Shown here in pieces: positions 1 to 64,000 of a stretch of DNA of 64,000 bases. The DNA is from Desulfocarbo indianensis (lineage in GTDB: Bacteria; Desulfobacterota; Desulfarculia; Desulfarculales; Desulfarculaceae), in assembly GCA_001184205.1 (NCBI GenBank), contig LBMP01000001.1:186001-250000 (forward strand). The letters run 5' to 3'. How positions within the stretch are numbered: position 1 is the stretch's first letter; each line of letters opens with the position of its first letter. The notes under the pieces are model-generated. The model made no database searches. It was not told where the DNA came from and saw nothing but the letters and a program-made list of their open reading frames with translations. Both the position numbers and the translations under genes were made by a program.

Positions 1-207
1 CGCCGGGTGCTGGACCTGCAAGGCCTGGGCGCCCAGATCATCATCGGCTCCACCCGCGAGGTGCTCAACGTCATCGAGTGGCTGGACGCCGGCGCCCACA
101 TCGTCACCGTCACCCCCAACCTGATCCAGGGCATGCTGGTGCACCCCTACACCAAGGAAACCGTGCAGATGTTCCTGGATGACGCCAAGAAATGCGAACA
201 GGTCTAA
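1..207 (+). CDS. Transaldolase / fructose-6-phosphate aldolase-like protein, C-terminal fragment
   Basis: The frame is open from the first base, so the start and the catalytic lysine lie outside the window; 68 residues remain. The tail IVTVTPNLIQGMLVHP followed by FLDDAKK matches, from memory, the end of small transaldolases of the TalC/FsaA type, which close their TIM barrel with a V-T-V-P strand, an HP-T turn and an FL-D helix. The family moves dihydroxyacetone units between sugar phosphates in the cytosol. It is followed by a terminator and faces the first polysaccharide gene tail to tail, so it is probably a housekeeping neighbour and not part of the locus. Family assignment is fairly secure; the exact substrate cannot be judged from the fragment. 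Confidence 0.75.
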   Translation, partial: RRVLDLQGLGAQIIIGSTREVLNVIEWLDAGAHIVTVTPNLIQGMLVHPYTKETVQMFLDDAKKCEQV

Positions 208-220
208 ACCTGCGTGAGCT

Positions 221-1510
221 TTAGGCGGCCTTGAGGGCCCGGGCCAAGCCCCGGGCCTTTTCCACGCACTGATCCATGTTCAGGTATTCGAAGCGGCCCC
301 AGCGCCCGCAGACCTGGATGCCCTGTTCGGCCAGCCAGGCGTAGACCTTGCCCCGGTTGGCCAGATAGTCCAGATCGTAGACCACGTAGGCGTAGGGGAT
401 GCGCCGCACCTGGGCGGCCACCACCTCGCCCGGCTTGATGCCGCAAAGCTCGGCCACGTCCTGCAAGGTCCGCTCGATGAGCCAGGCGTCGTCGGCCTGC
501 AAGAGGGGATCGCCCGGCGGCGCGGTGATTTCGGCCACCAGGTTGGAGCAGCCCCGCGGCGCGTTGCCCGCGGAAAAATAGCTCATGTAGCACACCCGGT
601 GGGGCAGGCGCTCCGGGTCGGGGATGTAGACGGCGCTCTTGTCCATGAGCCCCTGGTGGCCCACCCCCAGCATCACCAGGATGATGGAGTTGTAGACCAG
701 GCGGCCGGCGGCTTGGCTCACCGCCTGGGGCACGCCCTCCAGGCAGGCCAGCAGGTCCCAGGGCGCCAGGGTGGATGCCAGGTTTCGGCAGCCGTAAACC
801 CGCCCGCCGTCGGAGACCTCCCAGCCGTCCCCGGTTTTCTTTATGCGGCTCACCCGGCAGCCGTTCACCAGGGGCGCGCCGTGGGCCAGGCCGCGGATCA
901 GGGCCTCGATGCCGCCGGTGCGGGGATAGTGGAAATTAAGCTGGTGGGTGTAGCCCTCGGTCTCGATGCCGATGGCGCTTTTCACCACGTCTTCCAAAGG
1001 CGGGCTGGGTATGCGCTCCACCCAGTGCACCGAGATGTCCCTGGCCGGCCGCTTCCATATTTTATCGTTGTAGGGCAGCAGGTATTTGTCGCTGATGCCG
1101 TCGCCGAAGCGAAAACGCGACCACTCCTCCAGGTTGGCGGGCTTGCCCCCGGCGTTGCGCGCCAGAAACCCCATGAGGCAATCGAACGCGTCGTTTTTGT
1201 CCAGGGCGGCCAGGTCGTTCTCAAAGGGGTATTTCACGAAGCGGTCGCGGAACCATATCTGGTTGTTGCGTCTTTGGGTCAGGCGGTTGTCGCCCAGCCA
1301 GCCCAGCAGGGTGTCCAACAATCCCTGGTCGCGGGAAAAAAGAATGTGGCCGCCGATGTCATAGGTGAAGCCCTGGTTCTCAAAGCTGCGGCAGAGCCCG
1401 CCCGGCCTTTCCTCGGCCTCCAGCACCAGGCATCGGTTGTCCAGGAAGCGGGCCAGGGAAAGCCCGCTCAGGCCGCCGCCGATGATTATGGTCTCCGCGT
1501 AGTCGCTCAT
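221..1510 (-). CDS. FAD-dependent amine-oxidase-type oxidoreductase (UDP-galactopyranose mutase-like)
   Basis: A 429-residue protein opening with a dinucleotide-binding fold, TIIIGGGLSGLSLARFL (GGGLSG at residues 11-16), then GGLCRSFENQGFTYDIGGH. This spacing of FAD-contacting glycines is typical of the protoporphyrinogen-oxidase/UDP-galactopyranose-mutase superfamily. Members in polysaccharide loci rearrange or oxidise sugars or sugar-linked substrates; which applies here is not visible. It is the last gene of a four-gene minus-strand operon and starts 3 nt after the stop of the nucleotidyltransferase gene. A true Glf is usually about 370-400 residues, so this may be a relative and not the mutase itself. 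Cytoplasmic; no signal peptide is seen. Confidence 0.75.
   Translation of the reverse strand: MSDYAETIIIGGGLSGLSLARFLDNRCLVLEAEERPGGLCRSFENQGFTYDIGGHILFSRDQGLLDTLLGWLGDNRLTQRRNNQIWFRDRFVKYPFENDLAALDKNDAFDCLMGFLARNAGGKPANLEEWSRFRFGDGISDKYLLPYNDKIWKRPARDISVHWVERIPSPPLEDVVKSAIGIETEGYTHQLNFHYPRTGGIEALIRGLAHGAPLVNGCRVSRIKKTGDGWEVSDGGRVYGCRNLASTLAPWDLLACLEGVPQAVSQAAGRLVYNSIILVMLGVGHQGLMDKSAVYIPDPERLPHRVCYMSYFSAGNAPRGCSNLVAEITAPPGDPLLQADDAWLIERTLQDVAELCGIKPGEVVAAQVRRIPYAYVVYDLDYLANRGKVYAWLAEQGIQVCGRWGRFEYLNMDQCVEKARGLARALKAA
236..261 (+). terminator. Intrinsic terminator of the transaldolase-like gene
   Basis: GGCCCGGG (236-243) and CCCGGGCC (250-257) form an 8-bp perfect stem with a 6-nt loop, followed by TTTT on the plus strand. 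It lies 29 nt after the transaldolase stop and inside the 3' end of the convergent oxidoreductase gene. Confidence 0.6.
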
Positions 1511-1513
1511 GCT

Positions 1514-2212
1514 TTATGCTCCGCGCTCCGTGAGAAGCTCCTCCAGCTCCCGCAGCCCCTCCGGCGAACCCACCTCGTAAAAGGGCTGGCCGGTCTCATA
1601 GGCGGCCAGGAGCCCCTCGGCGGCCAGGTCGCGGAAAACCTCCTCGATGGCAAAGGGCCGGTCCGGCGGCACCCGCTCCAGCACCTCTTTTTTCAGGCAG
1701 GTGAGCCCCTCGTCTATGTATTCCTTGGCCGGGTCGGGGGTCCATTTGTCGTAGACCGCCACCCGGCCGTCCCGCACCGCCAGGTTGCTGGGCACCCGCC
1801 GGTTGCGGTTGCGGAAGACCACCATCATGGCCGGCAAGTCCTGGGCTGAAAAACGCCGCCAGATTTCCGCGTAATCCAGGAGCAGGTAGCTGTCGCCCCA
1901 CATCATCATGAAGGCCGGGTCCAACAGCGGCGCGGCCCGGCGCAGGGCCCCGCCGGTGCCCAGGAGCTCGCCGGTCTCCCGGCTGTAGGCGATCTCCACC
2001 CCGTGGGCCTCGCCGCCGCCGAAGCGCGCCACGATCTGCTCGCCGTAGTGGCCGATGCACAAGACCAGCCGGTCCACCCCGGCGGCGCGCACCAGCTCTA
2101 TCTGATGCTCCAGGAAAGGGCGGCCCAAGACCGGCACCAGGGACTTGGGCGTATGGCTGGTGAGCGGGCCCAGGCGGGTGCCCAGCCCGCCGGCCAGGAT
2201 GGCCAGCTGCAC
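1514..2212 (-). CDS. Sugar-1-phosphate nucleotidyltransferase
   Basis: 232 residues. The N-terminal signature ILAGGLGTRLGPLTSHTPKS is the classic nucleotide-binding loop (G-x-G-T-R-L-x-P-L-T with P-K) of NTP-transferases such as RmlA, HddC and MurU; MMWGDSYLL contains the probable metal-binding aspartate. It should join a sugar-1-phosphate to a nucleoside triphosphate and release pyrophosphate. Its short length and lack of a C-terminal beta-helix resemble HddC/MurU-type enzymes more than RmlA. The start is GTG, 2 nt after the epimerase stop, so the genes are translationally coupled. The sugar and nucleotide cannot be decided from sequence alone. Confidence 0.85.
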   Translation of the reverse strand: MQLAILAGGLGTRLGPLTSHTPKSLVPVLGRPFLEHQIELVRAAGVDRLVLCIGHYGEQIVARFGGGEAHGVEIAYSRETGELLGTGGALRRAAPLLDPAFMMMWGDSYLLLDYAEIWRRFSAQDLPAMMVVFRNRNRRVPSNLAVRDGRVAVYDKWTPDPAKEYIDEGLTCLKKEVLERVPPDRPFAIEEVFRDLAAEGLLAAYETGQPFYEVGSPEGLRELEELLTERGA

Positions 2213-2214
2213 GC

Positions 2215-3150
2215 CTACTCCTTGCCCAGCATTTCGCGCACGCTACGGCGCACCGCCTGGGCCGAGTCATGGCGGCAGGTCCAGCCCAGGGCTTTCAGCT
2301 TTTCGGCGGGCAGGCGCACCTGGGGCACGTCGCCTTTCCAGCCCCGGTCGCCGCCGGTGTATTGCAGGGCGGCGTTTTCCAGCCCCATCTCCTCTAAAAC
2401 GATCTTGGCGATGGAGGTCACGTCCAGGGTGTCGTCGGTGGCCAGGTTGAACAGGTTGACCGGCTCTTTGGTGTGCCCGGCCACGAAAAGATGGGCCGCG
2501 ATCACGTCGGAGACGTGCACGTAGCTTTTTTGCTGGCTGCCGTCGCCCAGGATTTCCAGGCGCGAGGCATCAGCCGTAAGCTTGTTGATGAAATCAAAGC
2601 CCACCCCGTGGGTCTGGCGGCGGCCCACCACGTTGCCCATGCGCAGGATGTAGCCCCGCATCTCGAACTGATGGCAAAAAGCGCTGATGAGGCCCTCGCA
2701 GGCCAGCTTGGAGGCGCCGTAAAAGCTGATGGGCAGGAGCGGGCCGAACCCCTCCGGGGTGGGCGTGGTGCCCACGTCGCCGTAGATGCCCGAGCCCGAG
2801 GTGTAGAGAATGCGGCCCACGCCGCTCACCCGCATGGCCTCCAGCACGTTGTAGGTGAGCAGGGTGCCTTCCCGCAGGTCCAGATCCGTCTCGAAAAACC
2901 CCCTGGCGATGTCCGGGTTGGAGGCGTAGTGGATGACCAGGTCGTGGCCGGCCACGGCTTCCTTCAAGTGGGGCAGGTCGCCGCAGTCGCCTTCCACGAT
3001 GCTTAAATTGGGCTTGTCCAGATGCCGGGCCAGGAACTCCCGCTGGCCCGAGGAGAAGTTGTCGTACACGGTGATCCGGCCCTGGTCGATCAGGGCGTCC
3101 ACCATGTGGCTGCCGATGAAACCCGCCCCGCCGGTGATGAAGTATCTCAA
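2215..3150 (-). CDS. NAD-dependent sugar epimerase/dehydratase (extended SDR)
   Basis: 311 residues. The Rossmann motif GGAGFIGS (residues 7-14) and the catalytic YGASK (Tyr144, Lys148) place it in the extended short-chain dehydrogenases that epimerise or dehydrate nucleotide sugars (GalE/RmlB/WbpP type). I chose the TTG start at 3150, although the frame stays open upstream, because the Rossmann fold begins immediately after it, AGGAAGG lies 6 nt upstream, and it overlaps the stop of the preceding flippase-like gene (TTG/TGA sharing bases). It sits between that gene and the nucleotidyltransferase, so it probably acts on the nucleotide sugar that enzyme makes. Substrate unknown. Confidence 0.85.
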   Translation of the reverse strand: MRYFITGGAGFIGSHMVDALIDQGRITVYDNFSSGQREFLARHLDKPNLSIVEGDCGDLPHLKEAVAGHDLVIHYASNPDIARGFFETDLDLREGTLLTYNVLEAMRVSGVGRILYTSGSGIYGDVGTTPTPEGFGPLLPISFYGASKLACEGLISAFCHQFEMRGYILRMGNVVGRRQTHGVGFDFINKLTADASRLEILGDGSQQKSYVHVSDVIAAHLFVAGHTKEPVNLFNLATDDTLDVTSIAKIVLEEMGLENAALQYTGGDRGWKGDVPQVRLPAEKLKALGWTCRHDSAQAVRRSVREMLGKE

Positions 3151-4187
3151 GACGCGCCTTCCTCTCGCTTCAGGGCCGCCTGGGGGGCCTGCTTGCGCAG
3201 GCTCTCCAGGCTGAGCCCGTAGCGGGCCAAACAGATCAAACCGATGAGCGCCGGCACATATAGCATGGCGTTGAGAAAAACACTGTAGACCAGGGCGGCC
3301 GAATCCTCCACCCCGAAAAAGGAGAACCCCAGCACGCAGAAATATTGCAAAGGCCCGATATTGCCCACCGCGGCCGGAACCAGCATGCCCACGAAAATAA
3401 AGCAGAGCACGAACAGGCTCTGCACATAGCTGACCTTCAAGCCCAGGGCCATGGCCAAAAGCCAATAGGACGAGCCCTCGATGAGATAAACCGCCAGGCC
3501 CAAGGCCAAGACCAGGAAAAGCCTGCCCGGCGCGCGCACCACGGCCAGCCCTTCCAGAAAGCGCTGGGCCAGATCAATGAGGCGCTCGCGCAGGCCCTTG
3601 GCCGGAACCAGCCCGGCCAGGCCCACCAGCCAGCCGCCCCGGCGCTGCATCACGAACAGGAGCGCGATCAGCCCCAGGCAGGCCCCCAGGCCCAGGAGAG
3701 CCCAGGTCTGCAGCTCGCCCCGGCCGGTGAGCCAAACCGTGAGGCTGAAGAGGAGCATGAGGCTAAGGACCTCCAGCACCCGCTCCAACACGATGGTGGA
3801 GAGCACCGCCGTGGCCGCCGCGCCCTCCCGCCGGCCGCACAAAAAGGCCCTCACCAGCTCGCCCAGACGGGCGGGCAGCACCGCGTTGCCCGCGCAGCCC
3901 ACAAAGGAATAGCCCAGGCAGGAGGCCAGGGAGACCGGCTTCAAATGCTCCAGGATGAGCTGCCATTTCTTGGCCCGGGGAATGAAGCCCAGGAGATAGA
4001 CCGCCACCACCGGCGCCAGCAGGGGATAGGATAGCGTGCGCAGGGTTTCCAGCAAGCGGCCCCATTCCACCCGGCGGAACACCAGATAGAGAAACAGGGC
4101 GCTAAAGGCCATGGGCAGCAGGCGGCCCAGCCATTTTTTCAGCGAACCGTTGCTCGCGGCGATTTGCTTTGCGGCGATACGAGCCAA
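3147..4187 (-). CDS. Flippase-like integral membrane protein (LPG-synthase TM / AglD-like family)
   Basis: 346 residues with about eight hydrophobic segments. The pattern PRAKKWQLILEHLKP, GYSFVGCAGNAVLPARLGELVRAF and an ERVLEVL stretch is typical of the lysylphosphatidylglycerol-synthase transmembrane family (UPF0104), here without the C-terminal aminoacyl-transferase domain. Stand-alone members near glycosyltransferases have been proposed to flip polyprenyl-phosphate-linked sugars. It is the first gene of the minus-strand operon and diverges from a dolichol-phosphate-mannose-synthase-like gene, which fits that role. A second family member lies at 45593-46642. The proposed TTG start is uncertain; GGAGGG lies about 11 nt upstream. 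Confidence 0.8.
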   Translation of the reverse strand: MARIAAKQIAASNGSLKKWLGRLLPMAFSALFLYLVFRRVEWGRLLETLRTLSYPLLAPVVAVYLLGFIPRAKKWQLILEHLKPVSLASCLGYSFVGCAGNAVLPARLGELVRAFLCGRREGAAATAVLSTIVLERVLEVLSLMLLFSLTVWLTGRGELQTWALLGLGACLGLIALLFVMQRRGGWLVGLAGLVPAKGLRERLIDLAQRFLEGLAVVRAPGRLFLVLALGLAVYLIEGSSYWLLAMALGLKVSYVQSLFVLCFIFVGMLVPAAVGNIGPLQYFCVLGFSFFGVEDSAALVYSVFLNAMLYVPALIGLICLARYGLSLESLRKQAPQAALKREEGAS

Positions 4188-4341
4188 TATGCTTCAGACC
4201 CTCCCCTGATTCCGCCGCCGGGCGGTGGCGTGGCTGTTATTTTACAAACCGTACATGATTTTACAAGGCTTGTTAATCGCTTGGGCTGGCGCGTCACCGC
4301 GGCTGTGCTATATTAACATGCCCCAAAGGGAGGTATCGCCG

Positions 4342-5019
4342 GTGGACGTGCTCATAACCGTCAGCATGATCTCCATGAACGAGGAAAAGGCCGTGGCCAA
4401 GGTGGTGGAGGACATCCGCCGCCACGCGCCGGGGGCGGAAATCCTGCTGGTGGATTCCAGCAGCGACCGCACCCCGGAGATAGCCCGCTCCCTGGGCGTG
4501 AACCTGATCCGGCAATATCCCCCCCAGGGCTACGGCCCGGCCATGGAGCGCGCCCTGCGGGAGGCCTCCGGCCAGGTGGTGATCACCATGGATTGCGACG
4601 GCACCTACCCCGCCGACCGCATCCAGGAGCTGGCCGGCTACGTGCTTGAGGAAGGCTACGACTTGGTGGACGCCTCGCGCCTCAAAAGCAAGCCCGCCAC
4701 CATGCCCTGGGTGAACTATCTAGCCAACTGGGGTTTCGCCTGGCTGGCCAGCATACTTTTCCTGCGGCGCATCACCGATCTGCATTCGGGCATGCGGGCC
4801 TACCGCAAGCGGATGATCGATGAAACCAGGTTCAACGCCAAGGGCTCGGCGCTGCCGGTGGAACTGCTCTTGAAGCCCCTGGCCCAGGGCCGGCGGCTGA
4901 AAACCGTGTTCATCGACTACGACGAGCGCCTGGGCGAATCCACCCTTGATCCCCTCATGAGCGCCTGGATGACCCTGAAACGCATCCTGCATTGCCGCTT
5001 CAAGGCCCGCCGACTTTGA
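4342..5019 (+). CDS. GT2 glycosyltransferase, polyprenyl-phosphate mannose synthase-like
   Basis: 225 residues. SMISMNEEKAVAKVVEDI, ILLVDSSSDRTPEIA and the metal-binding MDCDGTYP are hallmarks of dolichol-phosphate-mannose-synthase-like GT2 enzymes, which load a sugar from a nucleotide donor onto a polyprenyl phosphate at the inner membrane. There is no C-terminal membrane domain, as in soluble DPM1. The frame stays open upstream, but the GTG at 4342 is preferred: AAAGGGAGG ends 8 nt before it and homologous sequence begins there. A GT-C membrane protein follows, the kind of enzyme that would use a lipid-phosphate sugar. A TATATT hexamer near 4308 may be part of its promoter; no convincing -35 was found. 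Confidence 0.85.
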   Translation: MDVLITVSMISMNEEKAVAKVVEDIRRHAPGAEILLVDSSSDRTPEIARSLGVNLIRQYPPQGYGPAMERALREASGQVVITMDCDGTYPADRIQELAGYVLEEGYDLVDASRLKSKPATMPWVNYLANWGFAWLASILFLRRITDLHSGMRAYRKRMIDETRFNAKGSALPVELLLKPLAQGRRLKTVFIDYDERLGESTLDPLMSAWMTLKRILHCRFKARRL

Positions 5020-5215
5020 AGCAAACCCCACTTGTCTAGGCGGCCTCAAAGGCTATAATAAATAGTCGAGCCTGTCCCCGCCAAGCGGAAGATTGCTTCT
5101 GGCCCCGGACCAACCCGGGTAACGCTGTCGCACGCGATAACTTCTTGATTTTCAATGCCTAGCGCTGCCACCCGCAATCCAGGCTTGGCAATAATATTAA
5201 TTTTAGATAAAGAGC

Positions 5216-7045
5216 ATGTCCCCTCACTTCAGCGCAACCCGCGTCGTGACCTGGGCCCTGGCGGGCTTCCTGCTGGGCTTGGGCATCGTTATGCTGGGCC
5301 TGGGCCGGCTGTCTTACCAAGAGACCCAGGGGCTGCTCTTGGGCATGGGCGCGGGCGACGTCATGCGCCACGTCACGCCGGCCTTTCAGCAAGCCATGGC
5401 CGCCAAGCTGAGAATCGCCGGGTCGCTGGCCTGTCTCTTGGCCGGACTGGTATTTTGGTTGCGGGGTTGGCTGGCAAACCAGCTTGCCGTGCTGCGGGAT
5501 TCCTTTTCCCGGCTTTTTGGGGATATGGCGCTGCATTTCCGGCGTCTGGCCAGGGAAACCCCTTCGGCGCATTGGCTGGTTTTCGGCCTGATCATCTCGG
5601 CGGCGGCCGGCCTGCGCCTTTATCACTTGTTCCAGCCCATGCGCTACGACGAGGCCCATACCTTTGTCTTCTATGCCTCGCGCCCCCTGGCCGTGGTCGT
5701 TTCAGCCTTTTTCGATGACAACAACCACATCCTGCACAGCATGCTGGTTCACTTCTCCACCCTGCTCTTGGGCGAGGCCGAATGGGCCGTGCGCCTGCCC
5801 GCCTTTGTGGCGGGCCTCCTGATAGTGCCCGCCCTGTATCTGCTCATCACGAGATTCTACGGAGCCGGGGCCGGGCTCTGGGCGGCGGCGGCCGCGGCGG
5901 TCTGGCCCGGCTTGATAGAATATTCGGTCAACGCCCGAGGCTACACCCTGGTGGCCCTATTGTTCCTGATCCTGTTCCGCCTGGCGATTTACCTGCGTAA
6001 ACGCCCCGAACCCGCCGGCTGGGCCTTGTGGGCCCTGCTGGCCGCCCTGGGGCTTTACACCATCCGGGTCATGGCCTATCCCCTGGCCGTGATCCTGGCC
6101 TGGTGGCTTCTCTCCCCCCGGCCCGGCCCAGGCGGCTATCTGCGCCGCATCCAATGGCCGGCCCTGGTCAAGGCCCTGGCCGCCGCCGCCGTCATCACCG
6201 TCATTCTCTACTCGCCGGTGATCATGGTGAACGGACTGGGCCATCTGAACCCCTCTTCCCTCACCTATCCCACCCAGAGCCTGTTGAGCGGGTTCATGGA
6301 AAACCTCCTGCGCCTGCTCCGCGAATGCGTGCGCGACCTGCCGGAGGGCATCGGCTGGATCGCCGCCGGAGGCTTGGCGCTTTGCGCGCGGGATCATTAC
6401 ACGAGCCAGCATGAACTGGCCTTCCCGGCCCTGGCCATGGCCGTGGCCTTCCTGGCTCCCACCCTGGTCCTGCGGAAGCTGGCCCCGCAAAGGGTCTGGC
6501 TGTTCGACGAGGCGCTTTTCGCCGGGCTTTCGGCGGCCGGCTGGTCCTGGGCCGCGGGCAAGGCGGCCAAGGCCCTGCCCCGGATGCCAATCCCCCATTT
6601 CGGGCCTCTGCTGCTGACCCTGGCCATGGGCGCCTGGGTGGTAACGAGCGGCGTGGTGTTCGCCGACGAGGAGACCGGCACCTTGCGTGACGGCAAGAAC
6701 ATCGCCGCCTACATCCTTTCGCATTACCAAAAGGGAGACGGCGTCCTGGCCGAAGTGCCGGCGCACGCGCCCCTGCGCTACTACCTGCGCCAGGGCGGCC
6801 TCACCGATCAAAAGATCTTCTGGTTCCACCTGCTCAGGAATGACCAAAGGGTGTGGATCGTGGAAAAAGACCGTCAAGCTGAAGACCTGGCGACTTTGAT
6901 CAAAAGACACAAATTGGACCAGGGCTTCTCGTACCCCCTCCAGGCGGCCCGCTTCGGGGAGTCCCGCTTGTTTCTGGTCAAAAGGCAAACCATGGCCGAA
7001 AGCGGCCACGCCCCGCCCGCCGGGCTCAACGGCCAAAGCCATTGA
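5216..7045 (+). CDS. Polytopic membrane glycosyltransferase, GT39/ArnT-like (GT-C fold)
   Basis: 609 residues with roughly a dozen hydrophobic helices. After two N-terminal segments comes MRYDEAHTF (Tyr144-Asp145-Glu146), the acidic first-loop motif of the protein-mannosyltransferase/ArnT superfamily, followed by DDNNHILHSML, which resembles the second conserved loop. Such proteins take a sugar from a polyprenyl-phosphate donor on the outer face of the inner membrane. The last 130 residues are soluble and probably periplasmic. The 196-nt spacer upstream shows no strong ribosome site; AAAGAG lies very close to the ATG. It follows the DPM-like gene on the same strand. Acceptor unknown. Confidence 0.8.
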   Translation: MSPHFSATRVVTWALAGFLLGLGIVMLGLGRLSYQETQGLLLGMGAGDVMRHVTPAFQQAMAAKLRIAGSLACLLAGLVFWLRGWLANQLAVLRDSFSRLFGDMALHFRRLARETPSAHWLVFGLIISAAAGLRLYHLFQPMRYDEAHTFVFYASRPLAVVVSAFFDDNNHILHSMLVHFSTLLLGEAEWAVRLPAFVAGLLIVPALYLLITRFYGAGAGLWAAAAAAVWPGLIEYSVNARGYTLVALLFLILFRLAIYLRKRPEPAGWALWALLAALGLYTIRVMAYPLAVILAWWLLSPRPGPGGYLRRIQWPALVKALAAAAVITVILYSPVIMVNGLGHLNPSSLTYPTQSLLSGFMENLLRLLRECVRDLPEGIGWIAAGGLALCARDHYTSQHELAFPALAMAVAFLAPTLVLRKLAPQRVWLFDEALFAGLSAAGWSWAAGKAAKALPRMPIPHFGPLLLTLAMGAWVVTSGVVFADEETGTLRDGKNIAAYILSHYQKGDGVLAEVPAHAPLRYYLRQGGLTDQKIFWFHLLRNDQRVWIVEKDRQAEDLATLIKRHKLDQGFSYPLQAARFGESRLFLVKRQTMAESGHAPPAGLNGQSH

Positions 7046-7116
7046 TTATCAGTATGTTAAGCTATCAGAGCGCACTGCGTTGACCTGGTTGGCCGGGCCT
7101 GGCCGCCGCTTTCCGG

Positions 7117-7270
7117 TTGACCTGAACGCCCGCTGTTTTTTACCATAAAAATATAGAGATTAGTCTGTGTATCCCAGGAAAGGCTCCGCCTGCGGCTGAG
7201 TGAAACCACCTGGGGGAGTCTCTCCTGTCAGGGGATAGGCCGGCGGGGACTCTTAACCAGGAGGTGAGCC
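7117..7270 (+). promoter_or_regulatory. Possible promoter and structured 5' leader of the small protein gene
   Basis: TTGACC (7117-7122), an 18-nt spacer and TACCAT (7141-7146) resemble a sigma-70 promoter. The predicted leader holds TCCCAGG (7172-7178), able to pair with CCTGGGG (7209-7215), and GAGTC (7216-7220), able to pair with GACTC (7248-7252) around an inner TCTCCT/AGGGGA hairpin. It ends in AGGAGGT, 5 nt before the ATG at 7271. I do not recognise a known riboswitch class. The pairings were found by eye, not by folding. Confidence 0.3.
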
Positions 7271-7480
7271 ATGGCCAGCACGAGGGATTTGGTGATCTAT
7301 ATCCTTAACCACAGCCCCAAGATTCGCAAGTGGTGCGAAGACAAGCACAACTTCACCCTGAGCAAGGCCGAGGAAAGCGATCTGTCGCAGTACGGCGATT
7401 TCACGGCGGAGATAATCCAGGACGGCATCAAGGAAGGCGTCATCAGCAGGGCCCAGGCCGAGGGGCAAGCTCCCCTGTGA
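7271..7480 (+). CDS. Small protein of unknown function (69 residues)
   Basis: It starts MASTRDLVIYILNHSP and continues with a charged, mostly helical sequence (KIRKWCEDKHNF, SKAEESDLSQYGDF); one cysteine, no signal peptide and no membrane segment. A near-perfect ribosome site (AGGAGGT, 5-nt spacing), a separate leader and a strong terminator immediately downstream argue that it is a real, independently expressed gene, probably well translated. I do not recognise the family. The amphipathic helical character could suit a small regulator or a binding partner, but nothing in the sequence proves this. It lies between two large membrane-protein genes of the polysaccharide locus with which it need not be functionally linked. 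Confidence 0.65.
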   Translation: MASTRDLVIYILNHSPKIRKWCEDKHNFTLSKAEESDLSQYGDFTAEIIQDGIKEGVISRAQAEGQAPL

Positions 7481-7533
7481 GACCCCGGCGGCGGGGTAGC
7501 CTGACCGCTTCCCAAGGCCTCGGCAGGGGATGA

Positions 7534-7581
7534 CCCGCCTCTTAAAGGGCGGGAAAGGCGGACTTCTACGTCCGCCTTTTA
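7534..7581 (+). terminator. Tandem hairpins ending in an intrinsic terminator
   Basis: The first hairpin is CCCGCC/GGGCGGG (7534-7553) without a T-run. The second is GGCGGAC (7557-7563) with GTCCGCC (7570-7576), extended by AAA/TTT and followed by a T-rich stretch. The second is a textbook rho-independent terminator for the small gene ending at 7480. Confidence 0.75.
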
Positions 7582-7680
7582 TTTTGAGGGATTAAGGGCT
7601 ATTTTATATTTAATTCCTTTTATGCTTGATATCGCAAAGCCCCCCGGCAAGGACCCCGCCGGGTTAGAAAGAGATAAAGG

Positions 7681-9741
7681 TTGGCAACAGATTCTCCTCC
7701 TGGCTCAAAACCGGGATTAGCGTCCGCTCCGCTGACGGAAAAACATTCAGATCCAGCCCGGACCGCGGCCGTTAAAATCTGGCGCACGGCGGCCGTTCTT
7801 TTCTTGGGGGCGGTGCTGGTCGTGGCGGCGGCCGCCTTCAGCCGCTGGTATTGGTATCCCAACCTGGCGGCCGACCACGGCTGGTGGGCCCAGCGCTACG
7901 TGGGTCTGGGTTTCGGCAGACCCGCCGGCAAGCCCAGCATCGAGCGGCGCACCAGCTTTTCCGATCAAAAGGACGCCGATTTCCGCGAGCAAGGCTTTTC
8001 CCTGCGCTTGGGCGGTGTTATAACGGTGTGGCTACCGGGCCCCTATGAGTTCGAGCTGGGCTCGGACGATGATTCGCTCCTTTACGTCGACGGCTATGAC
8101 CTTATCGCCAATCCGGGGGAGCATCCCCTCCTAACCCGCAAGAACACCATCTGGCTGGGGCCGGGGCCCCACCTGATCGAGGTGGATTACATTCAGCGGG
8201 CCGGCCGGGCCGAGCTGTCCCTGGCCTGGCGGCCGCCCCTGCGAAGGGCCAGGCCCCTCTTACCCGCCGACTTGCGGCCTTCCGCCGCGCCCCTGTCGCG
8301 GGAGCAGGCCTATAACCTGGCCGACCGCCGCCTGCTGGGCCTGGTGCCCGTTTTGGGGCTCTGTCTCTGGCTGATGGTGATCGTCCTCACCAGGATTTGG
8401 CTGCCCCGCTTCGACCTGTTCGCGGTGCTGGTGGGATTATCCTTTTTGATGCTGGTCACCCTTTGGTTCAACTCGGGCACCCTGAATCCCTGCGCGGCGA
8501 TTTCCGACAAGGGGCCTCTCCTCACCCCGGCCAAATACCCCATAAACATCGATTACCAGCACCACGCCGCCGTCCACTGGATGCTGGACGGGGACCCCGT
8601 TGAAAAATGGCGCTTTTCCTACACCTTGCGGCGCATAGCTTTCCCCCTGTTCGCCTATCCCTTCATCAAGGCATGGGAAGTCTTTCTGCTGAGGGGCGGC
8701 GGTTGGGGCTATCTGGAAGGAGGCATCCTGGCCTCCTGGCTGCTGCAGTTCCTGGCCCTTGTCACCTGGGGGGCGTTCCTGCGCCGTAAGTTCAGCCGCG
8801 CGGTCGGCGTTTGGGGCATGGCGCTGTTGGCCACCTATCCCGGTCTCTATTTTTGGGCGGGAATCCCTTGGGACTACGTCTGGCTGGTTCCCGGCTCCCT
8901 CTGGTGCTTCATGTTGATCTGCCGGCTGGGAGAGCCTCAGCCCGCCTGGCGGGTGGCATTGATCTGTTTGGCCATCGGCGCGCTGCTCACCGGCTACGAG
9001 ATATGGCCCCACTTCATTCCCGCCGCCCTTATCATGGTTCTCTGGACCACCCGCAAGCTTTGGCTGACCGCGCTCTCGGGCCTTTGCCTATTGGCCCCCA
9101 ACGCGGCGGTGATCGGCTTCCTGGCCTTGATCGGCGGTTACGGCAAAGCCCAAATGCAGGGGCACGAGCCCCTGAACATCATCCTGGCCTATTTCAGCCT
9201 CCCCGAGTGGGGAGCCTGGGCCGACCTCATCCTGGACGCGCCCCAATGGCTGGCCCCCATCTACTTCTCCAGCAATTACGTGTTTCTGCCGGCCGTCTTC
9301 TTGGGGCTGGCCTTGCTCAACCGCTGGCATGGCGGCCTGAAGCTGGAGCGGCCCGAGATATGCGTCCTGCTGGGCGCCTTGGCGGTTTTCCTGGTGACCC
9401 ATCTGGCGCCGCCCTATCACCAGGGCTGGGTGCGGCGCACCGTGTTTTACGCCAGGTTCTATCAGCCCATCTTCGTGGTGTTGCTATACTACCTGGCCAG
9501 AATCATGCAGGCGGGAAAACTGCCGCGCCTGAACCGGCGCCTGGCCGCGGCGGCCTGTGCCTTGTTGCTCCTGGCCAACTCCTACATCAATTTCGGCGGG
9601 ATTCTTTCCCTCCCCGGCACCGGCTACATGCATTATATTTTCAGCCGGGACGGCAGCCACTACGAACGCAACCTGAAGCTTCTGGGGAAAAGGCCTTTCG
9701 GCGTGGTGGACCCGGTGCCGGCCATAAACGAACTAAAGTGA
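7681..9741 (+). CDS. Polytopic membrane protein with N-terminal PA14-like domain
   Basis: 686 residues. One membrane segment (about 35-55) is followed by an outside domain (about 85-185) with FSLRLGGVITVWLPGPYEFE, SDDDSLLYVDG and GPHLIEVDY, the pattern of a PA14 carbohydrate-binding beta domain. About ten further helices follow, with LLATYPGLYFW and a GT-C-like layout. An in-frame TAA at 7675 leaves TTG 7681 as the first usable start; AAGAG sits 7 nt upstream. The gene at 39309-41246 encodes a clear paralogue sharing the SGTL, WGM-LLATYPGL and final G-RP-G motifs. It probably handles glycans at the periplasmic face of the inner membrane. I know no named family with this arrangement, and catalytic function is unproven. 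Confidence 0.75.
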   Translation: MATDSPPGSKPGLASAPLTEKHSDPARTAAVKIWRTAAVLFLGAVLVVAAAAFSRWYWYPNLAADHGWWAQRYVGLGFGRPAGKPSIERRTSFSDQKDADFREQGFSLRLGGVITVWLPGPYEFELGSDDDSLLYVDGYDLIANPGEHPLLTRKNTIWLGPGPHLIEVDYIQRAGRAELSLAWRPPLRRARPLLPADLRPSAAPLSREQAYNLADRRLLGLVPVLGLCLWLMVIVLTRIWLPRFDLFAVLVGLSFLMLVTLWFNSGTLNPCAAISDKGPLLTPAKYPINIDYQHHAAVHWMLDGDPVEKWRFSYTLRRIAFPLFAYPFIKAWEVFLLRGGGWGYLEGGILASWLLQFLALVTWGAFLRRKFSRAVGVWGMALLATYPGLYFWAGIPWDYVWLVPGSLWCFMLICRLGEPQPAWRVALICLAIGALLTGYEIWPHFIPAALIMVLWTTRKLWLTALSGLCLLAPNAAVIGFLALIGGYGKAQMQGHEPLNIILAYFSLPEWGAWADLILDAPQWLAPIYFSSNYVFLPAVFLGLALLNRWHGGLKLERPEICVLLGALAVFLVTHLAPPYHQGWVRRTVFYARFYQPIFVVLLYYLARIMQAGKLPRLNRRLAAAACALLLLANSYINFGGILSLPGTGYMHYIFSRDGSHYERNLKLLGKRPFGVVDPVPAINELK

Positions 9742-9832
9742 GGTTTGCCGGGGCGACCCCATAGGGGCTTGCGGCGGGGCGCGATGTGAAGTAGGGTCTG
9801 GCGTGGCCGCGCCCCAGGGAGGATTTGCTTTC

Positions 9833-9874
9833 ATGGAATTCACCGCCAACCAAAGCCGGGCGGCGCGCCGATGA
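9833..9874 (+). CDS. Possible 13-codon leader peptide
   Basis: An ATG at 9833 opens the frame MEFTANQSRAARR, ending in TGA that overlaps the next gene's ATG (ATGA, 9871-9874). AGGGAGG (9816-9822) lies 10 nt before it, whereas the ATG at 9871 has no clear ribosome site of its own. It could couple translation into the membrane transferase gene. The peptide may simply be a by-product. Confidence 0.3.
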   Translation: MEFTANQSRAARR

Positions 9875-11265
9875 GGGCCAGGCCCGCAAGCTGCGCGGGC
9901 CGGGCGTGGCCGGCGCTCCTGCTCATCGCCCTGGCCCTGGCCCTGCGCTTGGGCGTGCTCCTGCTCAACTATCAGGCCGACCCCGGACGCATCGTCGCGG
10001 TGGATACCTCCAGCTACGAGCATACCGCCGCGGCGCTCCTGGAGACCGGCCATTTCGTCCTCTCCCCGGACAAGCCCACGGAGCCGGACGTTTTCCGCAC
10101 CCCCGGCTATCCCTTGTTCATCGCCGGGATATATGCCGTTTGCGGCCGTTCCCTCTTGGCCGTGGCCGTGGCCCAGGTGCTTTTAAGCGGGGCCGTGCTG
10201 GCCATGGTCTATGGCCTGGCCAACATGCTTTGGGGCGGGAGGGCGGCCCTGGCCGCGTTGCTATTACTCTGCCTGGACACCAGCTCGTTTCTTTACTCCC
10301 AGATGATCCTCAGCGAGGCGCTGTTCACCTTTTTCCTCATGGCCATGGCCGTAGCCGCGGCCCGCTTTTTCGCGGAACCGCAGCCGTCCCTGGGTTGGGC
10401 CTTTCTGGCCGGAGCCTTGCTGGCCTTGGCCACCTGGACCAGGCCGGTCAGCTATTACCTCATCGCGCCCTTGAGCCTGTTGCTGTTCATCCATCTGCGC
10501 GCCCGCCGTTTGTCATGGATCAAGACCACCGCCTGCCTCCTGCTTTTCGTCCTGCCCTGGATGGCGCTGGTGGGCGGCTGGCGCTACCGCAATCAGCGCC
10601 TCACCGGCTATTCCCGCTACAGCCACATCGAGGGCCTGAACCTCATGCGCTACGGGGCCGCCGACGTGGTGGCGCAAAGGGACGGAATCAGCCGCGAGCA
10701 GGCCGAGCAAAAATTGCTGCGACTCTTTGACGAGGAGATAGGGCCGGACTGGTCCACCGCCCGCATATACGATCTGTACGCCCGGCGCAGCCTGGAAATC
10801 ATGCGCCAGCATCCGCTCCTGGTGGCCAAGGGCCTGCTCAGGGGAGCCATGGCCTACTTCCTTGTCCCCGGCATTTCGGACCTGGCGATTAACCTTGGCC
10901 TCAATCACCCGCCTTCGGGCCCGGTGGGCGACTTGGCGCGGCTCTCCCTGGGCGAGTATTGGACCACCTGGTTCCGCAACCACGCCGGCATCCTGCTGGC
11001 CACGTTTCTGGCCCTGGCCTATCTTTTGTGCGTTTACGCTGGCACGGCGGTTTCCCTGTTCAGCGCCGCCTCGCGACCGCGCGAACAGCTCTGGCTGCAC
11101 CTTTTCCTGTGGTTCGTCATCGCCTACATGGTGGCCATCTCCTGCCTGCCGGGCACCTACGAGCGCATGCGCAGCCCCCTGATGCCTTTGTTTTGTTTGT
11201 ATGCTGGTTGGGGATGGACCTATTTGACGGGAGGACGCGGCAAGAAGGGGCTAGAGGCCATCTGA
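9871..11265 (+). CDS. Polytopic membrane glycosyltransferase, ArnT/PMT-like
   Basis: 464 residues with about ten hydrophobic helices. VDTSSYEHTA (Asp45) after the first helix and FRTPGYP (about 76-81) form the conserved first periplasmic loop of a GT39-like subfamily; LALATWTRPVSYYL marks a later helix pair. It probably transfers a sugar from a polyprenyl-phosphate donor at the outer leaflet. The product is closely related to that of the convergent gene at 11353-12651 (D-x-x-S-Y, RTPGYP and TRPV-YYL are shared). The start at 9871 overlaps the stop of a possible 13-codon leader frame. Donor and acceptor are unknown. Confidence 0.8.
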   Translation: MRARPASCAGRAWPALLLIALALALRLGVLLLNYQADPGRIVAVDTSSYEHTAAALLETGHFVLSPDKPTEPDVFRTPGYPLFIAGIYAVCGRSLLAVAVAQVLLSGAVLAMVYGLANMLWGGRAALAALLLLCLDTSSFLYSQMILSEALFTFFLMAMAVAAARFFAEPQPSLGWAFLAGALLALATWTRPVSYYLIAPLSLLLFIHLRARRLSWIKTTACLLLFVLPWMALVGGWRYRNQRLTGYSRYSHIEGLNLMRYGAADVVAQRDGISREQAEQKLLRLFDEEIGPDWSTARIYDLYARRSLEIMRQHPLLVAKGLLRGAMAYFLVPGISDLAINLGLNHPPSGPVGDLARLSLGEYWTTWFRNHAGILLATFLALAYLLCVYAGTAVSLFSAASRPREQLWLHLFLWFVIAYMVAISCLPGTYERMRSPLMPLFCLYAGWGWTYLTGGRGKKGLEAI

Positions 11266-11352
11266 CTCGGCCTAGGAAAAAGCCGGCGGGGAGTAGCGAG
11301 GTATAGGCATGGAAACGCGGAAGCGCCGATCAGGGCGGGTGAAAGCGGAAGG

Positions 11353-12651
11353 TCAGTAATCAGCGGCGAGTAGCCGGCGGCTCCCGGAGAGGCGGCTCCA
11401 CAATAGCTGCCAGCCCCGGCCGCCATATATGGCCAATAGCGGCATCAAGGGCACGCGGAAGCGGCTGTAGGATTCCGGCCCCGCCGACACGATCAACAGA
11501 TAAAACAAGATCAGCCAGACCACGAGGTGCGGGGCCCAAGCCGGCTCCCGCCGCCAAGCCAGCAGCCAGGAAGCGGTCCCCAGGTAAAGGGCCAGCAACT
11601 GGAGGCAGGACAAGACCAGGGCGGCCAGCCAAAACCAGGCGCCGCCTCCCCATTGGCGGAAAGCCTCCACCCCGGGCCCCAACAGGGTGCGGGCCATGCC
11701 CTCGGCGGTGACCCTGATGAATAACCACGGGTGGCTCAAAATGATTTCGCGCCCCAGGCGGCCATAGGCGTCCAGGCGCCCGGCTGAACCCTTTTCCATT
11801 CCTGCTTGCGCCTGCCTGGCCAGGTTTTCCTGGGCGGCGCCCAGGCTGACCCCCTGCCGCAGGGCCTCGATCTGGGCGGCGCGGTAGAAAAGAAGATTGA
11901 TCTCCTGAATGCTGGAAAAGCGCGCCGTGCCCGCCGTCGCGTAATTGCGCGCCTGCCAGCCGCCCACCAGAAGCAGCCAGGGCAGAAAAACCAGTAGCGC
12001 GGTCAGGACCGCCTTGCGCCAGGAGCCCTGAAAAGCCCTGGCCTGGAAAAGGCAAATCAGGAGAACCGGCCAGATGAGGTAATAGGTGACCGGCCGCGTC
12101 AGGGTGGCCAGGGCCAGCAGCGCGCCCAGGCCCAGGGCTTGGCCCGCGCTCCATTGCCTCTGTCTGGCGGCCAGAACCGCCAGCAGGGCCGCGCCGGCCA
12201 GAAGCAAGGTAAAGGCGGTCTCGCTGAGCACGAATTGGCTGTACGCGACGCCCAGCAGGTCAAAGGCCTGCAACAGCCCCGCCGCGCACGCGGCCCTTTC
12301 TCCCCAAAGCGCGCGCGCCGCCAGCATGACCAGGGCCAGCAAGGCCAGGGACATGAGGCTCTGCGCCAGGGGAGCCCCCAGGCGCTCGCCTCCCCCCAGA
12401 GCGTAAAGCGCGGCCAGCAGCGCGGGATAGCCCGGCGTGCGGGCCAGCATGGGCTGATCGGGTTCTTCCGGGGAGTCGGCGAAACGGCCCGTCTGCAAAA
12501 AGGCGTGGGCCGCCGCCTGGTAGCTGCCCGAGTCGGGATTGGTCAGGCCCTGGGGATGGGCGGCGAAGGTGTGCAGGCAGAACAAGGCCCGCAAAATAAG
12601 CGCCGCGGCGATGATCAGCCACAGCGCCCTGGCGTCGCTTCCGCCGTTCAA
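11353..12651 (-). CDS. Polytopic membrane glycosyltransferase, ArnT/PMT-like (paralogue of the convergent gene)
   Basis: 432 residues with about ten membrane helices. NPDSGSYQAAA (Asp40), RTPGYP (71-76) and LALATLTRPVTYYL match the product of 9871-11265 position by position, so the two are paralogues placed tail to tail. As a GT-C-type enzyme it should use a lipid-phosphate sugar at the periplasmic face. The start is TTG at 12651, overlapping the TGA of the upstream GT4 gene (TTGA) with GGAGGG 6 nt before it: clear translational coupling. It is the last gene of a long minus-strand operon that begins near 20991. Confidence 0.8.
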   Translation of the reverse strand: MNGGSDARALWLIIAAALILRALFCLHTFAAHPQGLTNPDSGSYQAAAHAFLQTGRFADSPEEPDQPMLARTPGYPALLAALYALGGGERLGAPLAQSLMSLALLALVMLAARALWGERAACAAGLLQAFDLLGVAYSQFVLSETAFTLLLAGAALLAVLAARQRQWSAGQALGLGALLALATLTRPVTYYLIWPVLLICLFQARAFQGSWRKAVLTALLVFLPWLLLVGGWQARNYATAGTARFSSIQEINLLFYRAAQIEALRQGVSLGAAQENLARQAQAGMEKGSAGRLDAYGRLGREIILSHPWLFIRVTAEGMARTLLGPGVEAFRQWGGGAWFWLAALVLSCLQLLALYLGTASWLLAWRREPAWAPHLVVWLILFYLLIVSAGPESYSRFRVPLMPLLAIYGGRGWQLLWSRLSGSRRLLAADY

Positions 12652-13757
12652 CGCCTGCCCTCCAGAACCGCCGTTAACAGATCATCCCATTGGGCCGCCA
12701 CCTTTTCCATGGCATAGACTTGCCGCGCCTCGCCGGCCGCCTGGCCCAAGGCCCCGCGTTTGGCCGGATCGCTCATGAGCTCATCCAGGGCCTGGGTCAG
12801 GCGCGCCTGGTCCTCCACGGGAACCATGATCCCCCGCCGGCCGTCCGCCAGCATCTCGGCCACCGCCGAGGAGCAATCGCTGGCAATGACCGGCAGGCCG
12901 TGGCACATGGCTTCCAAAAGTGCGTTGGGGAAGCCTTCGTAGCGGCTGGGCAGGGCGTACACGCATTGCGCGGGGTCGGCGTAGGCGAAAGGCTCGCCGA
13001 GGTTGCCGGTGAAGCTGACGCGCTCCAGGATTCCCAACTGCCCGGCCAGCTCGCGCAAGGCCGGCGCTTCCGGCCCATCGCCGACCAGGGCCAAGCGCCA
13101 CTCCGGACGCCTGTCCGCCAAGGCGGCGAAGGCCCGCAGCAGAACATCCAGGCCTTTCTGGCTCGAGAGCCGGCCCACCGCCAGTACGACTGGCCCCCTT
13201 CCCCATGGGGGCGGTCCTCCCTTCCGCTCCGAAAGCTGCGGAGCCGGATTGGGAACGACCCGGGCCGGCACTCCCGGGGCGACGCCGCGCAGGAACTCAG
13301 CGGCTTCGAGGCTGACCACGGCGGCGGCGGCGGCCCTTTTGTAGGCGGCCCCCCGCAGCCAACGCCAATGCTTTCCGATCTCCTGGCGGGCCGGGTCATT
13401 GCGCTCCGAAATAACAACCGGGATATTCATCCCCAGCAAGGCAAGCAAGGTGAGCACATTGGTCCGGTCCATGAAACTCACGACCGCCTCGGGCGCGAGT
13501 TCAAGCAATGCCCGCCGCATGGTTAACAGACGATGCGCATTGGCCTTCAAGGCCGAGAAGAAGTTACCGCTTTCCGATAAGACGGCCAAGCCGATGGTTT
13601 TGACCTCGGGCCCCAGTCGAAAGAAGCCGGGGCCGGGCGGGGCGAGCAAAACCACGCTCACTTCGTGGCCCTTGCCCGCCCACCAGCCAGCCAACAGCGC
13701 GGCCACTCTTTGCGCGCCGCCCGGCCCCATATCGGCGATGGTCAGGGCTAGCCTCAC
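12648..13757 (-). CDS. GT4 family glycosyltransferase
   Basis: 369 residues, a two-domain GT-B enzyme. The N-terminal ADMGPGGAQRVAALLAGWW is the acceptor-side glycine-rich loop; the C-terminal half carries AVGRLSSQKGLDVLLRAF and the donor-binding E-x7-E-like stretch YEGFPNALLEAMCHGLPV. It transfers a sugar from a nucleotide donor with retention, in the cytoplasm or at the inner face of the membrane. The start is GTG at 13757, overlapping the TGA of the upstream GT2 gene (GTGA), and its own stop overlaps the following membrane transferase start. Substrates cannot be inferred. Confidence 0.88.
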   Translation of the reverse strand: MRLALTIADMGPGGAQRVAALLAGWWAGKGHEVSVVLLAPPGPGFFRLGPEVKTIGLAVLSESGNFFSALKANAHRLLTMRRALLELAPEAVVSFMDRTNVLTLLALLGMNIPVVISERNDPARQEIGKHWRWLRGAAYKRAAAAAVVSLEAAEFLRGVAPGVPARVVPNPAPQLSERKGGPPPWGRGPVVLAVGRLSSQKGLDVLLRAFAALADRRPEWRLALVGDGPEAPALRELAGQLGILERVSFTGNLGEPFAYADPAQCVYALPSRYEGFPNALLEAMCHGLPVIASDCSSAVAEMLADGRRGIMVPVEDQARLTQALDELMSDPAKRGALGQAAGEARQVYAMEKVAAQWDDLLTAVLEGRR

Positions 13758-14794
13758 GGCTTTTTCCGGCTTCCCCGCAGTATCTTGAGCATATTATTTA
13801 TTTCAAGCACCGCGCCTTTCGGGTCCGCGGCCATGGTTCCAATCAGCACCTTTAACGTGGCCGCATCCCTGGGCCAATATCGAATTACATGGCGCAAATT
13901 GTACCAAAGTCGGCTTTCAACCAGCCTCCACTCAGGATCGTCGCCCAAGGCAGAGCCGGCTCGGGAAAGAAATTTCCGCAGAACGGCCAACTGGGCGACC
14001 CTTTGCTCTTTCGATAAAACGGCCAACCCGCTGCCCACCCGCCGCAGCAGAAATACATCCCGCGCGGTGAACTCCCTGTCCAGCCCCATCATCTGGAAAT
14101 TTTTCCAGGCGACCTGATCGGCTATGCCCTGCTGCCTGCCCCACGCCTTCTGGGAGGCCTGGCCCGGATGATGGCGGAATCGCACCAAGCCCGCCGGCAG
14201 GTTGGCCCCCTTGCCGCGGCGCAGCAACCGCGACCAAAGGTCATAATCCTGAGCGAATGGCAGCCCGGCGTCATAGCGCAGCTCACCGCCCTTGAGGACT
14301 TCCGGCCGCAGCATCACCGTGGAGTGATGAAAGGCGTTGGTGATGAGCATCTTCCAACGTATGGCCGCGTCGCTGCGCGGCTGGCGGTCGAGGGCTTCAT
14401 CCATCACCCGGCCTTTCTCGTCGATCGGCGCCACCGCCGCGCCCAGCAGATCGATTTCCGGACTGGTCTCCATGAACGCCACCTGCCTGGCCAGCCGGTC
14501 CGGCAAGGAAATATCGTCGGCGTCCTGCCGGGCAAAATACCTGCCTCCGGCCAGGCCCAGGCCGCGATTCAGGGAGGCCGCCAAGCCCAGGTTGCCCGGA
14601 TTCTTTTCCAGCCTGACCCTGGAATCGCGTTCAACGTAGGATGCCGCTATCGCCTCCGAGCCGTCCGTGGAGCCGTCTTCCAGCACGATCAGCTCGAGAT
14701 CGCCCAGGGTCTGCCCCAGAATGCTCTCCATGGCCTCGGGGAGAAAAGGCATCCCGTCCTTCACGGACATGAGCACCGAGACCAGGGGCCTCAT
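13754..14794 (-). CDS. GT2 family glycosyltransferase
   Basis: 346 residues. SVLMSVKDGMPFLPEAMESI, IVLEDGSTDGSEAIA and the metal-binding ARQDADDIS (D-A-D) are canonical for the GT-A-fold inverting family 2 enzymes that extend O-antigen and capsule repeats. I chose ATG 14794 because it overlaps the TGA of the upstream methyltransferase (ATGA); the frame also contains a TTG seven codons earlier. A C-terminal extension of about 130 residues is helical and basic, common in this family and possibly membrane-associated. It forms part of a coupled run of genes; linkage specificity is unknown. Confidence 0.87.
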   Translation of the reverse strand: MRPLVSVLMSVKDGMPFLPEAMESILGQTLGDLELIVLEDGSTDGSEAIAASYVERDSRVRLEKNPGNLGLAASLNRGLGLAGGRYFARQDADDISLPDRLARQVAFMETSPEIDLLGAAVAPIDEKGRVMDEALDRQPRSDAAIRWKMLITNAFHHSTVMLRPEVLKGGELRYDAGLPFAQDYDLWSRLLRRGKGANLPAGLVRFRHHPGQASQKAWGRQQGIADQVAWKNFQMMGLDREFTARDVFLLRRVGSGLAVLSKEQRVAQLAVLRKFLSRAGSALGDDPEWRLVESRLWYNLRHVIRYWPRDAATLKVLIGTMAADPKGAVLEINNMLKILRGSRKKP

Positions 14795-15534
14795 CGGACG
14801 CGCGCCTCCGCCCAAATCTCGCCCCAGCGCACCTCCTGGTGAAGCGCGGTCAGGCCCGCCTCGTCAAGCTCCCCTGCGAAAGACTCCAGGGTGTATTCGG
14901 TGCGATGGGTCGGATCCAACCTCCATTCCAGGCCCAGGGATTTTTTCAAGGGCACCCGCCAATCGCGCTCAAAAAGCGGCACCCGGATCAGTATTTGCTT
15001 GACGCCCTCCAGGCCGGCCAGACGGCGCAGGATGGCCGCCCGCCCCTCCAGGTGTTCCAGCACGTTGGAAAGCACCACGGCGTCGAAGCGCCCCGGCGGA
15101 GTCTCTTTAGTGATATCGCACTCCAGGTAACGCACGGCGGGGTGGGGGTTCAATCTTTTGGCGCGCTCCAGGTTGGCCGGGTCCAATTCCACGCCCAGCA
15201 CCTCCACCTCCGCCCTCTCGGCCAAATCCCGGGCCAGTTCGCCCTGCCCGCAGCCCACGTCCAGCACGCGGTCGGCGGGGCTTAAACGCGCGACAAAAAA
15301 ATCGTGGTAATGGGTAAGCTCATGCTTGGGATGAGTTCCGTGGCCGAATGCGTTGGCGGCCTGGCCCAGGGAGGAATAAAGCCGGTTGTCCAGATCCAGG
15401 AGAAAGCGCAAGCCGTCTTCGGGCGGCGCGGCCTGGCTGTAATGATGGGCCAGACGATGCAGCAGGGAGGCCATTTTCCCCGCCGGCGCCCGCCGCAGCA
15501 AAGCGGCCGTAACGGATTTTAGCAAAGCTTTCAT
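14791..15534 (-). CDS. Class I SAM-dependent methyltransferase
   Basis: 247 residues. The SAM-binding loop RVLDVGCGQGEL (about 89-100), an acidic GVELD at the end of beta 2 and FDAVVLSNVLEHLEG (motif of the Methyltransf_11/UbiE-like group) are all present. In this setting it probably methylates a sugar hydroxyl or the chain end of the glycan. The start ATG 15534 is supported by AGAGAGGAA about 9 nt upstream; the longer open frame overlaps the preceding GT4 gene and looks like shadow sequence. The stop overlaps the GT2 start. The methyl acceptor is not determinable. Confidence 0.85.
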   Translation of the reverse strand: MKALLKSVTAALLRRAPAGKMASLLHRLAHHYSQAAPPEDGLRFLLDLDNRLYSSLGQAANAFGHGTHPKHELTHYHDFFVARLSPADRVLDVGCGQGELARDLAERAEVEVLGVELDPANLERAKRLNPHPAVRYLECDITKETPPGRFDAVVLSNVLEHLEGRAAILRRLAGLEGVKQILIRVPLFERDWRVPLKKSLGLEWRLDPTHRTEYTLESFAGELDEAGLTALHQEVRWGEIWAEARVR

Positions 15535-15550
15535 CCGGGCCCGTTCCTCT

Positions 15551-16666
15551 CTAAGCCGCCAGTTCGCGCAAAAGCCCCAGTTCCAGCTCGGCCACCCTGG
15601 GCAATGCGTACTCATCCAGAACCTGTTCGCGGGCCCTGCGGCCCAGCCTTGCCCGCAAGCCGCCGTCCTGCAAAAGCGCGCGCAAGCCCTGGCGCAGCGA
15701 GGCCGCGTCCGTGGCGCACAAGAGGCCGGTGTCGTCATGGCTCACCACGTCGCGGATGCCGCGCACGTCGGTTCCCAACACCGCCAGGCCGGCAGCCATG
15801 GCCTCCAGCATCACCTTGGGCTGGCCCTCGTAGTGGGAGGGCAACGCGAACACCTGGCATTGCCGCAAAGCCTTTGCCACCGCCGCGTGCGCCAGGCGGC
15901 CCAGGAAGCGGGCCCTTATATCCAAAACCGCGGCTTGCGCCCGCAGGGACGCCTCGTCAGGCCCCGAGCCTATGAGCCACAACTCGGCGTCCAAGCCGGC
16001 CAGGGCCTCCAACAGCGCCGGCAGATTCTTCTCGCGGCTGAAGCGCCCCACAAAGGCGACCCGTTTCTCCCCGGCCTCGCCCGGCTCGGCGGGCCGGAAG
16101 AGATCGGTGTCAACGTAGTTGGGCAGCACCCGCACCTTGGCCGGCGGCAATCGGTAGCGCTCTATGTAAGCGTCGCGGATGAAAGGCGTGGTCACCGCGA
16201 TCAGATCGGCGCCCGCGAAAACTTCCTTCTCCAGGGCGCGCGCGTAACGGGCCTGGGCTGAATCATGGCCCAGCTCCGCCTCGCTGTTCAGCGAGTAGGG
16301 ATAGCCCAGCCGGCAGAGAAACGGCAGCCTGCATCTCCTGGCCACGGCCAGGGCCACATCCGAGCCGGAGACCTGATTGCTTTTAATTATGGCGGGAACG
16401 GGCGGCCGCCAGAAACGCGCGATATAGGGCGCGTAAAAACGTTGGGGCAGACCCAGGCGATTGATCTTGGCATCGAACCCGCCGACCTCCCCGGCCAGGG
16501 CGATATCCGCGGACCCGCCGTAGGTCACCATGGTGACGCCGGCCAGCTGGGGCCGGAGCCGGCGGTAGATGGCGGTCTCCCTTTGCAGGATGCCCGCCTC
16601 CTGCCAGCCGGCCAGGGACATGCCGCTGGTGAGGAACAGGACCAGGTGGCGGTGGCGCAGAGTCAT
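15551..16666 (-). CDS. GT4 family glycosyltransferase
   Basis: 371 residues of GT-B type. The C-terminal domain has FVGRFSREKNLPALLEALAG, LWLIGSGPDEASL and HYEGQPKVMLEAMAAGLAVL, the standard donor-site signature of retaining family 4 enzymes. The N-terminal domain (FLTSGMSLAGWQEAGIL) is less typical, so the acceptor is probably unusual. It lies 2 nt after the gmd stop and 16 nt before the methyltransferase start, in one operon. It may transfer a deoxyhexose made by the adjacent GDP-mannose dehydratase route, but this is only a guess from position. Confidence 0.87.
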   Translation of the reverse strand: MTLRHRHLVLFLTSGMSLAGWQEAGILQRETAIYRRLRPQLAGVTMVTYGGSADIALAGEVGGFDAKINRLGLPQRFYAPYIARFWRPPVPAIIKSNQVSGSDVALAVARRCRLPFLCRLGYPYSLNSEAELGHDSAQARYARALEKEVFAGADLIAVTTPFIRDAYIERYRLPPAKVRVLPNYVDTDLFRPAEPGEAGEKRVAFVGRFSREKNLPALLEALAGLDAELWLIGSGPDEASLRAQAAVLDIRARFLGRLAHAAVAKALRQCQVFALPSHYEGQPKVMLEAMAAGLAVLGTDVRGIRDVVSHDDTGLLCATDAASLRQGLRALLQDGGLRARLGRRAREQVLDEYALPRVAELELGLLRELAA

Positions 16667-16668
16667 GC

Positions 16669-17643
16669 CTACAGGGTCTCTCCGCGGTAGAGCGCCTGCT
16701 CCTCCGCCACCAGCCTGGCCACCAGCTCGGGGAACTCCATGCCGTAATGCCAGCCCAGCTCACGGCGCGCCTTGGCGGGGTCGCCGTAGATGTCGCTGAT
16801 ATCGGAGGGCCGGGCCAGGCGGGGATCACTGGTCACGCGCTCGCGCCAATCCAGGCCCACTTCGGCGAAGGCCAGGCGGGTGAAATCCTCCAGGGAATGG
16901 GAGCGGCCCGTGGCGATCACGTAATCATCCGGCTTGTCCTGTTGCAGCATGAGCCACATGGCCCGCACGTAATGCGGGGCGTATCCCCAATCGCGCCGCA
17001 CCGAAAGATCGCCCAGGCTCAAGCGCTCCAGCGCGCCCCGGCTGATGGCCAAGGCGCCCGCGATGATTTTCTTGGTCACGAACTGCCCGCCCCGCAGGGC
17101 TGATTCGTGATTGAACAGGATGCCGCAGCAGGCGAACAGGCCGTAGCTTTCGCGGTAGTTCACCGTGGCCCAGTGGGCCGCGGCCTTGCTCACCGCATAG
17201 GGGCTCACCGGATGCAGGGCGGTCTCCTCGGTCACGGGCAGCGCCTGCACCCGGCCGAACATCTCGCTGGAGGAGGCGTGATAAAAGCGGGCGGCGGAGC
17301 GGGCTATGCGCAGGGCCTCCAGGAGGTTCAAGGTGCTCTGCACGTTGAACTCCATGGTGCCGATGGGCTGCTGGAAACTGAGCCCCACCGAGCTTTGCGC
17401 GGCCAGGTGATACACTTCCTGGGGGCCTTGCTGGCTCAGCACGGCGATGACGTTGGAAAGGTCCAAGAGGTTGACCGTGACGATCTCCACGCGGTCTTGG
17501 ACGCCCAGGGCCCTCAAGTTGCCCAGATCGGGATGGGTGGAATCCCTCACCAGGCCGCAGACGCGGTAGCCCTCGCCCAAAAGCAGGCGGCTGAGGTAAG
17601 CCCCGTCCTGGCCGGTGACTCCGGTGATCAAGGCCTTTTTCAT
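16669..17643 (-). CDS. gmd: GDP-mannose 4,6-dehydratase
   Basis: 324 residues of the extended SDR type. ITGVTGQDGAYLSRLLL (G-V-T-G-Q-D-G at 8-14) is the GMD-specific NADP loop; SSSEMFG (124-130) and YAVSK (Tyr149, Lys153) carry the catalytic residues, and RRDWGYAPHYVRAMWLMLQ is another GMD hallmark. It converts GDP-mannose to GDP-4-keto-6-deoxymannose, the precursor of GDP-rhamnose, GDP-fucose, GDP-perosamine and others. The ATG at 17643 has GGGGAAGGTGAG just upstream; the open frame continues over the neighbouring gene but has no family resemblance there. It is a little shorter than most GMDs. A dedicated second-step enzyme is not adjacent. Confidence 0.9.
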   Translation of the reverse strand: MKKALITGVTGQDGAYLSRLLLGEGYRVCGLVRDSTHPDLGNLRALGVQDRVEIVTVNLLDLSNVIAVLSQQGPQEVYHLAAQSSVGLSFQQPIGTMEFNVQSTLNLLEALRIARSAARFYHASSSEMFGRVQALPVTEETALHPVSPYAVSKAAAHWATVNYRESYGLFACCGILFNHESALRGGQFVTKKIIAGALAISRGALERLSLGDLSVRRDWGYAPHYVRAMWLMLQQDKPDDYVIATGRSHSLEDFTRLAFAEVGLDWRERVTSDPRLARPSDISDIYGDPAKARRELGWHYGMEFPELVARLVAEEQALYRGETL

Positions 17644-17648
17644 GGCTC

Positions 17649-18758
17649 TCACCTTCCCCCCCGCAGATCGGCGAGCAAAGGCTCGTACAGTTCCCGCCAA
17701 TGGGCCTGGGCCAGAACCGGCCAATCGTGACGCTTGACCGTCTCCAAGCCCCGCTCCACCATGGCCTCCCGCAGGCCGGCGTCCTCCATGATCCGCAAGC
17801 AGCCCCGGACCAGGCCCTCCAGGTCGTCCAACTCGGTCATGATGCCGTTCCTGCCGCTTTGGATCATGTCGGGCGCCATGCCCACCCTGGTGGTGACCAG
17901 GGGCACGCCGGTGGCCATGCCCTCGGGCAGGCTTTTGGGCCCGCCCTCTTCCCTGGCGGTGATCAGGTAGAGGTCCAGGCAATTATACAGAGCGCACAGC
18001 TCGCCCAGCTCCTTGGGGTAAAGATGCACGTAGCCCACCCCGGCCTTTTGCAGGCCCTTGATAACGAAGCCCCTGGCGGGCCCGGTCAGGAGCGCGAAAA
18101 CCCGGCGGCGCTTGGCCAGCTCGGCCACCACCTCCACGAACAAATCCGGCCCCTTTATGAGCTTGGGCTTGTCGCCGTCGCCCCAGCCCTCGCCGTCCTT
18201 TTGAAAGGAGCCGATGCAGAACGCGTCCGCGGGTATGCCCAACTTGGCGCGCAGCTTTTGGCGCTCCGCCGGCGGCAGGGGATAAAAATCCTGGCGCGAG
18301 GTGCCCAGGGGTATGAGCCGCAATTTCTCCCGGGGGATGCCCCAGCCGGCCAGGCGCTCTTGCATGATGCCGCAGGCGGTGACCACCCTGGCCAGGCGGC
18401 CCTGCTCCTTGAGCAGCTTTTCCAGATTGCGCCGCATGTCCCCGCCCATTTCCGGATAGCCGTGATAGCAGGTGGCCACCAGGCTGTTGTCCGCATGAGC
18501 GTAATCCACCGCGCCCGCGAAGGCGCCCAAAGAACCGAAATGCAGCAATTGCCCGCGCAGGCCGCGGGGGCTGTCTTCCAGCCTGCCCTTCAACCGGGGG
18601 GCGATGGGGGCCAGATGGCGCAGCAGGTATTCGCCCTCCCGTTTGATGACCCAATCCAGGTCTTCCACGATATAGAAAAGCCCGCGGCTTCCCAGGCTGG
18701 CCAGCCTGCGGCGCAGAATTTCGCCCGCCAAGCGGACCCGATCCGTCCATATGCTCAT
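17649..18758 (-). CDS. GT4-like glycosyltransferase
   Basis: 369 residues. The C-terminal half has IGSFQKDGEGW, KLIKGPDLFVEVVAEL and REEGGPKSLPEGMATGVPLV, a GT4-type donor domain with the usual E-G-G-P-x-x-L-P-E-x-M pattern. The N-terminal domain opens with FYIVEDLDWVIKREGEYLL, which occurs in a subgroup of O-antigen transferases. It is cytoplasmic and probably membrane-associated. It starts 18 nt after the stop of the helical-repeat protein and ends 5 nt before gmd, so it is in the same operon. Donor and acceptor are unknown. Confidence 0.82.
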   Translation of the reverse strand: MSIWTDRVRLAGEILRRRLASLGSRGLFYIVEDLDWVIKREGEYLLRHLAPIAPRLKGRLEDSPRGLRGQLLHFGSLGAFAGAVDYAHADNSLVATCYHGYPEMGGDMRRNLEKLLKEQGRLARVVTACGIMQERLAGWGIPREKLRLIPLGTSRQDFYPLPPAERQKLRAKLGIPADAFCIGSFQKDGEGWGDGDKPKLIKGPDLFVEVVAELAKRRRVFALLTGPARGFVIKGLQKAGVGYVHLYPKELGELCALYNCLDLYLITAREEGGPKSLPEGMATGVPLVTTRVGMAPDMIQSGRNGIMTELDDLEGLVRGCLRIMEDAGLREAMVERGLETVKRHDWPVLAQAHWRELYEPLLADLRGGR

Positions 18759-18776
18759 GATGACTATCCGCCGCCG

Positions 18777-19913
18777 TCAGGGCTTGATGACCCGCCAGCC
18801 CAGGTCGTGGTAATCCAGAATCGCCGCGATCATGCTCAGCGCCCAGATCAGGAGCAGGCTGCCGTGCATGTCGCTCTCGGCCAGGCCCTTGCTTATGGTC
18901 AAGCCATAATAACCCACCTGGGCGCGGCCGATATAGTAGGAGAGGCCGCCGTCGGGGTTTTGGTGCCGCCGTATCATTTCCAAAACCTGCAAGCAGCGCT
19001 CCTGCACCTCGCCCAGGCGGTGCCGGGTCTGCTGCAGGCAGCGGTAAAGCACATAGACCCAATCCACCAGGTGGCAGCCCTCCGAGGGCGGCAATTCCAG
19101 CAAGCAGGTGTCGATAAGCTTTTCCGGCAGGTGTATGGGCCGCTCCAGCCAATCCAGGGCGGTGAGCACCTTCATGGCCCCGTTGATCAACTGGCCGCGC
19201 TCGGGCAGCCCGCCCTGGAAATAGGCCCCGCTCTCCGCGTCCACCAGGGCCGCCAGGAAACCGTATTCCTCGTCGCAGAGCTTTTCGACCTGGCCGGCCT
19301 CCAGCCGGGCCGGGCCCTGGGTGCGGATGAAGGCCGCCAGATGGCAGGACTGGGCTCCCGCGCCCCAGGGCGCGTGCCAGGGAAGGCGCTCCAGCCAGGC
19401 TTTAACGCCGTCCGCGCTTTGGGGAAAAGCCAAATAGGGATGCGCGGGTTTGGCCCCCACCTCCAGCAGGGTGCAGATGGCCTGCTTGGTTTCGGCGATG
19501 ATGGCGCGCTGGGGATCGGTCAAATCCCTGGGGGTGCGCAGCCGGTGATTCAGCTTGGCGCGCCAATTGAATCCGCGCAGGGCGTTTTGGATCACCGGCG
19601 GATCCAGGAAGGCGTGCCGGGACATGGGCTCGCCGGGCAGGCCTTCCGCGCTCTGGAAGGACTTGATGTAGTCCAGCCAGGCCCGCTGCTCCTCGGGAGC
19701 CAAGGCCTCCCACCGGCCCAGGATGTAATGCAGCTTGAGCGCGAAGCAGCTATAGCCCAAACCCGCCCGCCGGCCGTCGCGGGTCGCCCCTTGCAGGCAG
19801 GGCAGAAACCGGCCCGGCTCGCCGGGCCGCGCCAGCTTGCCGAGAAAAGCGGCGATTTGCGGACCCAGGCCCCGCAACCAATCGCGCTGCTCTTGGTTTA
19901 GCTGCCCGGCCAT
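18777..19913 (-). CDS. Unrecognised protein with alpha/alpha-toroid-like helical repeats
   Basis: 378 residues with no signal peptide and no clear membrane span. Stretches such as WLDYIKSFQSAEG, MIRRHQNPDGGLSYYI and YVLYRCLQQTRHRL recall the helical pairs with Q-x-x-D-G-G turns of the prenyltransferase/squalene-cyclase alpha/alpha-toroid superfamily. The D-x-D-D catalytic motif of cyclases is not evident, so an enzymatic role is not supported. The protein sits between two glycosyltransferase genes in the same direction, suggesting it acts on or recognises the glycan or a lipid carrier. I cannot assign a function. The ATG at 19913 is the natural start. Confidence 0.6.
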   Translation of the reverse strand: MAGQLNQEQRDWLRGLGPQIAAFLGKLARPGEPGRFLPCLQGATRDGRRAGLGYSCFALKLHYILGRWEALAPEEQRAWLDYIKSFQSAEGLPGEPMSRHAFLDPPVIQNALRGFNWRAKLNHRLRTPRDLTDPQRAIIAETKQAICTLLEVGAKPAHPYLAFPQSADGVKAWLERLPWHAPWGAGAQSCHLAAFIRTQGPARLEAGQVEKLCDEEYGFLAALVDAESGAYFQGGLPERGQLINGAMKVLTALDWLERPIHLPEKLIDTCLLELPPSEGCHLVDWVYVLYRCLQQTRHRLGEVQERCLQVLEMIRRHQNPDGGLSYYIGRAQVGYYGLTISKGLAESDMHGSLLLIWALSMIAAILDYHDLGWRVIKP

Positions 19914-19965
19914 TTATTCGACCCGTTTGCGATAATGTTTTTGTGCGGCCATTCCTTGGACTCCG

Positions 19966-20991
19966 CTATCTGCCGGCCAGTACCTTGGCCGCCCACCAGG
20001 GCCGCGACCAGAAGCGCCGCTTGGCCATGAGCTGGGATTTTCTCTGGGTGAGCGCCAAAAACAGGTCCAAGTACTCCTGGCACATGCGCTGGGACACATG
20101 GGGGTATTGCGCCAGGCGGGCCCGCCATTTTTCGTGTTCCGCCAGCATGGCCCGCAGGGACTGCTCGAAATCGCTCTCGTCAAAGGCGATGCCGAAGCCT
20201 TGGCAATATTCGGGCAGGGCTCCGCTGCGGCGGTAGAGCAGAGGCAGGCCGCACAGGGCGCCCTCGATGTGATGCATGCCGGCGGGCTCGTTGATGGCCG
20301 CGGTGAGATAAATGTCGTGCCGGCGCAGCTCGGCGGCCAGCTCTTCGCCGCCCAGGGGCTCCATCACCCGGCAGTGGGGCAGGGCGCGGCCTTGGGGCGG
20401 GTTGCCCAAATAAGTGAAGCACAGCTTGTCCGACCACTCGGGGCGGGCCAGCAGGCTGTCCAGCCTTTCATAGATATCCCAGCCCTTGTTGGGATGGTCG
20501 CTCCAATGGTGGGTCACCAGGCTCAGCCTGCCGGAGCGCTCCCTGGCCGGGGCGGGCTTCCACAGGGAGGCGTCGCCGCCGTTTAAGATAACGCTGGTTT
20601 CGTCGCGGTCGTAACCCCAGCGGCGGTAGGTCTCCCAAAGCCACTGGCTGATGAATATGGTGTGGTCGGCCACCAGGTTGGCGTTGATGCGGAAGCGGTT
20701 GAACTCGCCCGAGGCCTGGCCCTTGGTTTCGCTGGAGTTGTTCACCCGGTGCGCCACCACGGCCTTGGAATTGGTGAACAGCAGGTAGCGCAGAATCTGC
20801 CGGTGGTTGAAAGCGCTGACCTTGAGCTTGGGGTCGGGCTCGGTGAGCAGTATCAGATCCAGCTCCGGGTCGGACAGGTCAAAGCTGACCTGATGCCCGG
20901 CCTGGCTCAGGTGGTCGGCCAGGGAGCGGGCGAACTGATTGCCGCCGCCCCAGGGGCCGGGTTGGATATTGCTGCCCATGCTGATCTTCAT
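19966..20991 (-). CDS. GT4-like glycosyltransferase, divergent
   Basis: 341 residues. The N-terminus MKISMGSNIQPGPWGGGNQF contains a glycine-rich acceptor loop; later come VILNGGDASLWKP and TAAINEPAGMHHIEGALCGL, resembling the donor-binding E-G-x-x-x-G region of GT-B enzymes. The overall match to GT4 is partial. It is the first gene of the large minus-strand operon that runs down to 11353 and diverges from the GT4 gene at 21058 across a 66-bp spacer, which must hold both promoters; I could not identify hexamers with confidence. Confidence 0.75.
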   Translation of the reverse strand: MKISMGSNIQPGPWGGGNQFARSLADHLSQAGHQVSFDLSDPELDLILLTEPDPKLKVSAFNHRQILRYLLFTNSKAVVAHRVNNSSETKGQASGEFNRFRINANLVADHTIFISQWLWETYRRWGYDRDETSVILNGGDASLWKPAPARERSGRLSLVTHHWSDHPNKGWDIYERLDSLLARPEWSDKLCFTYLGNPPQGRALPHCRVMEPLGGEELAAELRRHDIYLTAAINEPAGMHHIEGALCGLPLLYRRSGALPEYCQGFGIAFDESDFEQSLRAMLAEHEKWRARLAQYPHVSQRMCQEYLDLFLALTQRKSQLMAKRRFWSRPWWAAKVLAGR

Positions 20992-21057
20992 GACCCTACG
21001 GCTTTCTCGGCGACATCCTTCTTGCCTAAGCCCGTTAAAAAGGCTAGCTTTGGCTGC

Positions 21058-22197
21058 ATGGCCGCCGGGAAGAAAATAACTCTTCTGCTGCGTTCGCTGG
21101 ACCGGGGCGGAGCCGAACGCCAGGCCGTTGGCTTGGCCCTGGGCCTGCTCAAGCGCAATATACCGGTGAGCGTGGTCCTCTTCTACCCCGGCGGGGCCTT
21201 GGCCCCGGACCTGAGCAGGGCCGGGGTGCCGCTACTCTGCCCCGGCAAAGCCGGGCGCTGGGACCTGGCCGCCTTCCTGCCCCGCCTGGCGCGGACCATC
21301 CGCGCCGAGAATCCGGCGGCGCTTTATTCCTTTTTAGAGACGCCCAACCTGGCCGCCTCCCTGCTGCGGCCGTTTCTGGGCGGGATCAAGCTGGTCTGGG
21401 GCGTGCGGGCCTCCAACATGGACCTGCGCCGCTACGGCTGGTTTCCCCGCCTCAACTTCCGCCTGAACTGCCTGTTATCCCGCCGGGCCGATCTTATCAT
21501 CGCCAACAGTTTCGCGGGCCGGGACCTGGTGGTTTCCCAGGGCTACCCCGGGGAGCGCCTGGCGGTGGTGCCCAACGGAATCGATACCGAGCGTTTCCAG
21601 CCGGACCCGCCGGCGGGCCGTTGCCAGCGGCTGGCCTGGGGCGTGGGCGCGGAGGAAAAGCTCATCGGCCTGGTGGGCCGCCTGGATCCCATGAAGGACC
21701 ACGACACCTTCCTGCGGGCGGCGGCGCTATGCGGTGAGGCGCCGGAGTTGCGCTTCGTCTGCGTGGGACATGGCGCAAAGGCCGAGCAAACCAGGCTGCG
21801 TGATCTGGCCGCGTCCCTGGGGCTGCCGGAGAAAGTCATTTGGGCCGGGCCCTCGGACCATATGCCCGCCGTGTACAACGCCCTGGACCTGCTCAGCCTG
21901 GCCTCGGCCTATGGCGAGGGCTTTTCCAACGCGGTGGGCGAGGCCATGGCCTGCGGCGTCAATTGCGTGGTGAGCCAGGTGGGCGATTCCGCGCTTTTGG
22001 TGGAGGGCCTGGGTCTGACGGTGCCGCCCGGCGATCCGCCGGCCCTGGCCCAAGCCTGGCGGCGGGCGCTGGCCCCGTCGCCCCCGGAGCGCGAAAAAAC
22101 CGGCGCTCTCTTGCGCCAGCGAATTCTGGAGAATTACTCGCTGGATAAAATGGTGGACGCCACCCTGGCGGCGATCTATGCCTTGCCGGGGGGTTAA
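21058..22197 (+). CDS. GT4 family glycosyltransferase
   Basis: 379 residues. KITLLLRSLDRGGAERQAVG is the G-G-A-E-R acceptor loop of family 4; VGRLDPMKDHDTFLRAAALC and YGEGFSNAVGEAMACGVN give the donor site. It is the only plus-strand gene in a long minus-strand stretch. The ATG at 21058 is chosen because homology begins there, although the frame is open for a further 130 codons upstream over the neighbour; the ribosome site (AAGG about 14 nt before) is weak. Its TAA overlaps the TAA of the convergent gene at 22194. Confidence 0.87.
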   Translation: MAAGKKITLLLRSLDRGGAERQAVGLALGLLKRNIPVSVVLFYPGGALAPDLSRAGVPLLCPGKAGRWDLAAFLPRLARTIRAENPAALYSFLETPNLAASLLRPFLGGIKLVWGVRASNMDLRRYGWFPRLNFRLNCLLSRRADLIIANSFAGRDLVVSQGYPGERLAVVPNGIDTERFQPDPPAGRCQRLAWGVGAEEKLIGLVGRLDPMKDHDTFLRAAALCGEAPELRFVCVGHGAKAEQTRLRDLAASLGLPEKVIWAGPSDHMPAVYNALDLLSLASAYGEGFSNAVGEAMACGVNCVVSQVGDSALLVEGLGLTVPPGDPPALAQAWRRALAPSPPEREKTGALLRQRILENYSLDKMVDATLAAIYALPGG

Positions 22198-23291
22198 GCC
22201 AAACGCATGGCCTGGCGCAGGTGCTCGGCCAACTGGCCGGCCATGTGTCCGCTGTTGTAAATCCGCTCCACGCTCGCACGAGCCGCCCTGCCCAGGCGCT
22301 GGGCCAAGGCCCGGTCCTCTCGCAGTTTGTCGATGGCCTCCCGCAATTCTTGGGCGTTGCCCGGCTCCACCAAGAGGCAGTTCTCGCCGTGCCGCATGCC
22401 CTGGGGGTCCCAGAGGCCTTGAAACCTGGTAACAATGGTGGCCTTGCCGCAGGCCATGGCCTGCAAGGCCGAGCTTTGCCCGGTGGGCTGGGCCACGTCT
22501 TGCAGAGTTATGGCCACCACGGCGGCCCGGCGGTAGAGCTCCCTCAATTCCAGGACCGTGAACTGGGAGCCCACCTCCACCTGGGGCCCCCTGGCCCCGG
22601 CCAAGGGCAGGCGGGTGACGATCTTGAGCGGCAGGTCGCCCGCCGCCCCTAGAAGCGTGTCGTAATCGCGGCCCAAGTCGCTGCCCGCGCTGAACACGTA
22701 ATCCTGATCCGGCTCGTTGCCCGGCGTCCAGAAATCCTGGTCCACCCCGAACTGCAGGCAATGCACCCGGTCCGGCTCCAGGTCCAGTTCCTTCAGCAAA
22801 GGCTGCGCCGCGCCCTCGCCCAACACCAGCACCCGTTCCGCCGCCCGCAGATAGCGCGAGTAGGCCCGGCGAAAGCTTTCCCGCAAGCGCCCCGGGGGCA
22901 TGGCCGCCAGGCGGTCGCTCAAGCCCTGGCTGAGGTAGACCAGGGGCGTGCGCAAACGGCCCAGGGCCTTGAGCCGGGCCACCGGCAAGCCGCAGGCGTC
23001 GGTGGTGGTGAAGACGACCCCGGCCGCGGCAAGCTCGCTTTGGTGAATCTGGGCCAGGTGCCACAGGAAGCCCATGCGCAAGCGCCGGGAAATGTATCCC
23101 TCCGCCGGCTTCCACAAGCGGCGCCGCCAGCCGCCCTCGCCCAAGCCGCCTTCCAGGAACGAGGTGGCGAAGCCGTGGGCCTCCAGATGATTGCGCCCGT
23201 ATAGCATCTCATCCGGCCCCGTGCCGGCCTGGTGGTCGCGCTCACGGGCGGTTCCGTTGCGGCGGTAAAAAAACAGGGCTTGGGGTTTCAT
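22194..23291 (-). CDS. GT4-like glycosyltransferase
   Basis: 365 residues. The N-terminal ALFFYRRNGTARERDHQ is unusual, but the C-terminal half is GT-B-like: DYVFSAGSDLGRDYDTLL, AVVAITLQDVAQPTGQSSAL with AMACGKATIV, and NCLLVEPGNAQELREAI. It probably adds one sugar of the glycan in the cytoplasm. It follows a methyltransferase gene by about 127 nt on the same strand and meets the plus-strand GT4 gene tail to tail with overlapping stop codons. Donor unknown. Confidence 0.78.
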   Translation of the reverse strand: MKPQALFFYRRNGTARERDHQAGTGPDEMLYGRNHLEAHGFATSFLEGGLGEGGWRRRLWKPAEGYISRRLRMGFLWHLAQIHQSELAAAGVVFTTTDACGLPVARLKALGRLRTPLVYLSQGLSDRLAAMPPGRLRESFRRAYSRYLRAAERVLVLGEGAAQPLLKELDLEPDRVHCLQFGVDQDFWTPGNEPDQDYVFSAGSDLGRDYDTLLGAAGDLPLKIVTRLPLAGARGPQVEVGSQFTVLELRELYRRAAVVAITLQDVAQPTGQSSALQAMACGKATIVTRFQGLWDPQGMRHGENCLLVEPGNAQELREAIDKLREDRALAQRLGRAARASVERIYNSGHMAGQLAEHLRQAMRLA

Positions 23292-23418
23292 ATGGTCATG
23301 TGTCCAGCTCGCGGAATCATCGCGTCGCTAAGGCGTCCCGGCCACAGCGCCCAGGCCAGTCGGGCCGCTTTTAGCCTTCCGCCAGCAACGCCGAGGTGAA
23401 TAAGAGCAAAGAGCAAGG

Positions 23419-24369
23419 TCAAGCGTGATAGGGATTGCGGCTCAAGTGATAGATGGACCAGCCGCGGCGGCTCAGGGAATCCAGTATTTCTTCTCCCGGA
23501 GTTTCCTTGAACAATATCATGCTCACCACGTTGGGATCTTTCAGCCCCAGCTTGCCCAGCAAGTCTCTCCAGAGAATGGTGAGCCTGATCTTGCGGTAGG
23601 CCTTTGATTTCCATGAAGCCGGGGCCAGCTCGCCGCCTTTCAGATAAAAGTCGTTGAACCGCTTGAAGGCTATGATCGGCAAGTCCAAGGACAAAGCCAC
23701 CTTGGTGAACTCACTGATGGAGATTTTATATACGTGGCAGCCGGGGCTCTCATAGCCGCCCGCCACGAAGTATTCCCCCCGCCGCAGGCCGCGTTTGGCC
23801 AGCCTGCCCTTGCTGAGCGCGTTGATGACCTTGCGCGAAAGCGGGTTGATCAGAAGCCGTCTTTTCAGGGCTTCCTTGGCCCTGGCCGTCCAGGGCTGCT
23901 TCTTGTCCACCGGCTCGATCATGACCACCGCCTTGCGCGCCACCCGCAGCATTTCATACAAGGCGATAAAGGGCCTTGGAAAGTGATGGAAACACTCCTT
24001 GCCGAAAGCCACATCGAAGCTTTCGTTCTCCAGGGAAAGCTTCTCCGCGTTCTCAACCCGGTAGGATTCGATGAGTCCGCGCCGGCAAGCCTCCTTGAGC
24101 AAGGTTTCGGATATGTCCGAAGGCACCGCCTTGCTGACGCCTTTTCTTCTCAATACTTGGGAATCCAGCCCAAAGCGGCCGTCGCCTATGGTGAACCACT
24201 TGCCATGGTGCCAGGGAGCCAGGATATCGACCACCTCGTACATCCTGCGATGACGCCAGCTGTCGGCGGTGTTCTGATCAAACCAGGATTCTTGAATTTC
24301 GGAGTGATCCTGTCTGTCCTTGTCATAGTGTTCGCTGTGGGCAGTGTAGGTTTTTTCCAAGATATCCAT
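23419..24369 (-). CDS. SAM-dependent methyltransferase, divergent motif I
   Basis: 316 residues. The core has WFTIGDGRFGLDSQVLRRKG where the usual G-x-G-x-G loop is replaced by G-D-G-R-F-G, then SLENESFDVAFGKECFHHFP and RPFIALYEMLRVARKAVVMI, the pattern of Methyltransf_11 proteins. The N-terminus KTYTAHSEHYDKDRQDH is shared by several O-antigen methyltransferases. The ATG at 24369 has AGAGGATCAAA before it; the frame extends upstream but only over neighbouring non-homologous sequence. Probably a glycan O-methyltransferase; the altered SAM loop makes activity less certain. Confidence 0.75.
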   Translation of the reverse strand: MDILEKTYTAHSEHYDKDRQDHSEIQESWFDQNTADSWRHRRMYEVVDILAPWHHGKWFTIGDGRFGLDSQVLRRKGVSKAVPSDISETLLKEACRRGLIESYRVENAEKLSLENESFDVAFGKECFHHFPRPFIALYEMLRVARKAVVMIEPVDKKQPWTARAKEALKRRLLINPLSRKVINALSKGRLAKRGLRRGEYFVAGGYESPGCHVYKISISEFTKVALSLDLPIIAFKRFNDFYLKGGELAPASWKSKAYRKIRLTILWRDLLGKLGLKDPNVVSMILFKETPGEEILDSLSRRGWSIYHLSRNPYHA

Positions 24370-24431
24370 TTTGATCCTCTTGAGCCTGGGCCTTATGGCC
24401 TTGGCAGGGCGGGCGGCCGCCAGGGGCCGCC

Positions 24432-25376
<945 letters not shown>

Positions 25377-25576
25377 TATGTTTCGAATCAGTCGCGCCCG
25401 CTCCGCGTGCCAAGCCCTGGCTGTGGCGATCAGGATTCAGGAGCGGCCACGCAATAAATTTTAGCCTTCTCTGGCTGATCGGGCCTGAGTTGGCAATGCC
25501 GTGATGCCCGCCTTTTATGGCGGAAAACGAACCAAGCCGACGTTTTTCGCCACTGGACCCTGCGATTGCCGGGGAG

Positions 25577-26581
25577 CTATTTCCGGTTCTGCGTCTCTGG
25601 CGTTTTCGCCCAGGGCTGGCCGCATCCATCGTCCACCGGCTCCACATTACGGCCTTCGCGAATCCAGTACAAAGGCCGCCGCTGTCCCTGCTCGAAAATC
25701 TTGCCGATGTAAAGACCGACTATGGCCAACGAGTAAAGCACCAAGCCGGTGAAAAACACCAACAGCACCACCAGGGAGGTCCAGCCGGGCACCGTGACGT
25801 CGAAAACGTAATGATCCAAAAGCGCCTTGATCAGATAGGCCAGGCTGATGATCCAAAGCGTAATGGCGATCACGTGGAGGAACTTCAAAGGCGCCGAGGA
25901 AAAAGTGAGGATGCCGTCCAGGGCAAAGGCTATCATCTTGGACAAGGAGAATTTCGTGCTTCCCGCGTAGCGCCGGTCGCGCCGGTAGGGCATCACATGT
26001 TGCCGGAAGCCCAGGGTGGCGTAAATCCCGCGTAAAAACTTGTGCCGCTCACGAAAGCGACAGGCCACTTGCTGGACCTGCCGGGTAAAGGCCCTGAAGT
26101 CGCCCACGTTCTCCACCAGGCCCTTGATGCCCAGGTAGGTCATGAATTTGTAAAACGCCCGCGCGGTGAGCAGCTTGAACCTGCTTTCGCCATCCCGGCT
26201 CGCGCGCTGCATTTGGATTATGTCGTAGCCTTCTTCAATTTTCAGCTTGATCGCCGGGATCAACTCGGGGCTGTCCTGCAAATCCGCGTCCATGGTTACG
26301 ATCAGGTCGGCATCCGCGTGATCCACGCCCGCGCTGAGGGCGATCTGGTGGCCGAAATTGGCGGCCAGGTGCAACACCTTCACCCGTCGGTCCTGGGCGG
26401 CCAAACCGTCCAGCAATGCCGCGCTGCGGTCCGTGCTGCCGTCATTGACCAACAGGAACTCGAACTCCGCTTCGGGGAGGCTGTCGGCCACGGCGGAGAG
26501 CCGGCGATAAAATTCCGGCAGCACTGCCTCTTCGTTGAAGACCGGCGCCACTACCGCGATTTTATTGATTGTCATTGGCAT
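25577..26581 (-). CDS. Polyprenyl-phosphate glycosyltransferase, GtrB/DPM-like
   Basis: 334 residues. AVVAPVFNEEAVLPEFYRRL, LLVNDGSTDRSAALL and VTMDADLQDSPELIP (D-A-D) are followed by two C-terminal membrane helices (about 235-255 and 270-295), exactly the GtrB/ArnC/YkcC layout. These enzymes place glucose, aminoarabinose or similar sugars onto undecaprenyl phosphate. It is immediately downstream of a GT-C membrane protein (26604-28286), the expected user of such a donor. The initiator may be either of two ATGs (26581 or 26575). The sugar is unknown. Confidence 0.87.
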   Translation of the reverse strand: MPMTINKIAVVAPVFNEEAVLPEFYRRLSAVADSLPEAEFEFLLVNDGSTDRSAALLDGLAAQDRRVKVLHLAANFGHQIALSAGVDHADADLIVTMDADLQDSPELIPAIKLKIEEGYDIIQMQRASRDGESRFKLLTARAFYKFMTYLGIKGLVENVGDFRAFTRQVQQVACRFRERHKFLRGIYATLGFRQHVMPYRRDRRYAGSTKFSLSKMIAFALDGILTFSSAPLKFLHVIAITLWIISLAYLIKALLDHYVFDVTVPGWTSLVVLLVFFTGLVLYSLAIVGLYIGKIFEQGQRRPLYWIREGRNVEPVDDGCGQPWAKTPETQNRK

Positions 26582-26603
26582 GGGTTTCCAAAGGCAATGG
26601 CTC

Positions 26604-28286
26604 TCATGGTTCGCGCCGCGCGAAAACCGATAAATTTTGGTCGGGCGGCGCCCAAAACTCCTTTATCTTGCGGTAGTCTTTGCGCGCAAGCATGATCTCC
26701 AGGCTTTGGCGTTCCACCCGCTGCGAGGGGATTCTGGCTCTTGGGTTATCGCTCTCGCGATAAATCGCCACCACGAAATCCGCTTGATCGATTTCTTTGC
26801 GATACGAATCCAAATCCTGGCTGAGGTGCAAGCCAACCACATCGGATGGCACGCCAAGCTTGAGCAACAGATAGCGAAGTTGCGTGGGATTGCTGGCGCC
26901 GACGCTGGTGTAGAAGACCCGCAGCGGCCGCCGGCTTTCCCCGGCCTGGGCCGCGATGGTTTCCGCCACGCCGGTCTGCATGGCGCGGATGGCTCTGGCT
27001 CCTTCCCGCGGCACGTAGTCAGGCCAATAGCTGACCAGGAATCCCGCCAGGAAAACCGCCGCCAGGCCGGCCGCGGCGACCCAGCCGGGCCTTCCCGCGC
27101 TCAGGCTCCGGCTCATGCGGCCCATGGCCCGGCCGGCCAGCAATATGAGCAGGCAATCGAAGGCCGCGGCGAAAAAGCGCTGCTTTTCAGGCGTAAGCAA
27201 GGGGACAAGAAAAGTGGCCGCCAGCAAGGCTCCCCAGGCGGCCAGGCGGAGGCGGGCCTCCCTGCCTCCCGTCCAGGCCGTGATGAGACCCGCCGCCGAT
27301 GCCAAAACCAGCAAGACGAATTGCCGGCCGAACATGAACGTCCCGCCCGGGCCGGTCAAATGGTAGGTGAGCGCCTGCCACCAAGTGCCCCCGTAAGTCC
27401 ACACCTCCTGGTTTTGCCCGAAATGGCTGATCAGCATGTAACGCCAGGGCCCGAAATCGGTGATCAAAAGAAAGGGCAGAAAAATGATCAGAGCGGGCAG
27501 CAAGCAGGCCGACCAGGCCAGAACGGCGGATTTTATTGCACGTTTGGAGACGTTGATCGCCCAATCGCGTAAAGTTAATATGATCAAGGCGGAGCCCAAG
27601 TAAAAAAGCGTGGCCAGAGAAACCGAGGGCTTGGCCCATAGGGCCAAACCGAAGCCGATCCCGATGCCGATCAGACGGCGTTTGGGGCCCGCAAGGAAGT
27701 TGTCTTCGCCCAGGCATACCAAGAGCCACGCCGTCAATAAACCGCAGCCCAAGTCCGGGCGGAGCTCCATGACCACGTGGCCCGAAATGGGCAAGGTCAG
27801 GCAAAAGGCCATCCAGAAAAAGACGTTGACCGGGCTGTTTTCCCCGAAGGACCGGCGCAGCGCCAACAGCCAGGCGAAAAGCAAAATTCCATTAACCGCA
27901 TAAGGGGCCCAATCGTGCACGCCCCAAACGGCGAAACCCGCCAGGGCGACCAAACTTGCCAAGGGACCGTGGGGGGGATGGGCGATGAAATCCCACACAG
28001 CATGCTTGGGCCCATGGACGTCGAAGACCTGCAAACGCTGCAAGGCATCCGCCATGTATTCGATGTCGTCATAGGTGGGCACTAACAGCAGGTCGCCGTT
28101 GCGTAATGAATGCTGGACCCATAACAAGGTCAAGCAGATCGCCGCCGCTGCCAAGGCGATAAAATTTATCGCGCGGTTTCGACTCGCCGGCTTGGTTATG
28201 TCTGATGACCCGTTTTTCAATTTAAACCATCCCACACCCCGCAAGGAAGCGCCGCGTCCCCCGACGATAGCGGCCTTGCCCCCCAT
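26604..28286 (-). CDS. Polytopic membrane glycosyltransferase (GT-C, GT39-like)
   Basis: Up to 560 residues with about ten membrane helices. After the first helix comes VPTYDDIEYMADAL (Asp73-Asp74), the acidic first-loop motif of GT39-like enzymes, then GHVVMELRPDLGCGLL and LALWAKPSVSLATLFYLG. It should use a lipid-phosphate sugar, and the GtrB-like gene 22 nt downstream could supply it. The first 35 residues are not conserved-looking, so the true start may be an internal GTG or TTG around residues 18-23. A 130-residue soluble tail follows the last helix. Confidence 0.75.
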   Translation of the reverse strand: MGGKAAIVGGRGASLRGVGWFKLKNGSSDITKPASRNRAINFIALAAAAICLTLLWVQHSLRNGDLLLVPTYDDIEYMADALQRLQVFDVHGPKHAVWDFIAHPPHGPLASLVALAGFAVWGVHDWAPYAVNGILLFAWLLALRRSFGENSPVNVFFWMAFCLTLPISGHVVMELRPDLGCGLLTAWLLVCLGEDNFLAGPKRRLIGIGIGFGLALWAKPSVSLATLFYLGSALIILTLRDWAINVSKRAIKSAVLAWSACLLPALIIFLPFLLITDFGPWRYMLISHFGQNQEVWTYGGTWWQALTYHLTGPGGTFMFGRQFVLLVLASAAGLITAWTGGREARLRLAAWGALLAATFLVPLLTPEKQRFFAAAFDCLLILLAGRAMGRMSRSLSAGRPGWVAAAGLAAVFLAGFLVSYWPDYVPREGARAIRAMQTGVAETIAAQAGESRRPLRVFYTSVGASNPTQLRYLLLKLGVPSDVVGLHLSQDLDSYRKEIDQADFVVAIYRESDNPRARIPSQRVERQSLEIMLARKDYRKIKEFWAPPDQNLSVFARREP

Positions 28287-28400
28287 AGGGAAGGCCTCTC
28301 ACCATCCGCTGCAACCTCGCTCTTTTTATGTCACGCCGCCTTCGAAGTGGTCAGGCGGCGTCACGCCTGGGCGGCGGACCCCAGGCCATCTCCTGGCTGG

Positions 28401-29429
28401 TCAGGAATCGCCCCCGTCAGGCTGGCGGCCTTTAGGGCGGACCATGCGCAGGCTTGTCTTGAGCCAATCTGGCACGAAAGGCGAAACCCTGCCGCGAATC
28501 CTGGCCAACAGAGAAGGACGCCGCTTCCAAAGTTTCTCTTGTCTACGCAAATATTTCTGAACTCGCCGGTAAGCGGCCTGGTTCGCTTCCGCTTGTCGGG
28601 GCCAGTCGATGGCGCTGGGAAAGGGCGGCCACTCCGGGTTCAAGTTCATGGCAATGCCATAGCGGGGGCGCGCCCCGCAATGCAACCCGGAACCGTCCCA
28701 GCCATTGTTCACCACCAGGGAGACGCGCGGATATAAGGTCACGGCGCCGTGTTTGTAAGCCGCGGCGTACCAATAGGCGTCCCAGATGTCTCCTCTGCCT
28801 TGCATCGCCTTTATCAAGGTCTCGGCCCAATGAAAAGAGCCCCGCAGATTGTAGCGCCAGCGGCCGCGTTCACTTTGCAGACCCAATGCAACGAGGTCAG
28901 GCTGAAAAGTGAAATGCCGCCAAGCCCTCTGCCAAGTGGCCCATCCCCAAGAGTGAGTGAAGGGAAGAAACAAAACATCCTGGCGGATGGGTTGTGGCTC
29001 TCCCAACAAAAAACCACATACCTGGAACACCTGCTCTTCATGCTCATAACGATCCAAACCCCCGAGCATGAAATTCAGAAACTCGGGATGCACCATCAAA
29101 TCGTCTTCCAGCACGATAACTCGACCGCTTTGTTGGCAATGAGTTGCGGCTTCGCTTACTATGCTGGCTGCGCAACCTACGTTTTTTTCACGTTCCACCA
29201 GGTTGCCGCCCAGGCGTTCGCACCAAGCTTTGGCCACTAGGCGGGTGGCTGCGACCTGGGCGGCTGCGGAAGGATCGCGGGGAGCGTCGCAATATACGTG
29301 CAGGGCGCACTCGTCCAAACGGCGACAGGCCGAGAGGGACTGGAACAATCGCTCGGAATGCTCCGGACGGTTGTAGAGAAACACCGACAGGGGAGTTTTT
29401 GAAGTCAACGCCGTTTTCATCGCCGTCAA
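28401..29429 (-). CDS. Glycosyltransferase, GnT-I-like GT-A enzyme
   Basis: 342 residues. SVFLYNRPEHSERLFQSL, REKNVGCAASI and RVIVLEDDLMVHPEFLNFM (E-D-D metal site) match a family of bacterial transferases distantly related to GnT-I/GT13 and often listed as GT2. FTHSWGWATWQRAWRHF is another conserved block of the family. The start at 29429 is TTG, overlapping the upstream methyltransferase stop (TTGA), with GGAGG 7 nt before it; an ATG three codons later is the alternative. The C-terminus is very basic. Substrates unknown. Confidence 0.78.
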   Translation of the reverse strand: MTAMKTALTSKTPLSVFLYNRPEHSERLFQSLSACRRLDECALHVYCDAPRDPSAAAQVAATRLVAKAWCERLGGNLVEREKNVGCAASIVSEAATHCQQSGRVIVLEDDLMVHPEFLNFMLGGLDRYEHEEQVFQVCGFLLGEPQPIRQDVLFLPFTHSWGWATWQRAWRHFTFQPDLVALGLQSERGRWRYNLRGSFHWAETLIKAMQGRGDIWDAYWYAAAYKHGAVTLYPRVSLVVNNGWDGSGLHCGARPRYGIAMNLNPEWPPFPSAIDWPRQAEANQAAYRRVQKYLRRQEKLWKRRPSLLARIRGRVSPFVPDWLKTSLRMVRPKGRQPDGGDS

Positions 29430-30292
29430 GAGACGGCCTCCAGAATTACCAACATATGATCCGGGCCCAGAGGGGGATAGCCGTGGTAATTGCGCCTGAG
29501 AGCCCTTTTAAGCAAATCCCTGTAGCGGTCCGTTCCTCGCGCCAGTTTGCGAAAGACATAAACCCTGGCCCATTCCTTCAGGCGATACCCCGGCAATTGG
29601 CTGAAAAACCGCGGGGAAGGGAAACGGACATGATCCGCATAGCGCAGGTACCACCAGGAACGTTGAAACAGCCGCGCCATGGGGCAATTGATATCGCCGG
29701 TGAGGATAAGCACCTTGCCTTTTTCGCTCAGCAATCCACGACAACGCTGTAAAAAGGGAACCGGCTCAAAAACATGTTCGATCAGATCGAACAACGTCAA
29801 AACATCGAATTTCATGCCAGGCGGAATCGAGTCCAGATCAGGCCAACAGGCGTGGCCTTTATCGCGGCATAGCCGCCTGGCCTGGTGGGACAACTCAACG
29901 CCGTGGGTATGACAGCCCAGCTCCGAGCAAAGGTCCAAAAACATGCCCGTGTTGCACCCGATATCCAGTACCTTCCCACCCGATGACAAATGAGTTCTGA
30001 TGCCGCTGACCACGCGGGGATCGCGATGAAGCTGGAATGGTTCTTCATAGGCCCAGCGCTTTCCGCTGTTGGCGGCGTACATTTCCAGGGCCTCTTTTTC
30101 GGCGAGCGCGTCCTGCACGAAGCCGGATAGGCAGCCGCGGCAGCGCCACAATTGCGGCTCGAAAGCGAAGCTGACCGGCGTGTCGACGAAAGTCAACGGT
30201 TGGGGAAAATTTATCGCGCCCTTGTTCACCAGTTCGGATGAGCCGCAAAAGGGACAAGTCCGCAAGTGGCAATACTGGGTGACTCGTCTCAT
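29426..30292 (-). CDS. Zinc-ribbon class I SAM methyltransferase
   Basis: 288 residues from the ATG at 30292. The N-terminus has a four-cysteine knuckle, C-P-F-C (13, 16) and C-R-G-C (51, 54), followed by a class I methyltransferase: KVLDIGCNTGMFLDLC (about 107-122), GVELS and FDVLTLFDLIEHVFEP. Proteins combining a putative zinc-binding segment with Methyltransf_23 occur in sugar C-methylation (TylCIII-like) and in O-antigen loci. A TTG 18 codons upstream is possible but has no ribosome site. The stop overlaps the start of the next gene. Probably modifies a sugar of the glycan. Confidence 0.8.
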   Translation of the reverse strand: MRRVTQYCHLRTCPFCGSSELVNKGAINFPQPLTFVDTPVSFAFEPQLWRCRGCLSGFVQDALAEKEALEMYAANSGKRWAYEEPFQLHRDPRVVSGIRTHLSSGGKVLDIGCNTGMFLDLCSELGCHTHGVELSHQARRLCRDKGHACWPDLDSIPPGMKFDVLTLFDLIEHVFEPVPFLQRCRGLLSEKGKVLILTGDINCPMARLFQRSWWYLRYADHVRFPSPRFFSQLPGYRLKEWARVYVFRKLARGTDRYRDLLKRALRRNYHGYPPLGPDHMLVILEAVS

Positions 30293-30550
30293 GCTTTTTC
30301 GTTCCGCCAGGCAGGCCCTGGCGACTTTTTTTGCTCTTGCCCACAACCAACTGACATATTTTTAAGCCTTTTCGTCGTGCTGAGCGGAATTGTCATGGTT
30401 CTGGTGTCGTTAAGCGGGATCCGTTGCATGGTTTCGAATCGGGAGGCGATCATGGATCGCCGGCGAGCTTCTGGCCCTTGGCTTGGGTTTGCAACCTCCC
30501 TGGCGGCTGGTGGGGCAGCGCGTGGACACCGATAAGCATCCCCACTAGGT

Positions 30551-31522
30551 CTATTGGGAGGCGCCGCTAATCAGGCGCCACTTCTCCCATAAAATCCCCA
30601 AGTACGGCACATGAACCGCCATTATTTCATAGATAACTTGTTTGCAATATGGCTGCTTAGTGCGATCGCGCCTGACCAATCCGAAACAGAAATCCAATAA
30701 CATTGCCTTGCAGGTTTTGATTAATCTCAATAGCAATATTTTCTTGGATGTCGGCGCGCTTTGTTGATTCCAGAAAACTCTCACTGAATAACGGCCGGTG
30801 ATGAACTTATCCTTGCATCCCCCCCACAGGGTGGTCCGAAAAGGAGCCACCAGGTGGTAAACGAACAGATCGGGATGGAAATAAATCACAGAATCCGGTT
30901 CGTTGCCCCTGATGCGCATTTGCAGGGTTGGCTCTTCGCCATAACCCACTTTGCCGCCGCAGGGACCCAAGCTATTGGTAAAACCTCCCACCTCCTGCAA
31001 GACGCGCCGCTGGAAAATCATGTTCATGCCTGACAGGTATTGCTTGGCCGGTAATGTGCCTTCCTGCTCCATACCCAGCCAAGATCCGTACTGATCCTTG
31101 AACCAGTAAGGCTTTTCAGAAATGTAAAAAGGATAAAAAGGACCTCCCAAACCGGTCGGCTCATGCTTTTCAATTATATCCTTGGCGAGCGCCAGCCAAT
31201 GGGGAGGCATTAAAGCGTCGTCGTCCGCAAATGCTACGTAGTCGGCTCTTGCCTCGCGCCAGCCGCGATTGCGGGCCGCCGAGGCTCCCTGGGTTGCTTC
31301 CCTGACATATCTGAAATTGGGAAACGACTTCATAAATCGTTCCGTCATTTTCCTTGTATGGTCTGTAGAATTATTGTCCACAATTAGCACTTCAAATTGA
31401 TCGGAGGACAAGGTTTGTTTCGCCAAAGACGCTAAAGCGTCTCCCAACATTTCGGCCCTGTTAAATGTAGCTATCACCACAGATATAAGAGGTGCGGGCC
31501 TGTCTTGTTTCTCTTGTTCCAT
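30551..31522 (-). CDS. GT2 family glycosyltransferase
   Basis: 323 residues. SVVIATFNRAEMLGDALASL, VLIVDNNSTDHTRKM and YVAFADDDALMPPHW (D-D-D) define a GT-A inverting enzyme of the WcaA type; GGKVGYGEEPTLQMRIRG holds the E-E-P-x-L motif that usually positions the catalytic base. It is flanked by gaps of about 258 and 341 nt, so it may be transcribed by itself. It lies at the GC boundary where the AT-rich part of the locus begins. Confidence 0.87.
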   Translation of the reverse strand: MEQEKQDRPAPLISVVIATFNRAEMLGDALASLAKQTLSSDQFEVLIVDNNSTDHTRKMTERFMKSFPNFRYVREATQGASAARNRGWREARADYVAFADDDALMPPHWLALAKDIIEKHEPTGLGGPFYPFYISEKPYWFKDQYGSWLGMEQEGTLPAKQYLSGMNMIFQRRVLQEVGGFTNSLGPCGGKVGYGEEPTLQMRIRGNEPDSVIYFHPDLFVYHLVAPFRTTLWGGCKDKFITGRYSVRVFWNQQSAPTSKKILLLRLIKTCKAMLLDFCFGLVRRDRTKQPYCKQVIYEIMAVHVPYLGILWEKWRLISGASQ

Positions 31523-31863
31523 GAAAATGTCCAGAGTGCTATATATTCTTGCCCACAGATAATGGGCAGTTTGTCGTTGAGCTTCTAGCTCTATCCATCA
31601 GAATAAAATATAACGGCTTTGGCTATGCCCAGCCGCCGCCTGCGCTGGGGAATGTTCCGCACAAAAGCCCTTATTACGCGCCAAGGCCACACCAGGTTTT
31701 CTCCCTGGCAATACCGTAAATAGAGAAGGCCGCCCGCGTGGTGTGGCGCTGAAAACGGAAGTCAAGGAGCTACCTCGGAATTGCCCGTCCGAGAGCGCCC
31801 TCTGCATATAAAAGCCCACGCCGATTTTGTCGATATTCAAGAAAAATAGCAACCGATTTGATT
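31523..31863. other. Intergenic stretch without a recognisable gene
   Basis: 341 nt between a GT2 gene and the DUF6044-like gene upstream of it. A 98-codon frame on the minus strand (31598-31894) overlaps the neighbouring gene and looks like noise. I see no convincing terminator or repeat. Confidence 0.5.
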
Positions 31864-34131
31864 TTATAAGACAGCGTACAAGTATACCCGCCATGCAGAA
31901 TGGGGATGATCAAACATTTTGAGCAACTTCATGCCACGACTTTCAGAATTATTTATCGCTAATCCCGACAAAATATACTGTCCCCCCAAATCCTTAAAGC
32001 TGGTCAAATCTAAATCCAAGTCATCCAAACCATGCAGAGGACTGAACTTGTCCTGAAAAGACGACAAATCCAATTCAGCCGGCCTCAGGTAGCAATGTAT
32101 GCCCTTGTTGTCAAACTCTTTACGTAATTCTTCACTTTTTGCGAGTTCAGCGGCAATTACTTTGCGAAAACGGTGTTTATATTCTAGCGGATAAATAGGA
32201 AGATACCCGTCCACCGTATAAAAACCATTGGCCAAAGACACTGAAGGCAAGAGGCATACGCTGCCGACTCGATAGCTGTTTTGATCGCGGCCAATATACC
32301 TTGCTATTTCAGCGAATAACTCCTTGGCATAGAAATTACGGTAGGAGATGTAGGGGCTGTCGCGGGTATAAACCGGAGAAGCGCTTTTCAATGACTCCCA
32401 GCCTACCCATCCCTGGGAAGCCGGGAGGAATCCGCCATAAAAATGTAAAACCACTTGAAACATGGCTAAGCCCCACGCAAACCGGCGCCAACCGGCGCCC
32501 CAATTATATAGCCCCAGCAGGCAGACGAAAAACAACACGGGCCACAATAAAGCATTAATGCAGACCATTCTGTATAAATGAAATACTTTTATTATCCAGA
32601 ACCGCTCGGCTAGAATTTTTACGTAAAATCCCGTATAGGTAAACGCGGCCATTAAGCATAGCACAATGGCGATACCGAACAAGATCAGGGCCGGTTTCAA
32701 CAACCTTTTTTTCACCTGCACAACACACCCGAATAAAAACACCGCCAAATTAGGAAAGACCAACCAATGTTGAACTTGGTAAAAATAAGAACCATCCCAG
32801 GTCAAGGATAAAAACTTGACAATAGCCTCATGCCATCCCAATATCGTAGGCTGGAATTCCACCCGTTGCGAAATAAAATTAGGGTTAAGTAACATATAGA
32901 AAAACATATTATATGACCAAATCACGAATTCCACGCTCAACAACGCCGTGGCAAAGGCCAACGGCAAGTGCAGCTTATGTCCTTTGGCCATATCCCAGAG
33001 CAACCATACGCAGAGCAAAGGGATAAAAAATAAATAGGTGCTGGTGAAATGCGAATACCAAATCACCGCCACCAAAGCCAGCCAATGTAATATCCTCGCT
33101 TTATAATCATATATCTGCCACAAGAGATAGGTAACCAGGGGCATGCCGGCAACGTACAAGCCGCCATCTGGGAAAAAAGCCGCCAAGGCAAAGCCCAAGG
33201 AAGCCAAGGTCGCTAAGCCAGGAACAATGAGCCCCAAACGATGACCAAGCTTGTTGAGCAACAATAACATGCCTATCAGAGCAACGCCTCTCATGAGAAA
33301 TTGGTTCACGATATGTATTATCAGTGGATCAAAAAACCGATACGGCGATGCGACATTGAATGGAAGCGGATAAATGAATCTGGGCTGGCCTCCCATTTTT
33401 TGAGGGATAATTTCAGCAAGAGAATTGAAAAGATTGGGATAACCTGAGGATAAAATATAATTTTCCAATGAATCTAAATAATCATGTATTTGAAGTTGGG
33501 ATTCTTGACCCAACAACAGATATGGCGCCAGATATAAGAACACCAAACATGCCGCCGCCACCACTTGATGCTGCGATACACGGTCAGCTATGTGGCGTAT
33601 CCACCTCCCGCCGGGCGAACGTGCGATCATGACTCCCAAGCAGATAAGGCCCAGCCACAGCCAAAGGTAGGCCGCCAGGTCTCCCCATCCTACTAAGCCA
33701 GGACGCCAATTGGGGAGCGCCAGGGCCAAAACAGCTGCGCAAAACCCACCAAGGCTTAACCTAACAGCCCAACCTGGCAGCGCCTCGGCCATCTCCTTGC
33801 CGAAGAGAATCAGACCACAGGCAAGCGCCAAAAAAGGAGTCAGCCAATCAGACCAGGGGCGCACCGTGGCCAAGAGACCGAGTAAAATGCCGGCCAATAT
33901 CATTTGCGGCCAGGCCAGGGTTGCCGCAAAGCTGGTTTGATAATAGCCGCGCGCAAAAGTCAGCCCTAAGGTCAATCCCCACGCTATCATAACTCCAACA
34001 TAGGATAGCGAATAGTATCCCAGGACGCTGGGGTTTGATGACCCATGGGTTAGAAGCATGATCATAACGGCAAGCCCGAGAATATTCAGGGCTTGCGACC
34101 ATAGATTTGCACTGTTCCGGTTGCGAATCAT
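31864..34131 (-). CDS. Large polytopic membrane protein, DUF6044-like
   Basis: 755 residues with at least twelve helices. From about residue 185 on it resembles, from memory, the DUF6044 (YkoS-like) family: IHDYLDSLENYILSSGYPNL after a helix, and a C-terminal soluble domain with YRVGSVCLLPSVSLANGFYT, VDGYLPIYPLEYKHRF and FDNKGIHCYL. The family is thought to have a GT-C-type fold but has no proven activity. About 180 residues of extra hydrophobic N-terminus (six or so helices) precede the family region. It sits downstream of a B12-radical-SAM gene in an AT-rich block. Its likely role is glycan transfer at the periplasmic face, by analogy only. Confidence 0.7.
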   Translation of the reverse strand: MIRNRNSANLWSQALNILGLAVMIMLLTHGSSNPSVLGYYSLSYVGVMIAWGLTLGLTFARGYYQTSFAATLAWPQMILAGILLGLLATVRPWSDWLTPFLALACGLILFGKEMAEALPGWAVRLSLGGFCAAVLALALPNWRPGLVGWGDLAAYLWLWLGLICLGVMIARSPGGRWIRHIADRVSQHQVVAAACLVFLYLAPYLLLGQESQLQIHDYLDSLENYILSSGYPNLFNSLAEIIPQKMGGQPRFIYPLPFNVASPYRFFDPLIIHIVNQFLMRGVALIGMLLLLNKLGHRLGLIVPGLATLASLGFALAAFFPDGGLYVAGMPLVTYLLWQIYDYKARILHWLALVAVIWYSHFTSTYLFFIPLLCVWLLWDMAKGHKLHLPLAFATALLSVEFVIWSYNMFFYMLLNPNFISQRVEFQPTILGWHEAIVKFLSLTWDGSYFYQVQHWLVFPNLAVFLFGCVVQVKKRLLKPALILFGIAIVLCLMAAFTYTGFYVKILAERFWIIKVFHLYRMVCINALLWPVLFFVCLLGLYNWGAGWRRFAWGLAMFQVVLHFYGGFLPASQGWVGWESLKSASPVYTRDSPYISYRNFYAKELFAEIARYIGRDQNSYRVGSVCLLPSVSLANGFYTVDGYLPIYPLEYKHRFRKVIAAELAKSEELRKEFDNKGIHCYLRPAELDLSSFQDKFSPLHGLDDLDLDLTSFKDLGGQYILSGLAINNSESRGMKLLKMFDHPHSAWRVYLYAVL

Positions 34132-34266
34132 ATAGTTAAGTGCTTATCTTTACGTCCAGATGAAGACCGATCCAAGGCTGAAATGGCCTATTGCCCATTA
34201 GACACCAGACGAGAAAACCTGCAAGCAACGAAGAAAAAATATCGCGGGAAAGGCAAGCTGATGGTT

Positions 34267-34295
34267 TATATAACCTGTAAAATAACGCTGATCAA
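34267..34295 (-). promoter_or_regulatory. Candidate sigma-70 promoter for the DUF6044-like gene
   Basis: On the minus strand, TTGATC (34290-34295), a 17-nt spacer and TATATA (34267-34272) give a plausible promoter. A start near 34260 would leave a leader of about 130 nt before the ATG at 34131. The region is AT-rich, which raises the chance of a random match. Confidence 0.45.
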
Positions 34296-34395
34296 TTATG
34301 AGTGGGATGGCTCAAAAATGCGCTGCGTCGTGAACTGAATCCAGACTAACGGGAGGCCTGCCTGTAACTGCAATCAAGGAGTACGGCACCATAAT

Positions 34396-35775
34396 TTATG
34401 TGGTGAGGATGCCTTTTACCGCGCGCCAGGCATTCTTGATATCTTCCCAGGATCTCAGTTTTGCCAGGCGCATGAAAATGTACCTTGGCCTGAAGTAGAA
34501 TCTGCGATAAGCCTTACCGTAGAAGTCCTGGATTTCATCGGTGGTTATGGTGGGGAGCCGCATTATGGATTGGGCGAAATCATACTTGGTCCAATCCTCG
34601 GTTACTAAAAACCCGTTCTCTCTCGCCCATGCAAACATTTCTGAACCGGGAAACGGTGTGGTGATGTTGAAAATCACTATTTCCGGGTTGAGTTTGATAG
34701 CATATTCTAGCGTTTCACGCATTGTCTCCAACGTCTCGCCAGGATTACCCAGCATGAATGCCGCGCGAACATCTATTTTAGCCTTCTTGGCCGCGCGAAC
34801 CGCTTGTTCCACCAATTTTAAGTTGATGCGCTTGCGAACATTATTCAGAATAATTTCACTGGCCGACTCAATACCATACATGATTTGGTGGCAGCCGCCG
34901 GCCTTCATGGCGCTTAATAGGTTTTCATCCACCGTGTCAACGCGACTGAAACAGCTCCAGGAAATATCAATATTGCCTTCCCGTATCGCATCAAGGAAAT
35001 CATACACCCTTTGTTTTTTAGCCGTAAATGTATCGTCATAAAAGCATATTTCTTGAATGCCATAATTTTCTTGCAGGTACTTTACTTCCTCAGCCACCCT
35101 GCGACCGGAAAGCACTCGCAGCACCTTGCCTGTATGGCGATAGCAAAAGGTGCAATGTCCAGGGCAACCCCTGGAAGAAAGCATGCTTGTGGCGGGTAGT
35201 CTTTTGTTGGCGCCCGCCGCTGGTTTATAGAGGTGCATCGGCAGGAGGTGATAAGCCGGAATTGGCAGACTATCCAAATCCTTGACGACTGGCGCGTCAG
35301 GATTGTGAACCGCGCCATGGGGGCCTTTCCACGAGACGCCTGCTATTTCCGCAGGGTCTTTACCGGCGGCCAACTCCAGGATGCTGATCTCCGCCTCTCC
35401 CCGTACAACTAGGTCGACCTGCGATTCTCGCAGGATTTCTTCCGGCATGACCGTCGGATGAACGCCGCCCATGACCACGGTGGCATCTGGAAATATTTCC
35501 TTTGCGATCTTAGCCTGTTCCAGGGAAAAAGCTACTTGCGGAGTGGTTACGGAAAACCCTATGTAATCTGCTTCCTCCTGCTTTAATAGCCATTTCCTGA
35601 ACCCATCCAGCCCGATTCGTTCGGCATAGGCATCTAAGATGACAGCCTCATGGCCCTCTTTTTCCAAGACCGCCCCCAGGATGGCCAGGCCCATTGGCGG
35701 CATGACGCTTGATACTTTTGACCATATGCTTTGCGTTGGAGCCCCCCAAGGTGGATTAACAAATAAAAATTTCAT
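34396..35775 (-). CDS. B12-binding radical SAM protein (first of three)
   Basis: 459 residues. The N-terminal B12-type Rossmann domain has FVNPPWG, PPMGLAILGAVLEKEGHEAV and VVMGGVHPTVMPEEIL. The radical SAM core has SSRGCPGHCTFCYR (Cys204, Cys208, Cys211: C-x3-C-x2-C) and HQIMYGIESASE. Class B relatives methylate unactivated carbon or phosphorus, or rearrange carbon skeletons, using cobalamin and a 4Fe-4S cluster; oxygen-sensitive chemistry fits an anaerobe. In a glycan locus, sugar C-methylation or lipid-carrier modification is conceivable. A methyltransferase lies upstream at 36200 and a membrane protein downstream. Substrate unknown. Confidence 0.85.
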   Translation of the reverse strand: MKFLFVNPPWGAPTQSIWSKVSSVMPPMGLAILGAVLEKEGHEAVILDAYAERIGLDGFRKWLLKQEEADYIGFSVTTPQVAFSLEQAKIAKEIFPDATVVMGGVHPTVMPEEILRESQVDLVVRGEAEISILELAAGKDPAEIAGVSWKGPHGAVHNPDAPVVKDLDSLPIPAYHLLPMHLYKPAAGANKRLPATSMLSSRGCPGHCTFCYRHTGKVLRVLSGRRVAEEVKYLQENYGIQEICFYDDTFTAKKQRVYDFLDAIREGNIDISWSCFSRVDTVDENLLSAMKAGGCHQIMYGIESASEIILNNVRKRINLKLVEQAVRAAKKAKIDVRAAFMLGNPGETLETMRETLEYAIKLNPEIVIFNITTPFPGSEMFAWARENGFLVTEDWTKYDFAQSIMRLPTITTDEIQDFYGKAYRRFYFRPRYIFMRLAKLRSWEDIKNAWRAVKGILTT

Positions 35776-35887
35776 GATATTCAGTATGGTTAAGTATCAG
35801 ATTGTTATCTCAACACATTTTTGCCAGTACGACACAAAATTGCCGTTGGATATTAACGCATTACAGTGCTTAGCGCAACCACTCTAC

Positions 35888-36130
35888 TTAAAGGAGACAT
35901 CTTCTTTGATCTTGCCCAGTAACAACGGACAAGTCATTAGCGGCCATTTTATTTTCAAATGCCAAGGGGCTAATATAGCCGTTGGCGCTATGCCTCCTTG
36001 TTAGCTGGAAGACGGCCCGGTGGATGGCTTCGCGGGCGGCGGCGCTCTCGCCGCGGCTCATCTCCATTTTCCGGGTGTGGAAAAAGCTCACGGAAGCCGC
36101 GCCGGCCTGGCAGCTAGCCTTGCATTCCAT
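35888..36130 (-). pseudogene. Relic of an IS3-family transposase (OrfB C-terminus)
   Basis: The minus-strand frame contains KASCQAGAASVSFFHTRKME, which aligns without gaps to the IS3 OrfB signature K-G-N-C-W-D-N-A-x-x-E-S-F-F-x-x-L-K-x-E, and then TRRHSANGYISPLAFE, matching R-R-H-S-A-L-G-Y-x-S-P-x-x-F-E. The conserved acidic positions of the D-N-x-x-x-E-S block are replaced (Asp by Ala, Glu by Val), and the usual F-x-Y-I-x-x-F-Y-N segment between the blocks is deleted. No OrfA, upstream OrfB or terminal repeats were found. It is a dead fragment and evidence of past mobile-element activity in this spacer. Confidence 0.75.
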
Positions 36131-36199
36131 TACCGGCGTGCCCGTAAAAATCGGGAGGGTTCAGAAGAATTTTTTATCCAAAAGACAGAGCGGCTCATG

Positions 36200-36877
36200 T
36201 CAGGCATCGGCTGATGTTCTTCGAGTCTTCTGATCAATTGCTTTGCGGAAACTCCCAATTTGATAAATTGGCGCACCAGGGAATAAAGGGTGTTTTAAAA
36301 AGAATGATTTTTCTTGATGGAAATGCTTCGCGGCAGCGTAATTGACATCAATATGTGAAGAAAAATGGAGCTTTTTTATATCGTAACCCAATATCCTGAA
36401 AGCTAAACTCATGAACCTGCTTTCTATCGGCACCCCAAAAACTATTTGGCCGCCGGGTTTCAAGACTCGCTTTATTTCCTTCATAGCCTGTTCCAGTTCA
36501 TCAGACCGAAGATGCTCCAAGATGCTGATTAAAAGCACAGCCTCAAAATATTCATCGGGATAAATCAGGTCAGTCACATTGCCATTGGCAAGCTGTACCG
36601 CAAGCCCATTCGCCGTGGCGAATTTCGAAACGGCCTCCACAGGCGCATCCAAGTCAACGCCATGCACCTCTTCATACATTTCACACAAGTTGTGCAAGCA
36701 TAAGCCTGAACCGAACCCTACCTCAAGTATCCTGTCACCACCTCCCAGTTGGTCCAGACACGCTTCAACGCGTTGCCGATATAGCTTTCCTACAATCGGG
36801 TAGTAATAGAATCTTAGTGGGTCACTCGTCGAGTATTTTGGGTAAGAGGAGAGATCTTTGAGAACTAGACGCGCCAT
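36200..36877 (-). CDS. Class I SAM-dependent methyltransferase
   Basis: 225 residues. DRILEVGFGSGLCLHNLC is the SAM loop (G-F-G-S-G), GVDLDAPVEA the acidic beta-2 end and FEAVLLISILEHLRSDEL with KEIKRVLKPGGQIVFGVP the rest of the Methyltransf_11 pattern. The C-terminal third may contact a membrane or lipid-linked substrate (FRILGYDIKKLHFSSH). It lies between two B12-radical-SAM genes on the same strand, separated from the next one by the transposase relic. Probably acts on the glycan or its lipid carrier. Confidence 0.83.
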   Translation of the reverse strand: MARLVLKDLSSYPKYSTSDPLRFYYYPIVGKLYRQRVEACLDQLGGGDRILEVGFGSGLCLHNLCEMYEEVHGVDLDAPVEAVSKFATANGLAVQLANGNVTDLIYPDEYFEAVLLISILEHLRSDELEQAMKEIKRVLKPGGQIVFGVPIESRFMSLAFRILGYDIKKLHFSSHIDVNYAAAKHFHQEKSFFLKHPLFPGAPIYQIGSFRKAIDQKTRRTSADA

Positions 36878-37049
36878 TTACTTAGCATCCCTGACTAGTT
36901 TATGACCTTTTTTAAATGCCGGGATATCGCGCGCGCCATCGTTCATGGCGCATGAATGGACAGCCCAATACAGGTTGCCATCCTCCACATCGATGGCCGG
37001 ATTCCGTTTCTTCGGTTCTATCACGCCTATACGATACGCATGGGGCGGG

Positions 37050-38507
37050 CTACAGATTGCGGCCACCGAGCCCCCCCTCCAAATGGGTATAGAAATAGTA
37101 GCCCAAATCGTCAAAACAGCGATTTCGCATCGAGTCCAGGATCGAACGCGCCAAGGCTACGGGATGAGTAGCCAAAAGCCAAGCCATGCGAAACATAAGG
37201 GAAGGGCTGCGCATGAAAAAAATGCTGTTGCGCAACCTGCAGCTCTTCAAGAGCGCTAGACGGTTTTTGACCAATTTTTCGGGCGTAAGCTTAACCCGCC
37301 AAATGTTGGGGGTGCGGACATACCATTTGGAGAAATCATGCTCAAGCAAGCAGTCGTTTTTTACTGCCTCCTCGTAAATCTGACTGCCAGGATAGGGCGT
37401 AGCGTAGTAGCATGTGGTGAAATCCAGGCCAAGCTTACCAGCCAACTCCACGGTTTCCTGGCATTCCTCCTCCGTGTCCTCGGCGAATCCTATTATGAAC
37501 GATCCCAACGCGCGAATGCCGTGATCGTGCGCCATGTTTACCGCAGCTTGGATTTGCTCGAGGCTGGTGCCTTTCTTGATTCTTTTCAATATGGCGGGGG
37601 AACCGCTCTCGATTCCAAATTCTATCTGCACACAACCAGCCTGCTTCGCGGCCTCGATCATGCTTTCGCGGATGGTGTCCACGCGGCCATAGCATGACCA
37701 GCGCAGGCAATAATTACGTTGAACAAGTTTATGACAAAATTCCTCAACCCAATTGGTGTTGAGCAGAAAAGTGTCATCCATGAAATAGAGACCATCCACG
37801 TTATATCTTTCAACCAATATATCTATTTCAGCCAAAACGTTATCCACGCTGCGCCTGCGATATCTGCGGCCATAGATGTAGTTCACTCCACAATAGCTAC
37901 ACTGGCCAGGGCATCCGCGCGAAGTAGTGAGATTGGCGCAACGCTGAGTCCAAATTCCCCGTATCAGCCCGGGCGGCTGTAAATAAGCGCTGTAGTTTAC
38001 CGCTTCGCGCAAGGGAAGCGGCAGTTGGTTGATATCGCCGATGACCGGCCTGGGGGGATTTATCACGCTTTTACTTCCCTGCCGATAGACAACCCCCTGA
38101 ATATCTTTAATTTGTGTGCCACCCCTGTCGATTGCTTGGCAAAGTTCATCCATTGTGACCTCGCCTTCGCCATAGACTAGGTAATCAGCGTCATTTTCAT
38201 CGAGAAACGTTTCCTTGAAGTAGGAGGGATGGATGCCCCCCACAACAATGGGCGTCCCGGGGAAATGTTCGCGCAGGAGGTGAATTATATTTTGAGCCAG
38301 CGCCAGTTGAGGAGTGGTAATGCTCAGGCCTATAATATCAACTTCTGATCTGGGCAACTCCAATAACAACTTAAGTTCGGATTGGGTAATGTCCAAAATC
38401 CGAACCTGATGCCCCTTTTGAGCAAGATATGCCGCGATATAGCCTATACCCAGGGGGAAAAAATTGAGACCAATATCCCGCGGATATATCAAACAAACTC
38501 TGGCCAT
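37050..38507 (-). CDS. B12-binding radical SAM protein (second of three)
   Basis: 485 residues. B12-type domain: IYPRDIGLNFFPLGIGYIAA, IVVGGIHPSYFKETFL. Radical SAM core: TTSRGCPGQCSYCGVNYIYG (Cys199, Cys203, Cys206), YFMDDTF and VQIEFGIESGSP. It is homologous to the proteins of 34396 and 46632 but clearly diverged, so the three probably have different substrates. It starts 28 nt after the stop of the methyltransferase at 38535, suggesting co-transcription. C-methylation of a sugar is one possibility; nothing in the sequence fixes the reaction. Confidence 0.85.
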   Translation of the reverse strand: MARVCLIYPRDIGLNFFPLGIGYIAAYLAQKGHQVRILDITQSELKLLLELPRSEVDIIGLSITTPQLALAQNIIHLLREHFPGTPIVVGGIHPSYFKETFLDENDADYLVYGEGEVTMDELCQAIDRGGTQIKDIQGVVYRQGSKSVINPPRPVIGDINQLPLPLREAVNYSAYLQPPGLIRGIWTQRCANLTTSRGCPGQCSYCGVNYIYGRRYRRRSVDNVLAEIDILVERYNVDGLYFMDDTFLLNTNWVEEFCHKLVQRNYCLRWSCYGRVDTIRESMIEAAKQAGCVQIEFGIESGSPAILKRIKKGTSLEQIQAAVNMAHDHGIRALGSFIIGFAEDTEEECQETVELAGKLGLDFTTCYYATPYPGSQIYEEAVKNDCLLEHDFSKWYVRTPNIWRVKLTPEKLVKNRLALLKSCRLRNSIFFMRSPSLMFRMAWLLATHPVALARSILDSMRNRCFDDLGYYFYTHLEGGLGGRNL

Positions 38508-38534
38508 TTTTCGCCTCGTTGATTGACTCGGATT

Positions 38535-39266
38535 TCAGGATTTCCGGGCCCTGATATACAGGGAGCCTGAAAACTCGCGCAGTCCTGGCAGGATTTCCAG
38601 TAATCGCCCCAGCCTGAGAACCGGAGCAATGAATCTGCTGGGCACGGAGGGATGCAGCCAGTCGAAAGGGGTTATCTCTATCGCGTGAAAGTTTGCCCGG
38701 CTGAGCCCGGCGGCCAATCGCCATCTTATGAACGCGGTCTCGTCCGGCGAAACCTGGGGAAACAAAAACCGGAAATGTCTCTCGGCAAACACTTGCGGAT
38801 TCAACATGTTGGGCTCGGCAAAACTCATAAGCCCCCCAGGTTTCAGGAGTTCGGCAATGCGCCCCAGGGCAGGGTCCAAATCCAAATGGTGAAGCACCGA
38901 GGAGCCGAGTACCGCATCAAACGGCCCTAGATCCATGCATTTTTCAAATGGCCGCAATAGAAACCTGACTTGCTCGGCAGGCAGGTTTCGCTCCTGCGCT
39001 TTTTTCAACAAATCGGGAGACAGGTCTACGGCTGTGATCCGCGCCCCGGTTGCGGCCAGCAATTCAGTAAACAGGCCGGTTCCGCAGCCTATCTCCAAGG
39101 CGGTGACGCCGGGGCCCAAGCCGGCCCCTTGCGCTATGAGCTGCGCCCTGCGTTTTGCCCTTAGTCGGCCCGCCGGGGTTCCCCATCCCCAAACCGTTTC
39201 GGTATTGTTATGAGCCAACCAAGAGCCATGCTCAATTTCCCTCATATAGCGACTGTTTGTTTGCAT
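38535..39266 (-). CDS. Class I SAM-dependent methyltransferase
   Basis: 243 residues. VTALEIGCGTGLFTELLAA carries the SAM loop, ITAVDLSPDLLKKA the beta-2 acidic residue, and FDAVLGSSVLHHLDLDPAL with IAELLKPGGLMSFAEPNML completes a UbiE-like core. The start ATG at 39266 lies 42 nt after the stop of the PA14-like membrane gene, and the B12-radical-SAM gene begins 28 nt after its own stop. The neighbours suggest modification of a glycan or its lipid carrier; regiochemistry cannot be seen. Confidence 0.85.
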   Translation of the reverse strand: MQTNSRYMREIEHGSWLAHNNTETVWGWGTPAGRLRAKRRAQLIAQGAGLGPGVTALEIGCGTGLFTELLAATGARITAVDLSPDLLKKAQERNLPAEQVRFLLRPFEKCMDLGPFDAVLGSSVLHHLDLDPALGRIAELLKPGGLMSFAEPNMLNPQVFAERHFRFLFPQVSPDETAFIRWRLAAGLSRANFHAIEITPFDWLHPSVPSRFIAPVLRLGRLLEILPGLREFSGSLYIRARKS

Positions 39267-39308
39267 GCACCTTAACCAATTCTCACCGGTCGGTTTTCGC
39301 TCGCCGCC

Positions 39309-41246
39309 TCATGGGCAGAAGCCAAGCGGCCTGCGGCCGTAAAGTTCCAATTGCCGGGTCAGCGTGCCGGGCGGGCTGGGATTTGGGTAATTGCAAAAAT
39401 AACCATAGATCGGTTCCGCCAAGCCGGGCCAGGTGGCCGGCCCCAGCACCACCATGGTATTGACCAAGATGGTGATAAGCAAAACAGCGCGATGCAATCC
39501 GCGGTTCCAGGGCATTGTTTCCCTGGTTGCGGATATGCGTTGCGCCGCGAAGAAAATAATGAAAATGAATACCGGCTGATAGAGCCGCGCCATCCAATAC
39601 CCGCGCATCACGTATTGCGCTTGGTAAGGCGGGCCAAGATTATTAAAGAAAAATACCAGGATAACTGACGCGCCAAACGCCAAGGACGCAAATGATAATC
39701 GGACCCTCGTGCTCCCTCGATTGGTAATAAGCAACAGCACCAGAAGCGCTGGCAACGTGATAAAGGTCCCGACGAATAAATTATGTACCGCGACCAATGG
39801 GACTTGTGCCAGCAGTCGGCCCCATTCACCCCAGTCGTACGGACCCAACCAACTGGCGAGAATGGCAGGATACACGGAGGTGTTGCGCGTGATGACTGGT
39901 GCCTCGAAAACCCCATATAGAATGCAGGACCAGATAATAGTCGGCAGGAGCAGGCCAACGAACGAGGCCGATAGCTTGGTGAACCGGCGGTTGGCGTGCC
40001 AGACCACCGCCAGCAAGGCGGGCGCAAAGAATGGGATCAAGTCATACCCAAGCATCAGACATCCCAGCAGCAGGCTGAGAACAAATAATTTCCGCCAAGA
40101 GGCGGGCTTATCCATTTCATGTAAAAAGATAAACCCCCAGACCATGGTGGGGGCGATCAATGCATAGGCGTAGGGCAATCCGATAAAATAATGCAGGCCA
40201 GGATAGGTCGCCAGAAGCCACATTCCCCAGCGAGAGGCAGTGTTGCCAAATTCGCGATTCAGAAACCAACCCCACGAGAACAAGGCCCCCAGGCTGAGAG
40301 CCAAGTTGAGCACGAATCCCCCACCGAGGTAGCCCAAAACTCTGGTAAACGGGAGGCTCAGCAGGGGTTGAAGCACCCTTCGCAAAACCATGGAAAAAGC
40401 CCACTCGCCCTTGTTGGCTCCTTCCAGCATTTTGTAAACCGCAATCCAGTGTGGATGGTCAACATTAACGAGGTATTTACACGGGGCAACTTCCTTGGCG
40501 TTATGGAGCGTGGCAGCATGTGGAGCCAGGGTGCCTGTTGAAAGCCAGGCCAAGACAATCAAAGTCACGGCGGCCAACGCAAATGACCCATGGAGGCCGA
40601 AACCGGGGAACCATACTCGCAGCAAGACGATAACAAGGCCCGCTATCAGGAAGGCTGCCAGTGGAATACGGGCTTCCGTCAATCGGTTCATTGTTATCAG
40701 GGCCTGTCCTGGGCTGACGGGTTTGGCGATTGGCCTCAGCATGGTTTCATCCAGCAGCCGCCACTGCTCAGACCCGGCGCGTTTTAAAAATACCGTCGTG
40801 CCTTCGGATGACGAATCGAGGATAAAAAAATGAGGACCCGAACCCATCCAGAGCTCGATTTCCACCCGCGCCCCTGATTCAGGCGATTCCAAGACTGCCA
40901 AGCCATCAAAATGAATCCTCGCGGTCCCTTTGGACCTCAAGGCCAATTTATAAGTGCCAGGCCAGCCTATCCCAAGGAAACCGGACAATCTTTGCCATGC
41001 ATGACCGGATCCGCTTGTTGATGAGGTGGGGAGGGGCCGTGTGGACAGAACCGGATCGGAAAGCCTATTGTGCCTGGGATCGCCTGGGCTGGTCTGGAGA
41101 AGTAGCCCTTGTCCATCAGCCATTGGGGGCATGAGAACTTCCCGCAGGATCCAGCCCCCAAAAAACATTAACAAGATCGCCCCGATCAAAGCTAAAAAGC
41201 TTTTCAGAGCCGCCCTGCGAATCTGCAAAACAACCACACGCAGCAT
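39309..41246 (-). CDS. Polytopic membrane protein with N-terminal beta domain (paralogue of the protein at 7681-9741)
   Basis: 645 residues. One N-terminal helix (about 12-38), an outside domain (about 75-165) with IGWPGTYKLALRSKGTARIH, FDGLAVLE and SGPHFFIL, a degenerate PA14-like pattern, then about ten helices. It shares with the 7681-9741 protein the blocks SGTLAPHAA (SGTLNPCAA there), WGMWLLATYPGLHYFIGLPY (WGMALLATYPGLYFWAGIPW there) and the final YGRRPLGF (LGKRPFGV there). The two therefore form one family. The gene is 4 nt from the upstream methyltransferase-GT2 fusion gene, so they are co-transcribed. Likely a GT-C-type enzyme; function unproven. Confidence 0.75.
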   Translation of the reverse strand: MLRVVVLQIRRAALKSFLALIGAILLMFFGGWILREVLMPPMADGQGLLLQTSPGDPRHNRLSDPVLSTRPLPTSSTSGSGHAWQRLSGFLGIGWPGTYKLALRSKGTARIHFDGLAVLESPESGARVEIELWMGSGPHFFILDSSSEGTTVFLKRAGSEQWRLLDETMLRPIAKPVSPGQALITMNRLTEARIPLAAFLIAGLVIVLLRVWFPGFGLHGSFALAAVTLIVLAWLSTGTLAPHAATLHNAKEVAPCKYLVNVDHPHWIAVYKMLEGANKGEWAFSMVLRRVLQPLLSLPFTRVLGYLGGGFVLNLALSLGALFSWGWFLNREFGNTASRWGMWLLATYPGLHYFIGLPYAYALIAPTMVWGFIFLHEMDKPASWRKLFVLSLLLGCLMLGYDLIPFFAPALLAVVWHANRRFTKLSASFVGLLLPTIIWSCILYGVFEAPVITRNTSVYPAILASWLGPYDWGEWGRLLAQVPLVAVHNLFVGTFITLPALLVLLLITNRGSTRVRLSFASLAFGASVILVFFFNNLGPPYQAQYVMRGYWMARLYQPVFIFIIFFAAQRISATRETMPWNRGLHRAVLLITILVNTMVVLGPATWPGLAEPIYGYFCNYPNPSPPGTLTRQLELYGRRPLGFCP

Positions 41247-41250
41247 AAGT

Positions 41251-42720
41251 TTATATGAATTTTAACCGCTTCAGGCCTACCCAGAGCATTTTAAGCAGGA
41301 GCCATCCGTGCCGCCATCGTGAAATATTCGTATCACCATAGGTCCTTTCACGATATCGAATAGGCAAATCGACCGATTTCAGGTTGAGCTTGGCCGCGCC
41401 GAAAATAAGATCGAAATCTCCGAAAGGATCAAAATCTCCGAAATAACTTCGCCCCGCGACAATCCGTTCATAGTTCTTCCTATTCAATACCTTGGTTCCG
41501 CATAAGGTGTCCTTGGTGGGCTGCCCGAGCAGCCAGGAAAAGGCCGAGGAAAAGAATTTATTCCCAAGGAAATTTAAAAACCTCATGGCTTGTTTCTCCA
41601 TGGGGTATACAAGCCTCACACCGTTGATGAATTCCCCATCACCCTGCCTTATGGCGTTCAGGAATCGCACCAGGTCTTCGGGAGGCACCGATAAGTCAGC
41701 GTCTAAAATCATCAATATTTCGCCGCTGGCCTTTTCAAAGCCCAACCGCACGGCGTCGGCCTTGCCTTTGCCGGGCTGCCTGTAAAGAGATATTTTGCGC
41801 TCAGGATGCAGAGGAATGGCCTTTTCTATGGCCTCATAAGTCCGGTCGGTAGACCCACCCTCCACGAAAATCAATTCTACATACCGCCCCATTTCCGGCA
41901 AACGCTGTATGATACCCTCTATATTGCCGGCTTCGTTGCGAGCGGGCACCACTATGGATACCGGCAGGTCGTCTGACCTGTTACGCGGCTTTGGCCTGGC
42001 CACAATAAAATTGGCCAGGCAGAAATTTTTAAAAGGCCAAAAGCGCGACAGCACCCTGTTAAAAGTGAAGTCGAATACGGAGCCAGGAAGCGGCCAAAGC
42101 ACCTCCCGCCAGCAGCGTACGGGTTCAAAACCGGAAAGGTTAAGTAAATTTACTACATCGTCCATGGTCAGCCAGTTTTGCGGTAAATTAGGCTTGGCCA
42201 GCTTGCTTTTTCGAGCGAATGTTAAGGCGGGGCTCCAAAGATGGCTATGGAAATTGATGATCAAACGCCCATCATCAGATATCGACGAACGCGCCCGCTC
42301 CAATACAGTTTGAACGTCCCACAAATCGTTAATCAAATCCGATAGCACAACGACATCGAAATTGCCTTCCGGAAGCGGGCCGTGGGCGTCGGATTGATGG
42401 AATACCAATTCTGGATAATTACTTCGAGCCCAATCTATCATTTTCCCTGAAAGGTCAAGGCCTACTCCGTAACCAGGTCCCAGACTGGCGAGCAGCTCGC
42501 CCTTGCCGCAACCCAATTCCAAAACCCCTAAGCCAGGGCCAACCAAGTGCCTATAAATAGTGGTGATCCGTTTTCGGTAAAACTTTCCCCACGCCGCCTT
42601 ATCCTTCGGGTAATCGGCAATGTCGTCCCAAAACTGCTTTCTTTGCGAAATATATTTTTCGCGGACTGTTTCCTCATCCGTATGGAAGCTTATATCCTGG
42701 TTGTGATTCACTTCCGGCAC
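41251..42720 (-). CDS. Fusion of SAM methyltransferase and GT2 glycosyltransferase
   Basis: 489 residues with two complete domains. Residues 1-245: methyltransferase with VLELGCGKGELLASLG (66-81), GVGLDLS and FDVVVLSDLINDLWD. Residues 250-489: GT2 with PVSIVVPARNEAGNIEGIIQ, FVEGGSTDRTYEAIEKAI and LMILDADLSVPPEDLV (D-A-D around 339-341), of the polyprenyl-phosphate-mannose-synthase-like subgroup. There is no stop or frameshift between the domains. One polypeptide could couple methylation to sugar loading or transfer. The GTG start at 42720 has GGGAG 7 nt upstream. It is followed 4 nt later by the PA14-like membrane gene. Confidence 0.85.
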   Translation of the reverse strand: MPEVNHNQDISFHTDEETVREKYISQRKQFWDDIADYPKDKAAWGKFYRKRITTIYRHLVGPGLGVLELGCGKGELLASLGPGYGVGLDLSGKMIDWARSNYPELVFHQSDAHGPLPEGNFDVVVLSDLINDLWDVQTVLERARSSISDDGRLIINFHSHLWSPALTFARKSKLAKPNLPQNWLTMDDVVNLLNLSGFEPVRCWREVLWPLPGSVFDFTFNRVLSRFWPFKNFCLANFIVARPKPRNRSDDLPVSIVVPARNEAGNIEGIIQRLPEMGRYVELIFVEGGSTDRTYEAIEKAIPLHPERKISLYRQPGKGKADAVRLGFEKASGEILMILDADLSVPPEDLVRFLNAIRQGDGEFINGVRLVYPMEKQAMRFLNFLGNKFFSSAFSWLLGQPTKDTLCGTKVLNRKNYERIVAGRSYFGDFDPFGDFDLIFGAAKLNLKSVDLPIRYRERTYGDTNISRWRHGWLLLKMLWVGLKRLKFI

Positions 42721-42758
42721 TTAATTACTCCCATGAGCTAACTGTTGAGGTCTGACAT

Positions 42759-42787
42759 ATTATCCTTGAAAAATCTTTACTGATTAA
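42759..42787 (-). promoter_or_regulatory. Candidate promoter for the methyltransferase-GT2 operon
   Basis: On the minus strand, TTAATC (42782-42787), a 17-nt spacer and GATAAT (42759-42764) lie about 40 nt before the GTG at 42720. The -10 is good and the -35 poor. Position at the head of the gene run supports it. Confidence 0.35.
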
Positions 42788-43510
42788 AACCATTTTGCCG
42801 CACATGATTGTAATGAGTTAGCGCAAAAAATAGCGGTGCCGCCTCGCTGAAATCGCGTTTTCGATGGCGCGAACTCCTTGGGGCAATTAGCAGTTTTTGT
42901 GTGCGTTAATCATAGAGCAAGCGACAGTGTATCCTAAGCCTACCTAATGTGCGGATACAATAGGTTCTTAGTCGATGGCTGTGGAATCTGATCATCTCTC
43001 TCAATGCTGCGACGGCAATTTGATCATGGACATGACTGTGCAGACAATTGGGAAGCCTCTGCTGCTCATCTTAGCTGCCGAAAAATGCCATTGATGCTTT
43101 CCAGGCGGTTCTTATGATTAGAAATCCGTCGGCATGGCAGCCTGGGTGCTCATTCGATGTAATTAGCGCCCTGAAAAGCGGGGCCATGGTTTTGATATCG
43201 GGCGCGATGCACTTTCATGTCTTGCGGGCGATTCGCCAATCGGCTCCTTAAACCTATGTTTTTTCCGACCCAGCGCGGCATCGCCTGCAAGCGCTGGTTG
43301 GTTGCGAGGAAGCCGGCTTCTGTTTTTCTGGTGCGTTTTTATCGGTGTCCATGCTCAGCCCGGCCACTTGTTAAAGCGATTGTGACTCAATGGCAAAGCC
43401 TGAAATTTAGCTGTCCTCGCTAACGTTTCCTGATCCCGCATCGCTGAACCAACCGGTCCGGCATAACGGCCGAACCACCCAATTCCATAAGAAACGGCGG
43501 ACAGACCCCA
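42788..43510. other. Long gene-free interval
   Basis: About 720 nt between the membrane gene ending at 43511 and the promoter region of the fusion gene. Short frames occur (for example 43217-43423, plus strand), but none has a ribosome site, recognisable product or plausible composition. It may be decayed sequence, possibly an old mobile-element site, but I could not identify any transposase signature here. Confidence 0.5.
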
Positions 43511-45583
43511 TCAATGGCGGCAAACATGAATTTCATCGATTATTTTTTTGTTGGGGATAACCGCTTCCCAAATAGTCTTAAAAGAAATATATAAGGACAT
43601 CATGCATCCCAATATTGCTAAATCTTGTATATTCAATAAAAAGCGCGGCGGTTCGGCGCTATTTATCAAGGCAAGAAACAAAATATACAAAACGCAAAAG
43701 GAACCTAGCGCGAAAATCGCTAATAACAAACTTCTATATATAGCCTCCCTTGCCGACCATATCAGAAAAGGAATACACAGCGCCCATAATATCCAGAGCT
43801 TGTATCCTCCGAATACTATATCCACAGCCTTTGATACGCCCTCCGCGAACAAAGTTAAAACGCTTAATGTGCGAACTTGGGAGCTCGTTGGTTGCCAATT
43901 CGATCCTGTCATGTTGCCCAATGATTGAGGAGGCTGACGGGCGGAATCAAGCCATGCTTCTTTGAATCTCTGCTTACTGTATTCGAGCAATTCATAATTT
44001 CTTTGATCGAATGTTAGAGTTTTTGGATCATAAAAACCTGTAACCCCTTTTCCCAATAACCTGGCAAGGCTGATTGCCACATGATGCAGGTAATCAACAG
44101 GAGAATGATATATGGCTTCCAACGCCAAGGTTTCCCACACCTTATTGATTTGCTGATCCCTGCTACCGTGGCCTGGGTATTTGCGAACAAATTCCCGAAC
44201 AACAGTTAGCGGTGAAATATATCCAATATCCCTCAAGATGTCTTCATAGGGCTTGTTGTATATAACCCAATTCGGCCTAAAGTCCCATTTATTTGTATAT
44301 TTATTTCTGTATATTGGAATTATGAGGCGCAGCTCTTTTTTAATTTCTGGATAGCAACCACCATCAAGATAGGTTAGGTGAGAAACATGTGAATAGAGAT
44401 CCCTTCCGCCGGTGCTTGAAGTTATGTTGAATTGACCATAACGCAGCCAAAACCCAAAGCATACCGCTAGTAGTATAATCGCCGATACCGCCCCAAAGGC
44501 ACATGCGCGAGGCAGCATGTATCTAAGTTTGGCTGCCAATACATCCTTTCTGCGAAGCAGTTCCACCAAAATAAAAACACCGATAAGCGGAAAAGCCGAT
44601 GGTTTTACCAAAAAGTTTGTTACGAATATTATGCCTAATATTACGCAACGCCCAATGCTTAATTTGTCCCACCATAAGAACCACAATGCAAAGAATATAA
44701 CATAAAAACAACGGGCCATCTGCTCACTATACAAAAGATATTCGAAATGTATATTCTTTTGCACAAAGCTTAAGTAACACAATAGAATCAACGCGATGGT
44801 TAAAAGCCGAAAGCGCTTCACCAAGGACCAGCACAAAAGAACGCTGCTTATCAACCACAAACAGTGCTGGGCAACAAGCAGTGCCAGAGGATGATGCCAA
44901 ATCGCCAATGCCAAAGAAAAAAAGTAAGGCAGACCTATCGTTCGTAATTCAGATAAGGGAAACCAGGGCGATTCTAAAGCGGGGTATATGTAACTGCCGG
45001 TATCGGCTTTCCAGTACGGACAACCCAGCAATGAAGTCCACCATAACCTAAAGGCAACCGCAATAATCAGAATTATACTGAACGCAAACCAAAACCAAAA
45101 TGGTATCTCACTTGATTTATCATCAGTTAACCTAACCCCATTCGATATCCAAAAAATAACTCCCAAGCATAATACCGCTATAACAAGCAGATATCGCAGC
45201 CGTAAATGCTCAACATAATGTAATTCATAGGATTTTTTATTTTTCCGTGGATCGCTGTTATCGGTTGCGGAAAATAAAATCGCTGAGGGAAGAAATGTGT
45301 ATATTCCACCACCCTGATTCCGAACTGTCTCAGGATTATTTGTAAATTTAACAAAAGGTTTGCCGTTTTCCAGAATTTGGATTTCCAACTTGCATATATT
45401 ATATATTTTTTCTGGTGAGCATAGACGATAAAAATTACTATCTTGGACATCAATCTTGTAAGCATAACCACTTTCATGTGATATGATGGAATATTCCAGC
45501 TGCCTATTAGTGCCGTTGATGTATCCGTAAATACCAATCAACAGGACCATACCAGCCATGGCCGCTATAACGATACGCTTCAT
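43511..45583 (-). CDS. Large polytopic membrane protein, GT39-like (GT-C)
   Basis: 690 residues. One N-terminal helix, a soluble outside segment (about 25-130), a second helix, then about ten helices. YWKADTGSYIYPAL (Asp194) and TIGLPYFFSLALAIW match the D-x-x-S-Y and T-x-G-x-P loop of the ArnT-like proteins encoded at 9871 and 11353. It probably uses a polyprenyl-phosphate sugar at the periplasmic face. It is 10 nt after the flippase-like gene and shares its low GC, so both were probably acquired together. The N-terminal outside segment is unlike anything I recognise. Confidence 0.75.
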   Translation of the reverse strand: MKRIVIAAMAGMVLLIGIYGYINGTNRQLEYSIISHESGYAYKIDVQDSNFYRLCSPEKIYNICKLEIQILENGKPFVKFTNNPETVRNQGGGIYTFLPSAILFSATDNSDPRKNKKSYELHYVEHLRLRYLLVIAVLCLGVIFWISNGVRLTDDKSSEIPFWFWFAFSIILIIAVAFRLWWTSLLGCPYWKADTGSYIYPALESPWFPLSELRTIGLPYFFSLALAIWHHPLALLVAQHCLWLISSVLLCWSLVKRFRLLTIALILLCYLSFVQKNIHFEYLLYSEQMARCFYVIFFALWFLWWDKLSIGRCVILGIIFVTNFLVKPSAFPLIGVFILVELLRRKDVLAAKLRYMLPRACAFGAVSAIILLAVCFGFWLRYGQFNITSSTGGRDLYSHVSHLTYLDGGCYPEIKKELRLIIPIYRNKYTNKWDFRPNWVIYNKPYEDILRDIGYISPLTVVREFVRKYPGHGSRDQQINKVWETLALEAIYHSPVDYLHHVAISLARLLGKGVTGFYDPKTLTFDQRNYELLEYSKQRFKEAWLDSARQPPQSLGNMTGSNWQPTSSQVRTLSVLTLFAEGVSKAVDIVFGGYKLWILWALCIPFLIWSAREAIYRSLLLAIFALGSFCVLYILFLALINSAEPPRFLLNIQDLAILGCMMSLYISFKTIWEAVIPNKKIIDEIHVCRH

Positions 45584-45592
45584 TGCCAGCTG

Positions 45593-46642
45593 CTATCCAA
45601 CATCATTTTTCGAGAAGGCCTTGTATACTTCTTCAGTACTTTTGAAATAAAACATACCTATCAATCCGGTACTGATAATACACACGACAGAAATAATATG
45701 TAAAACTATAGCGAATGACAACGCCGACGCCTCTGGCACTTTAAAAAGTGATAATGCCATTGTCACCGAAAGGTGAAAGGTGCCAATATACCCAGGAGAA
45801 GATGGCACAGCCGCCCCGATAGTTGTAAACAGGATCACACAAATAACAACTTCTATCCCCAAAGATGTTTCCAAATCAATGTTAAAAGCTAACATGGCTA
45901 GCCACACTTGTATTGCTTGCACGGCCAGTATCACGATAGCTAATAAAATCAGTAGGTATAACTGGGCCATGCCTCCTCTTAGTTTCAGGCCATGAAAGAA
46001 GCCCCCTACAGCAGACCGAAGGATTCTTTCAATTCTATCTGGCAGTCGGCTCTTGGCGCGATCAATCAAATAGATGCTGATTTTTTCTAAGTGGCTTCTG
46101 AAGACTATCATCCCTAATAAAAGAGCTGACATTGCAGCTGCTATCAGTATCTTATAACTAATTATTTCCCCTAGAGGCGCCAGGACAATGGCTATAAAAA
46201 AGAGACAAAGCAACGATAATAAATCCCAACTCCTTTCCGTCACCATGGATGCAATTATCATACTTTTAGGTAGGCCAGAAGAGCTAGAGAATGCAATTAG
46301 CCTGACAACCTCTCCACCACGGAGAGGCAATATCATATTCCCTAAATTACCAAGTGAGTATGCGCTAAAAGCAGCTAAGAATCCTGGTTTGTTGGCTGTT
46401 TGAATTAAAACATGCCATCGGACCGTTTTTATTATCAGCCAGACAAAAGTTAGTAGCAAAGAAATTGTCAACAAAGGCCAATTTGCGCGAGAAACTGCCT
46501 CATGGATAGCATGAAAATCCGCATTCCAGAAAACTATAAATAGAGCTATAATACTGATGATTATTCCAAGGGCTGCATAACTGGCCTTACTTCTTAATAG
46601 TTCCACAACAGTACCGCCGATTCCGTCATCATCAGCGGCCAC
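45593..46642 (-). CDS. Flippase-like integral membrane protein (LPG-synthase TM / AglD-like family)
   Basis: 349 residues with about eight helices. VRWHVLIQTANKPGF, YSLGNLGNMILPLRGGEVVRL and VTERSWDLLSLL repeat the UPF0104 pattern also present in the 3147-4187 product. As a stand-alone membrane domain it is a candidate flippase for a lipid-linked sugar, and the next gene encodes a GT-C enzyme. The GTG at 46642 overlaps the end of the upstream radical SAM gene by 11 nt; another start within the first 20 codons is possible. AT-rich, unlike the homologue at 3147. Confidence 0.8.
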   Translation of the reverse strand: MAADDDGIGGTVVELLRSKASYAALGIIISIIALFIVFWNADFHAIHEAVSRANWPLLTISLLLTFVWLIIKTVRWHVLIQTANKPGFLAAFSAYSLGNLGNMILPLRGGEVVRLIAFSSSSGLPKSMIIASMVTERSWDLLSLLCLFFIAIVLAPLGEIISYKILIAAAMSALLLGMIVFRSHLEKISIYLIDRAKSRLPDRIERILRSAVGGFFHGLKLRGGMAQLYLLILLAIVILAVQAIQVWLAMLAFNIDLETSLGIEVVICVILFTTIGAAVPSSPGYIGTFHLSVTMALSLFKVPEASALSFAIVLHIISVVCIISTGLIGMFYFKSTEEVYKAFSKNDVG

Positions 46643-48080
46643 GCCGCTGCCAATAATAAGTCATATAAAAGTATATATCTGACAACATTAATTTAGGCCT
46701 TCTCGCCATATTGAGATAACGAAGCAAGAGCCTTTTCAAGAAATACCAACTATTATATGCTCTCCATGGAATAACTAATCTAGCTATTAAGCTGCGATAA
46801 TATATACCCATCAATCTCTTTATGGCCCATCGCATGTCCTGCTTGCTAAAACCATCTAGCCGAATTGGATAAAACGCCCACCTATCATAATCCGAAAGAT
46901 TTTTTAAATTAATTCGGTCTTCGGCAAGCATGAGTTTTTGAAGGTCGCTGCCTGGTGTTGGAGTAGTAATACTAACCCTAACCAAATCCGGCTTGGCTTT
47001 GATAAGCATATTGGCTGTATTTTTGATAGTGTCGCGTGAATCGCCTGGCGTCCCTACCATTAAATTGGCTGTGCTGATAATTCCATACTTTCGGCATATA
47101 TCAAAAACATCTGATACTTGCTCTACTCGATACCCCTTACGCATATAATTTAAAATTTTCTGAGATCCAGACTCAACACCAAATGCAATAGCATAGCAGC
47201 CTGCTTTGCTCATTTTTCGAGCCATTTTATCGTCAATTTGGTCTATGCGAGAATAACAGGCCCATTTCAAATTTGCGAAATGCAGTTCCATTTTATTACA
47301 AAAATCATATAGCCATTCTTTTCCATTGAACAATAAATCATCATCATTAAATAGAATAGATTTAAAATCATATCGAGAACGTAGTTCGGCTATTTCACTA
47401 ATAACATTATCCACACTACGGTATCTCATCCTTTTACCGTACATGTTTCGCACCACGGGTTGACAATAGATACAGTTGCCCTTGCACCCGCGATTGGTCA
47501 TAACTACCATTGTTGGATAAATAAATGGCATATCTGGCCTCGCGTCCAGATATCGTTGATAGTTTGCCAAACTTCTGTCCGGCCAGGGAAGCTCGTCAAG
47601 TTCCTTTATAAAAGGTCTTGCTTGATTGATTACAAATTTTCCATTTTTAATAAAAGCTATCCCTGTTACATCTTCATACGAACTTTGAGAAGAAAGCCGT
47701 TCCATTATTTCCAGCAGAGTATATTCCCCTTCACACATGACTACGAGATCTGCACCGGTTTCCTTTAGAGTCTTTTCTGGATCAATGCTTGGATGAACTC
47801 CGCCGACGATTATCCTTGGTTCAAATGGTAAACCTCGCAATTTATTTAAAAGGGTCAACCCAGATTGATAGCCTATTGAATCAGTTGACAATCCTATAAC
47901 ATCTGGTTTTTCCTTCAAACATTCGTCAAATATTTCTTGATCAGAATCAAATCCCATATCGAAGAGCCTTACTTTATGATCGGTCTTCTGGCGTAATAAA
48001 GCTCCTAATATAAGAATCCCCATAGGTGGCATATTTGAGGGTTCACGCACTTTTCGCGCATATATCAGAAAGATTTTCAC
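46632..48080 (-). CDS. B12-binding radical SAM protein (third of three)
   Basis: 482 residues. B12-type domain: NMPPMGILILGALL, RIIVGGVHPSIDPEKTL. Radical SAM core: MTNRGCKGNCIYCQPV (Cys199, Cys203, Cys206), ILFNDDDLLF and YAIAFGVESGSQKIL. GTG start at 48080. The overlap with the flippase-like gene and closeness to the methyltransferase at 48177 indicate one transcript. Related to but diverged from the other two radical SAM proteins here. The reaction could be methylation or another B12-dependent modification of a glycan or isoprenoid carrier. Confidence 0.85.
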   Translation of the reverse strand: MKIFLIYARKVREPSNMPPMGILILGALLRQKTDHKVRLFDMGFDSDQEIFDECLKEKPDVIGLSTDSIGYQSGLTLLNKLRGLPFEPRIIVGGVHPSIDPEKTLKETGADLVVMCEGEYTLLEIMERLSSQSSYEDVTGIAFIKNGKFVINQARPFIKELDELPWPDRSLANYQRYLDARPDMPFIYPTMVVMTNRGCKGNCIYCQPVVRNMYGKRMRYRSVDNVISEIAELRSRYDFKSILFNDDDLLFNGKEWLYDFCNKMELHFANLKWACYSRIDQIDDKMARKMSKAGCYAIAFGVESGSQKILNYMRKGYRVEQVSDVFDICRKYGIISTANLMVGTPGDSRDTIKNTANMLIKAKPDLVRVSITTPTPGSDLQKLMLAEDRINLKNLSDYDRWAFYPIRLDGFSKQDMRWAIKRLMGIYYRSLIARLVIPWRAYNSWYFLKRLLLRYLNMARRPKLMLSDIYFYMTYYWQRRGR

Positions 48081-48176
48081 GTGTAGCAGCCTTTTGATTA
48101 CCGGATTCTAGCGCTCGATTTAATAGTACTTATATGCCTTAACGTTTCACGATTTACCGCATCTTGTCATGCGATA

Positions 48177-49091
48177 TTAGCGTGTTTTATCATTGTTAAC
48201 TACGATCATTTTCTTAAACGTCAAAATGAAAGGCGTTTCCCAATGAAAGCGTCTTCCGATTTTTATTAAAACCTCTACCGCACCCAATTGGTTGGCCATG
48301 CGTAACCATTTGGCTAATGTTGGCAAACTCGCCCATTTTGGCACATCCAACGTGCGCATCCTCTGGGCGAAAACATCCTGACCCAATCCTAATAACTGCG
48401 CCTTTCCATCAAGCGCACGAATTATTTTTCGCACATCTCTTATGTCCAACAAACGCAGAGATTGCATCATTTCCAGATCCCTGCCCAAAAGCCTTACGTA
48501 TAATTCCCCCAATTTTTTCGGCAAGAAAGGAATCCAAAAGATGCCATAGTGCCCTTCCCAAAATGATCCGAAATTTGGAAAAACAATCTGCACATAACCG
48601 CCCGGCTTGGCAACTCGTACCGCCTCGGTCACTACCCTTATGGGATCCTGCACGTGTTCCAATACGCTCGAAGAAAAAACATAATCAAATTTATTATCCG
48701 GCAAAGGGATATTCTCTCCGAAACCAATGTGAATCCTTTTAGGATCATATCCATTTGCTTCTAATAGTTTTTGGGAGATTTCCACAGTTCCGTTGAATTG
48801 ATGGTCTTGTGGTTCCAGACCGTGGGCCTCTAAATCGTATAGCTTTCCGGCTGTAAGCACTAAATAGCCATAACCGCTTCCTATTTCCAAAAAGCTATCA
48901 CCCTGTTGGGGCTTGCCTACTTTTGCAAAAAACAAATCCAACTGCTGGCAAGCCCTTTGTGGATTAAGGGCGTCATGAGCCATTTTCTCAAATGAAAATT
49001 TTGGGGGGAAAGTTTTATTATAAACTTTCTGCATATGCAGTTTAGCTTCCCGCACAATACTTTCTGGTATTTTTAAGCCTGAGTCCAACAT
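48177..49091 (-). CDS. Class I SAM-dependent methyltransferase
   Basis: 304 residues. SFLEIGSGYGYLVLTAGKLY holds the SAM loop, AHGLEPQ the acidic contact, and FDYVFSSSVLEHVQDPIRV with EAVRVAKPGGYVQIVFPNFG the C-terminal core. An N-terminal extension of about 70 residues (SIVREAKLHMQKVYNKTFPP) precedes the fold. The gene lies 96 nt upstream of the third B12-radical-SAM gene on the same strand. Strongly AT-rich. Glycan or lipid-carrier methylation is likely; the exact target is unknown. Confidence 0.83.
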   Translation of the reverse strand: MLDSGLKIPESIVREAKLHMQKVYNKTFPPKFSFEKMAHDALNPQRACQQLDLFFAKVGKPQQGDSFLEIGSGYGYLVLTAGKLYDLEAHGLEPQDHQFNGTVEISQKLLEANGYDPKRIHIGFGENIPLPDNKFDYVFSSSVLEHVQDPIRVVTEAVRVAKPGGYVQIVFPNFGSFWEGHYGIFWIPFLPKKLGELYVRLLGRDLEMMQSLRLLDIRDVRKIIRALDGKAQLLGLGQDVFAQRMRTLDVPKWASLPTLAKWLRMANQLGAVEVLIKIGRRFHWETPFILTFKKMIVVNNDKTR

Positions 49092-49151
49092 GTAATCCTT
49101 CTTGCTGATATTCGAAAATACATCAAGAAAACAGGATATTAAATAATATAG

Positions 49152-50291
49152 TCAAATACAATCTGCCAGCAAACCGCGCAACTTTATGGCCATGGAGCGC
49201 CATGAATGGTTTTGGGCGTAAAGACGAGCTTCCCTTCCCAAAAGTTGTCTATTTGAAGGAGATGTCAGCAAATTAGTTAAGGCTAAGGCCAACGGTTCGT
49301 CCTGGCCAGGGTGTACAAGCAGGCCGTTTTCCCCATCTTTAATTATTTCTTCGGAACCCGGCACGCGCGTGGCAATCACTGGTAAACCGCATGCCATTGC
49401 TTCCAATAATGCGTTCGGCATTCCCTCATCCAGCGAGGGCAAAACAAACAAGTCGGCCTTTTGATAACCCTCGCTCAACAGGCGTTCGGAACTCCACCAG
49501 CCCAAAAATCTTACCTTTTGCTCAATCGATAGCTCATGGGCCAACTTTTTTAGCATCGATTTTTGCGGGCCGTCGCCTACCAGGTCCAATCTCCAGTCTA
49601 TATTCCGAAGCTGTACCGATGCCAGCGCTCTAAACAACACCGGCAACGCCTTCTGTCCTGAAAGACGCCCCACGAATAGAATCCTGGGCTGGGGGTTGCT
49701 GGGCAAAACATGCGGCGGGAAAAACAGGTCGGCATCCACCCCGTTAGGTATCACTTCAATCGGTATGTTCCAGCCCGTGGTCAAGGCTAATTTTTTAGCC
49801 CCCTGGCTGTTTGCGACCACTCTGGCGGAGCGCTTCCATAAAAACCGCAAAACAGGACTGGTGAGACGGTGATAATTAGCTAATTCTTCAGGACAAAAAC
49901 CAGGTATGTCTCCACCGCGCAGCATTATTAAATAAGGAGTTCCGGTCCATTTTTTAAGCCACCATCCCACTGGCCCGGAGGGCAGCCCAAAAAACGCTAT
50001 AGTCGCTTCTGGCTTAAGGTCGGCCAGCAATCGAGTTGCGCTTCGCATGGCCGAAATTATAAAGGTGATCATCTCCAATGGAGTGCAAGACTCCATTTTC
50101 GAGCGTAACGCCCGCACTCGATGGATGACATAGCCTTCGGCGGCTTCCAATTTTGCCTGATCGCGAAACCTTGTAGTTATTATTTCGACCCTGTCGCCCA
50201 ACGCGGCTAATTCCCTGGCAAAATACCGGGTTGCCCGGCCGGCGCCCCCTCCGAGGGGTGGAAATTCATAGTTGATCATCGCGATGCGCAT
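49152..50291 (-). CDS. GT4 family glycosyltransferase
   Basis: 379 residues. IAMINYEFPPLGGGAGRATR is the G-G-G-x-G acceptor loop of GT4 enzymes, and LFVGRLSGQKALPVLFRALA, LVGDGPQKSMLKKLA and DEGMPNALLEAMACGLPVIA form a complete donor domain. The ATG at 50291 shares its A with the TGA of the upstream asparagine-synthetase gene, so translation is coupled; the longer open frame runs over that gene. It probably adds a sugar before or after the putative amidation step. Donor unknown. Confidence 0.88.
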   Translation of the reverse strand: MRIAMINYEFPPLGGGAGRATRYFARELAALGDRVEIITTRFRDQAKLEAAEGYVIHRVRALRSKMESCTPLEMITFIISAMRSATRLLADLKPEATIAFFGLPSGPVGWWLKKWTGTPYLIMLRGGDIPGFCPEELANYHRLTSPVLRFLWKRSARVVANSQGAKKLALTTGWNIPIEVIPNGVDADLFFPPHVLPSNPQPRILFVGRLSGQKALPVLFRALASVQLRNIDWRLDLVGDGPQKSMLKKLAHELSIEQKVRFLGWWSSERLLSEGYQKADLFVLPSLDEGMPNALLEAMACGLPVIATRVPGSEEIIKDGENGLLVHPGQDEPLALALTNLLTSPSNRQLLGREARLYAQNHSWRSMAIKLRGLLADCI

Positions 50292-52201
50292 CAGGCGGTT
50301 TTTCCACCCTGGCAATAATTCAGCCACCAGCCCTGGAACATCAAGAGAGTCCATAACAGTTTTCGATTGTCGCGGCGTTTAGAAAGGTGATCTTTCCAAA
50401 GATGTTGCACATATCCCGGCTCGAAAATTCCTTGGCGCCGCAATAAGGCTGGCGACAGCATGTCCTGCGCCCATGACCGTAACGGGCCTGATAACCAGGA
50501 TGATATCGGAACGCCGAACCCTTGTTTGGGGCGGAATAGAAGCTCCCGCGGCAGGCGCCCCTGCAAGGCTTTTTTCAGCAAAGCCTTGCCTCCCAAGCGA
50601 GGGTGCAACTTGAATTTATCGGGCAATGCCGTGAGATAACATATTAAATGAGGGTCAAGGAAAGGAGAACGGACTTCAAGTGAATTGAGCATCGAAGCCC
50701 TATCCAGCTTGACCAGAATGTCGTTTTCTAGATAGGTGCGCGCATATAGTTGAGTTAATTGACCTAGTCCAACAAAGTCTTTTAGTTCGCCAGCCAAATG
50801 GGTTCTTGGGTCATTTTTAAGACCGGAGGCTCGTAATATTTCCGGCAATACCAGTGATTCAAGCTCTTGATAGTTGAAAGCTCCCAGCCAGGCCAACAGC
50901 CTTTCGCCGGCCGGCGCATCCATGCCTCTGGCGAACCACTTATATTTAAATGATAAGTTCAAATTACCATGTGTAACGGGCAGCAAATCAATAATCGGCA
51001 AAAAAGCTTTTACCAGTCCGCCTCCTAATCGTCCCAGTTTCCGAGCCACAACATGGGCTTTGAAAGTTGGGTAGCCTCCCAGGAACTCGTCGGCGCCGTC
51101 ACCGGAAAGAGCCACGGTGACATATCCACGTGTAAATTGGCTTAAGAGAAAAGTCGGCAGGATGGAGGCGTCGGCCAAGGGCTCGTCCAGTTTGTCAAGC
51201 ACCTTGGGCAAGACTTCCCATACATTTTTTGAGCTTAACTTTTCGGCCATGTGGTTGGTGCCTATGTGCTGTGAAGCCAAGGCTGCGCAAGCCGATTCAT
51301 CAAAGCCGGCTTCCTCGAATCCGATGGAAAAAGTTCTCACCTCCTGTCCCGCGGCCTCTTTGGCGGCCAAAGCCACGGCGCAGGAATCTATTCCGCCAGA
51401 CAGAAACAATCCTAACGGTACGTCACTAATCAATCTTCGGTTGACAGAAGCCAGAAATAACTCCCAAAACCGCTCCGCCGCCTGATCCATATCGTTGGGT
51501 ACCAGTTGACCCGCGGCTGCCCGCGCCAAGACCCAATAGGGCCTTTCGCTCCACCCACTTTGGTCCAGCCATATGTAGTGGCCGGGTTTCAGCTTCCTGA
51601 TTCCACGCCAGATGCAAGACGGGGAAGCGACGTATTCTTGTGAGAGATAGCCGAGCAGCGCGGCCAAATCCAATCCAGTGGTGGCCGCGACCTGGGGATG
51701 GGCTACCAACCCCTTTATTTCAGAAGCGAACATGATGGCGTTGCCAAGCACGAAGTAATGCAACGGCTTTTGTCCCAGACGGTCGCGGGCCAGAAGCAAT
51801 CCGCCCCGTTGGGAATCCCATAGAGCAAAAGCGAACATGCCATTCAAACGGCTTAAAAAATCAACGCCCCAGGCGCGGTAGCCTTCTATAAGTACCTCGG
51901 TATCACTCTGGGTGCGAAACTCTCCTCCTTGCTTGGCCAGCTCAGCCCTTAATTCCCGGAAGTTATATATCTCACCGTTAAACACCACTCGGACGCTCCC
52001 GTCGGCGCTTATCATGGGCTGATCACCACTGGCGAGGTCGATTATCGACAAACGCCGATGACCGAGCGTGCAGCGACTCCCGATGAACGCCCCTTCTGCG
52101 TCCGGGCCCCTATGAGCCTGGGCCAAGCACATGGCATCTATCCATTCCCTGGCTTTATTGGGAGAACCATTGAAATGGGTAAATCCTGCTATGCCGCACA
52201 T
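50291..52201 (-). CDS. asnB: Glutamine-dependent asparagine synthetase family protein
   Basis: 636 residues. Processed-type N-terminus MCGIAGFTHF with Cys2 as the glutaminase nucleophile, RGPDAEG and FNGEIYNF of the class II amidotransferase domain, then the ATP-pyrophosphatase loop LFLSGGIDS (SGGIDS at 268-273) and the adenylation/amide-forming domain to the C-terminus. Members in polysaccharide loci are thought to turn a sugar or amino-acid carboxylate into an amide; WbpS-like proteins in Pseudomonas O-antigens are the usual comparison. A housekeeping asparagine role is possible, but tandem placement with a second copy and a GT4 favours glycan amidation. Confidence 0.88.
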   Translation of the reverse strand: MCGIAGFTHFNGSPNKAREWIDAMCLAQAHRGPDAEGAFIGSRCTLGHRRLSIIDLASGDQPMISADGSVRVVFNGEIYNFRELRAELAKQGGEFRTQSDTEVLIEGYRAWGVDFLSRLNGMFAFALWDSQRGGLLLARDRLGQKPLHYFVLGNAIMFASEIKGLVAHPQVAATTGLDLAALLGYLSQEYVASPSCIWRGIRKLKPGHYIWLDQSGWSERPYWVLARAAAGQLVPNDMDQAAERFWELFLASVNRRLISDVPLGLFLSGGIDSCAVALAAKEAAGQEVRTFSIGFEEAGFDESACAALASQHIGTNHMAEKLSSKNVWEVLPKVLDKLDEPLADASILPTFLLSQFTRGYVTVALSGDGADEFLGGYPTFKAHVVARKLGRLGGGLVKAFLPIIDLLPVTHGNLNLSFKYKWFARGMDAPAGERLLAWLGAFNYQELESLVLPEILRASGLKNDPRTHLAGELKDFVGLGQLTQLYARTYLENDILVKLDRASMLNSLEVRSPFLDPHLICYLTALPDKFKLHPRLGGKALLKKALQGRLPRELLFRPKQGFGVPISSWLSGPLRSWAQDMLSPALLRRQGIFEPGYVQHLWKDHLSKRRDNRKLLWTLLMFQGWWLNYCQGGKTA

Positions 52202-52258
52202 GGGGTTTGCCTTGGAGGGGGAGTATGGCTGGCTCGGTAATTGATCGGATTGCTTACG

Positions 52259-54169
52259 TCATCGCATCCATCGTTCGTACCACATCTCGAACATCAACAG
52301 CGTCCAGAGAGGTTTGCGTAAGTCCTTGCTCCCTTTCAAATGTTCCCCAACCATAGTCGACACGACTTTCGGATCAAAGAATCCCTCCCGCCGGATGCGT
52401 CCGGCGGACAGATAATCCGTCATCAATTCTTTCAAATCGTGGCGCAGCCAGCGGCCGATGGGAATGCCGAATCCCTTTTTCTTGCGGTGAACCACCGTCT
52501 TGGGCAGCTTGCGCTCGGCCATTTTCTTCAATATGTATTTGGTGGTGAACCGGCGTAATTTCAAGCGGCTGGGCAAGCGATTCACGAACTCGACCAGTTC
52601 GTGGTCCAGAAACGGCGAACGCACCTCCAGCGAGTTGGCCATGGAGGCGCGGTCCACTTTTATGAGGATGTCGTCCTGCAGGTACAGTTTGATCATGCAG
52701 TAAAGTATCCGCTCCAAGTCCCGGTTGAGCCTGGACTGACTGAGGTAGCGGATCACGTCGGAATAGGTATATACGGTGGATAATTGTTCCCTCAGCTGCG
52801 GAAGGAACAAATCGGTCTTTTCCTCGTCAGAGAAGGAACCCATCCAGCGGAAAAACATGATCTCGGACGAGTAGCCGGCGCCGCGCATGAACTGCTTCAG
52901 TTTGAAATCCAAGCTCACGTAACGATGCTTGACCGGCAGACGCGCAATGGCCTGGTTGATCCGATGCCGGAGCGGGGATGGCAAGACCTGATAATATTTG
53001 ATGAGCTTAAGGGCCGGATAAGTTACGTATCCCGCCATGAAATCATCCCCGCCGTCTCCGGACAGCGCAACCTTGACCGAATTGGCGGTCAGCTTGGAAA
53101 GTAAATATGTCGGCACCACCGAAGGGTCGGCCATGGGCTCGTCCATGATCTGGTTGAGCTGCGGAATTACATCGAGAAGCTTTTGCTCGTTTAGCTTTTC
53201 ATAATAGAATTCGGCCCCGCATTGTTTAGCCACCCTCTGGGCCCATTGCGTTTCATCAAACGATGGGTCTTCAAAGCCTATGGTGAAGGCCCTCATGGGC
53301 TGTGGATAGTGGCGTTGCGCCTCAATCGCGACCAGACTCGAGTCGACTCCTCCCGATAAAAACACTCCGACTTCCACATCGCTCATTAAACGGCGTTTTA
53401 CGGCTCTCTCAAAAAGCTGCTCCAATTGTTCGATGCAATCTTCCTCTTTCAATCCGTAATTATCGTCCTCGGCGATATTGAGATCCCAATAATGCGTCAA
53501 TTTGATCTCGCCGCGCTCCCAGACCAGCATCTGACCCGGCTCAAGCTTTTTCACTCCCTCTAGGATGGTTTCCGGAGCCGGCACATATTCAAATGAAAGG
53601 TATTTATACAAAGCCGGCAGGTTGATGCGGCGCTGGAGCAAAGGATGCCTTAGCAAGGCCTTGATCTCGGAGCCGAAAAGCAAGGTGTCGCCGATCTGGC
53701 AATAGTGCAAGGGCTTGACCCCTATCCGGTCCCGGACCAGCACTAATCGCTGGCGCTTGGCGTCCCACAAGGCAAAAGCGAACATCCCCGCCAATTTATT
53801 AACAAATTCCAGGCCAAGCTCCTCATAGAGATGGACGATGGCCTCGCAGTCACTGCTTGTGGCCAGGCGATGCCCTTGTCCTTCCAACAAGGGGCGCAGT
53901 TCGGGATAGTTGTATATCTCGCCGTTGGCGATAAGGGCCAAGGTGCCATCTTCGTTAAAAAGCGGCTGGCGGCCGGTGGATAGGTCGACGATGGATAAGC
54001 GGCGGTGCCCAAAGGCAACCCAAGCCTGTCCTTCATGGAATGGGCGAACGAAATGAAGCCCCCATTCGTCCGGCCCGCGATGGATCAAAGAGGAAGCCAT
54101 GCTGGTGATGACTTGCTCATCGATGGCCTCCGGTCGACTTATGCTAACTACGCCGCAGATGCCGCACAT
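52259..54169 (-). CDS. asnB: Glutamine-dependent asparagine synthetase family protein, second copy
   Basis: 636 residues, the same length as its downstream neighbour but clearly diverged. MCGICGVVSI with Cys2, RGPDEWG, NGEIYNYPELR, the SGGVDS loop (272-277) and SLEVRSPFLDHELVEFVN are all intact, so both glutaminase and synthetase sites look functional. It lies 57 nt upstream of the first copy on the same strand. A good promoter sits immediately upstream. The duplication suggests two different acceptors, possibly two carboxylated sugars, rather than redundancy. GC content is intermediate between the AT-rich block and the flanks. Confidence 0.88.
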   Translation of the reverse strand: MCGICGVVSISRPEAIDEQVITSMASSLIHRGPDEWGLHFVRPFHEGQAWVAFGHRRLSIVDLSTGRQPLFNEDGTLALIANGEIYNYPELRPLLEGQGHRLATSSDCEAIVHLYEELGLEFVNKLAGMFAFALWDAKRQRLVLVRDRIGVKPLHYCQIGDTLLFGSEIKALLRHPLLQRRINLPALYKYLSFEYVPAPETILEGVKKLEPGQMLVWERGEIKLTHYWDLNIAEDDNYGLKEEDCIEQLEQLFERAVKRRLMSDVEVGVFLSGGVDSSLVAIEAQRHYPQPMRAFTIGFEDPSFDETQWAQRVAKQCGAEFYYEKLNEQKLLDVIPQLNQIMDEPMADPSVVPTYLLSKLTANSVKVALSGDGGDDFMAGYVTYPALKLIKYYQVLPSPLRHRINQAIARLPVKHRYVSLDFKLKQFMRGAGYSSEIMFFRWMGSFSDEEKTDLFLPQLREQLSTVYTYSDVIRYLSQSRLNRDLERILYCMIKLYLQDDILIKVDRASMANSLEVRSPFLDHELVEFVNRLPSRLKLRRFTTKYILKKMAERKLPKTVVHRKKKGFGIPIGRWLRHDLKELMTDYLSAGRIRREGFFDPKVVSTMVGEHLKGSKDLRKPLWTLLMFEMWYERWMR

Positions 54170-54192
54170 TATAAATTCCTAGCGTCGCGCTG

Positions 54193-54221
54193 GTTATATT
54201 GGACTCCAATGTGGGAATCAA
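54193..54221 (-). promoter_or_regulatory. Sigma-70-like promoter for the tandem asparagine synthetase genes
   Basis: On the minus strand, TTGATT (54216-54221), a 17-nt spacer and TATAAC (54193-54198), five of six -10 consensus bases. Transcription would begin near 54186, leaving a short leader with AGGA 7 nt before the ATG at 54169. Confidence 0.55.
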
Positions 54222-54495
54222 ACGATGGCCGTCGCCCTTTGGCGCTCCGATCCATCTTTGACAAGGAAATTATTACTCTTTAAAGTCTTGGGGACGGCGG
54301 TTTTCATGGGGTACGGAATTTATAAAAAATCGTTATGCGCAGTCGGGATCGCTCACCACGGCCGCCAATCGCGGGTCAATCGTCATGACCCCATCGTCAG
54401 GCCCTCGGTAAACTTCGCCAACTTATCAACTGGTCCGGCGATTTCCAAAAACCCGAGGCCGGCTTGGATATTGGGCTTTACCACCCATTCGGTCG
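54222..54495. other. Intergenic segment between GT-like gene and asparagine synthetases
   Basis: About 270 nt with no recognisable gene. Only short frames without ribosome sites occur on either strand, and no clear terminator was found. GC rises from here rightward, so a recombination junction may lie near. Confidence 0.45.
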
Positions 54496-56313
54496 TTAGC
54501 TGAGAAAGGCCCCAATGCCGGTCGGCGTGACCGGGGCCAATAAGCCGCGCAAAGCCCCTTTCGCCCGTTTTCGCCAGAGTTCTCTTTCCGGGCGAGGCAG
54601 ATCGCGCAGTGATTTTAACGCTTCAAGCAACTGGTCTGGATCACTCGCCTCCCAACGCAGGCTCTCCACGGCTTCCAAGTTGTCGATGTTGGGGAACCCC
54701 TCCAGACGCAACAACACGGGCGGCACGCCCCGTCCCAGGGCTTCCAAGCCAACCGACGTCCCATTGTACAGGACAACTTCGGCCCAATCCAACAATTCCG
54801 GGATGGGAGCATTCACCATTTCCAGCCGCGAGCCGCCCGGCCAAGTCCTCAACTGACCCAGGACGCGCGCTTGATCAAGCGCGGGATGAAGCTTGACGCG
54901 AACCATGAAATCGCGGCTTTTGGCCATCGCCAAGGCGGCGATATGCATCATCTCCATCGACTCTCCCAAACCTATGGGAGAGGCCAGCAGTACACGCAGC
55001 GGACCATCCGACTCGCCCTGGGCCGGCGGGGCTGTCCGCTCCTGCCACAAATAGGCGTGGCGGATGGCGCAACCCGTGGCGACCGTCTCCGGCGGCCAGC
55101 CTTCTTCCTTAAAAACCCGACTGCAAATCGGGCCGTTGCTGACCAAACGATCCGGCAGGGGCCTTAATCCGAACTCGCTCGGGGCCGGGTACATGGAATT
55201 TTTCAGGCGGCTCAAGGTGAGGTTGTCATATCCCGCTATGCGGGCGGAAGGCCAATGGCGCCGCACGGCCAGAGCGAGCAGGCTCTCCCACGGCTGTCCT
55301 TCCATAACGTGAATCACTCTCGCCGGCCGCACGCCGGCCCGCGCCAACCCTCGCACCAGAGGCTCCATGGTCAAGGCGTTAATCAAACCGCCTTTCAGCG
55401 TCAGGTTCTCCTGGGCCAAGGACAAGAGCGGCAGCCCGTCCACTCCATCGTCCGCCGGGATGCGGGGCTGGTATGCATGCGCCCTGGCGTGGCAGGCGAT
55501 CAGGTCCTCGGCCGTCAGCGCCGCCTCGGGCAGAAAGACCGTCTGGGCCGCCGGGTCCAAGGCGCCCGCCGCCTCCGCGGGAGTCAAGCCGGGCAACAAG
55601 GTCGGCACCCAAGCCAACCGCAGGCCCCTTTTGGCCAATTCAGCGGGCAGGACGCCAAAGTAAGGGTCCTGCAGCCGCCCGTCGGGTCCCAGGCTGCGCC
55701 GGTCCATCCAGGTGAAGAGCAGCGCCGTGTCCGGTCCGGCGAAAGCCTGGGGGGAAAAGGACATCACCTCCGCCGGCGGCGGGTCTCCCCGCGGAGGGGC
55801 CGGAACCGCCGGCGCCGCGGAGGACGCAAGCCAGCTCCGAAGCCTGGTTTTCAACCTAAGCCATAATCCATCCGACGCGGGCATGGTTCCGGGAATCAAT
55901 CCCCGCGCGGCCACCCCCCGGGACCTGGCCAGTTCGGCCACGCCTTGCAGCAGTCCCGGACTGGCGCAAACCACCAGGCAGGGGTCGGGCAATCCCTCGT
56001 CCAGCAATTGGCGGGCAACGGCCAAAAGGCAAAGCCGGGGAAAAAAATAGGAGTATATGTTGCGCCCCGCCAGCTCGGTGCCCCACCAGGTCTCGTCGTG
56101 GGCGTTCACCCGCGAAAGCCGCCCGATCCATTCCAGGTAGGGCTGGCGCAAGCGCCATGCGATTGCATCGAGCCGGCCGCCCAAACTCAATCGCGGCAAG
56201 CTTGCAAGGAGGCCCGTTTGCAGCTCCAGGCGGCGCGATGAATCCTCGCTGAGGCAAAGCCAATGGCCGGGCGCCGGGCCGGGCCAAGACGGCATATCTG
56301 CCATGCGGACCAT
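54496..56313 (-). CDS. Large GT-B-like surface-carbohydrate biosynthesis protein
   Basis: About 605 residues from ATG 56313 (GTG 56322 is also possible); the open frame continues upstream over the kinase gene without homology. The C-terminal third has LLASPIGLGESMEMMHI, VRVKLHPALDQARVL and VVLYNGTSVGLEALGRGVPP, a GT-B donor-site pattern found in capsule and teichoic-acid-type transferases. The full-length layout recalls, from memory, the uncharacterised TIGR04326-like surface carbohydrate proteins. It is immediately downstream of the sugar kinase and cytidylyltransferase, so it is a candidate transferase for the CMP-ulosonate. Neither donor nor acceptor is proven. Confidence 0.7.
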   Translation of the reverse strand: MVRMADMPSWPGPAPGHWLCLSEDSSRRLELQTGLLASLPRLSLGGRLDAIAWRLRQPYLEWIGRLSRVNAHDETWWGTELAGRNIYSYFFPRLCLLAVARQLLDEGLPDPCLVVCASPGLLQGVAELARSRGVAARGLIPGTMPASDGLWLRLKTRLRSWLASSAAPAVPAPPRGDPPPAEVMSFSPQAFAGPDTALLFTWMDRRSLGPDGRLQDPYFGVLPAELAKRGLRLAWVPTLLPGLTPAEAAGALDPAAQTVFLPEAALTAEDLIACHARAHAYQPRIPADDGVDGLPLLSLAQENLTLKGGLINALTMEPLVRGLARAGVRPARVIHVMEGQPWESLLALAVRRHWPSARIAGYDNLTLSRLKNSMYPAPSEFGLRPLPDRLVSNGPICSRVFKEEGWPPETVATGCAIRHAYLWQERTAPPAQGESDGPLRVLLASPIGLGESMEMMHIAALAMAKSRDFMVRVKLHPALDQARVLGQLRTWPGGSRLEMVNAPIPELLDWAEVVLYNGTSVGLEALGRGVPPVLLRLEGFPNIDNLEAVESLRWEASDPDQLLEALKSLRDLPRPERELWRKRAKGALRGLLAPVTPTGIGAFLS

Positions 56314-56348
56314 TTGCCGCACGGTGGCCAGATAAAGTCCGCCCCGGT

Positions 56349-57398
56349 TCAACGCAGAATTCGCCCACTGAGCCCCGAGGCCATGACTTGAAGCACCTCG
56401 GCCTCGCTGAACCGGCAGGGGTCTCCGCGGAGGGTATGCTTCAAGGCCCCCAATGCCACGGCGAAATTCACTGTCCGCCCCCCTTCCCAGCCGGACAGAA
56501 CCCCGTGAACCACTCCGGCGGCGAAGGCGTCGCCCGCCCCCACGCGGTCCACCACCGGCCTGATCAGGATTTCCTCGCCCGGCCAAACCTCAAATCCTTC
56601 CGGCGAGCGCTGAAAGAGCAAACCTCCGAAGCCGTTTTCGCTGGCGCTGATAGAGCGGCGCAGGCTTATGGCCAGGGTCTGAAGCCTGGGGAAACGGGCC
56701 ATGGCCTCGCGCGCCACCGCGGCGTAGGCGGCCGCCGGGTCGGTCTCCGGGCCGGGGGCCAAGCCGAACACGTCCCGCCAATCGGTCTCATTGCCCATGA
56801 TTAGGTGGCAGCGCCGGCAAAGCTCCCCCATCACCGCGGCCACCCGCTCCGCGCGCTCGGATTCTTCCATATAACGCCAGAGCTGGGAGCGGAAATTCAG
56901 GTCCAGGGAGACCGGCACGCCGCTCTCGGCGGCCGCGGCCAAACCCGCCTGCAAGGCCCTGGCCGCCTGCGGCGAAAGGGCTGGAGTGATTCCCGAGACG
57001 TGCAGCCACTCCACGCCGGCCAAGGCCGACCGCCATTCTTCCGGAGACGGCTCCCAAAGGGCCAGGGACGAATCGGCCCGGTCGTAAACCACCCGGCTGG
57101 GCCTGGGGCCGCCTCCGAGTTCGGTCCAGTAGCAACCCAGCCGCTCGCCGCCCCTGGCGACAAGGCTGCTGTCCAGGCCGCAGCGGGCCAGTTCCCCCAC
57201 GACCAAATCGCCCAAGGGATTGGAGGGCACCCGGGTCATGTGGCGGCAAGAATGGCCCAGGGCGGCCAGCGCGATGGCCACGTTGGATTCGCTGCCGCCG
57301 GGCTCCACCCGGAAAATGCCCGCGTCCGCCAGGCGCCTTCCCGCGTCCTGGGGCGAGACGCGCAGCATGGTCTCGCCGTGGGTGAGCACCCTGGCCAA
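56349..57398 (-). CDS. PfkB-family sugar kinase, 2-keto-3-deoxygluconate-kinase-like
   Basis: 349 residues from TTG 57398, chosen because RVLTHGETMLRVSP (a standard KDG-kinase opening) follows directly and GGTGGGG lies 9 nt upstream. GGSESNVAIALAALG is PfkB signature 1; DRVGAGDAFAAG (from residue 284, Asp290 the catalytic base) is signature 2. Family members phosphorylate ketodeoxysugars or other sugars with ATP. The gene starts 3 nt after the kdsB-like stop. A kinase for a 3-deoxy-2-ulosonic acid or its aldose precursor fits the neighbouring aldolase and cytidylyltransferase. A catabolic KDG role is less likely in this operon. Confidence 0.85.
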   Translation of the reverse strand: MARVLTHGETMLRVSPQDAGRRLADAGIFRVEPGGSESNVAIALAALGHSCRHMTRVPSNPLGDLVVGELARCGLDSSLVARGGERLGCYWTELGGGPRPSRVVYDRADSSLALWEPSPEEWRSALAGVEWLHVSGITPALSPQAARALQAGLAAAAESGVPVSLDLNFRSQLWRYMEESERAERVAAVMGELCRRCHLIMGNETDWRDVFGLAPGPETDPAAAYAAVAREAMARFPRLQTLAISLRRSISASENGFGGLLFQRSPEGFEVWPGEEILIRPVVDRVGAGDAFAAGVVHGVLSGWEGGRTVNFAVALGALKHTLRGDPCRFSEAEVLQVMASGLSGRILR

Positions 57399-57400
57399 GG

Positions 57401-58141
57401 CTAAGCGCCCCACCAGGAACGGGTCACTTCGCGCACCGTCTCCAGATCGCTGGGCGTGTCGACCGCAACCGTATCCTGGTCCACCACTATCATGCGCACC
57501 TTGATGCCGTTTTCGATGAAGCGCAAAAGCTCTATGCCCTCGGCCCACTCCAGGGGCCCCATGGTCTGGCCGGCGAACGCCCGCAGCGCGGCCGGGGTGA
57601 AGCCGTACACGCAGACCTGTTTGTAATAGACCACTCCCTTGGTTTCCTTGGGGTAAGGCACCGGCAAACGCGAGAGATAGACCGCGTCCCCCCTGGCGTT
57701 GGCCACCACCTTGGGAACCGTGCTGTCCATCAGGTCGGTCTGCTTTCTGATGGGGGTCATCAGATTGCTGACTTCAAAATCCGGACGTTCGCTCTCCTGA
57801 AACGGTTTTATGGCCGCCCTGATGGTGTCCGGCTCCAGGGTGGGTTCATCGCCCTGGATGTTGACGTACAGGTCCGCGGCAATCTTATCGGCGACTTCGG
57901 CCAGACGGTCGGTGCCGGTGGGATGGCGGTCGGAGGTTATCACCGTGGGGATGCCCAGATCGGCGCAGGCTTTTTCGATGCGCTGATCATCGGTGGCCAC
58001 CACCACTTTGGACAGCTCACCGACCGCGGCCGCCCGCTCGTAGACCCTGGCCACCATGGGCCGCCCGTGGATGTCGGCCAGCGGCTTGCCCGGGAAGCGG
58101 GTGGATTTGTAACGCGCCGGTATCACGCCTAGTATGTTCAT
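57401..58141 (-). CDS. kdsB: CMP-Kdo synthetase-like cytidylyltransferase
   Basis: 246 residues from ATG 58141 (a TTG two codons upstream is possible). ILGVIPARYKSTRFPGKPLA is the CTP-binding signature of KdsB, ATDDQRI and VNIQGDEPTLEPD are the further conserved blocks, and the C-terminus VDTPSDLETVREV is normal. It activates a 3-deoxy-2-ulosonic acid with CTP. No kdsA, kdsC or kdsD gene is present, and the neighbours are an unusual aldolase and a kinase, so the true substrate may be a Kdo variant or another ulosonate; the standard housekeeping kdsB function cannot be excluded. Confidence 0.87.
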   Translation of the reverse strand: MNILGVIPARYKSTRFPGKPLADIHGRPMVARVYERAAAVGELSKVVVATDDQRIEKACADLGIPTVITSDRHPTGTDRLAEVADKIAADLYVNIQGDEPTLEPDTIRAAIKPFQESERPDFEVSNLMTPIRKQTDLMDSTVPKVVANARGDAVYLSRLPVPYPKETKGVVYYKQVCVYGFTPAALRAFAGQTMGPLEWAEGIELLRFIENGIKVRMIVVDQDTVAVDTPSDLETVREVTRSWWGA

Positions 58142-58177
58142 TGGCAACTATTCCTTTTCGGGCCGCCGCCCCATGGT

Positions 58178-59893
58178 TCAGTCCAGATAATTGGAGATGC
58201 CCTTGTAAAACTCCTGATAATCGGTCGGCGTGAGGATATGGATGCCCTCCAGCCCCCTGGCTTCCGCGTATTGGTTGATCTGGCGCAGGTAAAGCAAGTT
58301 CAATTCGTGTTTTTCACGAATCACTTCCTGGTTGGCGGTCTCGTCCGGCTCTTGATAAAAGTGCGAATCGCCTCCCGCCGAAACGCTCAGATAACCGTCC
58401 ATCCCCACGACGAAGACGCGCTGGGCTCCCATCACCAGGGCGATGCCGCAAAGAAGCACCGAAACGGTTCGGCAGCTGGTGGAAACGACTCCCTCGGCGA
58501 TATCGAAATCGGACAACCTGTTCTGATAGACCAGCCATTCATAATCGCGGTTGGTGTGCTCGCGTATGAACGCCTGGTCGAAATGGCTTCCCAAAAGGAG
58601 CTTCGAACCAGGGTGCGCCTTCGCCACGTACTCGATGAAACGGCGGCGATTGGCGAAGGCGTGGTAATGGGGCACGAAAAGATCGCCCAGATAATTGGCG
58701 CCCAGGATTATGGGATCATGTTTGGCAATGAAGCGGGCCACGCGCTCGGAATAATCGCTCAGGCTGGGGCCGGCGGCCAGGACCAGGAAATCCCTTCCCG
58801 CATGCCTGTCCCGGTAGGTCACCGGCGGCAGGGTGAAGACGGGCGCCGCTTCCTTGTCTTCGGCCATCCTGCTTCGGTGGTTGTTTTCCTGGCCTCCCAC
58901 CATGCCGCTGGCGACCAATTGGTCCAGCACCTCGCGCGAAAAACCGATCCCGCCGCGCTGTCGCACCACCCGCAGCGCCTTCCAAATTTCTTCTATGGTG
59001 TGCTCCCGCCTTTCCGAAAGCTCCAGAGAGTAATTGGGGTGCAGGTCCAGGAGACCGCTCAGCATGAAGGGCAGTTGATATCCCCACGGCTTTTTTTGCT
59101 TCAAGGCTATGAAATGGCGGTCGATGGTGTTGAGCAGCGGCAGCACGCTGAAACGGTCCGGCAGGCGGTCCTGAAGATAGGCTATTAGAATCTCCAAGGG
59201 CAGATTGCCGGCCGCCCTGCCTATGCCGTACAAGGTGGCGTCTACGATATCCACTCCGCAGCGGATCGCTTCCAAGGTGTTGGCGAAAGCCATCTGAAGC
59301 TGATTGTGGGGATGGAAGCCCACCTTTATGCCGGGTATCTCTTGGAGGGGCGCCAGGAATTCCGCTATCTGATGCGGATACATGGAGCCATAGCTGTCGG
59401 CCACGTAGGCATAGTCGACGGGCGCGCCCTCGAGCAGGCCGCGCAGCCCCCGCCGCTCGGCCTGCGAATAACCGGAATAGCCCATGAGCTGCAAGGAGGT
59501 GGTGTAGCCCTTGGCCTTGATGGTCTCGAGCTCCTTGAGGGCCCCATCCAGTTTGTCACGGTGGGCGGCGACCCGCACCATTTCGGCGACGCTTTGCGAA
59601 CGGGGGGGCAGGTCGGCGGGGTCAAAACGCCCCGAGTCCACCATCACTGAAACATCGGCGCCTTTGATGCCGGCCACCGCCTCGGCCAGGGCCGTCTCCG
59701 GGGAGAAACGCCATAATCCGTACTTTTCGGGATCGAAGAATTTCCGGCTGCCATGGTAGCCCAACTCCACCATGTTCACCCCGGCTTTTGATGAAGCGCG
59801 GTAGACCTCGCGCACCAAATCGGGCGAGAAACGCCAATTGTTCAGGTATCCGCCGTCGCGGATCGTACAATCCAATATTTGGGGAGCTATCAT
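58178..59893 (-). CDS. Fusion of HMGL-like aldolase and Maf/GT42-like domain
   Basis: 571 residues. Residues 1-335: a DmpG/HMG-CoA-lyase-like TIM-barrel aldolase with LDCTIRDGGYLNNW (Asp8, Arg12, Asp13), the metal-binding GFHPHNQ (His194, His196) and GIGRAAGN (223-230). Residues about 366-571: a second domain with FLVLAAGPSLSD (AGPSL at 374-378), VSTSCRTVSVLLCGIALVMG and RVFVVGMDGYLS, resembling the Maf (DUF115) and GT42 sialyltransferase folds that use CMP-nonulosonates. Aldolases of this type join or cleave pyruvate and an aldehyde. The protein may both form and transfer an ulosonic acid. It lies 36 nt upstream of the kdsB-like gene. Confidence 0.75.
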   Translation of the reverse strand: MIAPQILDCTIRDGGYLNNWRFSPDLVREVYRASSKAGVNMVELGYHGSRKFFDPEKYGLWRFSPETALAEAVAGIKGADVSVMVDSGRFDPADLPPRSQSVAEMVRVAAHRDKLDGALKELETIKAKGYTTSLQLMGYSGYSQAERRGLRGLLEGAPVDYAYVADSYGSMYPHQIAEFLAPLQEIPGIKVGFHPHNQLQMAFANTLEAIRCGVDIVDATLYGIGRAAGNLPLEILIAYLQDRLPDRFSVLPLLNTIDRHFIALKQKKPWGYQLPFMLSGLLDLHPNYSLELSERREHTIEEIWKALRVVRQRGGIGFSREVLDQLVASGMVGGQENNHRSRMAEDKEAAPVFTLPPVTYRDRHAGRDFLVLAAGPSLSDYSERVARFIAKHDPIILGANYLGDLFVPHYHAFANRRRFIEYVAKAHPGSKLLLGSHFDQAFIREHTNRDYEWLVYQNRLSDFDIAEGVVSTSCRTVSVLLCGIALVMGAQRVFVVGMDGYLSVSAGGDSHFYQEPDETANQEVIREKHELNLLYLRQINQYAEARGLEGIHILTPTDYQEFYKGISNYLD

Positions 59894-59894
59894 T

Positions 59895-61883
59895 TTATCT
59901 CCATGGCCCTTTCCCAGGCTTGCCGGCCGCTTCCCCGGCCGAGGCGGTAAGCCTGCTTATCAGCGCCCCCACGGGCTCAATTTGCTCCGGGCGCCATTTG
60001 TAGGGCGCGAAAATTTCGTCCGGCACCTGGCGGCCGCAGTGCAGGGAAAGGGCCTGTTCCAAGCCCGCGGCCAGGTCCCGGCCCTGGGTGACTTCGTAGA
60101 CCGCCCGGGGGGACGTCAGGTCCGGGTCGGGCAAGGAATGGCCTGCGATATGCCGGTAGGGGCTGGTGCGGCCATAGATCAACACGGGAATCCGGTTCTG
60201 CAAGGCCTCTTCCTGGGTGGTGGAGCAGAAAGCGACCAAAAGGTCCGCCACCCCCAGGACCTCGAGAAAGCCGCCTTCCGCCGAGATGGTGAATCGCTCG
60301 GATTCGGGCAGAAGGCAGCGCAGATCTCGCTCGGTCAAGGCCGGCGAGGAGCGGAAGCGGATCACCAGCCTGGCCTCGGGTATGGCCTCGATGGCCTGAA
60401 TCACGTCCCGAAGCCCCGCTATGTACTCATCGGCCGTTTCCAGGGCATAGGGATGGAAGCCGTCGCGGTGCTTTATGGAGCCGGCGTGCATGACCACCCT
60501 TAAATTGGGCTCGTCGCCGAACCACTGCCTGCGTAAGGCCCGGCTCCGTTCAGGCTGGATGGGCGTGCCCCAGGCCAGGGGGCGGGTGCGTATATAGCGG
60601 GTGAAGGTGGTCAGGTTTTGGACGTGCTCCTCGGCCAGGGGCGTCTGCAGAGCGGCGAAGTCGTGGGTGGAATGCATCAGGCCCCTGCTGTGATGCCACC
60701 AGGCGAGGCGCTCCGCTTCGTTCTTCATGGCCGTGAAAGACCCGTGGCTGATGACCAGGCTGGGGGTTCCCAACCCGCGGCCGTATTCGACGATGGCGTA
60801 ATGATCTTCCCGGGTGTAGGCCGAAACCGCCAGGGAGGGGCGCAGGCTCTCCATTAGGCTGACCGCGGACCAGAAGTTGCGCTGCAGGTAAATCAAGTGC
60901 GGCAAGATTCCATCGCGCACCTTGGCCATGATCTCGGGGGCCAGCGATAGGCCCCTCACGCTGGCCAGCTCCCGCTCCTTGTCCAGTTCCCGGCAAAGAC
61001 GGTATATCTCCGCCTGCAGGCCCTTGGCGTCCAGCGCCTGGCCGTCGAAGAACAGACCCAGGTTAACCTGGGCGGCAAAGGGCGGCTTTGGCAGGGGCAG
61101 CCCGCCCGGCGGGTCGGCCAAGGCCGCCCGCAGGCTCTGGCTTGCGCTCAGGGGGCGGCGGTTAGCCAGCAACGCCCACCTTCTTTCGGGCAAGGCCTTC
61201 AACGCCTCCTCGGCCACCTGGTCCATCTGGCGGTCAGGGTTGCCGGCCAGAATGGGGCCGCGTCCGATCGAAGACAACAGGCGGCGGCGATAGACGGCCC
61301 TTGCCAGACGGCGCAGCAGGCGCCGGTGCAAGCGGTCCCCTCCCCAATCCGCGGCGTGTTGGGGTTTGCGCGGCGGACGGTCTTCAAGCCAGCTCAGGTC
61401 GTGGAAGCGCCTCCCCCGTATTGCGCACAGACGGGCGGCCAACGCCCCTATGTAGCTCTCCTGCGGCAACAACCGGGCGTTTTGGTTGGGGGGGGATGGG
61501 TCCAGCGCGGCCCAGACCTCCGCCCCGGGGTGGTCGGCCATGGCGTTATCCAGCACAATGGCCAGCCAGCCCAAATAGTTGGTGAAAAAACGCAGGTTCC
61601 ATTGCAGGGTGTCGCGGTAGGAGTCGCTGAAGCCATATTGGTCGCGATAAGCGAAAGCGCGTTCCAGCCACTCATAGATATCGCTGGAAAAGCGCAACGC
61701 CTCTGCGTGGCATTCGGGAGGGAAAAACGCCAGCGTGTCGCGACAGGGCAACCCCAGCCGCCGCGTCTGAGCGGCCACCTGCGGCGTCAAGGCAACCAGC
61801 AGATCCAGCTCGCCGGGACCGGCTTGGCGATAAGCCGTCAGGTCCTGGTCCATTTCAATGCATATAATACGTTTGATTTCCAT
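59895..61883 (-). CDS. Large GT-B-like surface-carbohydrate transferase
   Basis: 662 residues, no signal peptide. The C-terminal part has VVMHAGSIKHRDGFHPY, IEAIPEARLVIRFRSSP and VADLLVAFCSTTQEEALQNR, then PVLIYGRTSPYRH, a GT-B pattern related to Kdo-transferases and CDP-glycerol glycerophosphotransferases. The N-terminal 350 residues, with many aromatic helices, are unfamiliar. It starts 1 nt before the aldolase fusion begins its own gene boundary (spacing 1 nt), so the two are in one operon. It may transfer the CMP-ulosonate made by this operon or a polyol phosphate. Function not established. Confidence 0.65.
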   Translation of the reverse strand: MEIKRIICIEMDQDLTAYRQAGPGELDLLVALTPQVAAQTRRLGLPCRDTLAFFPPECHAEALRFSSDIYEWLERAFAYRDQYGFSDSYRDTLQWNLRFFTNYLGWLAIVLDNAMADHPGAEVWAALDPSPPNQNARLLPQESYIGALAARLCAIRGRRFHDLSWLEDRPPRKPQHAADWGGDRLHRRLLRRLARAVYRRRLLSSIGRGPILAGNPDRQMDQVAEEALKALPERRWALLANRRPLSASQSLRAALADPPGGLPLPKPPFAAQVNLGLFFDGQALDAKGLQAEIYRLCRELDKERELASVRGLSLAPEIMAKVRDGILPHLIYLQRNFWSAVSLMESLRPSLAVSAYTREDHYAIVEYGRGLGTPSLVISHGSFTAMKNEAERLAWWHHSRGLMHSTHDFAALQTPLAEEHVQNLTTFTRYIRTRPLAWGTPIQPERSRALRRQWFGDEPNLRVVMHAGSIKHRDGFHPYALETADEYIAGLRDVIQAIEAIPEARLVIRFRSSPALTERDLRCLLPESERFTISAEGGFLEVLGVADLLVAFCSTTQEEALQNRIPVLIYGRTSPYRHIAGHSLPDPDLTSPRAVYEVTQGRDLAAGLEQALSLHCGRQVPDEIFAPYKWRPEQIEPVGALISRLTASAGEAAGKPGKGPWR

Positions 61884-62065
61884 GCTTAAAATCGCCGGTT
61901 CAAGAAGAATGAGGCCGGTGCCCGGCTGGCCAGGAAGTCATGGTTGTGATTCCCGACGCTTTGAATGAAGACGCCTTCGCCGGGAGGCGCTTCCGCCGGT
62001 CGGAGACCGATCGCCAGCTCCCCTGGATCCTTGGCGGCCCAGCCGCAAAGAGCGGTCCTCCGCGC

Positions 62066-63325
62066 CTAACCCGCTCTCCACTCGGCGGGTATTTCCACCA
62101 GGCCGGGAGCGGACACCGCGCTCAGGCCGCGCCCGCCCACGGCGTTGCGCGCCGGCAGCATCGAAAGATCCGCCAGGCGAAGCGACTTGAAGAGCACTCC
62201 ATCCTGGTCGAAGATGGTTAGATTGAAGATATAGGCGCCCTCGCGCAGGGGCAACCCCGCCACGCGGCACTCCATTTGCCCGCTTTGGGACGGCTCCATG
62301 TTCCTATCGGGCATCACGAAGCTGGCGACGAAGACGCCGTCGATGGTATGCAGTCGCAACACCGCGGTAACGCCTTTAAGCGGAGACCGGTTTTGATAGG
62401 TCATGCGCAGGGCCATGGAATCGCAGAGATTGAAATTATCCCGGCGGTTCCCGCCCCCGTCCAGCATTTCCACCCCCGTGAGACGGAAGCGCTCCGGGGC
62501 CAGGTTGACGCCCAATTCGGAGCCCGCCCGGTTGCCCCCGGCCTGGCCGTTTTGCAGGGAAATCTCGTTGACCAGGGCGTGGTAATTCCGGCAGATATCC
62601 GAGGTCTCTCCCATGGATTCCATCCGGCCGCGGTTCAGGAGCAGCGCGCGCTGGCATACCCGCTCCACGTGGGCGATGTTGTGGGACACGAAGATTACGG
62701 TCACGCCCGTTTTAAGCACCTCGTTCATGCGCTGAAGACACTTGCGGTTGAAAGCCATGTCGCCCACCGCCAGCACTTCGTCCAGCAGAAGCACATCGGG
62801 ACGCATGTGCGCCGCCACCGAAAAGCCCAAGCGGACCCGCATCCCCGAACTATAGGACAGGACCGGGGCGTCGATGAAATCGGCCAGCTCCGCGAACTCC
62901 ACGATCTGGTCGAACTTTTCGCGCAACTCCGCCTGGGAGATGCCGAGGATGGCCGCGCTGACCTGCACGTTTTCCCGGCCGGAGAGAATCGGGTTGAAAC
63001 CCGCCCCCAAGGCGATCAGCGCCCCCACCCTGCCCTTTACCGAAACCCAGCCCCGGCTGGGGTTGATCAGTCCGTTGATGATGCGCAGCAGCGTGGTCTT
63101 TCCGCTGCCGTTGGGCCCGATCAGGCCCAGCGAGTCGCCCCGTTCCAGGGAGAAATCAATCTCGCGCAGGGCCCAAAACTCATGCGGCCGGAGACCCGCC
63201 TGGTCGTCCTCCCGTCCAAGCACGGCCCGGCCCAGGTCGGTGAGCCCGTACCACAGCGCGTGCCTGAAACGGCGGCAGAATTTCTTTGAGAGCCCCGCCA
63301 CCCGGATTGCGGTCCGTTGATCCAT
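62066..63325 (-). CDS. wzt: ABC transporter ATP-binding protein with C-terminal glycan-binding domain
   Basis: 419 residues from ATG 63325, which shares its A with the TGA of the permease gene. Walker A GPNGSGKT (70-77), signature LSYSSGMRVRLGFS (157-170) and Walker B VLLLDEV (178-184) are intact. After about residue 255 comes a beta-rich domain (RFRLTGVEMLDGGG to the end) of the Wzt_C type, which in E. coli O8/O9a binds the chain terminus before export. With Wzm it flips undecaprenyl-diphosphate-linked polysaccharide across the inner membrane. The C-domain implies a terminal modification that must be recognised; the local methyltransferases are candidates. Confidence 0.9.
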   Translation of the reverse strand: MDQRTAIRVAGLSKKFCRRFRHALWYGLTDLGRAVLGREDDQAGLRPHEFWALREIDFSLERGDSLGLIGPNGSGKTTLLRIINGLINPSRGWVSVKGRVGALIALGAGFNPILSGRENVQVSAAILGISQAELREKFDQIVEFAELADFIDAPVLSYSSGMRVRLGFSVAAHMRPDVLLLDEVLAVGDMAFNRKCLQRMNEVLKTGVTVIFVSHNIAHVERVCQRALLLNRGRMESMGETSDICRNYHALVNEISLQNGQAGGNRAGSELGVNLAPERFRLTGVEMLDGGGNRRDNFNLCDSMALRMTYQNRSPLKGVTAVLRLHTIDGVFVASFVMPDRNMEPSQSGQMECRVAGLPLREGAYIFNLTIFDQDGVLFKSLRLADLSMLPARNAVGGRGLSAVSAPGLVEIPAEWRAG

Positions 63326-64000
63326 CAGGCGTTCATCCGCTCGATCAGAATGGGCATGGCGATGCGGAAGCAAGCCCAAGCCAGGAGCAGCAACAGGATG
63401 GCTCCCAGGCATAATCCCGCGCACAGCCAGGGGTCGGACAGGGTTCCCAGGGTGGCCAAATCCCGCGCGGCGGTGAGAAGGGGGGCCACGGGGTTGAGCT
63501 TCATGATCAAGCCGAACCAGCCGGACTGGGGCGGAGGATAAACCACCGGCGTCACCAGAAACCAAAGCATGGTCAAATGGGGCAGGGCCAGGCTTATATC
63601 CTTATACAAGGTGGCCACCGGGGTTATGAGCAGCCCCAGGGAAAGACCCAACAAGATGAGAGCCAACATGGCCAGGGGCGAGAAAAAAGCCCCCCAGCTC
63701 ACCGGGGAGCGGAAGACGGCCATAACCGCGGCCAGCAGGGCCATCTTGACGAGCAGTTCGAAGACCAGCCTGCCCGCGGCGGCCAGCATCAGCGACTCGC
63801 GCGGGAAGTTCACCTTGGCCAGGATGTCCTGGTTGGCGGTCACCGCCAACAGGGGGGCGCTGAAGCTGGCGGAAAAGAGCTGCCAGAGTATGGTACCCAT
63901 CATGGCGTACACGGGATAGGGGATGTTGGTCTCGCCCAAGTTCAACACGTTGCGGCTTTGCAGAACGATGAAGACCAAGGCGGTGGCCAGGGGCGAGAGC
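63325..64000 (-). CDS. wzm: ABC-2 type polysaccharide export permease, C-terminal part
   Basis: The frame is open to the window edge, so the N-terminus and first helices are missing. The visible 224 residues include IPYPVYAMMGTILWQLFSAS, FPRESLMLAAAGRLVFELLV, LALPHLTMLWFLVTPVVYPP and LNPVAPLLTAARDLAT, the usual sequence of Wzm/ABC-2 permease loops. It pairs with the overlapping Wzt gene to export a completed polysaccharide. Its gene overlaps the wzt start by one base. No Wzx or Wzy was recognised in the window. Confidence 0.88.
   Translation of the reverse strand, partial: LSPLATALVFIVLQSRNVLNLGETNIPYPVYAMMGTILWQLFSASFSAPLLAVTANQDILAKVNFPRESLMLAAAGRLVFELLVKMALLAAVMAVFRSPVSWGAFFSPLAMLALILLGLSLGLLITPVATLYKDISLALPHLTMLWFLVTPVVYPPPQSGWFGLIMKLNPVAPLLTAARDLATLGTLSDPWLCAGLCLGAILLLLLAWACFRIAMPILIERMNA

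Follow-up and report, generated by a model that had tools for sequence, protein, structure and literature searches.

A putative CMP-ulosonic acid operon in Desulfocarbo indianensis with an aldolase fused to a predicted Maf/GT42-related domain

Gene content and layout of the operon

The window, a 64,000-nucleotide stretch of the Desulfocarbo indianensis genome (contig LBMP01000001.1), contains a compact set of reverse-strand genes around a fusion protein termed FUS (Table 1). GTB1 and FUS are separated by 1 nt and FUS and the KdsB-like gene by 30 nt; later genes have overlapping starts, and the 5′ end of the PfkB open reading frame (ORF) overlaps the upstream gene. The original prediction described a kinase, a KdsB-like CMP-transferase, a fusion and a large GT-B protein packed together. 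The genes do lie nearly end to end, but for the 662-aa protein none of the tools used bore out the GT-B assignment. The operon lacks kdsA, as predicted, but KdsA and a second, canonical KdsB are encoded elsewhere in the genome. The single reading frame claimed for the fusion is intact and has both motif sets at their predicted positions.

Table 1. Features of the operon and its upstream context in the window.
Feature	Coordinates	Strand	Basis or remarks
GTB1, 662-aa candidate glycosyltransferase	59895..61883	(-)	Unclassified
FUS, 571-aa fusion (N-terminal HMGL aldolase, C-terminal predicted Maf/GT42-related domain)	58178..59893	(-)	
FUS aldolase domain, residues ~5-318	58940..59881	(-)	Fold model and conserved residues
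FUS C-terminal domain, residues 356-571	58181..58828	(-)	Sequence profiles
KdsB-like CMP-ulosonate synthetase, dedicated paralogue	57401..58147	(-)	PF02348, 1e-43; TTG start, or ATG at 58141
PfkB-family sugar kinase	56349..57413	(-)	PF00294; ORF to 57548, true start 57413-57368
GTB2, GT-B-fold protein	54496..56352	(-)	ORF to 56586; true start probably 56352-56295
Wzt-like ABC export ATPase (operon-upstream context)	62066..63565	(-)	
Wzm-like ABC export permease (context)	63325..63978	(-)	

The kinase scores 90.5 bits against PF00294 (cut-off 25.8), has an intact GAGD motif and most resembles KDG kinases and the kinase half of KHG/KDPG aldolase-kinase fusions. GTB1 gave no match in Pfam, NCBIfam or PDB-sequence searches and is unclassified; its homologues occur upstream of the fusion at five related loci (L033, L034, L036, L039 and L050). 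The GTB2 model is of GT-B type, with a best Foldseek E of 4e-11 and GT-B enzymes or related epimerases as leading matches, although TM-scores to the targets are only ~0.5-0.6 and mean pLDDT is 75. In many related loci the synthetase or kinase gene is followed by a GTB2 homologue, and the best PDB matches of the GTB2 profile, which are weak (E 0.008), are to KpsC, a beta-Kdo transferase.

The two domains of the fusion protein

The N-terminal domain of FUS matches PF00682 (HMGL-like) at 78.5 bits (cut-off 29) and carries the motifs D8-C-T-I-R12-D13-G-G and H194-P-H196-N197. Its TIM-barrel model has Z values of 32.3 to 3dxi and 29.2 to DmpG (1nvm), and 4-hydroxy-2-oxo acid aldolases are the nearest solved structures after 3dxi. 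The expected metal site is retained: ligands D13, H194 and H196 and active-site R12 are invariant in 61 homologues with identities down to ~21%. N230, W270, H285 and Y288 are invariant too. Tyr16 replaces the catalytic base His that follows RDGS in DmpG in 61/61 family members, and a DmpG-type aldol mechanism can therefore not be taken for granted; the TIGR03217 (DmpG equivalog) score is 113.1 bits, below the cut-off of 286. Loss of this His, together with the presence of citramalate and homocitrate synthases and lyases within the HMGL superfamily, would also fit an enzyme that works in the cleavage direction or joins a 2-oxo acid and acyl-CoA in a Claisen-type reaction to give a branched acid, with no 3-deoxy-ulosonate formed. 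We consider this improbable given the proximity to 4-hydroxy-2-oxo acid aldolases and the fusion, in some genomes, to a KdsB-like synthetase, a family whose known substrates are ulosonic acids.

The full-length FUS model searched with Foldseek and VIA-align returned aldolase-type matches only, which makes the absence of GT42 there uninformative, so the C-terminal domain was judged by sequence profiles rather than by its own fold. Its motifs in FUS are AGPSL (G375) and GMDG (G497-G500), and conserved residues include G375, N400, N415, R418, G497-x-D499-G500 and T555. By profile comparison with hhalign, the domain is distantly related to the Maf central domain (PF01973; 89.4% over 140 columns) and tentatively to GT42 (CST-I; 83%), with reversed controls at 0.2% in both cases. 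The window domain scores 22.7 bits against PF01973, under the gathering cut-off of 34.6; 18/34 family members match that profile at E<=1 (best 1.6e-8) and only 2/34 match PF06002 (CST-I). CST-I reference sequences were drawn from a sample that belongs to L101's order, and no PF06002 proteins were found in four Campylobacterota genomes that carry the fusion. The predicted Maf character is upheld as a distant profile relationship, and kinship with GT42 is more tentative. A counterpart of the GT42 catalytic His is not evident: no His is conserved family-wide where the base is expected, in a region where the alignment is weak.

A transferase role for this domain is attractive because its top PDB sequence matches are the CstII and CstI sialyltransferases (E 0.001-0.007), and because Maf enzymes, which share a related central domain, use CMP-activated ulosonic acids, Kdo included (PMC11339370). 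A less favoured but credible alternative is that it is an MptE-like phosphotransferase, a nucleotide-binding domain or a scaffold, and that the GT-B neighbours perform the transfer. The MptE diphosphokinase belongs to PF01973, and 8sd5 is among the matches of the domain. The lack of an evident GT42 His and the KpsC matches of GTB2 point in the same direction, as does locus L097, where an aldolase lacking the C-terminal domain adjoins a CMP-synthetase.

The synthetase and its genomic coupling to the fusion

The KdsB-like synthetase scores 153.7-154.1 bits against TIGR00466 (KdsB equivalog), just under the cut-off of 155.2. It keeps the CTP/metal residues (PARY Arg, PGKP Lys, QGD Asp and VD Asp), and a His and a Gln found in 31/31 canonical KdsBs are Gln and Leu in the window enzyme. 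These two positions correspond to Kdo-pocket residues of KdsB structures. In a tree of synthetases, sequences from fusion loci form group I (28 sequences, support 0.99) and group II (11, 0.98), apart from the 31 canonical KdsBs; both groups have invariant CTP/metal residues and replacements of the canonical His and Gln. Because all canonical references belong to relatives of this genome, taxonomy accounts for part of their clustering (clade support 0.60). The window synthetase is a dedicated paralogue with an altered ulosonate pocket. Retention of the CTP/metal residues, replacement of His and Gln, and the presence of KdsA and canonical KdsB elsewhere make a CMP-activated ulosonic acid distinct from Kdo its likely product.

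A profile search of genome contigs with the window FUS sequence alone gave no matches; a two-sequence alignment as query succeeded. Homologues that cover both domains, ~20 at 44-53% identity and ~45 at 21-27%, occur in many phyla; the fusion is not peculiar to this genome. FUS motif residues are invariant or almost so in the 61 homologues, which indicates that the fused frame is more than chance. Of 70 loci, 44 have a CTP_transf_3 gene no more than 1.5 kb from the fusion; the density of such ORFs in that interval is 2.51 per 10 kb, compared to 0-0.53 farther out. In four genomes (L056, L064, L069 and L089), aldolase, intact middle domain and KdsB-like enzyme form a single ORF of ~770 aa; L064 is from Pseudogracilibacillus auburnensis DSM 28556. 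Counting against the link, 12/53 distant loci have no separate CMP-synthetase gene within 9 kb, but some of them are triple fusions. The genomic coupling of fusion and CMP-synthetase is the strongest new evidence. PfkB as a constant partner is rejected: it occurs at 9/74 non-redundant loci, and others have Fe-S/HAD/HpcH genes in its place. PfkB and the Fe-S/HAD module may exclude each other, which the counts do no more than suggest (Fisher p 0.026 for the close group and 0.18 overall). The order FUS-KdsB-PfkB recurs in Polaribacter porphyrae (L055) and another Bacteroidetes locus (L063), and FUS-KdsB-HAD occurs on a Leisingera caerulea plasmid. KdsA was found in no fusion locus examined, and NeuB is present in only 13 of the 61 loci with a CMP-synthetase (missing from 48/61).

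These observations bear on an alternative account in which the operon adds plain Kdo: KdsA and KdsC encoded elsewhere would make Kdo, the paralogue would activate it and the aldolase would have a separate task. The genome does encode a canonical KdsA, the paralogue falls barely below the kdsB cut-off, and a second KdsB (KpsU) is known in capsule loci, the best PDB match of the window synthetase being 1gq9, which we take to be KpsU. This account seems unlikely in view of the four triple fusions, the replaced His and Gln, and the occurrence of the aldolase/synthetase pair in Firmicutes, Gram-positive bacteria that for the most part have no LPS.

A proposed pathway and its relation to known systems

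The operon probably serves the synthesis and use of a 3-deoxy-2-ulosonic acid in CMP-activated form, with an HMGL-type, metal-dependent pyruvate aldolase in place of the PEP-dependent KdsA or NeuB. The condensation reaction, acceptor sugar, kinase role and transferase identity that follow are what we infer. At the aldolase domain, a pyruvate enolate would add to an aldose, free or phosphorylated, and so yield a 3-deoxy-2-ulosonate. The PfkB kinase would phosphorylate the acceptor sugar or an intermediate; related loci have a HAD phosphatase module instead. The KdsB-like enzyme, with a pocket that differs from those of Kdo enzymes, would join the ulosonate to CMP. Its transfer to a surface glycan would fall either to the domain of Maf/GT42 type or to the GT-B neighbour that resembles KpsC, and the glycan may leave the cell via the adjoining Wzm/Wzt transporter. 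A phosphonate-type pathway was set aside because the neighbouring synthetases are of KdsB/NeuA type.

More tentatively, the fusion loci may represent a widespread, undescribed class of CMP-ulosonate biosynthesis in which an HMGL pyruvate aldolase stands in for KdsA/NeuB and C-C bond formation, CTP activation and transfer are sometimes combined in one polypeptide. Such a class would have at least two product types, one for synthetase group I, whose loci include those with PfkB, and one for group II, found mostly at Fe-S/HAD/HpcH loci. To our knowledge, established routes to CMP-ulosonic acids (Kdo, sialic, legionaminic and pseudaminic acid, and Kdn) all proceed via PEP-dependent synthases, and no description of the aldolase/CMP-synthetase pairing or of pyruvate-dependent ulosonate synthesis was found in the open-access literature searched. 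If true, a conserved pyruvate-aldolase route would be a new branch of rare-sugar biosynthesis, would account for many genes annotated only as 'aldolase catalytic domain-containing protein' beside 'kdsB' in surface-glycan loci, including those of gut bacteria, and could provide a one-protein tool for CMP-ulosonate production. Cultured Pseudogracilibacillus auburnensis, Polaribacter porphyrae, Ruminococcus bromii and Leisingera caerulea carry the fusion system, so the route is testable now.

The closest solved aldolase domain is that of BVU_2661 from Bacteroides vulgatus (3dxi, 29% identity to FUS), whose deposited structure represents the N-terminal part of a larger protein; no report on the function of BVU_2661 was found in the open-access literature searched. 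FUS shares with DmpG/BphI the TIM-barrel, the Arg-Asp and HxH metal-site motifs and the expected pyruvate enolate chemistry, but differs in Tyr16, in its invariant W270, H285 and Y288, in the fused transferase-like domain and in its occurrence in glycan loci. Maf and GT42 (CstI/CstII) enzymes are users of CMP-activated ulosonic acids and share with the C-terminal domain a succession of GPSL, Asn and GxD motifs, whereas that domain falls below the PF01973 cut-off, lacks the Maf flanking domains and an evident GT42 His, and is fused to an aldolase. GTB2 and KpsC both belong to glycan loci, although their similarity is too weak for membership and structure searches give only generic GT-B enzymes. 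Like the Kdo pathway (KdsD-KdsA-KdsC-KdsB-WaaA), the proposed route would finish with a KdsB-family enzyme that couples a 3-deoxy-2-ulosonic acid to CMP, and related fusion loci add a HAD phosphatase. Unlike that pathway, fusion loci lack KdsA, have an HMGL pyruvate aldolase where the PEP-dependent synthase would be, and have changed KdsB pocket residues; synthesis and activation may even share one polypeptide.

Operon structure and distribution of the fusion

A predicted aldolase-based pathway to CMP-ulosonates, the central idea of the original prediction, is strongly supported by gene fusion, gene neighbourhood and synthetase paralogy. All genes initially assigned to the operon were recovered on the minus strand at their expected positions (see table), in the order 662-aa gene, FUS (the aldolase fusion protein), KdsB-like synthetase, PfkB sugar kinase, and GT-B-like protein GTB2. 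Intergenic spacing is tight (1 nt, then 30 nt), after which gene starts overlap, and a Wzt/Wzm-type ABC exporter lies upstream of the operon. The full PfkB and GTB2 open reading frames (ORFs), which extend to 57548 and 56586, are overlong at their 5' ends because both run into the upstream gene; residues 1–104 of the GTB2 model are disordered.

Features of the window and of related loci
Feature	Location	Strand	Remarks
GTB1	59895..61883	-	662-aa gene
FUS	58178..59893	-	571 aa, two-domain fusion
KdsB-like	57401..58147	-	putative CMP-ulosonate synthetase
PfkB	56349..57413	-	sugar kinase
GTB2	54496..56352	-	GT-B-fold protein
Two neighbouring amidotransferases	50291-54169		asparagine-synthase-like, XrtA/PEP-CTERM exopolysaccharide-type kin; both under that model's cut-off
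Three ORFs	34396-35775, 37050-38507, 46632-48080		resemble the G053 radical-SAM-like gene; same glycan region
Three large ORFs	26604-28286, 39309-41246, 43511-45583		560, 645, 690 aa; polysaccharide cluster, no Pfam match
DUF6044 protein	31864-34131		755 aa, 416 bits; glycan cluster
Separate PF01973 protein, window's genome	L165 (G000:C1:1185554-1186045)		517-aa open frame; above family cut-off
Radical-SAM-like gene, genome G053	L030:1083-2726		adjoins a FUS relative
LdpA-like 4Fe-4S and HAD set	L040:11701-14596		adjoins FUS
Tandem FUS copies	L086:6870-8459, 10001-11602		several CMP-transferase genes between and around

The fusion is not confined to the window. About 20 genomes, among them Desulfobacterota, Brocadia and Omnitrophota, encode relatives with both domains at 44–53% identity; more distant two-domain relatives, at 21–27%, occur in gut Firmicutes, Bacteroidetes and others. 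Leisingera plasmids also bear FUS relatives (536 aa), annotated as 'aldolase catalytic domain-containing protein'; downstream of them lie 'kdsB' and then a HAD hydrolase gene. The tandem copies in locus L086 suggest that two ulosonic acids may be made from one locus.

Coupling to a divergent CMP-synthetase

Association of the fusion with a CMP-synthetase, as originally proposed, is conserved. An ORF of the CMP-synthetase family CTP_transf_3 lies within 1.5 kb of FUS in 44 of 70 loci, and the density of such ORFs is 2.51 per 10 kb within that distance versus 0–0.53 further out. Aldolase, middle domain and KdsB-like domain even form a single ORF of 768–781 aa in four loci, which belong to Campylobacterales (L056), Pseudogracilibacillus auburnensis (L064) and Sulfurovum (L069 and L089). 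The lack of kdsA noted for the window operon extends to its relatives: no KdsA-like gene was found across all FUS loci, and a NeuB-family gene is present in only 13 of the 61 loci that have a CMP-synthetase. By elimination within these loci, the FUS aldolase is thus the best candidate for supplying the ulosonate.

Elsewhere, the same genome encodes a KdsA that scores 394 bits and, at 219.8 bits, a canonical KdsB. The window synthetase, which scores slightly below the kdsB cut-off, is not an ordinary KdsB. A phylogenetic tree places 31 canonical KdsBs from related genomes in a single clade (support 0.60); the FUS-associated synthetases fall into two groups, I (0.99, including the window enzyme) and II (0.98). 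CTP- and metal-binding residues have no substitution in any complete synthetase sequence. A His and a Gln, at positions that we take to be Kdo contacts in KdsB structures, are present in all 31 canonical KdsBs and are replaced by Q and L in the window enzyme. Group I mostly has Q and I/L at these positions (His is retained in 5), and group II has M/A and Y/L. These replacements are read as a sign that the FUS-associated synthetases would be specific for ulosonates other than Kdo.

Accessory modules

The idea that a PfkB kinase accompanies the fusion holds for only some loci. The FUS-KdsB-PfkB order recurs in L055 and L063, and PfkB also lies near FUS in L033, L034, L036, L045, L087, L095 and L103; other loci carry Fe-S/HAD genes instead. 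The closest matches to the window PfkB are KDG kinases and the kinase portions of KHG/KDPG aldolase-kinase fusions. Twelve non-redundant loci have, in place of PfkB, genes for an LdpA-like Fe-S protein and for a HAD phosphatase, with an HpcH/HpaI aldolase in most. The L040 arrangement is conserved and recurs in L035, L037–L039, L041, L042, L044, L046, L051–L053 and L061. PfkB and Fe-S/HAD sets were seen together in none of the loci, which is only suggestive of mutual exclusion. Downstream of the synthetase or kinase, many related loci have a GTB2 homologue; the predicted GTB2 structure is that of a generic GT-B protein, with a weak sequence match to KpsC (E 0.008).

The two domains of FUS and their known relatives

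FUS has a separate second domain (residues 356–571), for which the proposed Maf kinship is borne out as a distant one and the GT42 kinship is probable. A profile of 34 domain members has CstI/CstII-type sialyltransferases as its top PDB sequences (E 0.001–0.007); PF01973 is matched by 18 of the 34 members (best 1.6e-8) and CST-I by 2. In hhalign comparisons, the domain reached 89% against PF01973 proteins from related genomes and 83% against CST-I, with 0.2% for a reversed-profile control. The Maf_flag10 domain (pfam01973) is similar to Cst-II, and CMP-activated ulosonic acids, including Kdo, are substrates of Maf enzymes (PMC11339370). Taken with this published likeness, the profile matches mark the domain, at the sequence level, as a distant relative of CMP-ulosonate transferases with a putative transferase activity. 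The separate PF01973 protein in the window's genome is possibly a flagellin Maf.

The HMGL-like aldolase occupies FUS residues 5–318 (PF00682, 7e-22). In its AlphaFold2 model (mean pLDDT 89), FUS resembles the BVU_2661 N-terminal domain (3dxi; Z 32.3) and DmpG (1nvm; Z 29.2). The metal ligands D13, H194 and H196, together with R12 and N230, are unchanged in all 61 homologues. In contrast to DmpG, in which the base is a His, every one of these FUS-family members has a tyrosine (Tyr16) at that position.
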